DNA from: Anaeroplasma sp.
GTDB taxonomy: Bacteria; Bacillota_I; Bacilli_A; Acholeplasmatales; Anaeroplasmataceae
DNA: 37,146 bases
Assembly: GCA_022768655.1 (NCBI GenBank)
Contig: JALEQD010000045.1
Coordinates: 1 to 37,146, forward strand
Reading direction: 5' to 3'
The notes under the pieces: generated by a model
What the model saw: the letters and a program-made list of their open reading frames with translations, nothing else
Database searches by the model: none
What the model was told of the DNA's origin: nothing
Made by a program: the position numbers and the translations under genes
In this document: one piece after another, positions 1-37,146 of the stretch
Position numbering within the stretch: position 1 is the first letter of the stretch
How the letters are laid out: each line of letters begins with the position of its first letter

Positions 1-284
1 ATTAATTCTAATGATGTTTTTTTAATATCATTTAGATCAGTTGTGCATTTAACAACAAGTGAGTAAGATGAAATACCTGAAACTAAATTTAGTCTTTCAA
101 TAACTAAATCAACATTTTCATCTAATAAATTAATAAAAATACGATCATGCTGATTTTCAATTAAAACATTTAAGCCTTCTAGCTTTTCAGCCATTAATTT
201 ATATAATGTTTTCAAAAAATAAACTTGATTTTTTCCTTTTAAAGTCAAATCTCCAAAACGAACTAAAATTTGATTATAAATCAT
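1..284 (-). CDS. thiI: ThiI, tRNA 4-thiouridine synthase / thiamine sulfurtransferase, N-terminal part (cut by window edge)
   Basis: This is a partial gene running off the left edge; only about 94 N-terminal residues are present. The translation begins MIYNQILVRFGDLTLKGKN, matching the typical ThiI start (hILvRyGEisLKGkN), and continues into the ferredoxin-like and THUMP region. The PP-loop ATPase and any rhodanese domain lie outside the window. ThiI activates uridine-8 of tRNA by adenylation for thiolation and in some bacteria also supplies sulfur for the thiazole of thiamine. The ATG at 282-284 is preceded on the minus strand by a GAGGTG ribosome site (291-296), which fixes the start. A TATAAT -10 lies at 349-354 (minus). 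It is divergent from rpsD. Family assignment rests on the N-terminal motif only. Confidence 0.85.
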   Translation of the reverse strand, partial: MIYNQILVRFGDLTLKGKNQVYFLKTLYKLMAEKLEGLNVLIENQHDRIFINLLDENVDLVIERLNLVSGISSYSLVVKCTTDLNDIKKTSLEL

Positions 285-361
285 CTTATACACCTCATAT
301 TTTTTAGTAACAATAATTAAAATTTTAAATTCCATTTAATAATATCATATTATAAAGAAAT

Positions 362-384
362 TTTCTATACAAATACTATAGAAA
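362..384. promoter_or_regulatory. 8-bp inverted repeat between divergent thiI and rpsD promoters
   Basis: TTTCTATA-N7-TATAGAAA is a perfect inverted repeat located between the thiI -10 (349-354, minus) and the rpsD -35 (399-404). It could be an operator or chance symmetry in AT-rich DNA; no regulator is recognised from the half-site. Confidence 0.3.
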
Positions 385-398
385 TCCAATTTTTAATG

Positions 399-427
399 TT
401 GACATATCTTTTATACTTTGATAAAAT
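399..427 (+). promoter_or_regulatory. rpsD promoter
   Basis: A perfect -35 TTGACA (399-404), a 17-nt spacer and a -10 TAAAAT (422-427) form a sigma-A promoter. Transcription should start near 434, leaving a leader of about 170 nt before rpsD. Confidence 0.8.
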
Positions 428-433
428 GGTATA

Positions 434-604
434 GCGTGGGTAAAAAGCAGCAGCTCAAAAACAATAGTAAATATCTTAAGGCGTCATAGCTTAAATAGTA
501 ACCTTCGCTGCTTGATGGTGAACATTCAGTTTAAGATATCCTATTGAATTTGAGAAGACGTTTTACTCCGAAAAATAATTAATAATTTAGAGGAGGACAT
601 AATA
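434..604 (+). ncRNA. Structured rpsD leader, probable S4 autoregulatory r-leader
   Basis: This 170-nt untranslated leader is strongly base-paired. CTCAAA 454-459 pairs with TTTGAG 549-554, CAATAG 462-467 with CTATTG 541-546, and ATATCTTAA 471-479 with TTAAGATAT 531-539, giving one long arm. AAGCAGC 445-451 pairs with GCTGCTT 507-513 inside that arm's loop, so the fold is a pseudoknot. Firmicute rpsD leaders are known to bind S4 and shut off their own translation; the fold and position fit that role. Ribosome site AGGAGG is at 591-596. The pairing is seen in the sequence; S4 binding is inferred. Confidence 0.7.
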
Positions 605-1204
605 ATGTCAAGATTTACAGGTTCAAGCTGGAAAGTATCTCGTAGATTAAATTATTCTGTCAGTGAAACTGGTAAAGAATTAATCAAAAGAAAATATGCT
701 CCAGGTCAACATGGTGCAAAGCGCACAAAATTAAAAGAATATGGTATTCAGTTACAAGAAAAGCAAAAGGTAAGATTCACTTATGGTGTTTCTGAAAAGC
801 AATTCAGAAAAACTTTCAATGATGCAGCTCGTCAAGAAGGAAAAACTGGTGTTCATTTCTTAGTTTTATTAGAAAGACGTTTAGACAATATCGTTTATCG
901 TTTAGGTTTTGCTTCTACTAGAGCACAAGCTCGTCAATTAGTAAACCATGGTCATATTCTAGTTGATGGTAAGAAGGTTGATATTCCTTCATATCGTTTA
1001 TCAGCTGGTCAAACTATTTCTTTAAAGGAAACTTCTAAGGATTTAGTTATCGTTAAGGCAGCATTAGAAGCTAAGCTTGCTCGTGCTGAATATTTAGCTT
1101 ATGACGAAAATACTAAGGTTGGTACTTTAGTAAGATTACCAGAAAGAAGCGAATTCTTAACTGATATTAATGAACAATTAATTGTCGAATTCTACAACAG
1201 ATAA
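605..1204 (+). CDS. rpsD: 30S ribosomal protein S4
   Basis: S4 binds 16S rRNA at the five-way junction of the 5' domain and nucleates small-subunit assembly; in Firmicutes it also represses its own synthesis. The protein is 199 residues, normal for S4. It begins [15 protein letters not shown], followed by the conserved [10 protein letters not shown] segment, and has the S4 RNA-binding domain in the middle ([27 protein letters not shown]). It lacks the four-cysteine zinc motif near the N-terminus, so it is the C-minus form. As in Bacillus it stands alone instead of sitting in the alpha operon. The ATG is 8 nt after AGGAGG. It is followed directly by an intrinsic terminator. Confidence 0.98.
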
Positions 1205-1229
1205 AAAAAAGCTCATATCGAGCTTTTTT
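1205..1229 (+). terminator. rpsD intrinsic terminator
   Basis: AAAAAAGCTC (1205-1214) pairs with GAGCTTTTTT (1220-1229) around a 5-nt loop, beginning right after the rpsD stop codon, and the run of T continues after a C. Confidence 0.85.
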
Positions 1230-1236
1230 CTTTTTA

Positions 1237-1275
1237 AAATACTAAAGGCGGTGAATTTCACCGCCTTTAGTATTT
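1237..1275. terminator. 18-bp hairpin, likely bidirectional terminator
   Basis: The arms at 1237-1254 and 1258-1275 are perfectly complementary over 18 bp with an ATT loop; the GC-rich core is AAGGCGGTGA/TCACCGCCTT. It lies immediately beyond the stop of the minus-strand micro-ORF and behind the first rpsD terminator, so it can end both transcripts. Confidence 0.75.
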
Positions 1276-1285
1276 AAATTTTATA

Positions 1286-1390
1286 CTATCTTTTAAATAA
1301 TCCTCTACAGTCCTCACCCATAGTTAATAATTTAGCAAACACTGCAACAATAATTACAGATAGTGTAAATGCTAATATATAACTTAACAT
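1286..1390 (-). CDS. 34-residue single-span membrane peptide
   Basis: A micro-ORF with a strong ribosome site (AAAGGAGA on the minus strand, about 8 nt before the ATG at 1388-1390). The product starts MLSYILAFTLSVIIVAVFAK and ends GEDCRGLFKR: one hydrophobic span of roughly 20 residues, then a short charged tail with one cysteine. It has its own -10 (TATAAT at 1429-1434, minus) and is followed by an 18-bp hairpin terminator at 1237-1275, so it looks like an independent transcription unit. No homology is recognised. It may be a small membrane-protein regulator, a toxin-like peptide or a stress peptide; function is unknown. Codon use is normal for the window. Confidence 0.65.
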   Translation of the reverse strand: MLSYILAFTLSVIIVAVFAKLLTMGEDCRGLFKR

Positions 1391-1404
1391 ACAATAATCT
1401 CCTT

Positions 1405-1434
1405 TTGTGATCTATTAATCACAATTAAATTATA
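1405..1434 (-). promoter_or_regulatory. Promoter -10 and 7-bp palindrome upstream of the membrane peptide
   Basis: The minus-strand -10 is TATAAT at 1434-1429. Just downstream is TTGTGAT-N6-ATCACAA (1405-1424), a perfect 7-bp inverted repeat abutting the ribosome site. It could be an operator at the transcription start or an mRNA hairpin limiting translation. No good -35 is seen. Confidence 0.45.
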
Positions 1435-1492
1435 TATCTAAAAAAAATAAATAAATAATGAAAGCATTTTATATTAGAATTGAAAGTGTTTA

Positions 1493-2149
1493 CTATGGAT
1501 TATTATTCATTAAATATTCTTCTACACCATAAAAAATTGAAGTACATAATAAATATTGATAATTAAAATCTAATAATTTTTTTAATTCATCATAATTTGT
1601 CATAAACCCACATTCTACTATTATAGTAGGTATAGATATCTTTTTTAACATATATATGTTATCTTTGACTAAAGGTTTTCTATCCGTATTTTTCATTATT
1701 TTTTTTATATTATTCATAACTTTATCTGCTAAAATACTATTTTCTTTATTGTTAATAGCGTAAAAAACCTGAGCTCCATGATATTGTGAATCAACAAAGC
1801 TATTCATATGAATTGATAAGCATAACATGCTTTGACTTCCATTAATTAATTCTATTCTTTTATTTAAATCATTTCTTTTTATGAATTCATTTTCACATAA
1901 ATCGATATCTTCTTCTCTTGTCATTGATACTATATAACCATTTTCTTCAAAAATCTTTTTTAAACACATTGAAATCTCTAAATTTAAATCACATTCCCTT
2001 TTTCCAAAATATACAGCACCAGGATCATATCCACCATGACCAGCATCAATAATTATTCTTTTTGTATTATTTTGAATGGTAGTTCCATTAACAATAAAAG
2101 TTGATGCAAGACAAATAACAAATGAAATTATAATTAATATTTTTTTCAT
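1493..2149 (-). CDS. N-acetylmuramoyl-L-alanine amidase (Amidase_3, CwlD-like)
   Basis: A 218-residue zinc amidase that would cut the amide bond between N-acetylmuramic acid and the stem peptide. Residues 1-22 form a signal peptide or signal anchor (MKKILIIISFVICLASTFIV). The catalytic domain follows with no additional binding domain: IIIDAGHGGYDPGA holds the first zinc histidine, RECDLNLEIS the glutamate ligand, LSIHMNS the second histidine, and IVECGFMTN the catalytic glutamate. Size and layout resemble B. subtilis CwlD, which acts in spore-cortex muramic-lactam formation, but the match alone does not prove sporulation. No convincing ribosome site is present; a TATAAT at 2155-2160 (minus) lies only 6 nt before the ATG, so the mRNA may be leaderless. 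Confidence 0.88.
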   Translation of the reverse strand: MKKILIIISFVICLASTFIVNGTTIQNNTKRIIIDAGHGGYDPGAVYFGKRECDLNLEISMCLKKIFEENGYIVSMTREEDIDLCENEFIKRNDLNKRIELINGSQSMLCLSIHMNSFVDSQYHGAQVFYAINNKENSILADKVMNNIKKIMKNTDRKPLVKDNIYMLKKISIPTIIVECGFMTNYDELKKLLDFNYQYLLCTSIFYGVEEYLMNNNP

Positions 2150-2205
2150 AATAAATTATATTTCAATAATTATCAAAAAATGAGTATATTTATTAAAAAT
2201 ATTTA

Positions 2206-2214
2206 TGATATAAT
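2206..2214 (+). promoter_or_regulatory. Extended -10 promoter of the esterase gene
   Basis: TGATATAAT is an extended -10 (TG-N-TATAAT) with start expected near 2221, a few bases before the AAAGGA ribosome site (2227-2232). Confidence 0.6.
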
Positions 2215-2240
2215 TAGTTTTAGAAGAAAGGAATAATCTA

Positions 2241-3050
2241 TTGATTATTGGTATGCAATCTATGGTAGAATATTATAAACTATATCTTCCAAAATCAAAG
2301 CGTGAAATTAAAATAGAGGTTTCAGGCCCTAGAAATAAAAATAATATTGTGTTTGATACAATGTATTTTCTAGATGGTCAAAACGCTTTTCATGATTCAC
2401 ATGCCGCATTTGGAAGATCGATAAGGGCAACAAAAAAGCTAAGCTTTGCCGCAAAGGAATTAAATAAAAGAATTTTAGGAATAGCAATCTATAATAGCGG
2501 AAGTAATCTAGGAAGAATAAATGAATATACTCCATTTAAAATCGATAATCCTGCTGAAAAAGAATGGTTACTGCATGATGTAAAAAATTGTCATAATTTT
2601 TGTGATGATCTTATTTTTACAATTATTCCTTTTATCGAAAAGCATTACAATGTAAGTAAAGATAAAAACCATAGATTCATCTATGGTTCTTCACTAGCAG
2701 CAATAACTGCTTTATATTTAGGATTCAAATATGATGTCTTCGGATATATTGGTTCATTTTCCACTGCTTCATTTTTATTTGAAGAAAAGCTACATAATTT
2801 TTTATTAGATAATAAGAAAAATATAAATGTATTTTTATATATTGGAAAAAATGAAAAATCAGATGATATATATGATGATACACTATATCTTAAATCATCA
2901 AAGAAACTATATAATTTATTTAAAAATAATAATATTAACACACGATTAGTTATAGATGTTAACGGAATACATAATGAAGAATATTGGGATAAGCATCTAT
3001 TAGATTTTATTAATTTTATTTATAATAATGATATTTTTTATACATATTAA
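2241..3050 (+). CDS. Putative alpha/beta-hydrolase esterase (Esterase D / enterochelin-esterase-like)
   Basis: A 269-residue cytoplasmic protein (no signal peptide). The order of motifs fits the esterase D-like fold: an oxyanion-type strand region with FLDGQNAFHD (about residues 44-53), a nucleophile elbow YGSSLAA (about 148-154, Ser catalytic), and a C-terminal GIHNEEYW (about 247-254) that would supply the catalytic histidine. Such enzymes hydrolyse acyl or siderophore esters; the substrate here is unknown. The start is a TTG at 2241, chosen because AAAGGA (2227-2232) is 8 nt upstream and the next in-frame ATG (2253) has worse spacing. It is monocistronic and ends in a bidirectional terminator. 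Confidence 0.75.
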   Translation: MIIGMQSMVEYYKLYLPKSKREIKIEVSGPRNKNNIVFDTMYFLDGQNAFHDSHAAFGRSIRATKKLSFAAKELNKRILGIAIYNSGSNLGRINEYTPFKIDNPAEKEWLLHDVKNCHNFCDDLIFTIIPFIEKHYNVSKDKNHRFIYGSSLAAITALYLGFKYDVFGYIGSFSTASFLFEEKLHNFLLDNKKNINVFLYIGKNEKSDDIYDDTLYLKSSKKLYNLFKNNNINTRLVIDVNGIHNEEYWDKHLLDFINFIYNNDIFYTY

Positions 3051-3086
3051 AAAAGTGAGGTTCATTTTTTTGAACTTCACTTTTTA
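3050..3086. terminator. Bidirectional terminator between convergent genes
   Basis: The arms AAAAGTGAGGTTCA (3051-3064) and TGAACTTCACTTTT (3071-3084) pair with one G-U across a T6 loop. A-rich and T-rich flanks give U-tracts both ways; it ends the esterase gene and the long minus-strand aro operon. Confidence 0.85.
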
Positions 3087-3099
3087 TTTTTATCTATTT

Positions 3100-3426
3100 T
3101 TAGCTTACTATGATTTGCCCGCTAAAAACATTAGCGAGTAAAATACAAACTAAAACAAATGCGATTACATTAATAATAATTGATATTAATGCTCCTATTC
3201 CACAATGCTTTGCGGTTAGGGGTTTTTCTTTTCTCCAACATAAAAATAGGATTAATCCAGCAAGTGGAAAAAAGAAAGATAATACACCAAGCCCAACACT
3301 TCCTCTATCTATAGAGGAATCTGAATGATGTGCATTAACAGTTACAAATTCATCAATTGAAGAACCACAATTTCTACAGAATTTATCATTTGGGTTAATT
3401 TCGTGCCCACAATTTCTACAAAACAT
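3100..3426 (-). CDS. Zinc-ribbon membrane protein
   Basis: A 108-residue protein with an N-terminal double CxxC zinc ribbon (FCRNCGHEINPNDKFCRNCGS, cysteines at about 3, 6, 17 and 20), a short polar linker, and two hydrophobic segments (about residues 46-64 and 78-101). This is the common 'zinc-ribbon domain plus small membrane domain' architecture of Firmicutes; its role is not known. The ATG is preceded by TGGAGG. It follows the GltD-like gene by 17 nt and is probably the last gene of the aro transcript, because the next feature is the bidirectional terminator at 3050-3086. Confidence 0.75.
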   Translation of the reverse strand: MFCRNCGHEINPNDKFCRNCGSSIDEFVTVNAHHSDSSIDRGSVGLGVLSFFFPLAGLILFLCWRKEKPLTAKHCGIGALISIIINVIAFVLVCILLANVFSGQIIVS

Positions 3427-3443
3427 AGCTAAAAACCTCCATA

Positions 3444-4736
3444 TTATTTATTCTCTTCATAAACTAGCTTAGCAAATTCTCTACCACAGCGCATAGCCTC
3501 AACCACAGTTTTTGCACCTAAATAGATATCTCCACCTGCATATATTTTTTCTATATTAGTTTTACCATTTGAAGCTACAATATATCCATGATCAGTATTT
3601 AATATCTTCTTATCATATATATCTTCTGGTATTTGACCAATTGCTGAAATAATAAAATCACAATCAATATCAATGAACTCATTTGTTCCGACAGGCTTTC
3701 TTCTACCTGATTCATCTGGTTCAGTAAGTTTCATAACCTCACACTTTACCCCTGTAACATGATTATCACCTAATACCTTTACAGGATTAGTAAGGAATTT
3801 AAATTCAACTCCCTCCTCTAAAGCATCATGAATCTCATGCTTTGTCGCAGGAGCCTCTTCTAAGCTTCTTCTATATGCGATTATAACCTTATCTGCACCC
3901 AAACGAACAGCACTTCTTGCTGCATCCATCGCAACATTACCTGCTCCAACAACTACCACTGTACCATAAAGCTTAGGAAGATTTCCTACTTCAAGCTTAA
4001 CAGCATAATTAGATTCCTTTAATAAATCTAGGGCATCATATACACCTTCAAGTCCTTCATTTTCAATACCAAGTCTTCTTACCTTAGTAAGACCAGTAGC
4101 AATGAACACATAATCATATGAGTCCTTTAGCGCAATTATATCACTTTCAAGCATTTTTTTACCGAAAATGAAATTAGCCCCTAACTTTTTTACATCCTCA
4201 ACAACTCTTATTACATCCTGATAATCAAGCCTATAAGAAGGTATACCGTATGTCATTACACCACCAGCAGTATTTTCTTTTTCATAAATATCAACTTTAG
4301 CACCATAGCCTAATAATTCCTTTGCGGCAGATAAGCCAGCAGGACCTGCACCAATTATAGCAACCTTAACATTTATGCTGTTTTCTTTTGTTTTTTGAAA
4401 ATTAGTATTATTTTGAACATATCTTTCCAATGCCCCAACATTAATAGGAGTACCTTTTTTTCCTAATACACAATGTCCAACACATTGATTTTCATGAGGG
4501 CAAACAACTGAACAAATATTTGATAAGCTAGAACAGTCTGCAATAATTTTACTAGCCTCTTCTAAATTATCATTTTTAATTTCAAAGATAAAATCTCTTA
4601 TTCTCATACCTGTAGGACAACCTGTTTGACACATTGGCTTTTTACAAGATAAGCATCTTGATGCTTCTTTTTTTGCTTCTTCAGCTGTTAAATCAGCTGG
4701 TCTATTCCATTTATTTTCCATATACAATTGACACAA
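3444..4736 (-). CDS. GltD-like NAD(P)H oxidoreductase (Fe-S flavoprotein)
   Basis: A 430-residue homologue of the glutamate-synthase small subunit and of NfnL/SudA proteins. The N-terminus carries two cysteine clusters for 4Fe-4S centres (Cys 28, 31, 36, 40 and Cys 75, 79, 85, 89). An FAD-binding GAGPAGLSAAKEL begins near residue 129, and an NADPH-binding GAGNVAMDAARSA lies further on, followed by the conserved IISAIGQIPE and a terminal GGDIYLGAKTVVEAMRCG. No GltB or NfnS partner is nearby, so it may act as a free-standing electron-transfer flavoprotein or with a distant partner. It sits 20 nt after aroC and is probably cotranscribed. The start could be TTG at 4736 (10 nt after AAAGGA) or ATG at 4721; the first lies inside an inverted repeat. 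Confidence 0.85.
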   Translation of the reverse strand: MCQLYMENKWNRPADLTAEEAKKEASRCLSCKKPMCQTGCPTGMRIRDFIFEIKNDNLEEASKIIADCSSLSNICSVVCPHENQCVGHCVLGKKGTPINVGALERYVQNNTNFQKTKENSINVKVAIIGAGPAGLSAAKELLGYGAKVDIYEKENTAGGVMTYGIPSYRLDYQDVIRVVEDVKKLGANFIFGKKMLESDIIALKDSYDYVFIATGLTKVRRLGIENEGLEGVYDALDLLKESNYAVKLEVGNLPKLYGTVVVVGAGNVAMDAARSAVRLGADKVIIAYRRSLEEAPATKHEIHDALEEGVEFKFLTNPVKVLGDNHVTGVKCEVMKLTEPDESGRRKPVGTNEFIDIDCDFIISAIGQIPEDIYDKKILNTDHGYIVASNGKTNIEKIYAGGDIYLGAKTVVEAMRCGREFAKLVYEENK

Positions 4737-4745
4737 TACGTGTCA
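4729..4745 (-). promoter_or_regulatory. Inverted repeat over the GltD-like start codon
   Basis: TGACAC-AATAC-GTGTCA is a perfect 6-bp inverted repeat lying between the ribosome site and, in part, over the TTG start codon (4734-4736). In mRNA it would form a hairpin that could hide the start; in DNA it could be an operator. Confidence 0.4.
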
Positions 4746-4756
4746 TTCCTTTCTAT

Positions 4757-5755
4757 TTAAGCTTTATTTTTATATGCATTATTAATTAGCATAGCATCAC
4801 AAAGTGCAATTGCTAAGGCAGCCTCTAAAACTACTATAGCCCTTAAAATTATCGCAGCATCATGTCTTCCTTCAATGACTAGCTCTCTAACATTATGCTC
4901 TTTAAAGCTATATGTTTCTTGTGGAATGCTTATTGATGGTGTTGGCTTTACAAACACCTTTATTTCAATATCATTACCATTTGATATTCCACCATTGATA
5001 CCACCATTATTATTTGTTTTTGTTTTACCAAATTCATTTATAAAGCAATCATTAAATTCACTGCCCTTTAGGTTTTCACCATTAAATCCAATTCCAAATT
5101 CAACGCCCTTTACTCCACCAACTGAAAACAACAAATGTGAAATAGTTGACTCTAATGAATCAAAATATGGTTCTCCTAGACCTATGGGTACATTTTTAGC
5201 CTTTAGGCTTACTATTCCTCCAACACTATCATGATTTTCAATTGCTTTATCCAAAATTTCATTAAATTTTGATTGATCCTTTTCACCACATAAGCTGATA
5301 AGCTTACTTTCAAATACAACATCATCTAGCATTTTTTTAGCAACAACACCAGCACTAACAATTCCTAATGTTAATCTTCCTGAAAAGTGCCCTCCACCGC
5401 GATAGTCATTAAATCCATTATATTTTTTCATTGCAGTAAAATCTGCATGTGAAGGACGAGGATGATTAACCAAATTAGAATAATCCTTACTTTTTGTATT
5501 TGTATTTAAAAATCTTAATAAAATTGGAGCTCCAGTAGTTTTGCCATTAAACACTCCACTTTCAATATGAACCTCATCGGCTTCTATTCTAGGAGTAGTT
5601 CCCTTTCCACCTGACTTTCGTCTTTGAATATCAGTATAAAAATCCTCGCAGGATAATTCAATTCCAGGTTTTACACCATCTAATAAAATACCTACTGAGC
5701 TTCCATGAGATTCACCAAAAATATTAATTTGAAATAATCTTCCTATATGATTCAT
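4757..5755 (-). CDS. aroC: Chorismate synthase
   Basis: Catalyses the last common step, 5-enolpyruvylshikimate-3-phosphate to chorismate, needing reduced FMN. The signatures are clear: GRLFQINIFGESHGSSVG at the N-terminus, HPRPSHADFT with the active-site histidine, DYRGGGHFSGR, NNNGGINGGISNG, and GRHDAAIILRA near the C-terminus. At 332 residues it is shorter than the usual 350-390, but all signature blocks are present, so the gene appears intact. It overlaps aroE by 4 nt (ATGA), indicating translational coupling. No flavin-reductase domain is fused, so reduced flavin must come from elsewhere. Confidence 0.95.
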   Translation of the reverse strand: MNHIGRLFQINIFGESHGSSVGILLDGVKPGIELSCEDFYTDIQRRKSGGKGTTPRIEADEVHIESGVFNGKTTGAPILLRFLNTNTKSKDYSNLVNHPRPSHADFTAMKKYNGFNDYRGGGHFSGRLTLGIVSAGVVAKKMLDDVVFESKLISLCGEKDQSKFNEILDKAIENHDSVGGIVSLKAKNVPIGLGEPYFDSLESTISHLLFSVGGVKGVEFGIGFNGENLKGSEFNDCFINEFGKTKTNNNGGINGGISNGNDIEIKVFVKPTPSISIPQETYSFKEHNVRELVIEGRHDAAIILRAIVVLEAALAIALCDAMLINNAYKNKA

Positions 5756-6519
5756 ATTAATTCCTCTATTCTTTTTAATAAATCTGATATATTTAATGTG
5801 TATTTCTTATTTTGCCAAATTTCTTCTGCTTTAACAGCTTGACCAACTAGCATATATAATCCATCCATATCAGAATTAGCATCAATTAATAATTGTGTTT
5901 TTCTAGGATTAAATATTATATCAACCACATTTTTTGATCTTTTAGCAATTGATTTATCAATTGGTGATACACCTGTTTTAGGATACATTCCAATTGGAGT
6001 AGTATTTACTATAATATCTATCTTTTCTTTATCAAGCCTATCGTATCCAATACTCAAATCATCTTTTGGATTTCTTGATACAAATTTAACAATACCACCC
6101 ATGTCAATAAGAACCTTATATATGGCACGAGACGCTCCACCAGTACCTAAAATAAAGCAATTTTTATCTTTTACCTCAACATTAAAATGCTTTAGCTGTT
6201 CATAAAACCCATAATAATCAGTATTATATCCCACAAGCTTACCATTTTCTAACGCTACCGTATTTACACTTCCAATTTTTAATGCTTCATCTGAAATAAT
6301 ATCTAAATATTTCATTATTTCAACCTTATATGGAATTGTAACATTATATCCAGAATATTCTAAGCTTTTAAGCTTTTCAAGCTGAGGTTTTAAATCCTCA
6401 ATTTTTAATTCTATTAATTCATATGAAGCATCAATATTTAAATCCTTAAATATTTCATTATGAATTAAAGGTGAATAGCTATGTGATAGCTTTTCTCCTA
6501 ACAGTGCATATTTTTTCAA
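5752..6519 (-). CDS. aroE: Shikimate dehydrogenase
   Basis: Reduces 3-dehydroshikimate to shikimate with NADPH. The 255-residue product begins KKYALLGEKLSHSYSPLIHN (substrate-binding SxS loop and active-site region), has NVTIPYK with the catalytic lysine, GYNTDYYGF with the catalytic aspartate, and the NADP-binding ILGTGGASRAI. The start codon is TTG at 6519, directly after the stop of the chorismate-mutase gene; no in-frame ATG would keep the N-terminal substrate loop, and AAGGA lies about 10 nt upstream. The 3' end overlaps aroC by 4 nt. Length is slightly below the family norm of about 270. Confidence 0.94.
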   Translation of the reverse strand: MKKYALLGEKLSHSYSPLIHNEIFKDLNIDASYELIELKIEDLKPQLEKLKSLEYSGYNVTIPYKVEIMKYLDIISDEALKIGSVNTVALENGKLVGYNTDYYGFYEQLKHFNVEVKDKNCFILGTGGASRAIYKVLIDMGGIVKFVSRNPKDDLSIGYDRLDKEKIDIIVNTTPIGMYPKTGVSPIDKSIAKRSKNVVDIIFNPRKTQLLIDANSDMDGLYMLVGQAVKAEEIWQNKKYTLNISDLLKRIEELI

Positions 6520-6789
6520 TTAAATCAAATCCTTCTGATAATCCTTTGAAGCATTTAAAACACCTTCAAAAAATGTCTTATAATATTTTTCTAATTCCTT
6601 AGAATTTAATAATTTTATATTCTTTTCTATTAATAATTTTTCTCTAGCTTCATCTAAAATTGGCATATTTACATCCTTTTTATATTCAGCAACCATTTTT
6701 GAAGCAGCCATCCTTTTTTTAAAAAGCTCAATCATTTCAGCATCAACTGCATTAATAATCTCTCTTGCCTCATCTAATTTATTTTTCAT
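6520..6789 (-). CDS. Chorismate mutase (AroQ type, monofunctional)
   Basis: An 89-residue all-helical chorismate mutase, chorismate to prephenate. The start taken is the ATG at 6787-6789 (MKNKLDEAREIINAVDAEMI), because GGTGGAG lies about 9 nt upstream and the family begins here; a longer reading upstream only runs inside aroA in another frame. Key AroQ features are visible: the N-terminal LDEAREIINAVDAEMIELFKKRM helix with the active-site Arg/Lys set, and a helix containing VAEYKKD. It overlaps the aroA end by 11 nt and abuts aroE, so all three should be translationally coupled. It is not fused to prephenate dehydratase or dehydrogenase. Confidence 0.88.
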   Translation of the reverse strand: MKNKLDEAREIINAVDAEMIELFKKRMAASKMVAEYKKDVNMPILDEAREKLLIEKNIKLLNSKELEKYYKTFFEGVLNASKDYQKDLI

Positions 6790-8044
6790 ATTCAATATCT
6801 CCACCAATAGATTCAAATACTTCCCAGAAATTAGGAAATGATTTTGATACACATTCAGCATTATTAATTTTAATATTACCTTTTGATTTTAATGATGCCA
6901 TTGCAAGCGCCATTGCAACTCTATGATCATTATGTGAATCAACCTCACCACCAGTTAAATAATCAACACCAGTGATAACCATCCCATCTTTGTTTTCTTC
7001 TATTTTAGCTCCAAGCTTATTTAATTCTTCCTTCATGCATGTTATTCTATCACATTCTTTTATTCTTAATCTTGAAGCATTAATAAATTCTGTTACTCCT
7101 TTAGTTAAGGATGCCAAAACAGTTAAGGCTGGACCAAGATCAGGAGATTGAGAAAAATCAATAACACATGCATTAGCCTCAAATGGCTTCAATTTTATTT
7201 GATCACTTGAAAACTCTATTTTTCCACCAAAATCCTTAATGTCATTTAATATTTTTTTGTCTCCTTGATGAGAGTCCTTATTCATAGCGCATAAAGTTAC
7301 ATCAGCTCCTAATGCATCAGCAACTAAGAAAAAGGCAGACTGAGAAAAATCTCCTTCGATTGTATAATCACAAGGTTTAAATTCTTGATTACCCTTAATA
7401 TAAAAATCAGTATAATTATTATTTTCTATTTCAATTCCAAATTTATGCAAGATATCTAATGTCAAATCTATATATCCCTTTGATTCTAGATTTGTAGTAA
7501 TATGAATCTGACTATCCTTATCAAGCATAGGAAGAGCATATAATAACCCAGTAATAAATTGAGAAGAAATATCTCCTCTTATTTCAAATTTACCAGGCTT
7601 TAAGCCTCCATTTACCTCAAGTGGTAAATAATCATTTCCATATTTATAAGGAATTTGTTCCTTATCAAATATTTCAAAAAAAGTATCTAATGGTCTTTTA
7701 ACTAAATGATTATGACCAATAAATGTTATTTTTTCAGGACATACTAGCGCAATTGGAATCATAAAGCGGATTGTTGATCCAGATTCATATGCATCAATAA
7801 TATTTTCCTTTCTTACTACCTTGCTGCCATATATTTCTAGGCTTGTTGGATGCTCGATTATTGTTGCACCGCAAGCTCTCATTGCACCAATTGTTGCCTT
7901 TATATCCTTTGAATATAAAACATTAGAAATTATACTTTTCCCAGATGCCAAACCTGCAGCAATAATAGCTCTATGTGATAAGCTTTTTGAAGGTGGAATT
8001 ATTACATTACCTGAAAGCTTTTTAGGTTTAACTATTACATTCAT
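6779..8044 (-). CDS. aroA: EPSP synthase (3-phosphoshikimate 1-carboxyvinyltransferase)
   Basis: Condenses shikimate-3-phosphate with PEP. The 421-residue protein has the N-terminal PPSKSLSHRAIIAAGLASG (PEP and S3P binding), GDISSQFITGLLYALP, the RIKECDRI block with key Arg/Lys/Glu residues, and the C-terminal NDHRVAMALAMA. The loop that in class I enzymes reads GNAGTAMRP is here YESGSTIRFM: the glycine equivalent to E. coli Gly96 is kept, but neighbouring Thr97 and Pro101 positions differ, so inhibitor sensitivity cannot be assumed. It overlaps aroB by 4 nt upstream and the mutase gene by 11 nt downstream. Confidence 0.95.
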   Translation of the reverse strand: MNVIVKPKKLSGNVIIPPSKSLSHRAIIAAGLASGKSIISNVLYSKDIKATIGAMRACGATIIEHPTSLEIYGSKVVRKENIIDAYESGSTIRFMIPIALVCPEKITFIGHNHLVKRPLDTFFEIFDKEQIPYKYGNDYLPLEVNGGLKPGKFEIRGDISSQFITGLLYALPMLDKDSQIHITTNLESKGYIDLTLDILHKFGIEIENNNYTDFYIKGNQEFKPCDYTIEGDFSQSAFFLVADALGADVTLCAMNKDSHQGDKKILNDIKDFGGKIEFSSDQIKLKPFEANACVIDFSQSPDLGPALTVLASLTKGVTEFINASRLRIKECDRITCMKEELNKLGAKIEENKDGMVITGVDYLTGGEVDSHNDHRVAMALAMASLKSKGNIKINNAECVSKSFPNFWEVFESIGGDIEYEK

Positions 8045-9069
8045 TTTAAAAATTTCTCCTTAATTTCAGCCTCTGTTAATTTATAAATCATACATTTACC
8101 AAGCTCTTCCAAAAAAATAAAGCTTATTGTACCAGCCAAATTCTTTTTATCATAAAATACATCATTTAAATATTCCTTATAAGGATAAACATTTCTTGGT
8201 AAATTATATAATTTTAATATATCATCAATCGTATTATAGCATTCCTTTGGTGTTACACCTAAATCAATCCCCATCTGGATTGCCATAAGCATTCCTATCG
8301 CAACAGCCTCACCATGCTTATAACCATATTTTAATTCAATCGCATGTCCAAATGTATGTCCAAAATTTAATGTCATTCTTTCATTCAAATCAAATTCATC
8401 CATCTCTACTACTCTTTTTTTCACAGATAAGCTCTCAAAGATAACATTCTCATCTATTATTGGTTTATTTTTTAGCATATTAAGTAAATTAATATTACCT
8501 ATAGCACCATGCTTAATTAATTCACCCATTCCATTATTAAACTCCTTTGGATCTAAAGTATCTAAGGTATTTGGATCAATTAACACAAGTGAAGGCTGCT
8601 TAAATGCTCCTAGGATATTTTTTCTTCCTGCAAAATCAATTCCTGTTTTTCCGCCAATTGAAGAATCCATTTGGCTTAATAGGGATGTAGGAATACCAAT
8701 ATATGAAATACCTCTATATAATGTTGCCGCAACAAAACCAGTTAAATCACCAATAACACCGCCGCCTAAGGCTAACAGCATATGATTTCTTTTAACTCCT
8801 TTATTAATAAGCTCTTCACAAATATATGCATATTTTTCAATTGTCTTTGACATTTCACCATGTGGTATTACCACATAATCTAAATCAAAATCAGCTAATG
8901 AGGAAATAACCTTATTTAGGTATAGCTTTTCAACCACATCATCAGTGATAATAAATATTTTTTTATTACTATAAACTTCCTTAATATATAAGCTTAATTT
9001 ATCTAACAAACCATTTTCAATAACAATTTTATAAGATGTATATTTTAGATTAATATTTAATGTTTTCAC
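8041..9069 (-). CDS. aroB: 3-dehydroquinate synthase
   Basis: Converts DAHP to 3-dehydroquinate using NAD and a divalent metal. The 342-residue protein shows the NAD-binding LLALGGGVIGDLTGFVAATLYRG, the IPTSLLSQMDSSIGGKTGID segment, and metal-ligand motifs NFGHTFGHAIE and GYKHGEAVAIGM, plus MGELIKHG. Length is typical. It overlaps tyrA upstream and aroA downstream by 4 nt each. DAHP synthase, 3-dehydroquinate dehydratase and shikimate kinase are not in this window, so the pathway must be completed from other loci. Confidence 0.96.
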   Translation of the reverse strand: MKTLNINLKYTSYKIVIENGLLDKLSLYIKEVYSNKKIFIITDDVVEKLYLNKVISSLADFDLDYVVIPHGEMSKTIEKYAYICEELINKGVKRNHMLLALGGGVIGDLTGFVAATLYRGISYIGIPTSLLSQMDSSIGGKTGIDFAGRKNILGAFKQPSLVLIDPNTLDTLDPKEFNNGMGELIKHGAIGNINLLNMLKNKPIIDENVIFESLSVKKRVVEMDEFDLNERMTLNFGHTFGHAIELKYGYKHGEAVAIGMLMAIQMGIDLGVTPKECYNTIDDILKLYNLPRNVYPYKEYLNDVFYDKKNLAGTISFIFLEELGKCMIYKLTEAEIKEKFLK

Positions 9070-9899
9070 TTTTCCATCTCTTTTCTTATTTTAGTAGCTG
9101 AGATAAATAACTCCTGCAAAGCTTTTTTATCTTCATTTTGAATTGCATTTTTCAACAAATCTAATTCATGCTCAAATGATTTTATATGAGCTAATAAATA
9201 TTCCTTATTTCCTAAAAACAACTCACTCCATAAATTCTCATTAATCATTGCGATTCTAGTTAAATCTCGATAGGAATCACCTATATAACGCTTTGTTTCA
9301 GAATCATGATCACTGTTTACTAATGATACAGCAATTGCGTGAGTCAATTGGCTTGTAAAGCCAATCATCTCATCATGACGATGAATAGACATTGTTGAAA
9401 ACCTAGAAAAGCCTAAATCCTTACCTAATTGATTAATTACTTCAATTGTAGAATATGGGGTTAAAGATGTTGGGGTAACTAAAAAATTAGCACCCTCAAA
9501 AACAACCTGTTCAGAATATTCAATACCATTTTTTTCCTTTCCTGCCATTGGATGATGAGAACAATATATTGCAGGCATTGCTAAGCTAGTAGCTTCTTCA
9601 ACAAAAGAAGATTTTATACCACATAAATCAGTAATAATTTGCTTATCATTAAATAAAAAATTATATTTTTTGATAAAATCTATAATATTTCTAGGATAAA
9701 ATGATAAAACAATAATATCAGACTTCTTTATATAATCATCAGGCTTTGTCCCACCATCAATTATATATCCTTTTTCTTTAGCATAGGTAATAGCTTTTTC
9801 ATTAATATCACAGCCATAAACATTATAGCCCTTTTTACTTAATCTATATGCATAGGCTCCGCCCATAAGTCCTAATCCAACAATTAATACGTTTCTCAT
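9066..9899 (-). CDS. tyrA: Prephenate dehydrogenase
   Basis: Oxidative decarboxylation of prephenate to 4-hydroxyphenylpyruvate in tyrosine synthesis. The 277-residue protein has an N-terminal Rossmann motif VLIVGLGLMGGAYAYRL, the substrate histidine region YCSHHPMAGKEKNG, and the conserved HDEMIGFTSQLTHAIA helix. It lacks a C-terminal ACT domain, so direct tyrosine feedback through ACT is unlikely. It is the first gene of the aro operon; AAGGA is about 6 nt before the ATG. It overlaps aroB by 4 nt. No prephenate dehydratase is nearby, so the operon covers the tyrosine branch only. Confidence 0.92.
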   Translation of the reverse strand: MRNVLIVGLGLMGGAYAYRLSKKGYNVYGCDINEKAITYAKEKGYIIDGGTKPDDYIKKSDIIVLSFYPRNIIDFIKKYNFLFNDKQIITDLCGIKSSFVEEATSLAMPAIYCSHHPMAGKEKNGIEYSEQVVFEGANFLVTPTSLTPYSTIEVINQLGKDLGFSRFSTMSIHRHDEMIGFTSQLTHAIAVSLVNSDHDSETKRYIGDSYRDLTRIAMINENLWSELFLGNKEYLLAHIKSFEHELDLLKNAIQNEDKKALQELFISATKIRKEMEK

Positions 9900-9958
9900 A
9901 ATAATCCTTCTTTTCTTAGATATTTCTCAAAAAACAATGTGTTTTAAAAAATATCGAT

Positions 9959-10003
9959 ATTATATAATTTTTACCATATTTTCAATAATTTTTCAATATT
10001 ATA
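9959..10003 (-). promoter_or_regulatory. Probable aro operon promoter region
   Basis: On the minus strand two TATAAT hexamers occur (9964-9959 and 10003-9998), the first with TTGAAA (9985-9980) about 15 nt upstream. No T-box or other riboswitch pattern is visible in the roughly 130 nt before tyrA. Confidence 0.4.
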
Positions 10004-10033
10004 TACGATAAGATATTAATAATAACAAATAAA

Positions 10034-10048
10034 AGCCACAATGTGGCT
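10034..10048. terminator. Small hairpin between aro operon and XRE gene
   Basis: AGCCAC-AAT-GTGGCT with T-rich DNA on its minus-strand side (TTTTATTTG) resembles a weak terminator for minus-strand readthrough. Confidence 0.45.
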
Positions 10049-10085
10049 AAAATTTTAATTTTGTATTTTAATTATTAATAAAAAA

Positions 10086-10094
10086 TGCTATAAT
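10086..10094 (+). promoter_or_regulatory. Extended -10 promoter of XRE gene
   Basis: TGCTATAAT (TG-N-TATAAT) places the start near 10101, only about 13 nt before the first possible ATG. Confidence 0.6.
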
Positions 10095-10113
10095 GGATAT
10101 TGTCTAGCAATAG

Positions 10114-10425
10114 ATGCATACAAAAAAAATAATAGAAAATTATAAAACTAATAGAAAGAGGATAGAAAATTATTCTATCAATGAAAGGTATGCATATATG
10201 AATAGACAAATAACAAAACAGGGACTAGCACGTGTCCTAAAACAAATACGTGTTGATAACAATTTAACTCAGCAGGAGCTTGCAGATATTCTTTTTTGTG
10301 ACATACGTCAAATTAGACGATATGAAACAGAAGGTACTGATAAGCTTACAGTAATTAATCTGTATGCTGAAAAATTTAAAATTAATTCATTAAGCATTTT
10401 GAGCTTAGCTCAAGATGCTTTTTGA
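10114..10425 (+). CDS. Small XRE-family HTH transcriptional regulator
   Basis: Up to 103 residues. A helix-turn-helix of the Cro/CI type fills the C-terminal two thirds: LARVLKQIRVDNNLTQQELADIL then CDIRQIRRYETEG, the usual recognition-helix pattern. There is no effector domain. The start is uncertain: ATG 10114 has no ribosome site but is close to the mapped promoter, while ATG 10198 has AAAGG 9 nt upstream and would give a 75-residue protein beginning MNRQITKQGLARVL. A 13-bp hairpin with a U-rich tail is built into the last codons. It is flanked by the large structured RNA and could control it or be only a neighbour; small lone XRE proteins are also typical of prophage remnants. Confidence 0.75.
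   Translation: MHTKKIIENYKTNRKRIENYSINERYAYMNRQITKQGLARVLKQIRVDNNLTQQELADILFCDIRQIRRYETEGTDKLTVINLYAEKFKINSLSILSLAQDAF
10392..10420 (+). terminator. Terminator hairpin inside the 3' end of the XRE gene
   Basis: The arms 10392-10404 and 10408-10420 pair over 13 bp (one G-U) around a TTA loop, followed by TTTGATTTT. The stop codon is at 10423-10425, so the terminator stem is coding. Confidence 0.7.
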
Positions 10426-10431
10426 TTTTAT

Positions 10432-10460
10432 AGGACATTTCTTGTCCTCACTTCTTTTTT
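10432..10460 (+). terminator. Second terminator hairpin after the XRE gene
   Basis: AGGACA (10432-10437) pairs with TGTCCT (10443-10448); a T-rich run follows at 10452-10463. It insulates the XRE gene from the RNA gene downstream. Confidence 0.55.
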
Positions 10461-10470
10461 TTATTAGCAT

Positions 10471-10476
10471 TATAAT
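10471..10476 (+). promoter_or_regulatory. -10 element of the large structured RNA
   Basis: A perfect TATAAT whose expected start (about 10483) coincides with the first base of the RNA's closing helix. No good -35 is seen; TTGTCC at 10442-10447 is too far. Confidence 0.5.
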
Positions 10477-10482
10477 AAAAGT

Positions 10483-10994
10483 GCATTGGACCCCAGTGAA
10501 CTCCATCTTGCAAATGGCTGGGACCTAACCAAGATAGATTTTAATGTGGGATACTGCATTAAAATCAAGACCAAATGGTATCCGAGATTAAAATATCGCT
10601 TTGGTTAGCGGTGCAATACGCTCTTCGATGTAAACGATCACCCGAATAGGCACGACAAGAGGCTCTGCAGCGATGCATCCCACGAATAGATGCTAGCCTG
10701 AGAAACTGGCTTCTACGTTCTCAAAGGAAGTGTGTGGCTTGATGCTGAGTAATCAGCTATAACTATTTTGGTGAGTATTAGTAGGAGAATGCCAATTTTA
10801 ATTTGATATTGTATGAGATATTAATAGCTGAAGCTCTCTGAAAGTTGAAGGATAATATAGTTCCTTCCGTTGTTCGGTTAAAAACCCATTCCAGTAGTAA
10901 TAGGGTAGCTCCCAATTACTCAGCCTGGCGTGAACGTGCGTGAATAACAAATTAGAGTAAGTATTGTATGACGAAGGTCGGCAATGCTTTTTTT
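10483..10994 (+). ncRNA. Large ornate structured non-coding RNA (about 505 nt), class unassigned
   Basis: No ORF of note, but clearly more GC than its neighbours (10621-10680 has 32 G+C of 60). The ends pair: GCATTG 10483-10488 with CAATGC 10982-10987, followed by T7 (10987-10994 region). Internal helices: CCCAG 10492-10496 with CTGGG 10518-10522; CTAACCAA 10525-10532 with TTGGTTAG 10601-10608, enclosing a perfect 10-bp hairpin 10537-10546/10557-10566 whose loop GGATAC (10549-10554) pairs with GTATCC (10578-10583), a pseudoknot; AGCC 10695-10698 with GGCT 10708-10711, whose loop TGAGAA (10699-10704) pairs with TTCTCA (10718-10723), a second pseudoknot; GCTGAGTAAT 10744-10753 with ATTACTCAGC 10915-10924; CAGCTAT 10754-10760 with ATAGCTG 10824-10830; GAAGGA 10847-10852 with TCCTTC 10862-10867. 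It is not recognisable as RNase P, tmRNA, SRP RNA or a group I/II intron. Size and style recall ROOL, OLE or GOLLD RNAs, but I cannot assign a class from memory. Confidence 0.85.
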
Positions 10995-10997
10995 CTT

Positions 10998-11831
10998 TTA
11001 TTCAATGAATTTTACAATATATCCTACTCCAATTGAATTAAGTCCAATCCTACTACCAATAATTGCTGGTATAGGATATGACTTGATTTTTTTTGCACCA
11101 GGAGTAATCTTATATAATTTTTCTTCTATGATAGGTAAATATGCAGAAGATTTTGTCATATATAAAATAAATGGAATGACATCAGAATCCTCTGTTTCAG
11201 TTTCATATATTTGAAATAGACTTAATAGGCTTTGATTATTTTTTGCCTTTTTCACAGATAATATCCTACCATCATCAATCTCATATAATTTACCGGAAGC
11301 TATTTTTTGAGTAATTTTTTGGCCATATTGATAATCATAGCTAGGATCAAATAAAAAAATATGATGATTTTTCTTTACATGCTCTAAAAAAACAACAACT
11401 TCATCCATTGTTTTTCCATTACTAAACATTTCATCAGCCATTATTGCCATATACGCAAGAGGAAAGCATGCACTATTAGAATCAAAAATTTTGTATTGTA
11501 CATCAGCTAAATCTGATACAGCAATTGAAACAGGTACAAATAAATCACAAAATTCTTGAGCTGATAGAATAAATAAAAATTGCTCATATCCTTCCTTTTG
11601 TGCTATTTCTATATATTCGTTTATTTTAGCATAATTTTGATATTCAAAGCTTAAATGTGCACTTGAATCATAAGTAATTCTATTATAAAATGATTCACTA
11701 TTCATATCGATGAAATCATCATATTTTTCTTCCTTTGAAAAACTTATAATTATAGGTATAGCTGATATATTTTTACTATGAGTAACATAATCAATCCCAG
11801 AGTTACTACAAACAAATATCTTTGTTTTCAT
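10998..11831 (-). CDS. DegV family protein (fatty-acid-binding)
   Basis: A 277-residue DegV-fold protein. In Gram-positive bacteria such proteins (FakB type) bind a fatty acid and present it to the kinase FakA for phosphorylation; no FakA/Dak2 partner is in this window. The N-terminus KIFVCSNSGIDYV corresponds to the family DSxxDl start, though here the first Asp is replaced by Asn-Ser-Gly. The C-terminal motif GSRIGLNSIGVGYIVKF matches the HxGPGxxGvgy region but lacks the usual His-x-Gly-Pro-Gly, so it is a divergent member. A TGGTATAAT extended -10 lies at 11903-11895 (minus) and GGAGG precedes the ATG. Its stop codon at 10998 faces the 3' end of the structured RNA. Confidence 0.75.
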   Translation of the reverse strand: MKTKIFVCSNSGIDYVTHSKNISAIPIIISFSKEEKYDDFIDMNSESFYNRITYDSSAHLSFEYQNYAKINEYIEIAQKEGYEQFLFILSAQEFCDLFVPVSIAVSDLADVQYKIFDSNSACFPLAYMAIMADEMFSNGKTMDEVVVFLEHVKKNHHIFLFDPSYDYQYGQKITQKIASGKLYEIDDGRILSVKKAKNNQSLLSLFQIYETETEDSDVIPFILYMTKSSAYLPIIEEKLYKITPGAKKIKSYPIPAIIGSRIGLNSIGVGYIVKFIE

Positions 11832-11894
11832 AAAGCCTCCACAATAAACACAAAAACAAGCTTAATGCTTATTTTAGCAATCACTTTTGACACT

Positions 11895-11903
11895 ATTATA
11901 CCA
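11895..11903 (-). promoter_or_regulatory. Extended -10 promoter of the DegV gene
   Basis: Minus-strand TGGTATAAT (TG-N-TATAAT), directly behind the terminator of the upstream ABC operon. Confidence 0.6.
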
Positions 11904-11904
11904 T

Positions 11905-11935
11905 AAAAAAAGCTGACTAGTATTAATTAGTCAGC
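11905..11935 (-). terminator. Terminator of the first ABC exporter operon
   Basis: GCTGACTA (11912-11919) pairs with TAGTCAGC (11928-11935); on the minus strand a T7 tract (11911-11905) follows. The 5' arm includes the last codons and stop of the ABC gene. Confidence 0.85.
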
Positions 11936-13711
11936 ATTTTTACAATTAATATTATTATTCTTAAATTGACTATCATACATATCCTTATAATGCTTACAAT
12001 TATTATAAAGAGTATCATGAGTTCCCCTACCTACAATTTTACCTTGATCTAAAACAATTATTTCATCAGCATTTTTTATTGTCGATAATCTGTGAGCAAT
12101 AATAAACGTTGTTCTTCCCTTTGAGACAACATCCATTGCTTTTTTAATTTGCTCTTCGGTTTCAGAATCAATATTTGCGGTTGCTTCATCAAGTACTAAT
12201 ATTTTTGGGTTTCTAAGAAGAATTCTAGCAAAAGAAATAAGCTGTTTTTCACCTAATGATAGGTTTTCACCTCTAAAGGAAATAGGCATATTGATTCCTA
12301 AATCTGTTTTTTCTAGCATATAACCAGCACCAACTGCCTTCAGTACATTAATTATTTCCTCGTCGCTGTAGCAATCTCTTTCCATTGTTACATTTGATTT
12401 AATTGTACCCGCAAATAATGCAGGAGTTTGTAAAACAATACCTAGGTTCTTTCTGTAGGATGCCTTGTTGTATTCTTTTATATCCACTCCATCGACAAGC
12501 AGGCTTCCCTCTTGATAATCATTATAGCCTAATAAAAGATTCATCATTGATGATTTTCCACTTCCAGTGTGTCCAACAATTCCAATTGTTTTACCAGCTT
12601 CAACATGTAATGAAATATCATCTAAAACATATTTATCATCTACATATGCAAATCTAATATTTTTAAATTCAACCTCTCCAGCTATTTCCTTTGGTGCTTC
12701 CTTACCATCTAAAATCCTAGTATCATTTGCCTCATCAATAAATAAGAATACTCTTGTAGCACCAACCATTGAATCCTCAAGCTCATTTAGATTGTTAAAT
12801 ATAGCATTTACTGGGTTTATCATTTTATCTAGGTTTTCAACAAAGGCAGCAACTAAACCAACACTAATAGTAATTTCTGCAACCTCAATGCTTTGAAAGC
12901 CTAAAAATAACAACAAGCATACCTCGGCAGTTCTTTTTATTAATGATAATAATTCCCATCCAAAATAAATATTTACTGTATTAGCTTTTCTCTCATTATG
13001 AATATACTTTTTACATAGTGCTCTATAATCATCAAGCATTTCCTCCTCTTGATTAAAATCTTGAATAATTAAGGCACCAGTTATTAATTCATTAAGCTTT
13101 CCAGTGATTTTAGAGCCGGTTTCTCTTAAATCAACATAAAATTTATGAACCTTTTTTCTATATACTGTAATCCACAACAATAATATCGGAACAAGTACAA
13201 TAATTAATAATGCTAATCTAGGCTCAAGTACAATAACTCCAACATATACAATAATTATATTTAATAATGCATTAAATATTGAAAACAATGTTGTGTAAAA
13301 AACTCTAACTCCAGCACTATCACTAGTGATTTTAGCAACTATTTTTCCATCTGGCTCTAATGAATAATAATCAACAGGAAGATAATCTATTTTTCTAATT
13401 GCTTTTTCACGTACAGTTTTTTCAATATGCATTCCTGTAAGCTGATTTGCATATTGATATATATACCTTGTTATTACAGTAACAAATACAATTACACCAT
13501 AAACAATCAATGCCTTTGCTACCATATTATATTCATAATTTGGCAAATATACATCAAGTATTCTTTTAGTAATAAAAGGCGTTACTGCAGATAAAATTGA
13601 GATTACTATACTTAAAATTATTGTAATAATGAATAATTTTTTCTCTTGCTTAATGTAAGGCAAAGTTTTCTTAAACAGAGTTGTCTTTGAAAGAATTTCT
13701 TGTTTTTCCAT
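11927..13711 (-). CDS. ABC exporter half-transporter, catalytic subunit of a heterodimer
   Basis: A 594-residue type IV ABC exporter: six predicted membrane spans in the first 310 residues, then the ATPase domain. Walker A is GHTGSGKSS (near residue 380), the signature is LSLGEKQ, and Walker B reads ILVLDEATANID with the catalytic glutamate intact; the switch histidine is in IIAHRLST. The signature departs from LSGGQ, as expected for the canonical subunit of an LmrCD/BmrCD-type heterodimer in which the partner supplies the good signature. The partner gene is 2 nt upstream. Substrates cannot be deduced; multidrug or lipid export is typical. Confidence 0.93.
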   Translation of the reverse strand: MEKQEILSKTTLFKKTLPYIKQEKKLFIITIILSIVISILSAVTPFITKRILDVYLPNYEYNMVAKALIVYGVIVFVTVITRYIYQYANQLTGMHIEKTVREKAIRKIDYLPVDYYSLEPDGKIVAKITSDSAGVRVFYTTLFSIFNALLNIIIVYVGVIVLEPRLALLIIVLVPILLLWITVYRKKVHKFYVDLRETGSKITGKLNELITGALIIQDFNQEEEMLDDYRALCKKYIHNERKANTVNIYFGWELLSLIKRTAEVCLLLFLGFQSIEVAEITISVGLVAAFVENLDKMINPVNAIFNNLNELEDSMVGATRVFLFIDEANDTRILDGKEAPKEIAGEVEFKNIRFAYVDDKYVLDDISLHVEAGKTIGIVGHTGSGKSSMMNLLLGYNDYQEGSLLVDGVDIKEYNKASYRKNLGIVLQTPALFAGTIKSNVTMERDCYSDEEIINVLKAVGAGYMLEKTDLGINMPISFRGENLSLGEKQLISFARILLRNPKILVLDEATANIDSETEEQIKKAMDVVSKGRTTFIIAHRLSTIKNADEIIVLDQGKIVGRGTHDTLYNNCKHYKDMYDSQFKNNNINCKNAD

Positions 13712-13713
13712 AA

Positions 13714-15459
13714 TTAACTTCTCTCCTTACTATTCATTTGTTGTGAAATAAATTGTTCATAATACCATCCATGCTTATCAATCAGCTCTTGATGTGTACC
13801 TCTTTCAACTATTTTACCTTGATCTAAAACAATAATTTCATCTGCATGCATAACAGCCGAAAGTCTATGAGCAACAATAATATTAGTTCTTTTTGAACGA
13901 TACTTTTTAAGTGTATTAATTATATTTGCCTCAGTTTTACCATCTACAGCAGACAATGAATCATCTAAAATCAAAACATCTGCATCCTTTAAAAAAGCAC
14001 GCGCTATTGCCAATCTCTGCTTTTGTCCACCTGATAGTGTAACACCATATTCGCCAACTATAGTATCTAATCCCTGTGGTAAATTATCAATATCCTTTTC
14101 AAAATCAGCAAGCGTAATTGCATGCTCAATATCTTCTTCAGTTGCATTAGAATCTCCTAATGCAACATTTTTGTATACACTTCTTGAAAATAAAACATGC
14201 TCTTGTGGAACATAACCGATGTGATAACGAATATTTTCCTGTTCAAAATTTTCAATAGGCTCATTATTTATAAATAAAGAACCCTCACAAATAGGTAATT
14301 GTCTTACTAGCTGCTTAACTAAAGTAGATTTACCACTTCCTGTATGTCCAACAATACCTATTGTTTGACCTTCCTTAATTTTTAAATTAATATTTTGTAA
14401 TACATCATTTTTATCGCCATTATATCTAAAGGAAAAATCTTTGAATTCAATTTCCTTTACCTCATTGATTTTCTTTGCATCCTCATGGTCAATAATTTCA
14501 CTTTTTGAATCATATACTTCATTCAATCTTTGGGCAGAAATTAATGATTGATAAAAATTATTAATCATATTACCAATATTAGTTAGTGGAGCCTGGAACA
14601 AATTCAAATACATAACGAATTTAACTAATTGTGCAGTAGTAATATCACCCTTTGAATAAAAATAAGCTCCTAAGCCATAACAAATAATTGTAGATATTGC
14701 GACAATAGACTGAAACATCGGAATAAAAATAACATTAATTTTTAAATTATCCTTTTCAACCTTGTACGCATTATTAGAATATTTTATGTTTTTTTGATAA
14801 TTTTCTTCTTCCTTTGAAAATGCTCTTATAGTTCTAACATTTGTAATACTTTCAAGAACCACATTTCCCATTTCTGAATTTTTTTCTCTAACTATCTTCC
14901 AATTTCTTTTTACCTTTGCTCTTAAAAATAGATTAGCAAAAAAGATAAATGAAAGGGGAATAAAACAACATATAGCTAAAATTACATTAATAAAACACAT
15001 GGCAATAAATGTTATAACAACAGTAAGTGACTCTAAAAATATATTTAATAATCTATTACCACCACTAAATTTTACGGAATTAACATCACCAAGCGCTCTA
15101 GTTAATAAGTCACCAGATTGAAATTTTTCAAAAAATGTAGCATCCTGGACTAATATATTTTCCATATATCTAACCTGTAAAGCATAATAAAGAGTTGTTG
15201 TTAATCTATTTTGACAAAATCTTTTTGATGTAGCAATAAAATAAATACCAAGAGTAACTAGTAAAAAAGGAATTAAAAACTGCTTAAAAATATATTCCTT
15301 TGTTAATGTATTATTTTCAATTTGGGAAGAAAGATTACCTATAATTGTAGCAGGAATTAAATTTATAAATGCCAAAATTATTCCAAAAAATAACACAAAA
15401 ACATATCTATACCAATTTTTCTTAATAAACCACATCATGCTTTTGATAAATTTAAACAT
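13714..15459 (-). CDS. ABC exporter half-transporter, degenerate-site subunit of a heterodimer
   Basis: A 581-residue ABC exporter subunit. The start is the ATG at 15457-15459 because GGGAGGAG precedes it by about 7 nt; a longer reading starting at 15498 has no ribosome site. Six membrane spans precede an ATPase domain with Walker A GHTGSGKST, a perfect LSGGQKQR signature and Walker B VLILDDSLSAVD, in which the catalytic glutamate is aspartate. This is the hallmark of the subunit holding the degenerate nucleotide site. It is the first gene of the pair and should assemble with the next gene's product in the cytoplasmic membrane. Confidence 0.93.
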   Translation of the reverse strand: MFKFIKSMMWFIKKNWYRYVFVLFFGIILAFINLIPATIIGNLSSQIENNTLTKEYIFKQFLIPFLLVTLGIYFIATSKRFCQNRLTTTLYYALQVRYMENILVQDATFFEKFQSGDLLTRALGDVNSVKFSGGNRLLNIFLESLTVVITFIAMCFINVILAICCFIPLSFIFFANLFLRAKVKRNWKIVREKNSEMGNVVLESITNVRTIRAFSKEEENYQKNIKYSNNAYKVEKDNLKINVIFIPMFQSIVAISTIICYGLGAYFYSKGDITTAQLVKFVMYLNLFQAPLTNIGNMINNFYQSLISAQRLNEVYDSKSEIIDHEDAKKINEVKEIEFKDFSFRYNGDKNDVLQNINLKIKEGQTIGIVGHTGSGKSTLVKQLVRQLPICEGSLFINNEPIENFEQENIRYHIGYVPQEHVLFSRSVYKNVALGDSNATEEDIEHAITLADFEKDIDNLPQGLDTIVGEYGVTLSGGQKQRLAIARAFLKDADVLILDDSLSAVDGKTEANIINTLKKYRSKRTNIIVAHRLSAVMHADEIIVLDQGKIVERGTHQELIDKHGWYYEQFISQQMNSKERS

Positions 15460-15483
15460 AATAACTCCTCCCTCTTCAATAAT

Positions 15484-15505
15484 ATTATACTTCCTCAACA
15501 GTTGA
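15484..15505 (-). promoter_or_regulatory. Promoter and short palindrome upstream of the first ABC exporter
   Basis: TATAAT (15489-15484, minus) is preceded within the spacer by TCAAC-A-GTTGA (15495-15505), a perfect 5-bp inverted repeat that could be a repressor operator. The -35 is weak (TTTCTA). Confidence 0.4.
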
Positions 15506-15541
15506 CTAGAAAGGAAAAACTAACACAAAATCAAACAACGA

Positions 15542-16372
15542 TTAAAGCCTACTTTTTTTAAGTACTTCTATTTCATATCGATAACCATCTAATTCATTTG
15601 GAGTTTCAAGATAAAAAGGTAAATCCTTTAGCTTTGGATGATTAATAATATTTATTATTGCTTCTAAACCAATAGTTCCTTTACCTATTTTTTCATGTCT
15701 ATCCTTATTTGAATTAAATGGTGTCATAGAATCATTTAAATGAATGGCTTTTAATTTTTCTAAGCCAATCACATTATCAAACTCATCTAAAACCTCATCT
15801 AGCTTATTTACTATATCATAGCCTGCTGAAAATACATGGCATGTATCTAAGCACACACCTAACTTTTCCTTTAATTCAACTCGATTAATTATTTCAGCTA
15901 TTTCTTCAAAGCTTCTACCAATTTCAGAACCCTTTCCAGCCATACATTCTAATAAAACTGTTGTCTTCATTTCTTTAAATAATACCTTATTTAAAATTTC
16001 AACAATTAAATCTATTCCCTTTTGAACACCTAATCCTGTATGACTACCCGGATGAAAATTATATAATGCATTATCAAAATGCTCTAATTTATTTATATCC
16101 TCAATGAAGCAAGCTAAAGCAAATTCTCTAACCTCCTCTTTCATTGAACACGCATTTAAAGTATAGGGAGCATGAGTTAAAATAACCTCTATTCCATTAT
16201 TTTTAGCATATTTACTAAACGCTAAAAAATCATCTTGATCCCATTTTTTTGCTTGTCCGCCCTGTGGATTACGTGAAAAATATTGAAATGTATTTCCGCC
16301 TAAAGAAATAATCTCCTTTGCAGCATGTAAAAATCCACCGCTGATTGACAAATGACAGCCTATTTTAAACAA
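15542..16372 (-). CDS. nfo: Endonuclease IV (deoxyribonuclease IV)
   Basis: A zinc-dependent AP endonuclease of base-excision repair, 276 residues from the start taken here. Motifs include IGCHLSISGGF at the N-terminus, FQYFSRNPQGG, HAPYTLNAC, NFHPGSHTG, LLECMAGKGSEIG, CLDTCHVFSAGYD and AIHLNDS, with the metal-binding His, Glu and Asp residues in their usual order. The TTG at 16370-16372 is preferred over the GTG at 16379-16381, because AAGGAG lies 8 nt before the TTG but abuts the GTG. It has its own promoter and follows the HtrA-like gene, which ends in a terminator. Confidence 0.94.
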   Translation of the reverse strand: MFKIGCHLSISGGFLHAAKEIISLGGNTFQYFSRNPQGGQAKKWDQDDFLAFSKYAKNNGIEVILTHAPYTLNACSMKEEVREFALACFIEDINKLEHFDNALYNFHPGSHTGLGVQKGIDLIVEILNKVLFKEMKTTVLLECMAGKGSEIGRSFEEIAEIINRVELKEKLGVCLDTCHVFSAGYDIVNKLDEVLDEFDNVIGLEKLKAIHLNDSMTPFNSNKDRHEKIGKGTIGLEAIINIINHPKLKDLPFYLETPNELDGYRYEIEVLKKSRL

Positions 16373-16399
16373 TTTAATCACTCCTTCATATTCTTTTTC

Positions 16400-16422
16400 A
16401 TTATAACAAATATTATTTGTTA
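16400..16422 (-). promoter_or_regulatory. nfo promoter with overlapping 8-bp palindrome
   Basis: TGTTATAAT is an extended -10 (TATAAT at 16405-16400, minus). TAACAAAT-ATT-ATTTGTTA (16404-16422) is a perfect 8-bp inverted repeat that overlaps it and fits a repressor operator. It does not match the Bacillus LexA box. Confidence 0.5.
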
Positions 16423-16429
16423 GTGAAAG

Positions 16430-16460
16430 AAAAAAACTAGAGAATAAAACTTTCTCTAGT
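16430..16460 (-). terminator. Terminator of the HtrA-like gene
   Basis: ACTAGAGAA (16436-16444) pairs with TTCTCTAGT (16452-16460); the minus strand continues with a T-rich run. Confidence 0.85.
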
Positions 16461-16468
16461 CATAATCA

Positions 16469-17764
16469 TCATATTGAATATATAAACTGCTCAACAGTAA
16501 TAGAAATAGTAATAGATTCATTAGATCTTGTTACTGTAAACTCTAAAATATCTCCAAGCTTTAAATCTGAAGAATATAATTCTTTATATAAAGCACTTGA
16601 TCCTGAAATCGTAACCACCTTATCAGTTTTTTCCGGATCTAAATAATTAATTGTTAATCCAGTGATAATATCATTAACCATTAATTCTTTTTCACCTGTG
16701 TAGGTAGTATTTTCCTCAACTGCTTGAACATAGACTACAGGTACTCTTTGCCACATTGTATATCCATCAGAAACAGTAAATCCAAATTCCCAATCACCTT
16801 CGACATACCCACAGCTCCAAGCCTTTGCTTCTTTATCATATTTAGCTGTTTTCATAATTTCATTAATTGTGGAAATAACAATTTTTGATGGAATTGCAAA
16901 TCCCAATCCTTCAATACTACTGCTTGAAAATTTAGCATTCACTATTCCAATTAAAGCTCCTGCGGTATTAAATAGTCCACCACCAGAATTACCACTGTTA
17001 ATTGCGACATCTGTTTGTAAAAGAGTTTGAGTTTTATATGTATCTACATTTATCTCACGATTAATGTATGATAAATATCCACTAGAAACACTTCCAGGTA
17101 ACGTACCTAATGGATTACCAATACATACAACCTGTGAACCAAGCTTTAAATTATCAGAATTTTCAAAAATTGAAGCATATGTTAATCCAGTAGCCTCAAT
17201 TGATAAAACCGCTAAATCTTCATCTGAATAGCTACCTACAAGCTTAGCCTCATATGTTTGTCCTTTTGATGTTCTAACGCTAATTTGATTACAGCCATCG
17301 ATAACATGATGACATGTTACAATAAGTGACAATCCTAAATCCTCATTATAACCAAATAAAACACCAGAGCCTGATGCACTAAATGATGTACCTATAACGT
17401 TTATTGACACAACACTATCGTATACCTTTTCAACAGTCTCTTCAACAGGAGTTGTTACTGAAGGAGTAGTTACTGTTGTAAAGGAAGAGTTTATTGTTTC
17501 ACCATTTGTACTGCTAGTAGAATTTCCTGAATTTGATGCGTTTGTATTTCCTTTATTATTATTTGTTGATGATGTATTATTTGATTGTGAATTATTTTCT
17601 GTATTATCACCAAAAAACGGATTATTATCATTCGAATTTGTTGTTTCCTTATCATTTGTGATAGGATCAGAATAATTAACATCATTATCGTTATTACATG
17701 ATGTTAAAACAAAAAGACAAAAAATAGAAAAAATAGAAATTGAAAAAATAATTTTTTTCTTCAT
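16469..17764 (-). CDS. HtrA/DegP-like trypsin-type serine protease, lipoprotein
   Basis: A 431-residue surface protease. The start is the ATG at 17762-17764 (AGAGGTG about 9 nt upstream). Residues 1-22 are a signal peptide with a lipobox LTSC, so Cys23 should be lipidated and the protein anchored outside the membrane. Residues 24-105 are a low-complexity Asn/Ser/Thr linker. The protease domain has His153 (TCHHVIDG), Asp183 (DEDLAVL) and Ser260 (NSGNSGGGLF). The C-terminal roughly 120 residues look like a PDZ-type domain with an insertion. Unlike most Bacillus HtrA proteins it is a lipoprotein with no transmembrane anchor. Likely role: extracytoplasmic protein quality control. Confidence 0.9.
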   Translation of the reverse strand: MKKKIIFSISIFSIFCLFVLTSCNNDNDVNYSDPITNDKETTNSNDNNPFFGDNTENNSQSNNTSSTNNNKGNTNASNSGNSTSSTNGETINSSFTTVTTPSVTTPVEETVEKVYDSVVSINVIGTSFSASGSGVLFGYNEDLGLSLIVTCHHVIDGCNQISVRTSKGQTYEAKLVGSYSDEDLAVLSIEATGLTYASIFENSDNLKLGSQVVCIGNPLGTLPGSVSSGYLSYINREINVDTYKTQTLLQTDVAINSGNSGGGLFNTAGALIGIVNAKFSSSSIEGLGFAIPSKIVISTINEIMKTAKYDKEAKAWSCGYVEGDWEFGFTVSDGYTMWQRVPVVYVQAVEENTTYTGEKELMVNDIITGLTINYLDPEKTDKVVTISGSSALYKELYSSDLKLGDILEFTVTRSNESITISITVEQFIYSI

Positions 17765-17838
17765 AGTAATATGCACCTCTTTTTCACAAATAATTATATT
17801 TTTAAATTTTGGGAATAATATGTGAAAAAAAACAAAAA

Positions 17839-18225
17839 TTATTTTAATTGTTTATTTAAACAATCCTTACATATTCCTGTAAATGTTATATTACAGGAAA
17901 GAATTTTATTAGAATTTATATAATCTATATCTTTTATATTAATAGGAATTTCATTAGGTAAAATATCTTGAATTTTATTACATCTTTTACAAATAAAATG
18001 AAAATGTGTATCCTTTGTGGTTTCATAATAATCTATTCCATTAATATTGATTTTAGTAATCAATTCTTCATTTAAAAGAACAGATAAATTCCTATAGATT
18101 GTAGCTAGAGAAATTTCAGAATAGTTTTCTTTAATATATTCTATAAGCTCTTCACTAGTTGAATGTTCTAAAGCTAATAATGAATCATATACAATTTGTC
18201 TTTGATTTGAAAATCTTTTTATCAT
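17839..18225 (-). CDS. perR: Fur-family regulator, probably PerR (peroxide sensing)
   Basis: A 128-residue Fur-family repressor. A winged-helix domain (ATIYRNLSVLLNEELI is the recognition region) is followed by the metal-binding dimerisation domain. The structural zinc cysteines are Cys79/Cys82 (ICKRC) and the C-terminal CKDC. Counting from B. subtilis PerR, regulatory-site residues His37, His91, His93 and Asp104 correspond to His21, His74, His76 and Asp87 here; the Asp85 position appears to be Glu68. This favours PerR over Zur, with a variant ligand; Fur is not excluded. It begins 14 nt after the SNF2 gene, so it is probably cotranscribed. A rubrerythrin gene with a Per-box-like site is at 31099-31713. 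Confidence 0.78.
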   Translation of the reverse strand: MIKRFSNQRQIVYDSLLALEHSTSEELIEYIKENYSEISLATIYRNLSVLLNEELITKININGIDYYETTKDTHFHFICKRCNKIQDILPNEIPINIKDIDYINSNKILSCNITFTGICKDCLNKQLK

Positions 18226-18239
18226 ATATTGTCTACCCT

Positions 18240-21200
18240 TTATGATTCTAATAGTTCTAAAATATCATCCTTTGATAGCTTATGAGCCTCTTTATCATTA
18301 CTCATAATAATACTATCAGCCAAATCCTTCTTTAATGATTGTAATTTAACAACCTTTTCCTCAATTGTATCCTTACAAATCAGTTTTATCACATAAACAT
18401 TTTTTGTTTGACCAATGCGATATGCTCTATCAGTTGCCTGAGCCTCAGCACTACTATTCCACCATGGATCAAGATGTATTACCATATCTGCGCCAACCAA
18501 ATTCAATCCAGTTCCACCAGCCTTTAAGGAAATAATAAAAACCTTGTAATTTTCATTTTTATTAAATTCTTCTACCATTTCCATTCTGGTTTTAGCCTTT
18601 GTTTGTCCATCTAATATAAAATGCTTAATTCCCATTTTTTCCAATTCCTTTGATATTATTGGAAAACTTTGAGCGAATTGCGAAAATACTAAAATTCTAT
18701 GACCAGAATCAATACTTGATTGAATTAAATCTATTGCCATATTAATTTTAGTGTTTTCAAATGATTCTTGATATATTAATTCTGGAGTAATACAAATCTG
18801 ACGAAGTCTAGTTAATAATGCTAAAATATTATTACCACCATTATTTTTAATATCATCCTTAAGCTTTTCTACATAAGCCTTATAAACATCCTCATGCTTT
18901 GGAGACATCTTGTAATAATAATAATCTTCAATCTTATCTGGAAGATCCTTTAATACATCCTTTTTAGTACGTCTTAATATGAATGGACTTACTCTTTTCT
19001 TTAATGTTTCAAGTGCTTCATCATCATCATGCATAATTAAATATTCATATCTAGACTTAAAATGTGAATAATTAGATAAATATCCTGGCATTAAAAAATC
19101 AAATATACTCCATAAATCAGCTAGTCCATTTTCAATCGGAGTACCAGTTAATGCAAAATTGATTTCGGACTTTAGTGATTTGATTGCTTCACTTTTTTGT
19201 GCAAATTGATTTTTAATAAATTGGGCCTCATCAGCAATTACAAATCTAAATTTAATATTATATAAGCTAATATCCCTTCTTAATGAATCATAAGAAGTAA
19301 TATATAATGCCTTCTTATTTGCATCTATAGTATTAATAATTGCTTCTCTAGCCTCAGCTCCTCCTAAAATTTGTACTACTGGAACATTAAGTCCCCACTT
19401 TTCACACTCGTTTTGCCAATTATAAACTAATGACATTGGACATACTATAATTGAAGGCATTTCAAATGTATCAGATTCTAAAAATGAAATAATCTCCAAT
19501 GTTTTACCTAGTCCCATATCATCTGCTAGAATTCCACCAAATCCAAAGCTAGATAATGTTTTTAACCAACGGAAGCCTTCAACCTGATAGTTTCTTAATA
19601 TCAAATTATATTTATCAGATGGATTATAATCTGAATTCTTATAATTTTGAATTGAATTGATCATTTCAGAAATTTGAGAATCTACACTTAAATTTTCATC
19701 ATTTACATTAACTAATTTAAGTAAATAATTTAATGGCTTTAATACTTTTTTATTAATTTCCTTAACTGATATATTAAAATCCTCTAAGAAATTGTCTATT
19801 TGTCTTGCATCCTCTTCATCAATTTCAATGATTGTATTATCCTTTAATTTGATAAATTTCTTCTTTTGATGATAAGCAAGAAGCATAGCTTGTATTTCTT
19901 CTATAGATAAAGAAGAATTTTCAAACTTAAAATCAAGTAATCCAACATTATAAGTAATACCTATAGAGGTCTTGGCACTTTTCTTAGCACGAATTCCTCT
20001 CATTGATTCATCAAAATAAACTTGTCCAAAGGCTTTAAGCGAAGATAAATCATTTGTTAAAAATAAATATTGATTTTCTATACTAGAAATATTATAAAGA
20101 TTATCTCTATTCTTCGAAAAATTATAGCCTTCAATTATGCTGTTATATCCAGATAACAATTGATTCATATAAGGGCTATCTTTATCACTTTCATCACATT
20201 TTATTTCATAATTCAAATAAATATTTCCACTATAATAAGAAATATAAGAATCTATTTTTATTTGTGGTATTGGATACTTTTCATAAAATTTATCTTCTAT
20301 TTTTATAAGATTTTGAATCATAGGTAATAAATTTGAAATGAAATCATTACTATTTACATCAATGATCAATCCACCATCAACCTTATATAAGCAATCAAAT
20401 ATTTTACCTTCCATTCTTGTTTTATATGAATAGGTATAAATATATTCATCATCAATAAAGTATGCATTATTAACACCGCTAATAAAAACATTAGAATTAT
20501 TAGGCTTTTCAATAAATAATGACTCATCATTTAATTTTAATGTAACGCCATCAACATTAACTATGCGTCTAGGTGAAAATTTAGCATCTTCATTCTCTTT
20601 AAAGAAAATGACATCCTTATTATATATTTCTAATATTTTCAATAAATGAGATTTTCTTATTTCAACATTTTTTTCACTAGTTTCACTACAAATATTTCTT
20701 AAAAAACTATAAAACTCCTTGCTGACATCATCAAAACATTCATATGAATGTATGAATGTTAGCTTTTGGCCATATGAATATTCAATATTATTTTCTGTAT
20801 TTTGAATAAATCCAATTATGCTTTTAACAACATAATCCTTATCATATCCAACCTTCAAGGATAATAGATAATTTTTCCCATATGATTCTATACATGGAAT
20901 CAAATGAATTAATCCAAAATAGGAATTAGATGTTTTTAATTCACCATATAATCTATTTAATATTTCATTATGCTGAAGTATTTTCTTCTTGCGTAAATAT
21001 TTGTTATATTCTGTTTGAAATAATTTATTATTAAGTTGATATATTGCTACTACATACAAACAAACAACATGTAAGCATTCTTTCTTTTTATAATACTCTA
21101 AGCATCCACAATCCTTAGTAATAATTTGATAATTTTTATCTAATGATATAGAAGTACGTGTAGAGCCTACTAATTTATAAAATGCAAATGTAGGTGTTAT

Positions 21201-21323
21201 TATATATTTATCTTCTTCTTCATTTATTGTCACATATCTGTCAAAGCTATTATTTAAAGAATCTATTACTTTAATCAATGTAGTATATCTATCATATTTT
21301 ATCAGCAACTCACTTAATAACAT
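18240..21323 (-). CDS. SWIM zinc-finger SNF2-family helicase (RapA/HepA-type DEAD-like ATPase)
   Basis: A 1027-residue Swi2/Snf2 ATPase. The ATG at 21321-21323 is chosen for its AAGGAG. A SWIM zinc finger (Cys72, Cys74, Cys83, His85) is near the N-terminus, then a long middle region of unknown fold. The C-terminal half holds the ATPase: DDMGLGKTLEI (Walker A), DEAQFIKN (motif II), LTGTPIENGLADLWSIF (III), and the second lobe with VFSQFAQSF, SLKAGGTGLNL and DRAYRIGQ. Firmicutes commonly carry such proteins (YqhH/YwqA-type); they are ATP-driven DNA translocases with a likely role in transcription or repair. perR follows 14 nt downstream. Confidence 0.92.
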   Translation of the reverse strand: MLLSELLIKYDRYTTLIKVIDSLNNSFDRYVTINEEEDKYIITPTFAFYKLVGSTRTSISLDKNYQIITKDCGCLEYYKKKECLHVVCLYVVAIYQLNNKLFQTEYNKYLRKKKILQHNEILNRLYGELKTSNSYFGLIHLIPCIESYGKNYLLSLKVGYDKDYVVKSIIGFIQNTENNIEYSYGQKLTFIHSYECFDDVSKEFYSFLRNICSETSEKNVEIRKSHLLKILEIYNKDVIFFKENEDAKFSPRRIVNVDGVTLKLNDESLFIEKPNNSNVFISGVNNAYFIDDEYIYTYSYKTRMEGKIFDCLYKVDGGLIIDVNSNDFISNLLPMIQNLIKIEDKFYEKYPIPQIKIDSYISYYSGNIYLNYEIKCDESDKDSPYMNQLLSGYNSIIEGYNFSKNRDNLYNISSIENQYLFLTNDLSSLKAFGQVYFDESMRGIRAKKSAKTSIGITYNVGLLDFKFENSSLSIEEIQAMLLAYHQKKKFIKLKDNTIIEIDEEDARQIDNFLEDFNISVKEINKKVLKPLNYLLKLVNVNDENLSVDSQISEMINSIQNYKNSDYNPSDKYNLILRNYQVEGFRWLKTLSSFGFGGILADDMGLGKTLEIISFLESDTFEMPSIIVCPMSLVYNWQNECEKWGLNVPVVQILGGAEAREAIINTIDANKKALYITSYDSLRRDISLYNIKFRFVIADEAQFIKNQFAQKSEAIKSLKSEINFALTGTPIENGLADLWSIFDFLMPGYLSNYSHFKSRYEYLIMHDDDEALETLKKRVSPFILRRTKKDVLKDLPDKIEDYYYYKMSPKHEDVYKAYVEKLKDDIKNNGGNNILALLTRLRQICITPELIYQESFENTKINMAIDLIQSSIDSGHRILVFSQFAQSFPIISKELEKMGIKHFILDGQTKAKTRMEMVEEFNKNENYKVFIISLKAGGTGLNLVGADMVIHLDPWWNSSAEAQATDRAYRIGQTKNVYVIKLICKDTIEEKVVKLQSLKKDLADSIIMSNDKEAHKLSKDDILELLES

Positions 21324-21374
21324 AATAATTCTCCTTGTCACACATTTTATAAATAATTTATTATTAACTATTAG

Positions 21375-21383
21375 ATTATACCA
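21375..21383 (-). promoter_or_regulatory. Extended -10 promoter of the SNF2-perR unit
   Basis: Minus-strand TGGTATAAT (TG-N-TATAAT), about 45 nt before the AAGGAG ribosome site. Confidence 0.6.
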
Positions 21384-21508
21384 TAAATAAAAAAATAAAC
21401 CATAAGAAAATGTAATTTATGTATAATAAATAGCATTAAAACGAAATATTTATATAAATAATAGTATATTATTATTTCAATAATTCATATATTCAATTGG
21501 AGGTAAAT

Positions 21509-21631
21509 ATGAACGAAATAGCTAGATGTAGTGACAAAGATAAGCTTTCTAATAATTCATTAAATAATCAAAGAAAAAGTCATATTAATTCAAAGAAAGA
21601 AAAAAATAAAAAAAGCAAAAAAAAGCTTTGA
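21509..21631 (+). CDS. 40-residue lysine-rich micro-protein
   Basis: A micro-ORF with a good ribosome site (TTGGAGG, 21497-21503) 5 nt before ATG and a TATAAT at 21422-21427. The product starts MNEIARCSDKDKLSNNSLNN and ends in a lysine-rich tail (KKEKNKKSKKKL). It has no membrane span and is strongly basic; it may bind nucleic acid or be a leader. Its last codons and TGA stop lie in the terminator hairpin shared with tRNA-Glu. No homology is recognised, and an A-rich tail can also arise by chance, so this is a moderate call. Confidence 0.45.
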   Translation: MNEIARCSDKDKLSNNSLNNQRKSHINSKKEKNKKSKKKL

Positions 21632-21645
21632 CAATTGTCAAAGCT
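21614..21645. terminator. Bidirectional terminator shared by micro-ORF and tRNA-Glu
   Basis: AGCTTTGAC pairs with GTCAAAGCT around AATT (about 21624-21645). On the minus strand eight T residues follow, ending the tRNA transcript; on the plus strand GAATTTTT follows, ending the micro-ORF. Confidence 0.85.
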
Positions 21646-21656
21646 GAATTTTTAAA

Positions 21657-21732
21657 TGGTGACCTGTACGGGGTTCGAACCCATAAATGCATGCGTGAAA
21701 GGCATGTGTGTTAACCGTTTCACCAACAGGCC
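21657..21732 (-). tRNA. tRNA-Glu (UUC)
   Basis: The minus strand folds as a full cloverleaf: acceptor GGCCTGT / ACAGGTC (one G-U), T-arm with TTCGAAC loop, anticodon arm CATGC-CTTTCAC-GCATG with anticodon TTC, and an encoded CCA at the 3' end (21657-21659). It has its own promoter and terminator. Confidence 0.97.
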
Positions 21733-21772
21733 AATTTATTGCTTTCGTCAAAAAAGTGACTCAGCAATAAGG

Positions 21773-21801
21773 ATTATATCAAAGCAAAAATATTTTGTCA
21801 A
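21773..21801 (-). promoter_or_regulatory. tRNA-Glu promoter
   Basis: Consensus TTGACA (21801-21796), a 17-nt spacer and TATAAT (21778-21773) on the minus strand; start near 21766. Confidence 0.9.
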
Positions 21802-21842
21802 CAATTATTTTTACTTTTTTTATTTTTTCTTAATTATGTTAA

Positions 21843-22451
21843 TTATTTTGCAGAATATAGTTCTATCATATTACTAATAAATATTTCCAAACCAATACCT
21901 ATAAGGATTAATCCTCCTATCAATTCTGCTTTGCTAGTAAATTTTTCTCCTAGCTTTTTACCAAAAAACAATCCACAAATACAAAATGTAACTGTCACAA
22001 TAGCAATAATTATTGAGCAGACAAATGCATTAATCCAATTGTAATCAGAGATGGTAAATCCAACTGATAAAGCATCTATTGATGTTGCTATACCTTGAAC
22101 TATTATCATCCAAAAGCCTAACTTCTTATCATCAATTTCTTCTTCTATTTCTTTATGCTTTATATTTTCATATACCATTTTACCACCAATATAACCTAAT
22201 AAAACTAAAGCAATCCAAGGAATAAAATATCTAAAGATATTAAATTTTTCTACTATTGTATGTACACATAGCCAACCTATTAGTGGCATAATAAATTGAA
22301 AAAATGCAAAGCATATTGCAATACTAATCATTTTATATTTTCTCATATTAGGATTTTTAAGTCCATCTGCTATAGATACACTAAATGCATCCATTGTTAG
22401 ACCTACTCCTAATAATATACTATTAATGAAAAAAGATATGCTCCAATCCAT
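21843..22451 (-). CDS. mntP: Manganese efflux pump MntP
   Basis: A 202-residue membrane protein with six predicted spans that exports Mn2+. The two inverted-repeat signatures are present: LGVGLTMDAFSVSIADG in the first half and VQGIATSIDALSVGF in the second, each with the membrane-embedded aspartate of the family. A charged cytoplasmic loop (NIKHKEIEEEIDDKK) separates them. An AAGAGGTAG ribosome site precedes the ATG. It lies 16 nt after the CaCA exchanger gene and should be cotranscribed under the yybP-ykoY riboswitch upstream of that gene, which agrees with its function. Confidence 0.95.
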   Translation of the reverse strand: MDWSISFFINSILLGVGLTMDAFSVSIADGLKNPNMRKYKMISIAICFAFFQFIMPLIGWLCVHTIVEKFNIFRYFIPWIALVLLGYIGGKMVYENIKHKEIEEEIDDKKLGFWMIIVQGIATSIDALSVGFTISDYNWINAFVCSIIIAIVTVTFCICGLFFGKKLGEKFTSKAELIGGLILIGIGLEIFISNMIELYSAK

Positions 22452-22467
22452 TTATACTACCTCTTAG

Positions 22468-23529
22468 TTAAAGAATAGTTCTAATAATTAAATAAACAAC
22501 AAAGCAAGCATATGTTGCTAATAAGCATATTCCTGTTTTTTTACCTATCTTTCCAGTTTTAGCAACAATAAATACACCAATTGTTGAAGCAAGCATCACT
22601 AATAATTCTATAAATAATTGTCCATTTGTTGTTCCTAATGGACTGATTACTGCTGAAATACCTAAAACAAATATAGTATTAAAGATATTTGAACCAATAA
22701 CATTTCCTAATGCAAGCTCATTTTGACCCTTTTTAGCCGCAACAATACTTGTTACTAACTCAGGTAAAGATGTTCCAACAGCAACAATTGTAAGACCTAC
22801 CAATGCTTCAACCATTGCTCTATCTAAGCCAATTGATATTGCAGCATTTACAGCAATATGCTGTGCACCATAAACAACAAATTCTCCACCTACTGCAATT
22901 CCAGCTGCGCCGATTATAGTAAGAATTATTGCCTTCCACATTGGCATATCATTAATTTCTTCTACTTCATCTTGATCCTCAGGATGCTTTTTTGCATTAT
23001 AGATTAAAAAACCAATATATAATGGAATAAATAATACAAAAATAATTCCTTCCCATCTAGTAATTCCAAATGGATATCCTCCAAATGAGAAAAAGCAGCC
23101 CAAAATCACTAATAATGCTGTTATTCCTAAAAGGAATGGATATTCTCTTTTACAAATACTCTTCTTAACTACGATTGGTGTAAATATACATGAAAATCCT
23201 AAAACTAATAAAATATTACAAATATTTGAACCAACGACATTACCAATTGCTATTTCAGCAGTTGTGCCATCTTTTAATGCAGAAATAGCATTTGATACAG
23301 AAACAGCAAGCTCAGGACAGCTAGTTCCTATTGCTACAATTGTAAGTCCAATAATCAATGGTGATATGTGTAGTTTTTTTGCTATAGCACTAGCAGAATC
23401 AACAAAAATATCACAGAATTTAACCAAGAAATAAATACCTAAAACTAAGAAGAAAATAAAAACAATATATTGCCATCCTCCCCATGTACTAATTCCTTGA
23501 TCTAGTAAATCAAATAATCCATCTAACAT
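22468..23529 (-). CDS. CaCA-family cation antiporter (YrbG-like), probably Mn2+ or Ca2+ exporter
   Basis: A 353-residue membrane protein with about ten spans. It has the two alpha-repeats of the Ca2+/cation antiporter superfamily: GLTIVAIGTSCPELAVSV with GNVVGSNICNILLVLG (first half), and GLTIVAVGTSLPELVTSI with GNVIGSNIFNTIFVLG (second half). These carry the glutamates and asparagines that bind cation. The central loop is acidic (EDQDEVEEIND). YrbG-type proteins are usually called Na+/Ca2+ exchangers, but the manganese riboswitch in front and mntP 16 nt behind argue for a part in Mn2+ export. GGAGG precedes the ATG. Confidence 0.92.
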   Translation of the reverse strand: MLDGLFDLLDQGISTWGGWQYIVFIFFLVLGIYFLVKFCDIFVDSASAIAKKLHISPLIIGLTIVAIGTSCPELAVSVSNAISALKDGTTAEIAIGNVVGSNICNILLVLGFSCIFTPIVVKKSICKREYPFLLGITALLVILGCFFSFGGYPFGITRWEGIIFVLFIPLYIGFLIYNAKKHPEDQDEVEEINDMPMWKAIILTIIGAAGIAVGGEFVVYGAQHIAVNAAISIGLDRAMVEALVGLTIVAVGTSLPELVTSIVAAKKGQNELALGNVIGSNIFNTIFVLGISAVISPLGTTNGQLFIELLVMLASTIGVFIVAKTGKIGKKTGICLLATYACFVVYLIIRTIL

Positions 23530-23540
23530 ATTTTTCCTCC

Positions 23541-23670
23541 AAAAAATAAAGACCTACACCTATTAATAATATACTAATAAGTGTAAGTCTCGTTTTTTAA
23601 AACTGAACCTGGTATTAAACCATGATGTAGGTCAGCTACTATTAATAGCAAACTACTCCCTTACAAAGAT
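23541..23670 (-). ncRNA. yybP-ykoY manganese riboswitch with terminator platform
   Basis: On the minus strand the conserved AAGGGAGTAG (23662-23653) follows the 5' strand of P1. P1 is TGTAAG (23665-23660) with CTTACA (23586-23581 region). The expression platform is an intrinsic terminator: the strand containing AGACTTACACTTATTA (23590-23575) pairs with TAATAGGTGTAGGTCT (23566-23551), then TTTATTTTTT. The terminator uses the 3' strand of P1, so Mn2+-stabilised P1 would prevent termination (an ON switch). GACCTACA inside the aptamer (about 23633-23626) can also pair with the terminator's TGTAGGTC. Class identity rests on the GGGAGTA element, the P1/terminator overlap and the two transporter genes downstream. 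Confidence 0.88.
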
Positions 23671-23683
23671 TAAGTTCTTTTTA

Positions 23684-23712
23684 AATATATCACAGCACTA
23701 TCAAAATATCAA
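23684..23712 (-). promoter_or_regulatory. Promoter of the manganese operon
   Basis: TTGATA (23712-23707), 17-nt spacer, TATATT (23689-23684) on the minus strand, just upstream of the riboswitch. Confidence 0.7.
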
Positions 23713-23721
23713 GATGTAATT

Positions 23722-25488
23722 TTATCTTTCTTCAAACTGTAATTGATATAATTTATAATAATATCCTTTATTTTTCAATAATTCCTGATGATTTCCTCTT
23801 TCTATTATTTCACCATGCTGTAAACAAATGATAATATCCGCATGCTGAATAGTAGATAATCTGTGTGCTACAACTAGCATTGTTCCTATATTTTTTATTT
23901 TTTCAAGAGATTCTTGAATTAAAACCTCAGTTTCAGTATCAATATTAGCTGTTGCCTCATCTAATATTAATATTTGAGGCTTATGTAATACTGTTCTAGC
24001 AAATGAAAGAAGCTGTCTTTGACCTTGAGAAAAATTTTCACCACGCTCAATCACTTCTTCATTTATACCCTTTTCAAGCTTATTAATAAATGAATCAGCA
24101 TTTACATATTTACAAACTTCTAAAACATCATCATCACTATAGCTATCATCATTTAAAGCAATGTTTGATTTAATTGTTCCAGAAAAAAGGAAAACATCCT
24201 GAAGCATTTGCCCAATAGCGTTTCTTAATGAGTCGATTTTAATATTAGATATATCAATATCATCAATTAATATTTGTCCCTTTTGTATTTCATAATTTCT
24301 TACAATCAGTCCAAGTATTGTTGTTTTTCCTGCACCAGTTGCACCAACGAATGCTGCAGTTTGCTTAGGCTCAATAACAAAAGAAACATCCTTTAAAATC
24401 CATTCGTTTGGCTTATAAGCAAACCAAACATTTCTAAATTCAATTTTTCCTTCAAAATGATCAATTTCAATGGCATCTTTTTTATCTCTAACCTCAGGCT
24501 CTACATCTAAAAGATTAAATAATCTTTCTGATGCAGTTAATGCTTTTTGCAAATTATTTAATTGATCAGCAAGATTTTGAATAGGGTTAAAGAATTTAGA
24601 TAGATATAAATAAAATGCTACAATGTCTCCAGCAGGAAGTCCAATTTTTATACCCATATATAATATTACAGCGATAGAGGCAGTATATAATAATGTAATA
24701 AATGGTCGATAAATACCAAATGCTACTACCACCTTATATCTTGCTTTTCTTAATGCCTCATTCTTCTCAATAAATTCGTATTCCTTATACTTTTCTTGAT
24801 TAAATATTTGAGTTAGCTTCATTCCTGATAAATTCTCATTTAAATACGTATTTAAATCAGAAATATATTTTCTTTCATTACGAAATATTTTTCCTACAAT
24901 CTTACCAAATACAAATGATGTCACAAATACTATAGCTACAAATATTGAAAGTATTAATGCTAAAACAGGTGAAAGGAATATCATGATAGCATATACTCCA
25001 ACAACAGTTAAAACATTTCTTATGATATTAACTAAAACATTTGTAAACAAATCAGACATTGATTGTGTATAGGATGCTACACGTGTTACAAGTGAACCAA
25101 CTGGCATTTCATCAAATTGATTTTGACTCATATTTTCTATATGGACAAAAACCTGCATACGTAAATTGTATATAATATTTTGACCAGCATGCTGTAAAAG
25201 CATTGATTCAAAATATAAAAATACTTGATTAATAAGGCATATTGCTAAATATGAAACAGAAAGAATAACAATATAATTTATATCACTTCTTGTCATAGTT
25301 TCTGATAATGTATTAGTTATTTGTCCTAAAAATAAAGGTAAAATAACATCAAGTCCAACATTAATAAGTATCATTAGCCCAGCTAATAGAAATTTAACCC
25401 ATTCTGGCTTTAGGTAAGTTAATGTTCTACAAAATAATACTTTAAAAGGAAGCTTTTTATCTCCTTTTAGCTTTTCTAATTCTTCCAT
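23722..25488 (-). CDS. ABC exporter half-transporter, catalytic subunit (second heterodimer)
   Basis: A 588-residue ABC exporter subunit: six spans, then an ATPase with Walker A GATGAGKTT (near residue 375), an unusual signature FSQGQRQ, and Walker B ILILDEATANID with the catalytic glutamate. VVAHRLST holds the switch histidine. As in the first pair, the intact Walker B and non-consensus signature mark this as the canonical half. Its ATG overlaps the upstream gene's stop by one base (TAATG), indicating coupling. Most similar in style to BmrC/LmrC- or YheH-type multidrug exporters; the substrate is unknown. Confidence 0.92.
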   Translation of the reverse strand: MEELEKLKGDKKLPFKVLFCRTLTYLKPEWVKFLLAGLMILINVGLDVILPLFLGQITNTLSETMTRSDINYIVILSVSYLAICLINQVFLYFESMLLQHAGQNIIYNLRMQVFVHIENMSQNQFDEMPVGSLVTRVASYTQSMSDLFTNVLVNIIRNVLTVVGVYAIMIFLSPVLALILSIFVAIVFVTSFVFGKIVGKIFRNERKYISDLNTYLNENLSGMKLTQIFNQEKYKEYEFIEKNEALRKARYKVVVAFGIYRPFITLLYTASIAVILYMGIKIGLPAGDIVAFYLYLSKFFNPIQNLADQLNNLQKALTASERLFNLLDVEPEVRDKKDAIEIDHFEGKIEFRNVWFAYKPNEWILKDVSFVIEPKQTAAFVGATGAGKTTILGLIVRNYEIQKGQILIDDIDISNIKIDSLRNAIGQMLQDVFLFSGTIKSNIALNDDSYSDDDVLEVCKYVNADSFINKLEKGINEEVIERGENFSQGQRQLLSFARTVLHKPQILILDEATANIDTETEVLIQESLEKIKNIGTMLVVAHRLSTIQHADIIICLQHGEIIERGNHQELLKNKGYYYKLYQLQFEER

Positions 25489-27281
25489 TATTTTATTCCT
25501 CCTTCCACTTCTTTTTCAAGTTCCTGAAGAAATACCATTTTTTGGTATGTAGGAGAAATCTTTAATAGGTTATCGTGTGTATCAAATGCCTCTACACGTC
25601 CTTCGTTAAGTACAAGAATTCTAGACATATGCTGAACTGTCGATACACGAGAAGCAATAACAATAGTAGTTTTTCCATTACGATATTCTTTTATATTTTT
25701 CAAAATATTTTCCTCAGTTTTTACATCTACTGCAGAAACTGAATCATCCATTATCATTATTGGTGCTTCCTTAGCATATGCACGTGCAATTGAAATTCTT
25801 TGCTTCTGTCCACCGGAAAGTGTAACTCCACGTTCACCTGATACAGTATCATAGCCATTTCTAAAGCCATTGATATTATCATCAACATCAGCAAATCTTG
25901 CTGCATTTTGAATTCTTGAAAAATCAAGATCATGATTAGAAAATGCAATATTGTTTTTTATTTTATCTGAGAATAAGAAATTATCCTGTGGTACATAACC
26001 AATACAATTTCTTATAGATTGAATATCACATTCCATAATATCATTTCCATCAATAAAGATTGTTCCTTTTTCTATATTATATAAACGTAATAAGGAATTA
26101 ACTAAGGTAGTTTTACCTGAACCAATCTTTCCTACAATTCCAATTGTTTCTCCAGCATTAATTACAAAAGAAACATTTTCTAATGAATGATTCTTACTTC
26201 CAGGATAGCTAAAGCTATAATTCTTAAATTCTATTTTACCTAAAACATCTGTAAGTACATGAGCATTTTCAGGATTATGAATTTCTTCATCCTGATTTAA
26301 AAAGTTTGATACTCTTTTTAAAGATGTTTTAGCTCTTGATCTCATTGAAACAATTTGTCCCATGGCTATCATAGGCCAAATAAGAGTTTCAAAAAAACCT
26401 ATGAATACAACCAAATCACCAGCAGATAAATCAATAGTATGGCCAAATATGACCATAGGATTATTTGTTAATGCCAAGTATGTAAACCAGCTTCCAACTC
26501 CAATAATTATTGCCATTATTGCTGAAATAATAACCTCTATAATAACATCAAATATTACTGAAACCTTAACATATTTAATATTTGTATCCTTATTTTTTCT
26601 TGCGATCTTCGAAAATGCACGGATTTGCTGATTTCCCTTTACAAAAGCTTTTATAACTCTTATTCCTGTAAAGCTTTCCTGTGAAAAATCATATAAATTA
26701 TCAAATTCACGCTGACGCTCTTCCCATTTCATTGACATGAATTTTTCAACTAATGCACCCCAAATGATAATTAATATCATTGGAGAAATACAAATCAAAG
26801 ATAAAACAGGCTCTAATCTTATCATTTTCACAATAACAATAACTGATAAGAAAATAGCATCAACCATCATTATTGTTCCCCATCCAGTAAATTCCTCAAT
26901 TGTTTCTAGGTCGGTAGTAAACCAAGACATTATTGTACCAACCTTATTTTCATGATAATATCTTTGAGATAATCTTTCACTTTTTAAAAACATATCATAT
27001 CTAAGTCCTGCTTCTATATGCTGAGAAGCATAAAAAAGCATAAATCTAAAGCACATACGTCCAAAGCATAAAATTAATGCTACCATCAATACATCTAATA
27101 CAATAGGTTTAATTAAATCAAATGTTACTTTTTCGTTATCCTTTATTATATCAACTATTTTTCCTAAATCTTCAGGAATGTTTAATTGAAAAAAATCAAC
27201 CACAACAACTGCAACAATTCCAACTATTATATAAAATGCATATCTTAAATAATATTTATTTAAATTTTTATTTAAAAGCAT
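25488..27281 (-). CDS. ABC exporter half-transporter, degenerate-site subunit (second heterodimer)
   Basis: A 597-residue ABC exporter subunit beginning MLLNKNLNKYYLRYAF. The ATG at 27279-27281 has GGAGGGG upstream; a longer reading starting at 27335 would run through the terminator hairpin and is rejected. Six spans precede an ATPase with Walker A GKIGSGKTT, a perfect LSGGQKQR signature and Walker B IMIMDDSVSAVD (aspartate for the catalytic glutamate); the switch position reads IASRVST, serine replacing histidine, so this site is doubly degenerate. It is the first gene of the pair and lies behind an attenuator-like hairpin. Confidence 0.92.
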   Translation of the reverse strand: MLLNKNLNKYYLRYAFYIIVGIVAVVVVDFFQLNIPEDLGKIVDIIKDNEKVTFDLIKPIVLDVLMVALILCFGRMCFRFMLFYASQHIEAGLRYDMFLKSERLSQRYYHENKVGTIMSWFTTDLETIEEFTGWGTIMMVDAIFLSVIVIVKMIRLEPVLSLICISPMILIIIWGALVEKFMSMKWEERQREFDNLYDFSQESFTGIRVIKAFVKGNQQIRAFSKIARKNKDTNIKYVKVSVIFDVIIEVIISAIMAIIIGVGSWFTYLALTNNPMVIFGHTIDLSAGDLVVFIGFFETLIWPMIAMGQIVSMRSRAKTSLKRVSNFLNQDEEIHNPENAHVLTDVLGKIEFKNYSFSYPGSKNHSLENVSFVINAGETIGIVGKIGSGKTTLVNSLLRLYNIEKGTIFIDGNDIMECDIQSIRNCIGYVPQDNFLFSDKIKNNIAFSNHDLDFSRIQNAARFADVDDNINGFRNGYDTVSGERGVTLSGGQKQRISIARAYAKEAPIMIMDDSVSAVDVKTEENILKNIKEYRNGKTTIVIASRVSTVQHMSRILVLNEGRVEAFDTHDNLLKISPTYQKMVFLQELEKEVEGGIK

Positions 27282-27296
27282 ATTTCCCCTCCTAAT

Positions 27297-27328
27297 AAAA
27301 AATAAGTCTTTAGCACTGTAAAGACTTA
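27297..27328 (-). terminator. Attenuator-like terminator directly before the ABC exporter ribosome site
   Basis: TAAGTCTTTA pairs perfectly with TAAAGACTTA (27328-27319 with 27312-27303) around a 6-nt loop, then TTTTTT on the minus strand, only a few bases before GGAGGGG. Upstream ACTGTA (27370-27365) can pair with TACAGT (27320-27315) in the hairpin, a possible antiterminator. Confidence 0.7.
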
Positions 27329-27394
27329 AAAACAAAATAAATGTAATTGAAAGTTATCCCATAGTACAGTATCATTCAAACAAATATAAAAAAA

Positions 27395-27436
27395 TTAACG
27401 AACGATTACATATACATGGCAAACACCCTCTTCCAT
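27395..27436 (-). CDS. Possible leader ORF of the second ABC operon (13 codons)
   Basis: An ATG at 27436-27434, 6 nt after the -10 and hence at the predicted transcription start, opens MEEGVCHVYVIVR then stop. It would be translated from a leaderless mRNA. An alternative 3-codon ORF in another frame (MYM, 27417-27406) has a proper GAGGGTG ribosome site. Either could couple translation to the terminator at 27297-27328, in the manner of the BmrB leader in front of bmrCD in B. subtilis. Both are very short, so coding is uncertain. Confidence 0.35.
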   Translation of the reverse strand: MEEGVCHVYVIVR

Positions 27437-27469
27437 GTATAATTATAGTACCATATAAATCAATGTCAA
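27411..27469 (-). promoter_or_regulatory. Promoter and 9-bp palindrome of the second ABC operon
   Basis: TTGACA (27469-27464), 16-nt spacer and TATAAT (27447-27442) form a strong promoter. TATACATGG-N13-CCATGTATA (27411-27419 and 27433-27441) is a perfect 9-bp inverted repeat starting at the -10 edge and covering the start site, typical of a repressor operator; in RNA it would hide the MYM ribosome site. Confidence 0.75.
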
Positions 27470-28720
27470 CTATACTTGTTGTATTTTTTCTATAATATTT
27501 ATAGAATTTATTTCATTTGCTTCATCATAAATAATATAAGCATAATAGCCTTCATTTTCTATACGATTTAAAAGCTTTCCGACCTTTTTTGGAAACTCAT
27601 ATAATGAAACACTATAATCCTTTCTATATTCACTAGCAAATTGCATAGCCTTTACATAATCCCCCTTATAAATAATGGCTAGCTTCTTATTATTTGGAAC
27701 AGTAAAATTACTTTCCTTTAATATTGCATATATTCTTTCAAATCCAATTGAAAAGCCAACTGCCGGAACATTTTCACCAATAAATTTTCCAATCAAATTA
27801 TCATATCTTCCGCCACCACCAACAGTACCACCAAATTTTTTACTTTCGATTTCAAAAACGCAGCCTGTATAATAGCCTTGGCCTCTTACTAATGTAAAAT
27901 CATATACAATATCAAAATCATCCTTTGTTAAAGCTCTTGCACCATTAATTACAGTTATTAGATTATCTAAATATTCATTTTCCTTTAATATTTCTTTAAC
28001 GCGTTCAATTGTAACTGGATTTTTGATGAAATAACATAATTTATCAATAGAATCTAAATTATAGCCTTTAGATACTAATTCATCCTTTACTCCATTAGAA
28101 CCAATTTTATCTAATTTATCAAGAGAAATACATACCTCATCAAGCTCTTCATTTAAAAATCCAAAGCTTGATAATACATTTCTTAAAATTTGTCTATGGT
28201 TAATTCTTATAGCAAAATCACCTATCGGTAATGTTTTTAAAGCTTGACCTGTGGCACAAATAAGTTCAATTTCACATGATGGATTAGAACTGCCAATTAT
28301 ATCAATATCACATTGATAAAATTCTCTATCTCTTCCTCTTTGAGGTCTTTCAGCACGATATACTCTATCAAGCTGAATGAATTTACAAATTTGAGGTAAA
28401 TTAGAACGATTATTAGCATAAAATCTAGTTAGGGGTAAAGTTAAATCATAACGAAGTCCCATATCTGATAATTCATCATATTTCTGTTCTTCAATTGCTT
28501 TATCAAGCTTTTCTCCACGCTTTAATATTTTAAAAATTAACTTTTGGTTTTCTCCACCCTCTTTATTGTCAATATTATTAATATCTTCAATAGCTGGTGT
28601 ATATATACGTTCAAAACCAAAGCTTTTATATACTTTAAGAATTTGACTCATCATATAATCTCTTATTTCTGCATCTCTTGGAATAAAGTCATTCATACCC
28701 TTTAAAGCTTGTTTAATCAT
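27470..28720 (-). CDS. hisS: Histidyl-tRNA synthetase
   Basis: A 416-residue class II synthetase charging tRNA-His. Motif 1 region follows KGMNDFIPRD; motif 2 is FIQLDRVYRAERPQRGRDREFYQCDIDIIG; the histidine-binding segment is LVRGQGYYTGCVFE (the common form is RGLDYYTG); motif 3 is AVGFSIGFERI. An anticodon-binding domain fills the last 90 residues. Because motif 2 and the histidine loop are complete and the C-terminal domain is present, it is a true synthetase and not the HisZ regulatory paralogue. AAGGAGG precedes the ATG, with TATAAT a short way upstream; no T-box is seen. Confidence 0.94.
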   Translation of the reverse strand: MIKQALKGMNDFIPRDAEIRDYMMSQILKVYKSFGFERIYTPAIEDINNIDNKEGGENQKLIFKILKRGEKLDKAIEEQKYDELSDMGLRYDLTLPLTRFYANNRSNLPQICKFIQLDRVYRAERPQRGRDREFYQCDIDIIGSSNPSCEIELICATGQALKTLPIGDFAIRINHRQILRNVLSSFGFLNEELDEVCISLDKLDKIGSNGVKDELVSKGYNLDSIDKLCYFIKNPVTIERVKEILKENEYLDNLITVINGARALTKDDFDIVYDFTLVRGQGYYTGCVFEIESKKFGGTVGGGGRYDNLIGKFIGENVPAVGFSIGFERIYAILKESNFTVPNNKKLAIIYKGDYVKAMQFASEYRKDYSVSLYEFPKKVGKLLNRIENEGYYAYIIYDEANEINSINIIEKIQQV

Positions 28721-28820
28721 TTTTTAACCTCCTTAAGACAATTCTATATAATTATACTATATTTGCTCATAAAAAGAAAGAAAATTATAGTTTATTTAGC
28801 TATACAATAGGCTTACTTTT

Positions 28821-28849
28821 TTGCAAATAATAAAATTGTATGTTATAAT
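28821..28849 (+). promoter_or_regulatory. Promoter of the DUF368-acyltransferase operon
   Basis: TTGCAA (28821-28826), 17-nt spacer and TATAAT (28844-28849), with TG in the extended position (28841-28842). Confidence 0.8.
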
Positions 28850-28903
28850 ATTTTCCGTTATGTTTTTTATTTTATAAAAAAGAAAGGAAATTAGGACTCT
28901 CAT

Positions 28904-30319
28904 ATGAAAAAAAATTTAGTTGTTTTATTAAAGGGTATATTACTAGGTCTTATTTCTATGGGAATCCCAGGATTAAGTGCTTCAACTATTGGTATAATAA
29001 TAGGCATATACCTTATGATGGTAGAATCAATCGCAAATATCTTTAAGGATTTTAAAAAAAATGGTACTTTCTTAGCTTTTTTAATGATAGGCTATGCGAT
29101 AGGAGCAGTTTTAGCTGCATTCACAGTAAATATAATTTTTGAATATTTCCCACTTGTAATGATCATGGCAATTATGGGTATGTTGTTGGGCTCATTACCA
29201 GATATATTTAATTCCTTAAAAGGAAATTGGAAAAAACCATCAAATTGGATTGTATTTTCAATGATTGTTACATTTTTAATTCTATACAGCTACTTAATTG
29301 TTACAAATCAAAGTGTTGAATTTGACAAAAATCCTTCACTAAGTTATTTAATAGTGATGGCATTTATTGGTTTATTTACATCATCAACATTTATAATTCC
29401 TGGAATTGATTTTGCTGTAGTATTTCTTTCACTTGGATTATATTACCCATTTATGAATATGCTAACTGAATTCTTAATGTTTTCATCACCAGATTATTTA
29501 ACAAATTTAATAGCTAATGTCAAAATATTAGGCTTTTATTTGATTGGTTACTTATTGGGAATATTCTTATTCTCAAAATTAATAAAGTTTCTTTCTAAAA
29601 AATATGAATCTGAAACAAATTTTGCGAGTGCCGCCTTTGTTGTTGCTGCTCCAGCAGTTGTAGTAAAAAGCTGTATAATTAATAACGCAGGCTTCTATGT
29701 TACAATCCCACAATTCTTTGTTGGTGGTTTTATCGCAATATTATCATTTTTAGCAATGGTAATAATAACAATTTTAAGCCGTACTCATGCATTAAGATAT
29801 TATTATACTTCTTTACATATATCTAAAATAAAAAAATTTAAAAATGCAATAAAAAATGAAGAGGATAATTCAATAATAAATTATATGAATTGGATTTTAG
29901 AGGATGGTAAAATTAATTTTTCAGCTAATGAATTTGTTTTTGACACAAATAAAAAATATTTAATTTGCGCAAATAAAAATGGAAATTTTGATATGTTCGC
30001 TATAATTAAGGCAACAAATTCAAAGATCTCATATGATCATAATTATTTCGGAAAAAATATGCTCGAATGCTTAAAGGATGATAATTCTAATATAAGGGTT
30101 ACCTTTACTGAGGATAATGATTATGCTCAAAAAATTAAAGAATGCTATTTAAATGGATATGAAATAGTTCCTGCCTTCATTGATTGTAAAAATGTTTACG
30201 ATAAGAATTCATTGAAGCAGGTAGATGCATCAATAGATTTTAAGACTTCATTAACTCTAAAAAATGAAGAATTTAATGATGAAATTATTAATAAGATAAA
30301 TTACGCAATAATTATGTAA
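28904..30319 (+). CDS. DUF368 / PopT-family polyprenyl-phosphate transporter with extra C-terminal domain
   Basis: A 471-residue membrane protein. Residues 1 to about 300 form the DUF368 domain with about eight spans; the family signature regions LLKGILLGLISMGIPGLSASTIGIIIG and, in the second half, FIGLFTSSTFIIPGIDFAVVFLSLGLYYP are both present. DUF368 proteins (PopT) have been shown to return undecaprenyl phosphate across the membrane for reuse in wall synthesis. Family members are usually near 300 residues; here about 165 extra residues follow, soluble and charged, of unknown fold. The ribosome site is weak (AGGA about 9 nt before ATG). It is followed 20 nt later by an acyltransferase gene. 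Confidence 0.85.
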   Translation: MKKNLVVLLKGILLGLISMGIPGLSASTIGIIIGIYLMMVESIANIFKDFKKNGTFLAFLMIGYAIGAVLAAFTVNIIFEYFPLVMIMAIMGMLLGSLPDIFNSLKGNWKKPSNWIVFSMIVTFLILYSYLIVTNQSVEFDKNPSLSYLIVMAFIGLFTSSTFIIPGIDFAVVFLSLGLYYPFMNMLTEFLMFSSPDYLTNLIANVKILGFYLIGYLLGIFLFSKLIKFLSKKYESETNFASAAFVVAAPAVVVKSCIINNAGFYVTIPQFFVGGFIAILSFLAMVIITILSRTHALRYYYTSLHISKIKKFKNAIKNEEDNSIINYMNWILEDGKINFSANEFVFDTNKKYLICANKNGNFDMFAIIKATNSKISYDHNYFGKNMLECLKDDNSNIRVTFTEDNDYAQKIKECYLNGYEIVPAFIDCKNVYDKNSLKQVDASIDFKTSLTLKNEEFNDEIINKINYAIIM

Positions 30320-30339
30320 TAAAGGATCGGAGTAAAAGA

Positions 30340-31071
30340 ATGAATAGACTTGCAAAAATATTTTTAAAGCACCCAATTAAAACAATTAGATTAAATTCTA
30401 ATTTAAAAAAGATAGCCAAAAAAAATACTATGCCATTTGAAGAAAGATATAAATATATGCGCGATTTTATTGATCTATATCATAATGCTGGCAATATTGT
30501 TGTTAAAACATATGGCTTAGAAAATATTCCAAAGGATATGGATGGTGGTTTATTAATGTCAAATCATCAAGGAAAATCAGACGCAATGGCTATTTTTAAG
30601 GCCTTACCAGATTTTCCTACTTCTTTTATAATTAACGATGAAAGAAGTCATATGTATTTGATGGAAAGCATTTGTAATGCCTTTGGAGCAAAAAGAATTA
30701 ATTTCAATGACTTAAAAAGTCAATTGAGAGTATATAATGAAATGGCAGATGAAATAGTAGGTGGAAAAAGATTTATTGTATTTCCTGAAGCTAAATATAC
30801 TGACAATAAAAATAATTTGCAAGAATTCTTTACTCCTTGCTTTGTCCCTGCAATAAAATCAAAAACATATGTTATTCCTATTTGCTTATACGATACATAT
30901 AAAGTATTAACTGAACCAGGCTCAAAGCCTGTTTATTGTGAGGTTCATTTTCTAAAGCCTATTACTCCAGATGAGGTTGCAAAGCTTAATAAAAAGGAAT
31001 TATGTGATTTAGTGAAAAATAGAATTCAAGAAAAACTAGATGAAATAAAAAAGACAAAAGGAGAAAAATAA
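30340..31071 (+). CDS. PlsC-type 1-acylglycerol-3-phosphate acyltransferase
   Basis: A 243-residue acyltransferase of the PlsC/AGPAT family. Motif I is NHQGKSD (the HxxxxD catalytic pair); motif III reads FPEAKYT in place of the usual FPEGTRS; the segment YVIPICLY corresponds to motif IV. Such enzymes acylate lysophosphatidate to phosphatidate, or related glycerol lipids. There is no clear N-terminal membrane anchor, though residues 1-20 are basic and may associate with the membrane. GGAG precedes the ATG. The 20-nt gap from the DUF368 gene suggests a shared transcript devoted to envelope lipids. Confidence 0.85.
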   Translation: MNRLAKIFLKHPIKTIRLNSNLKKIAKKNTMPFEERYKYMRDFIDLYHNAGNIVVKTYGLENIPKDMDGGLLMSNHQGKSDAMAIFKALPDFPTSFIINDERSHMYLMESICNAFGAKRINFNDLKSQLRVYNEMADEIVGGKRFIVFPEAKYTDNKNNLQEFFTPCFVPAIKSKTYVIPICLYDTYKVLTEPGSKPVYCEVHFLKPITPDEVAKLNKKELCDLVKNRIQEKLDEIKKTKGEK

Positions 31072-31093
31072 AATGGTTCAATTGAACCATTTT
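31070..31093. terminator. Bidirectional terminator between plsC-like and rubrerythrin genes
   Basis: AAAATGGTTCA pairs with TGAACCATTTT (31070-31080 with 31083-31093); followed by ATTTTTT on the plus strand and T-rich DNA on the minus strand. It serves two convergent genes. Confidence 0.9.
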
Positions 31094-31098
31094 ATTTT

Positions 31099-31638
31099 TT
31101 AATAATTTTCAGCTTTTATTTCAAAGAAGCTTTGAGGATGTTTACATACTGGACATATCTTTGGTGCTTTAATGCCAACTACAACATGACCACAATTACG
31201 ACATTCCCAAATCGTAATACTTGATTTTTCAAACACCTGCATTGCTTCAACATTACGTAATAATGCTCGATATCTTTCCTCATGCTGATGTTCTATTTCA
31301 GCAACCATACGGAATTTTTTAGCAAGCTCAGTAAAGCCTTCTTTTTCGGCAGTTTTAGCAAATTCATCATACATTTCTGTCCATTCATAATTTTCGCTAG
31401 CTAAGGCATTTTCTAGATTCTCATTTGTATTACCTAAACCATTTAATTCTAAAAACCATAGCTTAGCATGCTCTTTTTCGTTTTCTGCTGTTTTTATAAA
31501 AATGTCTGCAATTTGTTCATAGCCTTCTTTTTGGGCAACTTTTGCAAAATAAGTATATTTACATCTTGCTTGTGATTCTCCTGCAAATGCAGTCTTTAAA
31601 TTTTGTTCTGTTTTTGTACCACTATATTTATTGTTCAT
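31099..31638 (-). CDS. rbr: Rubrerythrin
   Basis: A 179-residue non-haem di-iron peroxidase that reduces hydrogen peroxide in anaerobes. The N-terminal ferritin-like four-helix domain carries iron ligands in [20 protein letters not shown] and [11 protein letters not shown]. The C-terminal rubredoxin-like domain has CRNCGH and CPVCKH for one iron. Both domains are in the classical order and length. AGGAGG precedes the ATG. A palindrome resembling a PerR box lies about 60 nt upstream, in line with control by the PerR-like protein encoded at 17839-18225. It reduces peroxide using electrons from rubredoxin or NAD(P)H-linked reductases not seen here. Confidence 0.96.
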
Positions 31639-31694
31639 GCTTCCTCCTATAAGTATTATTACTCATAGTTATTTTATGCATTTTTCTATTAATT

Positions 31695-31713
31695 ATTTAT
31701 ATTTTCTATAAAT
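31695..31713. promoter_or_regulatory. Candidate PerR box upstream of rubrerythrin
   Basis: ATTTATA-TTTTC-TATAAAT is a perfect 7-bp inverted repeat. Its core TTATATTTTCTATAA shares 11 of 14 defined positions with the B. subtilis Per box TTATAATnATTATAA. It lies just beyond the start of the stop-side of the next gene and about 60 nt before rbr, in the promoter region. Confidence 0.5.
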
Positions 31714-31726
31714 GAACAATAATTAT

Positions 31727-32989
31727 TTAATTATCTAGCATTATTTTTATTATTTCTTTATCTGTTTCACGCATTCCCTTAGATGCTAATCTATTAACAG
31801 ATTTAATAGTGTTTTCTACACCCTTTTTAACAATTCCACAGCCTGCGTAAAATTCATTACCTGTTTCCTGCATTTTTAAACCCAAAAATCCAGTTTCTAA
31901 TGCGGTTGCTATTTTTGCTGCACAGCTTGCCTTTGCACCATCACACACAATACCAGAATCTATTGCTAGAGTATTAACAATAATATGTGCTAATTCCTCA
32001 TATCCTTTTCCTAATAAATATGCAATACCACATACAGCACCAACTGCAGCACTAACGACACCACAATATGCTGATAATGTTCCAATCCCTGTTTTCAAAT
32101 GAATTGTAATTAAATTTGACACAACAAGTGATCTTATTAATTCTTCTTCTGTTTTTCTTAATTCCTTAGCATATACAATTACCGGAACTGATGTAGTTAT
32201 TCCTTGATTTCCGCTTCCAGAATTAATAATTACAGGTAGTTCGCATCCATTCATTCTTGCATCACTTCCTGCGGCAGCATAGGCTTTTGCCTTTGATTCA
32301 ATGCTACCCAAACCAGAATAAAAATACACTTTTCCAATATTAGCACCATAAGAATTTTTAATTCCTTCTTCAGCTATTTTAAAATTATATTCAATTTGTC
32401 GTTTTATAATATAATCAACATCTTCTAGATGAACACATTTAGCAAATTCTAAAATGTTTAAAACATTAAGATTACTTCTATCAGTTTTGATTAATGATGT
32501 TTCATCAATTTTATATAAAACTTCATTGTCCTTTTCAATTCTTACAATGTTTGTATGATCATTTATAATTCTAACGAATGAAGAATGTTCATCTGAAAAA
32601 AGCTTAACTCCAATTTCAAATATATAGCTATTTTCTACAATTTCAATTTTAAAATCAAATGAATTCATTAGTTTATTTATTAATATAATATGCTCCTTAG
32701 TAACATTACTTAAAACTTCTAATTCTAATGAAGCATTTCCTCCAATTAATCCAGCTAAAAAGGCAGCCTTAAGCCCAACCAAGCCATCTGTATGTGGAAC
32801 AGTAACACTCTTTACATTTTTAACAATATTTGGACTAACGTACAAAATTCCTTTAATACATTCTCCCTCTAAATATTCCTTTGCCTTAGCTGTACAATAA
32901 GCCAAAGAAATAGGTTCTGTACATCCCATAGCTGGAACAAGCTCTTCTTTTAAAATTTGAACAAATTGAGAGTAAACATTCTTATCCAT
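31727..32989 (-). CDS. L-cysteine desulfidase-like protein (UPF0597 / CyuA-YhaM family)
   Basis: A 420-residue protein of the family formerly annotated 'serine dehydratase alpha-like'. The ATG at 32987-32989 is used because TGGAGGA lies 5 nt before it; a GTG 21 nt upstream lacks a site. Conserved cysteines suited to an Fe-S cluster are in AMGCTEPIS (Cys23) and late in the protein (GIVCDGAKASCAA, FYAGCGIV). NSGSGNQGITTSVPV is a family signature. Characterised members (CyuA, archaeal CdsA) break down L-cysteine to pyruvate, ammonia and sulfide. No cysteine transporter is adjacent. It is monocistronic. Confidence 0.85.
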   Translation of the reverse strand: MDKNVYSQFVQILKEELVPAMGCTEPISLAYCTAKAKEYLEGECIKGILYVSPNIVKNVKSVTVPHTDGLVGLKAAFLAGLIGGNASLELEVLSNVTKEHIILINKLMNSFDFKIEIVENSYIFEIGVKLFSDEHSSFVRIINDHTNIVRIEKDNEVLYKIDETSLIKTDRSNLNVLNILEFAKCVHLEDVDYIIKRQIEYNFKIAEEGIKNSYGANIGKVYFYSGLGSIESKAKAYAAAGSDARMNGCELPVIINSGSGNQGITTSVPVIVYAKELRKTEEELIRSLVVSNLITIHLKTGIGTLSAYCGVVSAAVGAVCGIAYLLGKGYEELAHIIVNTLAIDSGIVCDGAKASCAAKIATALETGFLGLKMQETGNEFYAGCGIVKKGVENTIKSVNRLASKGMRETDKEIIKIMLDN

Positions 32990-33085
32990 AACATCCTCCA
33001 ACATTAACACTAATAATTATATATAATTAATTAATTTTTTTAAAGAAAAAGTTGTTTATTTAAAAAAATTAATATATTAAACTAC

Positions 33086-33117
33086 AAAAGGCATGATTCT
33101 AAAACAAAAATCATGCC
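33086..33117 (-). terminator. Terminator of the 103-residue gene
   Basis: GGCATGATT (33090-33098) pairs with AATCATGCC (33109-33117), with TTTTG following on the minus strand. Confidence 0.8.
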
Positions 33118-33122
33118 AAATG

Positions 33123-33434
33123 TTATATTATTTCAACATTACTACAATTAATTACTAATTCCTTATTACATACATTTATTGAAAGCTTTTCATTATCATA
33201 CTCAATTATATTAATAGAATATGGTTTTTCAAATGATAATTTTTCTACATTAACATTCTTAAAAATAAATGTCTTATCCATTACCATTTCTAATTCTGGA
33301 CGATATCCATTAGCTATTAAATCCAAATGTGTTTGTAAGTTAACCTCTACTTTTAATGTATAATTTGATAATTCAATATTTAATATATCAAAATCATCAA
33401 AATTATATGATTTAATAAAAAAATCCAATGTCAT
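33123..33434 (-). CDS. Conserved-looking hypothetical protein, 103 residues
   Basis: The ATG at 33432-33434 has AAAGGAG 8 nt upstream, so the protein begins MTLDFFIKSYNFDDFDILNI. It is acidic, rich in beta-type alternation (YTLKVEVNLQTHLDL, ITLY-like runs), with no signal, membrane span or recognised motif; a small all-beta domain is likely. A TATAAT is at 33465-33460 (minus), and a clear terminator follows, so it looks like a real, separately transcribed gene. Function unknown. Confidence 0.7.
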   Translation of the reverse strand: MTLDFFIKSYNFDDFDILNIELSNYTLKVEVNLQTHLDLIANGYRPELEMVMDKTFIFKNVNVEKLSFEKPYSINIIEYDNEKLSINVCNKELVINCSNVEII

Positions 33435-33676
33435 AATCATCTCTCCTTTTTTTATAACGATTATACAACAAAGAAAATTTATATTAAAGAATATAATCAC
33501 ACATTTTTATCTTTTTTAATTCTACTATCATAATTATTGTACCAATTATAATTACTTCAATATACCAAGTTTACTTTAAATTTGTTAACTGGCAGTTGCA
33601 TTAGTGATTTTTCACTGTTTTATTATCATTTTTTTAATAATAGCATGTATTTTTGTATATTTCATCATAATGAAAA

Positions 33677-33701
33677 AGAGCTATACTTATATAAGCATAG
33701 C
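33677..33701 (-). terminator. Terminator of the DAPDH-like gene
   Basis: GCTATACTTA and its imperfect complement TAAGCATAGC (33680-33701) form an 10-bp stem with one mismatch; the minus strand continues TCTTTTTC. Confidence 0.8.
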
Positions 33702-33739
33702 CCCCAAAATTATTAGTTAGTACATAGAAAAATTATATA

Positions 33740-34765
33740 TTAAATATGAAATGACATTGGATAACTTAAATATCCTATTTCGTCTAATTCTTCACTTGTT
33801 AAATAACCTGCAGGAGCTCTTAAAAGTGAAGGTATTCTATTTACAATTGTTGCGCAAGTATGCTCAACTGTGGCAGGCTTTTCAACCTTAAATTTAACAT
33901 TTGGTTCTCCAGTTATTTCCCAATCACACATATCACCATCATCTGGCCCATAAACCTTACCAATTGTTTCTTCTTCTATGATTATACCTTGATAAGTTTC
34001 AATTGTTACAACAGCAGACATACCAATACATCTTCCTGCTTTTATTGTTTTTTGCATTGTCGAACTATACAAATCCTTATCAATTGTATACGCTACATTC
34101 TTTTGTGTGATAGACTTAACTGTCAAACCAAGCTTTGATGCAATTGCTTCACTTGCATTCCATGCATAAGAAGGAACAACCTCTGTTGGATGTGCCATTG
34201 TTTTTTCAAATTCCTCAACAGTCAAATCACATCCGTGTGCTTTGGCTAAAGCCAAACCATAATCCTCTACATTGTAGCTATAAGATCCTTTGATTTTTTC
34301 AATCTTATGGCATCCACCACAAACCATTCCAACCATATTAATCCAGAAAATATCCTGCATACCAGAACCAGTCATTGTGCAATTATTCTCTTTCGCAATT
34401 AGATCAAGCTTATTTGTTAATGCTGAAGCCGTTGTCCAAGGATAAATGGCCTCCTCACAGGTAGTAATAACATTAATTCCACGACTTAAACATTTCTCAC
34501 ACATTGGATAAATGTCATTAATAAAACTAAATAGTGTTACTACTGCAACATCAGCATCACAAGAATCCAAAACCTGATCTGCATCCTTTGAAATTAAAAC
34601 TCCAGTTTTAACACCAAGATCAGCATAATCACCAACATCCATTCCTACAATTTCTGGATTCAAATCGATTGCTCCAACAATCTCAGCTCCATTTTCATGT
34701 AAATAACGTAAAATGTATTTAGACATTTTACCACAACCATATTGAACTACTCTTACTTTTCTCAT
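33740..34765 (-). CDS. 2,4-diaminopentanoate dehydrogenase-like / dihydrodipicolinate-reductase-like oxidoreductase
   Basis: A 341-residue NAD(P)-dependent dehydrogenase. The N-terminal Rossmann motif [49 protein letters not shown] and [12 protein letters not shown] match the family of clostridial 2,4-diaminopentanoate dehydrogenase (Ord), which acts in ornithine fermentation. The C-terminal part is unlike DapB. None of the other ornithine-degradation genes (ortA/B, oraE/S) are in this window, so the substrate could differ. A ribosome site GAAAGGAATGAAAG precedes ATG, and a terminator follows. The gene is alone on its transcript. Confidence 0.75.
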
Positions 34766-34881
34766 ACTTTCATTCCTTTCATCTATATTAGTATTTCATT
34801 ATTGGTCTATTTCTATGCACTAATCTAAGTATCGCTATTTACACTTATATTGTACAACATTTTTTGAAATTATGTAATTTT

Positions 34882-35361
34882 TTAATTCATTATATGAACA
34901 AAAATATATATATGAAATAATAAATAAAAAATAGAAAACAAGCCTTTTACACAAATGAATAAATGAGTGTGCGGCTCTATCTTATCAAATTTATTATTTA
35001 CTTCAACAATCATACAAATAGAGCCATTAGGATCAACTTTAATTTTCTTAAGAAATAGTTTTTCAGGGTTAACCTCAATAAAACCATAAATATATCCAAA
35101 TGTCATACTTTTACTTTTTATTTCGTTTGTTAATAAATTGATTGACCACAACTTGTTTATACGAATATATGAATTATATGTTGAAGTATATAACGTATGT
35201 GTTGAAGCATCATACTTAGAATCCCTATAATCATAATCTAATTTATAACTATTTAATAATTCTAAATTATCATATGAATATACATTAACAATTGAATCTG
35301 TATTTACAACAATTAATATATTAAGAGCAATATCACTTGCAACATAACTCAGGTTTTTCAT
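34882..35361 (-). CDS. Hypothetical protein with propeller-like N-terminal part
   Basis: A 159-residue reading frame. Residues 1-110 show short beta-strand pattern (IVNVYSYDNLELLNSYKLD, DASTHTLYTSTYNSYI) like one or two blades of a WD40/PQQ-type beta-propeller, far too few for a closed fold; the last 30 residues are hydrophobic (FSIFYLLFHIYIFVHIMN) and look unlike the rest. There is a TATAAT at 35396-35391 (minus) but only a weak ribosome site. It could be a genuine small gene or a decayed fragment of a longer propeller gene next to the insertion sequence. Low confidence in function. Confidence 0.4.
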   Translation of the reverse strand: MKNLSYVASDIALNILIVVNTDSIVNVYSYDNLELLNSYKLDYDYRDSKYDASTHTLYTSTYNSYIRINKLWSINLLTNEIKSKSMTFGYIYGFIEVNPEKLFLKKIKVDPNGSICMIVEVNNKFDKIEPHTHLFICVKGLFSIFYLLFHIYIFVHIMN

Positions 35362-35438
35362 TTTAATAAAACTATCTTTTTTAAAATTTTTATTATACCT
35401 TAATACTCTATTTGTTTGAATTAAATAATAATATTTTT

Positions 35439-35446
35439 CATATTAC
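35439..35446. repeat. Left copy of 8-bp direct repeat bounding the IS
   Basis: CATATTAC, identical to 37128-37135. In IS110 elements short identity between target and donor end marks the recombination site. Confidence 0.6.
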
Positions 35447-35468
35447 ACCTCTCTCGTATAATATGTAG

Positions 35469-35725
35469 TGTGGATTTAGGCCTTGGATAAACCTAGCTAC
35501 ATATTGGTATTTTTGAAGTCCTAGTGTTATAATCTTATTTAGATATAACTTGATTAATGTGCTTTCGCCTCCTTGCGGCTAGACCGCTTTTGAAAGCTTG
35601 CAAACCTGCTTGATTGACATATTCCTCTTACCAGTAGTTGTTCACCTGCTTCACTCAATTATCCATGAAGTCAGGATAGTTCTTATTCCCGCGAGGTTGA
35701 GGTTATCTTTCAAGGCTAGGACTTC
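35469..35725 (+). ncRNA. Candidate bridge RNA of the IS110 element
   Basis: The left non-coding end is GC-richer than the genome (35561-35620 has 30 G+C of 60) and folds extensively. A 10-bp helix GAAGTCCTAG (35515-35524) with CTAGGACTTC (35716-35725) encloses the core. Inside are hairpin GTTATA-A-TCT / AGA-TATAAC (35526-35549), GCTTTC (35561-35566) with GAAAGC (35592-35597) containing GCGG/CCGC, and unpaired segments. An 8-bp hairpin (ATATGTAG 35461-35468 with CTACATAT 35497-35504) precedes. IS110 transposases are known to use such a bridge RNA to pair target and donor DNA. ATTGACATATT at 35613-35623 copies the right-end donor sequence and is a plausible donor guide. Confidence 0.7.
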
Positions 35726-35760
35726 ATTTATATCTAATCCAAGAAAGAAGGTATTACCTC

Positions 35761-37017
35761 ATGTCTGTTTTAAATTCTTTATTCGTAGGTATTGATGTTT
35801 CTAAAAATTCTAATCAAGTCTATGCGATGAATTTTGACCAGAAAAAACTACTATCTTTTTCTGCTTCAAATGATTCAGAAGGTGCTTCTAAAATAGAAGC
35901 TAAACTGATAGAATGTTTAAACAAGAATAACTATGAACATGTAGTAATAGTACTTGAGTCTACAGGTATGTACTCTTTCCATATTGCTACATATTTATCA
36001 TCTTCAGAGCTTCTAGCGAAGTATTCTGTACTAGTTTACTGTATCAATCCTAAGACTAGTCAAAATTACCGTAAAAGTTTCTCTGAGATGGATAAAACTG
36101 ATCCTAAAGATTCATATATCTTAGCTGATATGGCTCGTGTAGGTAAAGTTAAAGATTTAACTCCTGTAAAAGGTCCACAAAAACTTGCTTTACAAAGACT
36201 AACTCGTCATCGTAAACATATTTCCGAACAAATTGTTAGAGAAAAATTATATGTTTTAAATAACATTTTCCTTAAATTCTCTGCTTTTGACCGTAAATAT
36301 GATGGTTTATCACCATTTTCTGATCCTTTTACTGCTACTGCACAAGCTATATTACTTGAATATAAATCTCCCGAAGAAATCGTCAATACTTCTATTGAAG
36401 ATTTAACTTCTTTTATTTCTACTGCCTCTAAAAATCGTTTTGCTGATTCCAAAAAGGTAGCTGAAACCTTAACTAAATGTGCTCGTATGTCTTATCGATT
36501 AGATAAAGCCGCTTACGAACCTATTAATACTGCCATTGCTTCATCTTTAGCCATATTAAGGTGCCTTGAAAATGAATTGAAGCATATTGATAAAGAAATT
36601 GCCAACCTATCCAAAGGATTCAATTCTGACGAATATAATTGTCTTATTTCTATTCCTGGTATTGGCCCAACATTCGCTGCTGGAATACTATCTGAAATAG
36701 GCTCAATTAAACAATTTGATGATGAAGAAGCTTTGGCCAAATACGCAGGACTTACATGGCGTCGTCATCAATCAGGCGATGATGAATATGAAGACACTCC
36801 AATGACTAAAACAGGTAACTCTTACCTAAGATATTATATTGTTGAGGCTGCAACAATGGCGGTTCTTCATAATCCAGTTTATACACAATATTATCAAAAG
36901 AAATTTACTGAAGTTAAAACTCATCAACATACTCGCGCTATTGCTTTAACTGCCAGAAAACTTGTAAGATTGATTTATGGATTATTGAGTAAAAATCAAT
37001 TATACAAAGCTAATTAA
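35761..37017 (+). CDS. IS110-family transposase (DEDD RuvC-like and Tnp_20 serine domain)
   Basis: A 418-residue RNA-guided recombinase. The N-terminal RuvC-like (DEDD) domain has FVGIDVSKNSNQV (first Asp, residue 11), VVIVLESTGMY (Glu) and MDKTDPKDSYILADMA (two Asp). A coiled-coil linker follows (LAILRCLENELKHIDKEIANL). The C-terminal Tnp_20 domain starts with ISIPGIGPTFAAGILSEIG and includes MTKTGNSYLRYYIVEAA, where the catalytic serine (GNS) lies. Length and order are complete, with no frameshift. The ATG is 8 or so nt after GAAGG, and the leader holds the candidate bridge RNA. Confidence 0.96.
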   Translation: MSVLNSLFVGIDVSKNSNQVYAMNFDQKKLLSFSASNDSEGASKIEAKLIECLNKNNYEHVVIVLESTGMYSFHIATYLSSSELLAKYSVLVYCINPKTSQNYRKSFSEMDKTDPKDSYILADMARVGKVKDLTPVKGPQKLALQRLTRHRKHISEQIVREKLYVLNNIFLKFSAFDRKYDGLSPFSDPFTATAQAILLEYKSPEEIVNTSIEDLTSFISTASKNRFADSKKVAETLTKCARMSYRLDKAAYEPINTAIASSLAILRCLENELKHIDKEIANLSKGFNSDEYNCLISIPGIGPTFAAGILSEIGSIKQFDDEEALAKYAGLTWRRHQSGDDEYEDTPMTKTGNSYLRYYIVEAATMAVLHNPVYTQYYQKKFTEVKTHQHTRAIALTARKLVRLIYGLLSKNQLYKAN

Positions 37018-37049
37018 TTTATTTTTGATTAACCATACCTCGTTTTAAA

Positions 37050-37072
37050 AACCTATCAAGCATAGGTTCTTT
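37050..37072 (+). terminator. Hairpin after the transposase gene
   Basis: AACCTAT (37050-37056) pairs with ATAGGTT (37062-37068), followed by CTTTTG; a modest terminator within the right end of the IS. Confidence 0.55.
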
Positions 37073-37127
37073 TGTGTTGTTCCTTATATGTCTATATATC
37101 TAAAAATTATTTATTTTTATCTATTGA

Positions 37128-37135
37128 CATATTAC
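37128..37135. repeat. Right copy of 8-bp direct repeat bounding the IS
   Basis: CATATTAC, overlapping the end of TTGACA (37124-37129); identical to 35439-35446. Confidence 0.6.
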
Positions 37136-37146
37136 CGGTATGCTTA

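What the first reader, a model, noticed from the sequence alone, without database searches (positions are those of the whole stretch)
10483..10994. A large ornate non-coding RNA with paired ends and two pseudoknots
About 505 nt without coding potential, clearly GC-richer than its surroundings, with a TATAAT placed to start transcription at the closing helix (GCATTG 10483 with CAATGC 10982) and a T7 tract at the 3' end. Long perfect helices (8, 10, 10 and 7 bp) and two H-type pseudoknots (loop 10549-10554 with 10578-10583; loop 10699-10704 with 10718-10723) are readable by eye. Size and architecture are like ROOL, OLE or GOLLD RNAs, whose functions are largely unknown, but I cannot match it to a class; it may be new. 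It sits beside a lone XRE gene and no OLE-associated protein gene is present.
Basis: partly seen in the sequence, partly recalled or inferred. Interest (0 to 1): 0.88.

Follow-up and report, generated by a model that had tools for sequence, protein, structure and literature searches.

The report
ROOL nanocage RNA on a Ro60-type promoter
The large folded RNA is a member of the known ROOL family, whose members build hollow RNA cages of unknown function; what is new is that it sits exactly where related bacteria keep a Ro60-like RNA-binding protein gene, behind the same regulator gene and promoter, which gives a testable hint of what ROOL might do.

Summary
The RNA is real but not a new class: 10468-11000 matches Rfam RF03087 (ROOL) over all 574 model positions at 218.4 bits (cut-off 99.1), above the experimentally studied Ligilactobacillus salivarius ROOL (130.4 bits, same test). 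The first pseudoknot has no counterpart in nine homologues.

The new part is the setting. The 75-aa XRE gene upstream has close orthologues in five related genomes. In all five the next gene is a DUF2828 protein with a predicted Ro60 fold (Z 23.6). The own genome has no match to that protein's DUF7788 domain and carries ROOL there instead. All six loci share a palindrome AGGACAT-N4-TGTCCTCA (imperfect in two) exactly 20 nt before a -10 box, without a good -35. In the window that box places the start at ROOL's 5' end. So ROOL appears to have taken over an XRE-controlled promoter that elsewhere drives a Ro60-like RNA-binding protein. The swap is seen once, and no transcript was measured.

The parts
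10468..11000 (+). ROOL RNA, extent of the Rfam match; the likely transcript is 10483-10994
   Evidence: RF03087, 218.4 bits, model 1-574 of 574
10198..10425 (+). XRE-type (HTH_3/HTH_19-like) regulator, 75 aa; listed ORF starts at 10114 but the conserved start is 10198
   Evidence: weak Pfam HTH matches, alignment with five orthologues
10392..10420 (+). terminator-like hairpin inside the last codons of the XRE gene, separating it from ROOL
   Evidence: a similar hairpin is readable in the orthologues
10432..10450 (+). palindrome AGGACATTTCTTGTCCTCA, predicted XRE operator
   Evidence: shared by six loci with fixed spacing to the -10 box; only exact copy in the genome
10471..10476 (+). -10 box TATAAT, 20 nt after the palindrome; no good -35 box
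10483..10488 (+). 5' arm of the closing helix, pairs with 10982-10987; inferred transcription start
10982..10987 (+). 3' arm of the closing helix, followed by T7 at 10988-10994
10699..10704 (+). loop L8 (TGAGAA), one side of the predicted inter-subunit kissing bridge B4
   Evidence: covaries with 10718-10723 in 10 of 10 ROOLs; bridge B4 in PMC12286853; stem numbering inferred
10718..10723 (+). J6/8 (TTCTCA), other side of the predicted bridge B4
10790..10833 (+). AU-rich linker, the disordered and unconserved region of ROOL that lies inside the cage in published structures
   Evidence: alignment to the model; PMC12286853
10903..10913 (+). conserved hairpin GGGTAGCTCCC with palindromic loop AGCT (10907-10910), predicted L18 self-kissing bridge B6
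   Evidence: PMC12286853; assignment inferred

Best explanation
The element is a complete, diverged ROOL RNA gene at a chromosomal locus among housekeeping genes. It is transcribed from its own promoter, which is controlled by the small XRE protein encoded just upstream; the protein would bind the palindrome centred near -43, more likely as an activator than as a repressor because there is no good -35 box. The RNA would fold, pair with neighbouring copies through the L8-J6/8 kissing contact and the palindromic L18 loop, and build a hollow RNA cage around its AU-rich linker, as studied ROOLs do. In related genomes the same regulator and promoter precede a Ro60-like RNA-binding protein, so here ROOL has taken the place of a Ro60-type effector, probably in an RNA-related stress response. 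Shown: ROOL identity, compensatory changes in the assembly contact, conserved spacing of palindrome and -10 box, the predicted Ro60 fold. Inferred: XRE binding and direction of regulation, cage formation by this sequence, and any shared physiological role.
For: Rfam match 218.4 bits over the full model; positive control L. salivarius ROOL 130.4 bits; 114 of 144 model pairs kept, 56 changed on both sides; L8-J6/8 contact covaries in 10 of 10. XRE orthologues in five related genomes, each followed by a DUF2828-DUF7788 gene, which is absent from the own genome by the DUF7788 model. Palindrome to -10 distance exactly 20 nt in six of six loci, in none of 40 exact copies in viral contigs. Predicted fold of the DUF2828 protein matches Ro60.
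Against: The exchange is seen in one genome only. A second ROOL in the genus (G011) has no XRE orthologue, and the ORFs next to viral ROOLs do not look like HTH genes, so the partnership is not general. No transcript, binding or cage was measured. The palindrome can also be read as a second hairpin terminator of the XRE gene.
Confidence: 0.72

Rival explanations
1. ROOL is a passenger left by a phage or other mobile element that landed behind an XRE promoter whose original gene was lost. The promoter may drive it, but ROOL and the Ro60-like protein share no role.
For: ROOL is mostly known from phages and prophages (PMC12286853) and found in nine viral loci here; the exchange is seen once; ROOL in G011 has no XRE.
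Against: The RNA is complete and its assembly contact is kept by compensatory changes; its 5' end falls where the shared -10 box would start transcription; no phage genes are apparent in the 37 kb ORF list.
Confidence: 0.2
2. The palindrome is only a hairpin terminator of the XRE gene and ROOL has an ordinary constitutive promoter; XRE does not control ROOL.
For: The palindrome followed by T-rich sequence is listed as terminator-like; an exact TATAAT is present; L. salivarius ROOL is thought to be constitutive (PMC5643018).
Against: Another terminator hairpin already ends the XRE gene; the hairpin is weakened in G021 while the spacing of exactly 20 nt to the -10 box stays; further copies of the palindrome lie upstream of the XRE gene in G001 and G021; no good -35 box.
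Confidence: 0.2
3. A new class of ornate RNA.
For: No BLASTN match in phages or plasmids.
Against: Full-length Rfam ROOL match far above the cut-off.
Confidence: 0.01
4. The joint of XRE and ROOL is an assembly chimera.
For: The genome is a draft of 228 contigs with 3.35% estimated contamination.
Against: The joint lies well inside a 37 kb contig and keeps both the exact spacing of palindrome and -10 box and the fit of the -10 box to the ROOL 5' end.
Confidence: 0.04

Closest known systems
ROOL RNA (Rfam RF03087; env-120, E. faecalis and L. salivarius cages)
   Same: Full-length covariance-model match, closing helix, L8-J6/8 contact with compensatory changes, AU-rich linker, conserved GGGTNGCTCCC hairpin
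   Different: Too diverged for BLASTN; second hairpin of the first multiloop shortened; chromosomal, behind an XRE gene and a promoter shared with Ro60-type loci
Ro60/Rsr ribonucleoprotein loci (TROVE-vWA protein with Y RNA)
   Same: Same regulator, palindrome and promoter as the DUF2828 Ro60-like loci of related genomes
   Different: The window has no such protein gene at this place; the RNA is ROOL, not a Y RNA
L. salivarius pMP118 ROOL locus (LSL_1885)
   Same: ROOL beside a single-domain HTH gene; its HTH gene was suspected of a role in ROOL expression (PMC5643018)
   Different: HTH gene lies downstream and is not detectably related to the window XRE; megaplasmid, not chromosome
OLE and GOLLD RNAs
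   Same: Large ornate RNAs that self-associate (PMC12286853)
   Different: No Rfam match to either in the window

Membership tests
ROOL RNA (RF03087) | Covariance-model score above the curated cut-off over the whole model | tested here: met
   218.4 bits against 99.1, positions 1-574 of 574
ROOL RNA (RF03087) | Consensus helices kept with compensatory changes | tested here: met
   114 of 144 lettered pairs kept, 56 changed on both sides against the consensus
ROOL RNA (RF03087) | Conserved L8 with J6/8 contact (bridge B4) | tested here: met
   10699-10704 with 10718-10723; complementary in 10 of 10 sequences with changing letters; numbering inferred from the order of stems
ROOL RNA (RF03087) | Assembly into an RNA-only cage (octamer or hexamer) | not testable with these tools
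   needs cryo-EM or mass photometry
ROOL RNA (RF03087) | Abundant stable transcript | not testable with these tools
   no expression data at hand
Ro60 family (the DUF2828 protein of related loci, not in the window) | TROVE ring plus vWA fold | tested here: met
   model pLDDT 90.5; Ro60 2i91 Z 23.6, rmsd 3.8 over 411 residues, Thermus phage phiLo Ro60 Z 15.8
Ro60 family (the DUF2828 protein of related loci, not in the window) | MIDAS motif DxSxS...T...D | tested here: met
   D285 S287 S289 T353 D382 invariant in 50 sequences; motif as given in PMC11277228
Ro60 family (the DUF2828 protein of related loci, not in the window) | Binds Y RNA or misfolded RNA | not testable with these tools
   needs a binding assay; two conserved CAGCAA-type hairpins precede the gene

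The most novel reading that the evidence does not exclude
ROOL cages and Ro60-like proteins are interchangeable effectors of one XRE-controlled response: the RNA-only cage does a job like that of a Ro60 ribonucleoprotein, holding, protecting or sorting small RNAs such as tRNAs or misfolded RNAs under stress or phage attack. In keeping with this, phage Ro60-like genes cluster with tRNA genes (33 of 80 loci against 2 of 61 unmatched controls), a niche also known for ROOL.
Probability: 0.2. Interest if true: 0.88.

Novelty: new member of a known kind. Interest (0 to 1): 0.6.

Why it matters
ROOL cages have solved structures but no known function, and the published deletion mutant gave no clear answer (PMC5643018). 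A regulator and promoter shared with a Ro60-type RNA-binding protein is a concrete functional lead: one can ask what induces the XRE promoter, and what RNA the cage or the protein holds.

Tried and rejected
BLASTN of the RNA against phages and plasmids found nothing, nor did a viral ROOL as query: too diverged. Finding Ro60 relatives of the DUF2828 protein in the PDB by sequence failed, and the first fold model on 3 sequences was poor; only the 50-sequence alignment gave a good model. More distant XRE matches (G013, G020, G125, G126) have other neighbours and were not counted as orthologues. Exact palindromes in viral contigs look like chance: none has a TATAAT-like box at the right place and none lies by an XRE orthologue or DUF2828 gene. 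ORFs beside viral ROOLs do not look like HTH genes by eye, so an XRE partner is not general. ROOL searches with the covariance model beyond 21 genomes did not complete; the substitute motif pattern misses the ROOL of G011, so it is no measure of frequency. Pseudoknot 1 was rejected. A structure-based alignment of the ROOLs longer than 400 columns could not be modelled; MAFFT aligned them only in parts.

Full report
WHAT IT IS. It is the only copy found in the genome. As a yardstick, the ROOL of the L. salivarius UCC118 megaplasmid, whose level exceeds that of 16S rRNA (PMC5643018), scores 130.4 bits. I parsed the printed alignment: of 144 model pairs with letters on both sides, 114 still pair, and 56 of these differ from the consensus on both sides.

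THE TWO PSEUDOKNOTS. The second one, TGAGAA 10699-10704 with TTCTCA 10718-10723, has a counterpart in all nine other ROOLs read here, with changing letters on both sides: TGGC/GCCA, TGGA/TCCA, TGGT/ACCA, GGAA/TTCC. I picked the partners by eye from the alignment, so the count is descriptive and carries no P value. By the order of stems it is L8 with J6/8, which cryo-EM shows to be bridge B4, a kissing contact between neighbouring chains of the cage (PMC12286853). So it is probably an assembly contact and not an H-type pseudoknot inside one chain. The palindromic loop in GGGTAGCTCCC (10903-10913) fits L18, the self-pairing bridge B6. The stem numbering is my inference, since figures are not held. 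The first pseudoknot (10549-10554 with 10578-10583) has no equivalent in the nine others.

THE SETTING. By the ORF list the window holds ordinary chromosomal genes (rpsD, an aromatic amino acid operon, degV, ABC transporters, hisS) and no evident prophage. The small XRE gene, 10198-10425 by its conserved start, has close orthologues in G001, G007 and G021 of the same genus and in two genomes of a sister genus (loci L002 and L004). In all five the next gene is a DUF2828-DUF7788 protein. Within the genus that protein is found in exactly the three genomes that have the XRE orthologue, apart from G000, which has ROOL instead. A model of the protein built on 50 sequences (pLDDT 90.5) matches Xenopus Ro60 at Z 23.6 over 411 residues and the Ro60 of Thermus phage phiLo at Z 15.8. 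The MIDAS residues are invariant. The family is phrog_850, RNA-binding protein, and it occurs in 668 phage records, many named Ro-like RNA binding protein.

THE SHARED PROMOTER. Just after the XRE stop codon all six loci carry AGGACAT-N4-TGTCCTCA (one mismatch in G001, two in G021) and, 20 nt after it in each case, a -10 box: TATAAT in four, TATATT in G001, TATCCT in G021. The exact palindrome occurs once in the 2 Mb genome. Among 40 exact copies in viral contigs, many of them near-duplicates, none has a TATAAT-like box at that place, and an exact TATAAT at a given place has a chance of 0.0043 with the local base frequencies. There is no good -35 box, and the palindrome is centred near -43 from the inferred start at 10483, which suits an activator that touches RNA polymerase; repression is possible too. 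The XRE gene ends in its own terminator-like hairpin, so ROOL is probably a separate transcript. G001 and G021 have further copies of the palindrome upstream of the XRE gene, which suggests autoregulation.

READING. In related genomes this promoter precedes a stretch with two conserved hairpins of the type GCC..CAGCAA..GGC and then the Ro60-like gene. Here it precedes ROOL. I take this as a real exchange of effectors behind one regulator. That the two effectors share a task is a further step, which I hold at about one in five. A parallel encourages it: phage Ro60-like genes lie near tRNA genes in 33 of 80 loci against 2 of 61 controls (controls not matched for phage size), and ROOL too is known from tRNA islands (PMC12286853; five of the eight distinct viral loci here).

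LIMITS. The exchange is seen once. The genus contains one other ROOL (G011, 307 bits) without an XRE orthologue, so ROOL does not need this partner. The L. salivarius ROOL also lies beside a small HTH gene, suspected of a role in its expression (PMC5643018), but that gene is not detectably related. ROOL counts at order level could not be obtained. Absence of the Ro60-like gene from G000 was tested with the DUF7788 model only, in a genome about 95% complete. Whether related genomes keep the same neighbours as the window without ROOL could not be checked. Nothing here measures transcription, binding or assembly.

Noticed in passing
window 35761-37017: IS110-family transposase gene (DEDD_Tnp_IS110 plus Transposase_20) at the end of the window; its flanks could hold a bridge RNA.
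   Followed up: no
window 10103-10197: Leader of the XRE gene: GCATAC and GGTATGC are invariant in six loci and could pair over the ribosome-binding site; a small hairpin before them changes sequence but stays paired in several.
   Followed up: partly
L003 1798-2096, L004 3232-3648, L002 470-887, L027 6812-7065, L028 6092-6337 (minus): Two tandem hairpins with GCC..C(A/T)GCAA..GGC and changed but matching stem letters lie before each DUF2828 gene, a possible binding site of the Ro60-like protein or a Y-like RNA.
   Followed up: partly
viral loci L063-L142: Phage Ro60-like (DUF2828) genes lie near tRNA genes in 33 of 80 loci against 2 of 61 unmatched viral control loci; three of 20 scanned also have a tmRNA gene nearby.
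   Followed up: partly
L006 1770-2775: A ROOL (2174-2775) lies just after an ORF that reads like ribosome hibernation factor HPF/RaiA (1770-2138), judged by eye only.
   Followed up: no
L007 1373-1666 and L012 3689-3961 (minus): ORFs that read like HU-type DNA-binding proteins lie close to ROOL in two viral loci, judged by eye only.
   Followed up: no
L026 (G011 contig) 235-13547: The other ROOL of the genus (13793-14388) follows a run of large paralogous proteins sharing FFE..FN.TS.EY; three of them (235-2907, 3025-4116 and 12591-13547) have no PHROGs match.
   Followed up: partly
G021 contig C2 33396-33416 and C5 18419-18439: Further near-exact copies of the palindrome AGGACATTTTATGTCCT outside the XRE locus, possibly other members of an XRE regulon.
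   Followed up: no

What the first reader, a model, noticed from the sequence alone, without database searches (positions are those of the whole stretch)
35439..37135. IS110 ends would join into a promoter that drives a folded left-end RNA
The right end has TTGACA (37124-37129) and the left end TATAAT (35457-35462). Joining at the shared CATATTAC gives a 16-nt spacer, so only the excised circle would have a full promoter. This is the arrangement known for bridge-RNA IS110 elements, and the RNA that would be made (35469 onward) folds with a 10-bp closing helix. The element seems intact and may be active.
Basis: partly seen in the sequence, partly recalled or inferred. Interest (0 to 1): 0.75.

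Follow-up and report, generated by a model that had tools for sequence, protein, structure and literature searches.

The report
Bridge-RNA transposon that targets ribosome-binding sites
This is an ordinary, apparently intact IS110 jumping gene whose ends, once joined in a circle, would form a promoter for a guide RNA, and comparison with its relatives shows that this guide RNA steers it into the ribosome-binding site just in front of other genes, including genes the cell probably cannot do without.

Summary
The promoter halves, the 10-bp helix and the intact IS110 recombinase gene are really there. The proposed joint is wrong. Relatives and an empty site put the ends at a CT core: left CT 35453-35454, right CT 37143-37144, element 1692 bp counting both cores. 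CATATTAC is a coincidence; on the left it lies outside the element. The correct joint, TTGACA-TATTACCGGTATGCTCG-TATAAT, has a 17-nt spacer, conserved in 8 of 8 elements measured at both ends, down to about 42% protein identity.

The left-end RNA has the bridge-RNA layout: 5' hairpin, target loop, donor loop. Across elements the target-loop guides match each element's own flanks (left guide P about 1e-4, right guide P about 5e-4, by permutation).

The guide reads (C)UCCUU, like the anti-Shine-Dalgarno tail of 16S rRNA. The target is the reverse complement of a Shine-Dalgarno site: of 47 left flanks, 34 (72%) have an ATG opening a frame 4-13 nt away, against 3.6% in controls. Copies in a relative sit in the ribosome-binding sites of metK, thrS and tyrS. 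IS900 is known to target translation-initiation signals, so this is a new member of a known kind. No RNA or circle was shown.

The parts
35453..37144 (+). whole IS110 element, counting the CT core at both ends (1692 bp)
   Evidence: ends of relatives and of 8 copies in G078; duplication-free empty site of a relative's copy
35453..35454 (+). left CT core
   Evidence: left ends of the family begin CTCGTATAAT with differing flanks
37143..37144 (+). right CT core
   Evidence: right ends of relatives share ...CT and differ after CT or CTT
37124..37129 (+). -35 box TTGACA in the right end
   Evidence: invariant in the 8 elements measured, 17 nt from TATAAT after joining at CT
35457..35462 (+). -10 box TATAAT in the left end
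   Evidence: conserved in all left ends of the clade
35460..35505 (+). 5' hairpin (AATATGTAG 35460-35468 / CTACATATT 35497-35505; TAGG 35477-35480 / CCTA 35492-35495); its outer arm overlaps the -10 box
   Evidence: compensatory changes in the upper stem
35515..35725 (+). bridge RNA body enclosed by the closing helix 35515-35524 / 35716-35725
   Evidence: pairs with changes on both sides
35563..35574 (+). left target guide TTTCGCC TC-CT-T of the target loop (core guide CT 35572-35573)
   Evidence: guide-flank match across 17 element groups, P about 1e-4; in this copy it fits the flank only with a one-base shift
35575..35587 (+). inner hairpin of the target loop GCGG-CTAGA-CCGC
   Evidence: kept through different sequences in relatives (read)
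35588..35596 (+). right target guide TTTTGAAAG (reverse complement CTTTCAAAA; right flank CTTACAATA, 7 of 9)
   Evidence: P about 5e-4 over 8 groups
35628..35637 (+). left donor guide TTACCAGTAG of the donor loop (right end reads ATTACCGGTATG)
   Evidence: differs between groups together with the right end
35691..35695 (+). proposed right donor guide GCGAG, complementary to CTCG(T) of the left end
   Evidence: invariant in alignment A1; no covariation to test
35761..37017 (+). IS110 recombinase, 418 aa; catalytic D12, E66, D114, D117, S338 by alignment with IS621
35428..35452 (-). left target flank: on the minus strand AGAGGTG-TAAT-ATG, a Shine-Dalgarno-like site and start codon of the neighbouring ORF (frame breaks after six codons)
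   Evidence: 34 of 47 flanks of the clade have an ATG with an open frame at this distance

Best explanation
An IS110-family element of the left-end (IS621-like) type. In the integrated form the -35 and -10 boxes lie at opposite ends. Excision at the two CT cores gives a circle whose junction carries TTGACA-17-TATAAT; this would transcribe a left-end bridge RNA (roughly 35469 to 35725 or later) and may read on into the recombinase gene. The donor loop of the RNA pairs with the junction, the target loop with a new site, and the recombinase exchanges strands at CT without a target duplication. The target guide carries (C)UCCUU and so recognises Shine-Dalgarno DNA: the element lands in the ribosome-binding site of a gene reading away from its left end, between the upstream part of that site and the start codon. 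Because its left end begins CTCG, it restores GAG|GAG in front of that gene. Shown here in silico: boundaries, conserved spacer, guides that vary with the flanks, start-codon context, one exact duplication-free empty site of a relative. Inferred: transcription, circle formation, catalysis, and how the downstream genes stay expressed.
For: Recombinase family and catalytic residues. Ends fixed by relatives and by eight copies in G078. 17-nt junction spacer in 8 of 8 elements. Empty site with one CT and no duplication. Conserved and covarying RNA helices. Left guide matches own flank, P 5e-5 to 2e-4; right guide P about 5e-4. ATG plus open frame next to 34 of 47 insertions against 3.6% control, any start codon 40 of 47 against 7.5%. 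Published IS621 mechanism: PMC11208160, PMC11208158.
Against: No RNA, circle or movement was observed. In the window copy the left guide fits the flank only with a one-base shift, and its right flank rests on a 141-base contig overlap. No empty site for this copy was found. The whole RNA folds only modestly better than shuffles. The right guides were picked by eye from the anatomy before scoring.
Confidence: 0.88

Rival explanations
1. One reading: the ends recombine at the shared CATATTAC, giving a 16-nt spacer.
For: The octamer is present at both places and gives an acceptable spacer.
Against: Relatives lack it on the left, their left similarity starts at CTCG, and their right similarity runs beyond it to CT. 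It occurs six times in the window.
Confidence: 0.03
2. A hybrid promoter in the integrated form: the host flank supplies a -35 (TTTTCA, from the reversed ATGAAAA start) for the element's own -10, so that no circle is needed to make the RNA.
For: In the window TTTTCA lies 16 nt before TATAAT, 10 of 12 matches.
Against: Across 47 flanks the best -35 match is no better than at control offsets: 2.62 against 2.56, and 17% against 15% with four or more matches.
Confidence: 0.1
3. The start-codon context is a by-product of survival: insertions in coding sequence are lost and only those between genes are seen, while the true target is just CTCCT.
For: Insertions inside essential genes would be lost, and CTCCT is a short target.
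Against: Orientation and spacing to the start codon are nearly fixed (mostly 10-11 nt, always on the left-end side), and the variable guide bases match the flanks beyond CTC. The element always enters on the side that restores GAG|GAG.
Confidence: 0.25

Closest known systems
IS621 (IS110 family, bridge RNA; PMC11208160, PMC11208158)
   Same: CT core, -35 in the right end and -10 in the left end joined in the circle, left-end RNA with 5' stem-loop, target loop and donor loop, DEDD plus serine recombinase
   Different: Longer left end (308 nt before the gene) with an extra long closing helix around both loops; different guides and target; only weak sequence similarity of the recombinases
IS900 of Mycobacterium avium subsp. 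paratuberculosis (IS110 family; PMC8141618, citing Doran et al. 1997)
   Same: Target motif CATGNNNNNNTCTCCTT, a start codon and Shine-Dalgarno site on the opposite strand; no target duplication
   Different: Different host phylum. The IS900 RNA was not examined here, and no hed-like reverse ORF was looked for in this element
ISEc11 and ISEc21 with seekRNA (IS1111 and IS110 types; PMC11187229)
   Same: Circle with a promoter formed by the abutted ends; a non-coding RNA guides the target; insertion without duplication
   Different: ISEc11 has its RNA downstream of the gene; ISEc21's target is a site inside IS3-family transposase genes

Membership tests
IS110 family | DEDD RuvC-like domain plus Transposase_20 domain | tested here: met
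   PF01548 E 1.1e-27 and PF02371 E 3.4e-23
IS110 family | catalytic residues corresponding to D11, E60, D102, D105 and S241 of IS621 | tested here: met
   D12, E66, D114, D117, S338 by alignment with 8wt6
IS110 family | insertion at a CT-type core without target duplication | tested here: met
   shown on a relative's copy: G078 thrS site against the empty site in G077; not shown for the window copy
IS621-type bridge-RNA elements | junction promoter with -35 in the right end and -10 in the left end | tested here: met
   17-nt spacer in 8 of 8 elements; activity not tested
IS621-type bridge-RNA elements | left-end RNA with 5' stem-loop, target loop and donor loop | tested here: met
   structure by alignment; the RNA itself was not observed
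IS621-type bridge-RNA elements | target guides complementary to the flanks | tested here: met
   permutation tests over element groups; the window copy fits on the left only with a one-base shift
IS621-type bridge-RNA elements | donor guides complementary to the joined ends | tested here: inconclusive
   left donor guide follows the right end in two or three groups; right donor guide invariant
IS110 family | circular intermediate | not testable with these tools
   needs PCR or reads
IS1111 group | long non-coding region downstream of the transposase gene | tested here: not met
   127 nt follow the ORF (37018-37144) against 308 nt before it
IS1111 group | subterminal inverted repeats | not tested
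   no search for such repeats was run
IS900-like target choice | insertion between start codon and Shine-Dalgarno site on the opposite strand | tested here: met
   34 of 47 flanks with ATG and open frame; consensus CTC-CT-T

The most novel reading that the evidence does not exclude
A clade of IS110 elements uses a bridge-RNA guide that mimics the anti-Shine-Dalgarno tail of 16S rRNA, so that it can enter the ribosome-binding site of almost any gene in many hosts. By restoring GAG|GAG next to the start codon, and by supplying outward or read-through transcription, it becomes the new leader of genes such as metK, thrS and tyrS, cutting them off from their own regulation (a T-box for thrS).
Probability: 0.35. 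Interest if true: 0.7.

Novelty: new member of a known kind. Interest (0 to 1): 0.5.

Why it matters
Bridge-RNA recombinases are being developed as programmable DNA-insertion tools. A natural clade with readable guides, many copies and empty sites gives a test of the guide rules outside the IS621 group. It also gives a guide-level explanation of ribosome-binding-site targeting, which for IS900 I found described only as a motif. Insertions between the ribosome-binding site and its upstream leader in single-copy genes that are normally essential raise a testable question: what now drives these genes?

Tried and rejected
Viral-contig scan for the recombinase: no relatives. Rfam: no match to the left end. 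Whole-RNA folding against shuffles: weak, z -1.61. Empty site of the window copy in its genus: none with both halves. Hybrid flank promoter: not supported. Outward promoter in the left end toward the target gene: no strong match in the near relatives; only the H. coagulans element has TTGACA-19-TATTAT. The first run of the right-guide permutation missed four right flanks because of a pattern error and gave P 0.13-0.25 on four groups; it was repeated with all eight. Literature: no paper found that links bridge-RNA guides with Shine-Dalgarno sites, in an open-access library only. No structure prediction was run, since the homology to IS621 is clear by sequence.

Full report
What was claimed.

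What is in the sequence. The ORF 35761-37017 encodes 418 aa with both IS110 domains. Its catalytic residues align with IS621: D12, E66, D114, D117 and S338. The recombinase is present once in the assembled genome G000. The window's contig (C174) shares exactly 141 bases with the start of contig C6, which supplies the right flank CT-TACAATAAG.

Boundaries. A relative with 89% protein identity (L004) aligns from CTCGTATAAT on the left, window 35453, to ...TTGACATATTACCAGTATACTT on the right, beyond CATATTAC. Nearly all left ends of the clade begin CTCGTATAAT or CTCATATAAT, and their flanks differ. A single-contig genome of the same order (G078) holds eight copies; seven right ends share ...TTGACATCTTTACCGGTTGCTT and differ after it, and one (L083) diverges a few bases earlier. 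The core is therefore CT, at 35453-35454 and 37143-37144. CATATTAC is found six times in the window on both strands and is a coincidence. Joined at CT, the spacer is 17 nt in the window element, L004, L074, L076, L077, L078, the G078 copies and the Heyndrickxia coagulans element, 8 of 8. The last encodes a recombinase only about 42% identical.

Empty site. Joining the flanks of the G078 copy next to thrS finds the uninterrupted site in G077 with 95% identity over 300 bases, reading ...CATTTTCCCACTC|CTTTTTTAAATAAA..., with a single CT and no duplication. More distant relatives in the genus also have uninterrupted thrS and tyrS leaders. No empty site was found for the window copy.

The left-end RNA. 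The alignment of nine left ends (A1) gives a 5' hairpin and a 10-11-bp closing helix (35515-35524/35716-35725) around two loops; 13 of 50 predicted pairs show changes on both sides. The small hairpin in the first loop is kept through different sequences (GCGG/CCGC, GTGG/CCAC, GTAG/CTAC, GCAC/GTGC; read by eye). This matches the layout published for bridge RNAs: 5' stem-loop, then target loop, then donor loop (PMC11208160; PMC11208158). The outer arm of the 5' hairpin overlaps the -10 box, so only part of it can be in an RNA that starts at the junction promoter.

Guides. In 17 element groups, the bases before the core guide in the target loop match the left flank of the same element better than that of other elements (7 positions: 4.55 against 3.51, P 1e-4; P 5e-5 to 2e-4 for 5 to 9 positions). 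The other side of the loop, reverse-complemented, matches the right flank (P 5.5e-4 for +1 to +5, 8 groups). The right-guide segments were picked by eye from the anatomy before scoring. For the window, CTTTCAAAA matches CTTACAATA at 7 of 9. The donor loop holds a sequence that follows the right end: ACCGGTTG with ACCGGTTG in one group, ACCCGTAGG with ACCGTAGG in H. coagulans. GCGAG (35691-35695) is invariant and complementary to CTCG(T) of the left end, but cannot be tested by covariation.

Target. The flank consensus at -3 to -1 is CTC (42, 37 and 43 of 47), followed by the core CT and usually T: CTC-CT-T is the reverse complement of AAGGAG. On the opposite strand, 34 of 47 flanks have an ATG 4-13 nt away that opens a frame of at least 40 codons, and 40 of 47 have some start codon, against 3.6% and 7.5% of random positions. 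Some of the 47 come from copies of the same element, but their sites differ. The guide letters (CACUCCUU, CCUCCUU) resemble the 16S rRNA anti-Shine-Dalgarno tail (general knowledge). IS900 has the motif CATGNNNNNNTCTCCTT (PMC8141618), and that paper cites Doran et al. [quoted passage not shown] The target class is therefore known; the guide-level explanation was not found in the library searched.

Consequences. In G078 the targeted genes include metK, thrS and tyrS. metK and tyrS have no second copy there; thrS was not checked. A T-box leader lies on the far side of the element from thrS; the tyrS flank contains a similar T-box-like sequence (read; not reported by Rfam at the curated cut-off). 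These genes are normally essential, so they are presumably still expressed, and the element's left end restores GAG|GAG before the start codon. What drives transcription is open: no consistent strong outward promoter was found.

What does not fit. In the window copy the left guide fits the flank only with a one-base shift (TACACCTC against TTCGCCTC, 6 of 8), and L018 shows the same. The window's target ORF stops after six codons, while another frame is open down to 34882. Transcription, circle formation and movement are not shown.

Verdict. The element is a new member of the IS110 bridge-RNA group with IS900-like target choice.

Noticed in passing
window 34882-35441, minus strand: The ORF at the target start codon (ATGAAAAATATTATTATTTAA) stops after six codons, while a neighbouring frame is open down to 34882; this looks like a frameshift in the run of A just after the start codon, or an assembly error.
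   Followed up: partly
L003 (G000:C6) 139-1503, minus strand: The gene on the other side of the element is an AAA_14/DUF4143 ATPase whose TAA stop codon overlaps the CT core, so the element lies between a stop codon and the next gene's start codon without cutting either frame.
   Followed up: partly
window 37006-37146 and G000:C6 1-141: The contig ends in an exact 141-base overlap with C6, which suggests a branch in the assembly graph right at the right end of the element; it could reflect strain variation or another copy.
   Followed up: no
L051, L061, L063, L066, L069, L072: Left-end remnants with the conserved CTCGTATAAT start but without a matching right end nearby (right ends were sought in four of these six), apparently decayed copies.
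   Followed up: partly
L022, L023, L026, L034, L038: IS110 relatives with only about 30% protein identity also have CTCGTATAAT left ends, mostly with CTC or CAC flanks and some near a start codon, so the end sequence and target type may be much wider than this clade.
   Followed up: no
L005 (Heyndrickxia coagulans element), left end, minus strand: TTGACA-19-TATTAT (11 of 12) points outward toward the target gene and ends 5 nt from the core; a candidate outward promoter with a long spacer.
   Followed up: no
L065 and L018: L065 has CATCG in place of CTCG at the left end, and L018 has CA in place of CT in the target-loop core guide with a one-base offset of the flank; possible change of core or slippage.
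   Followed up: no
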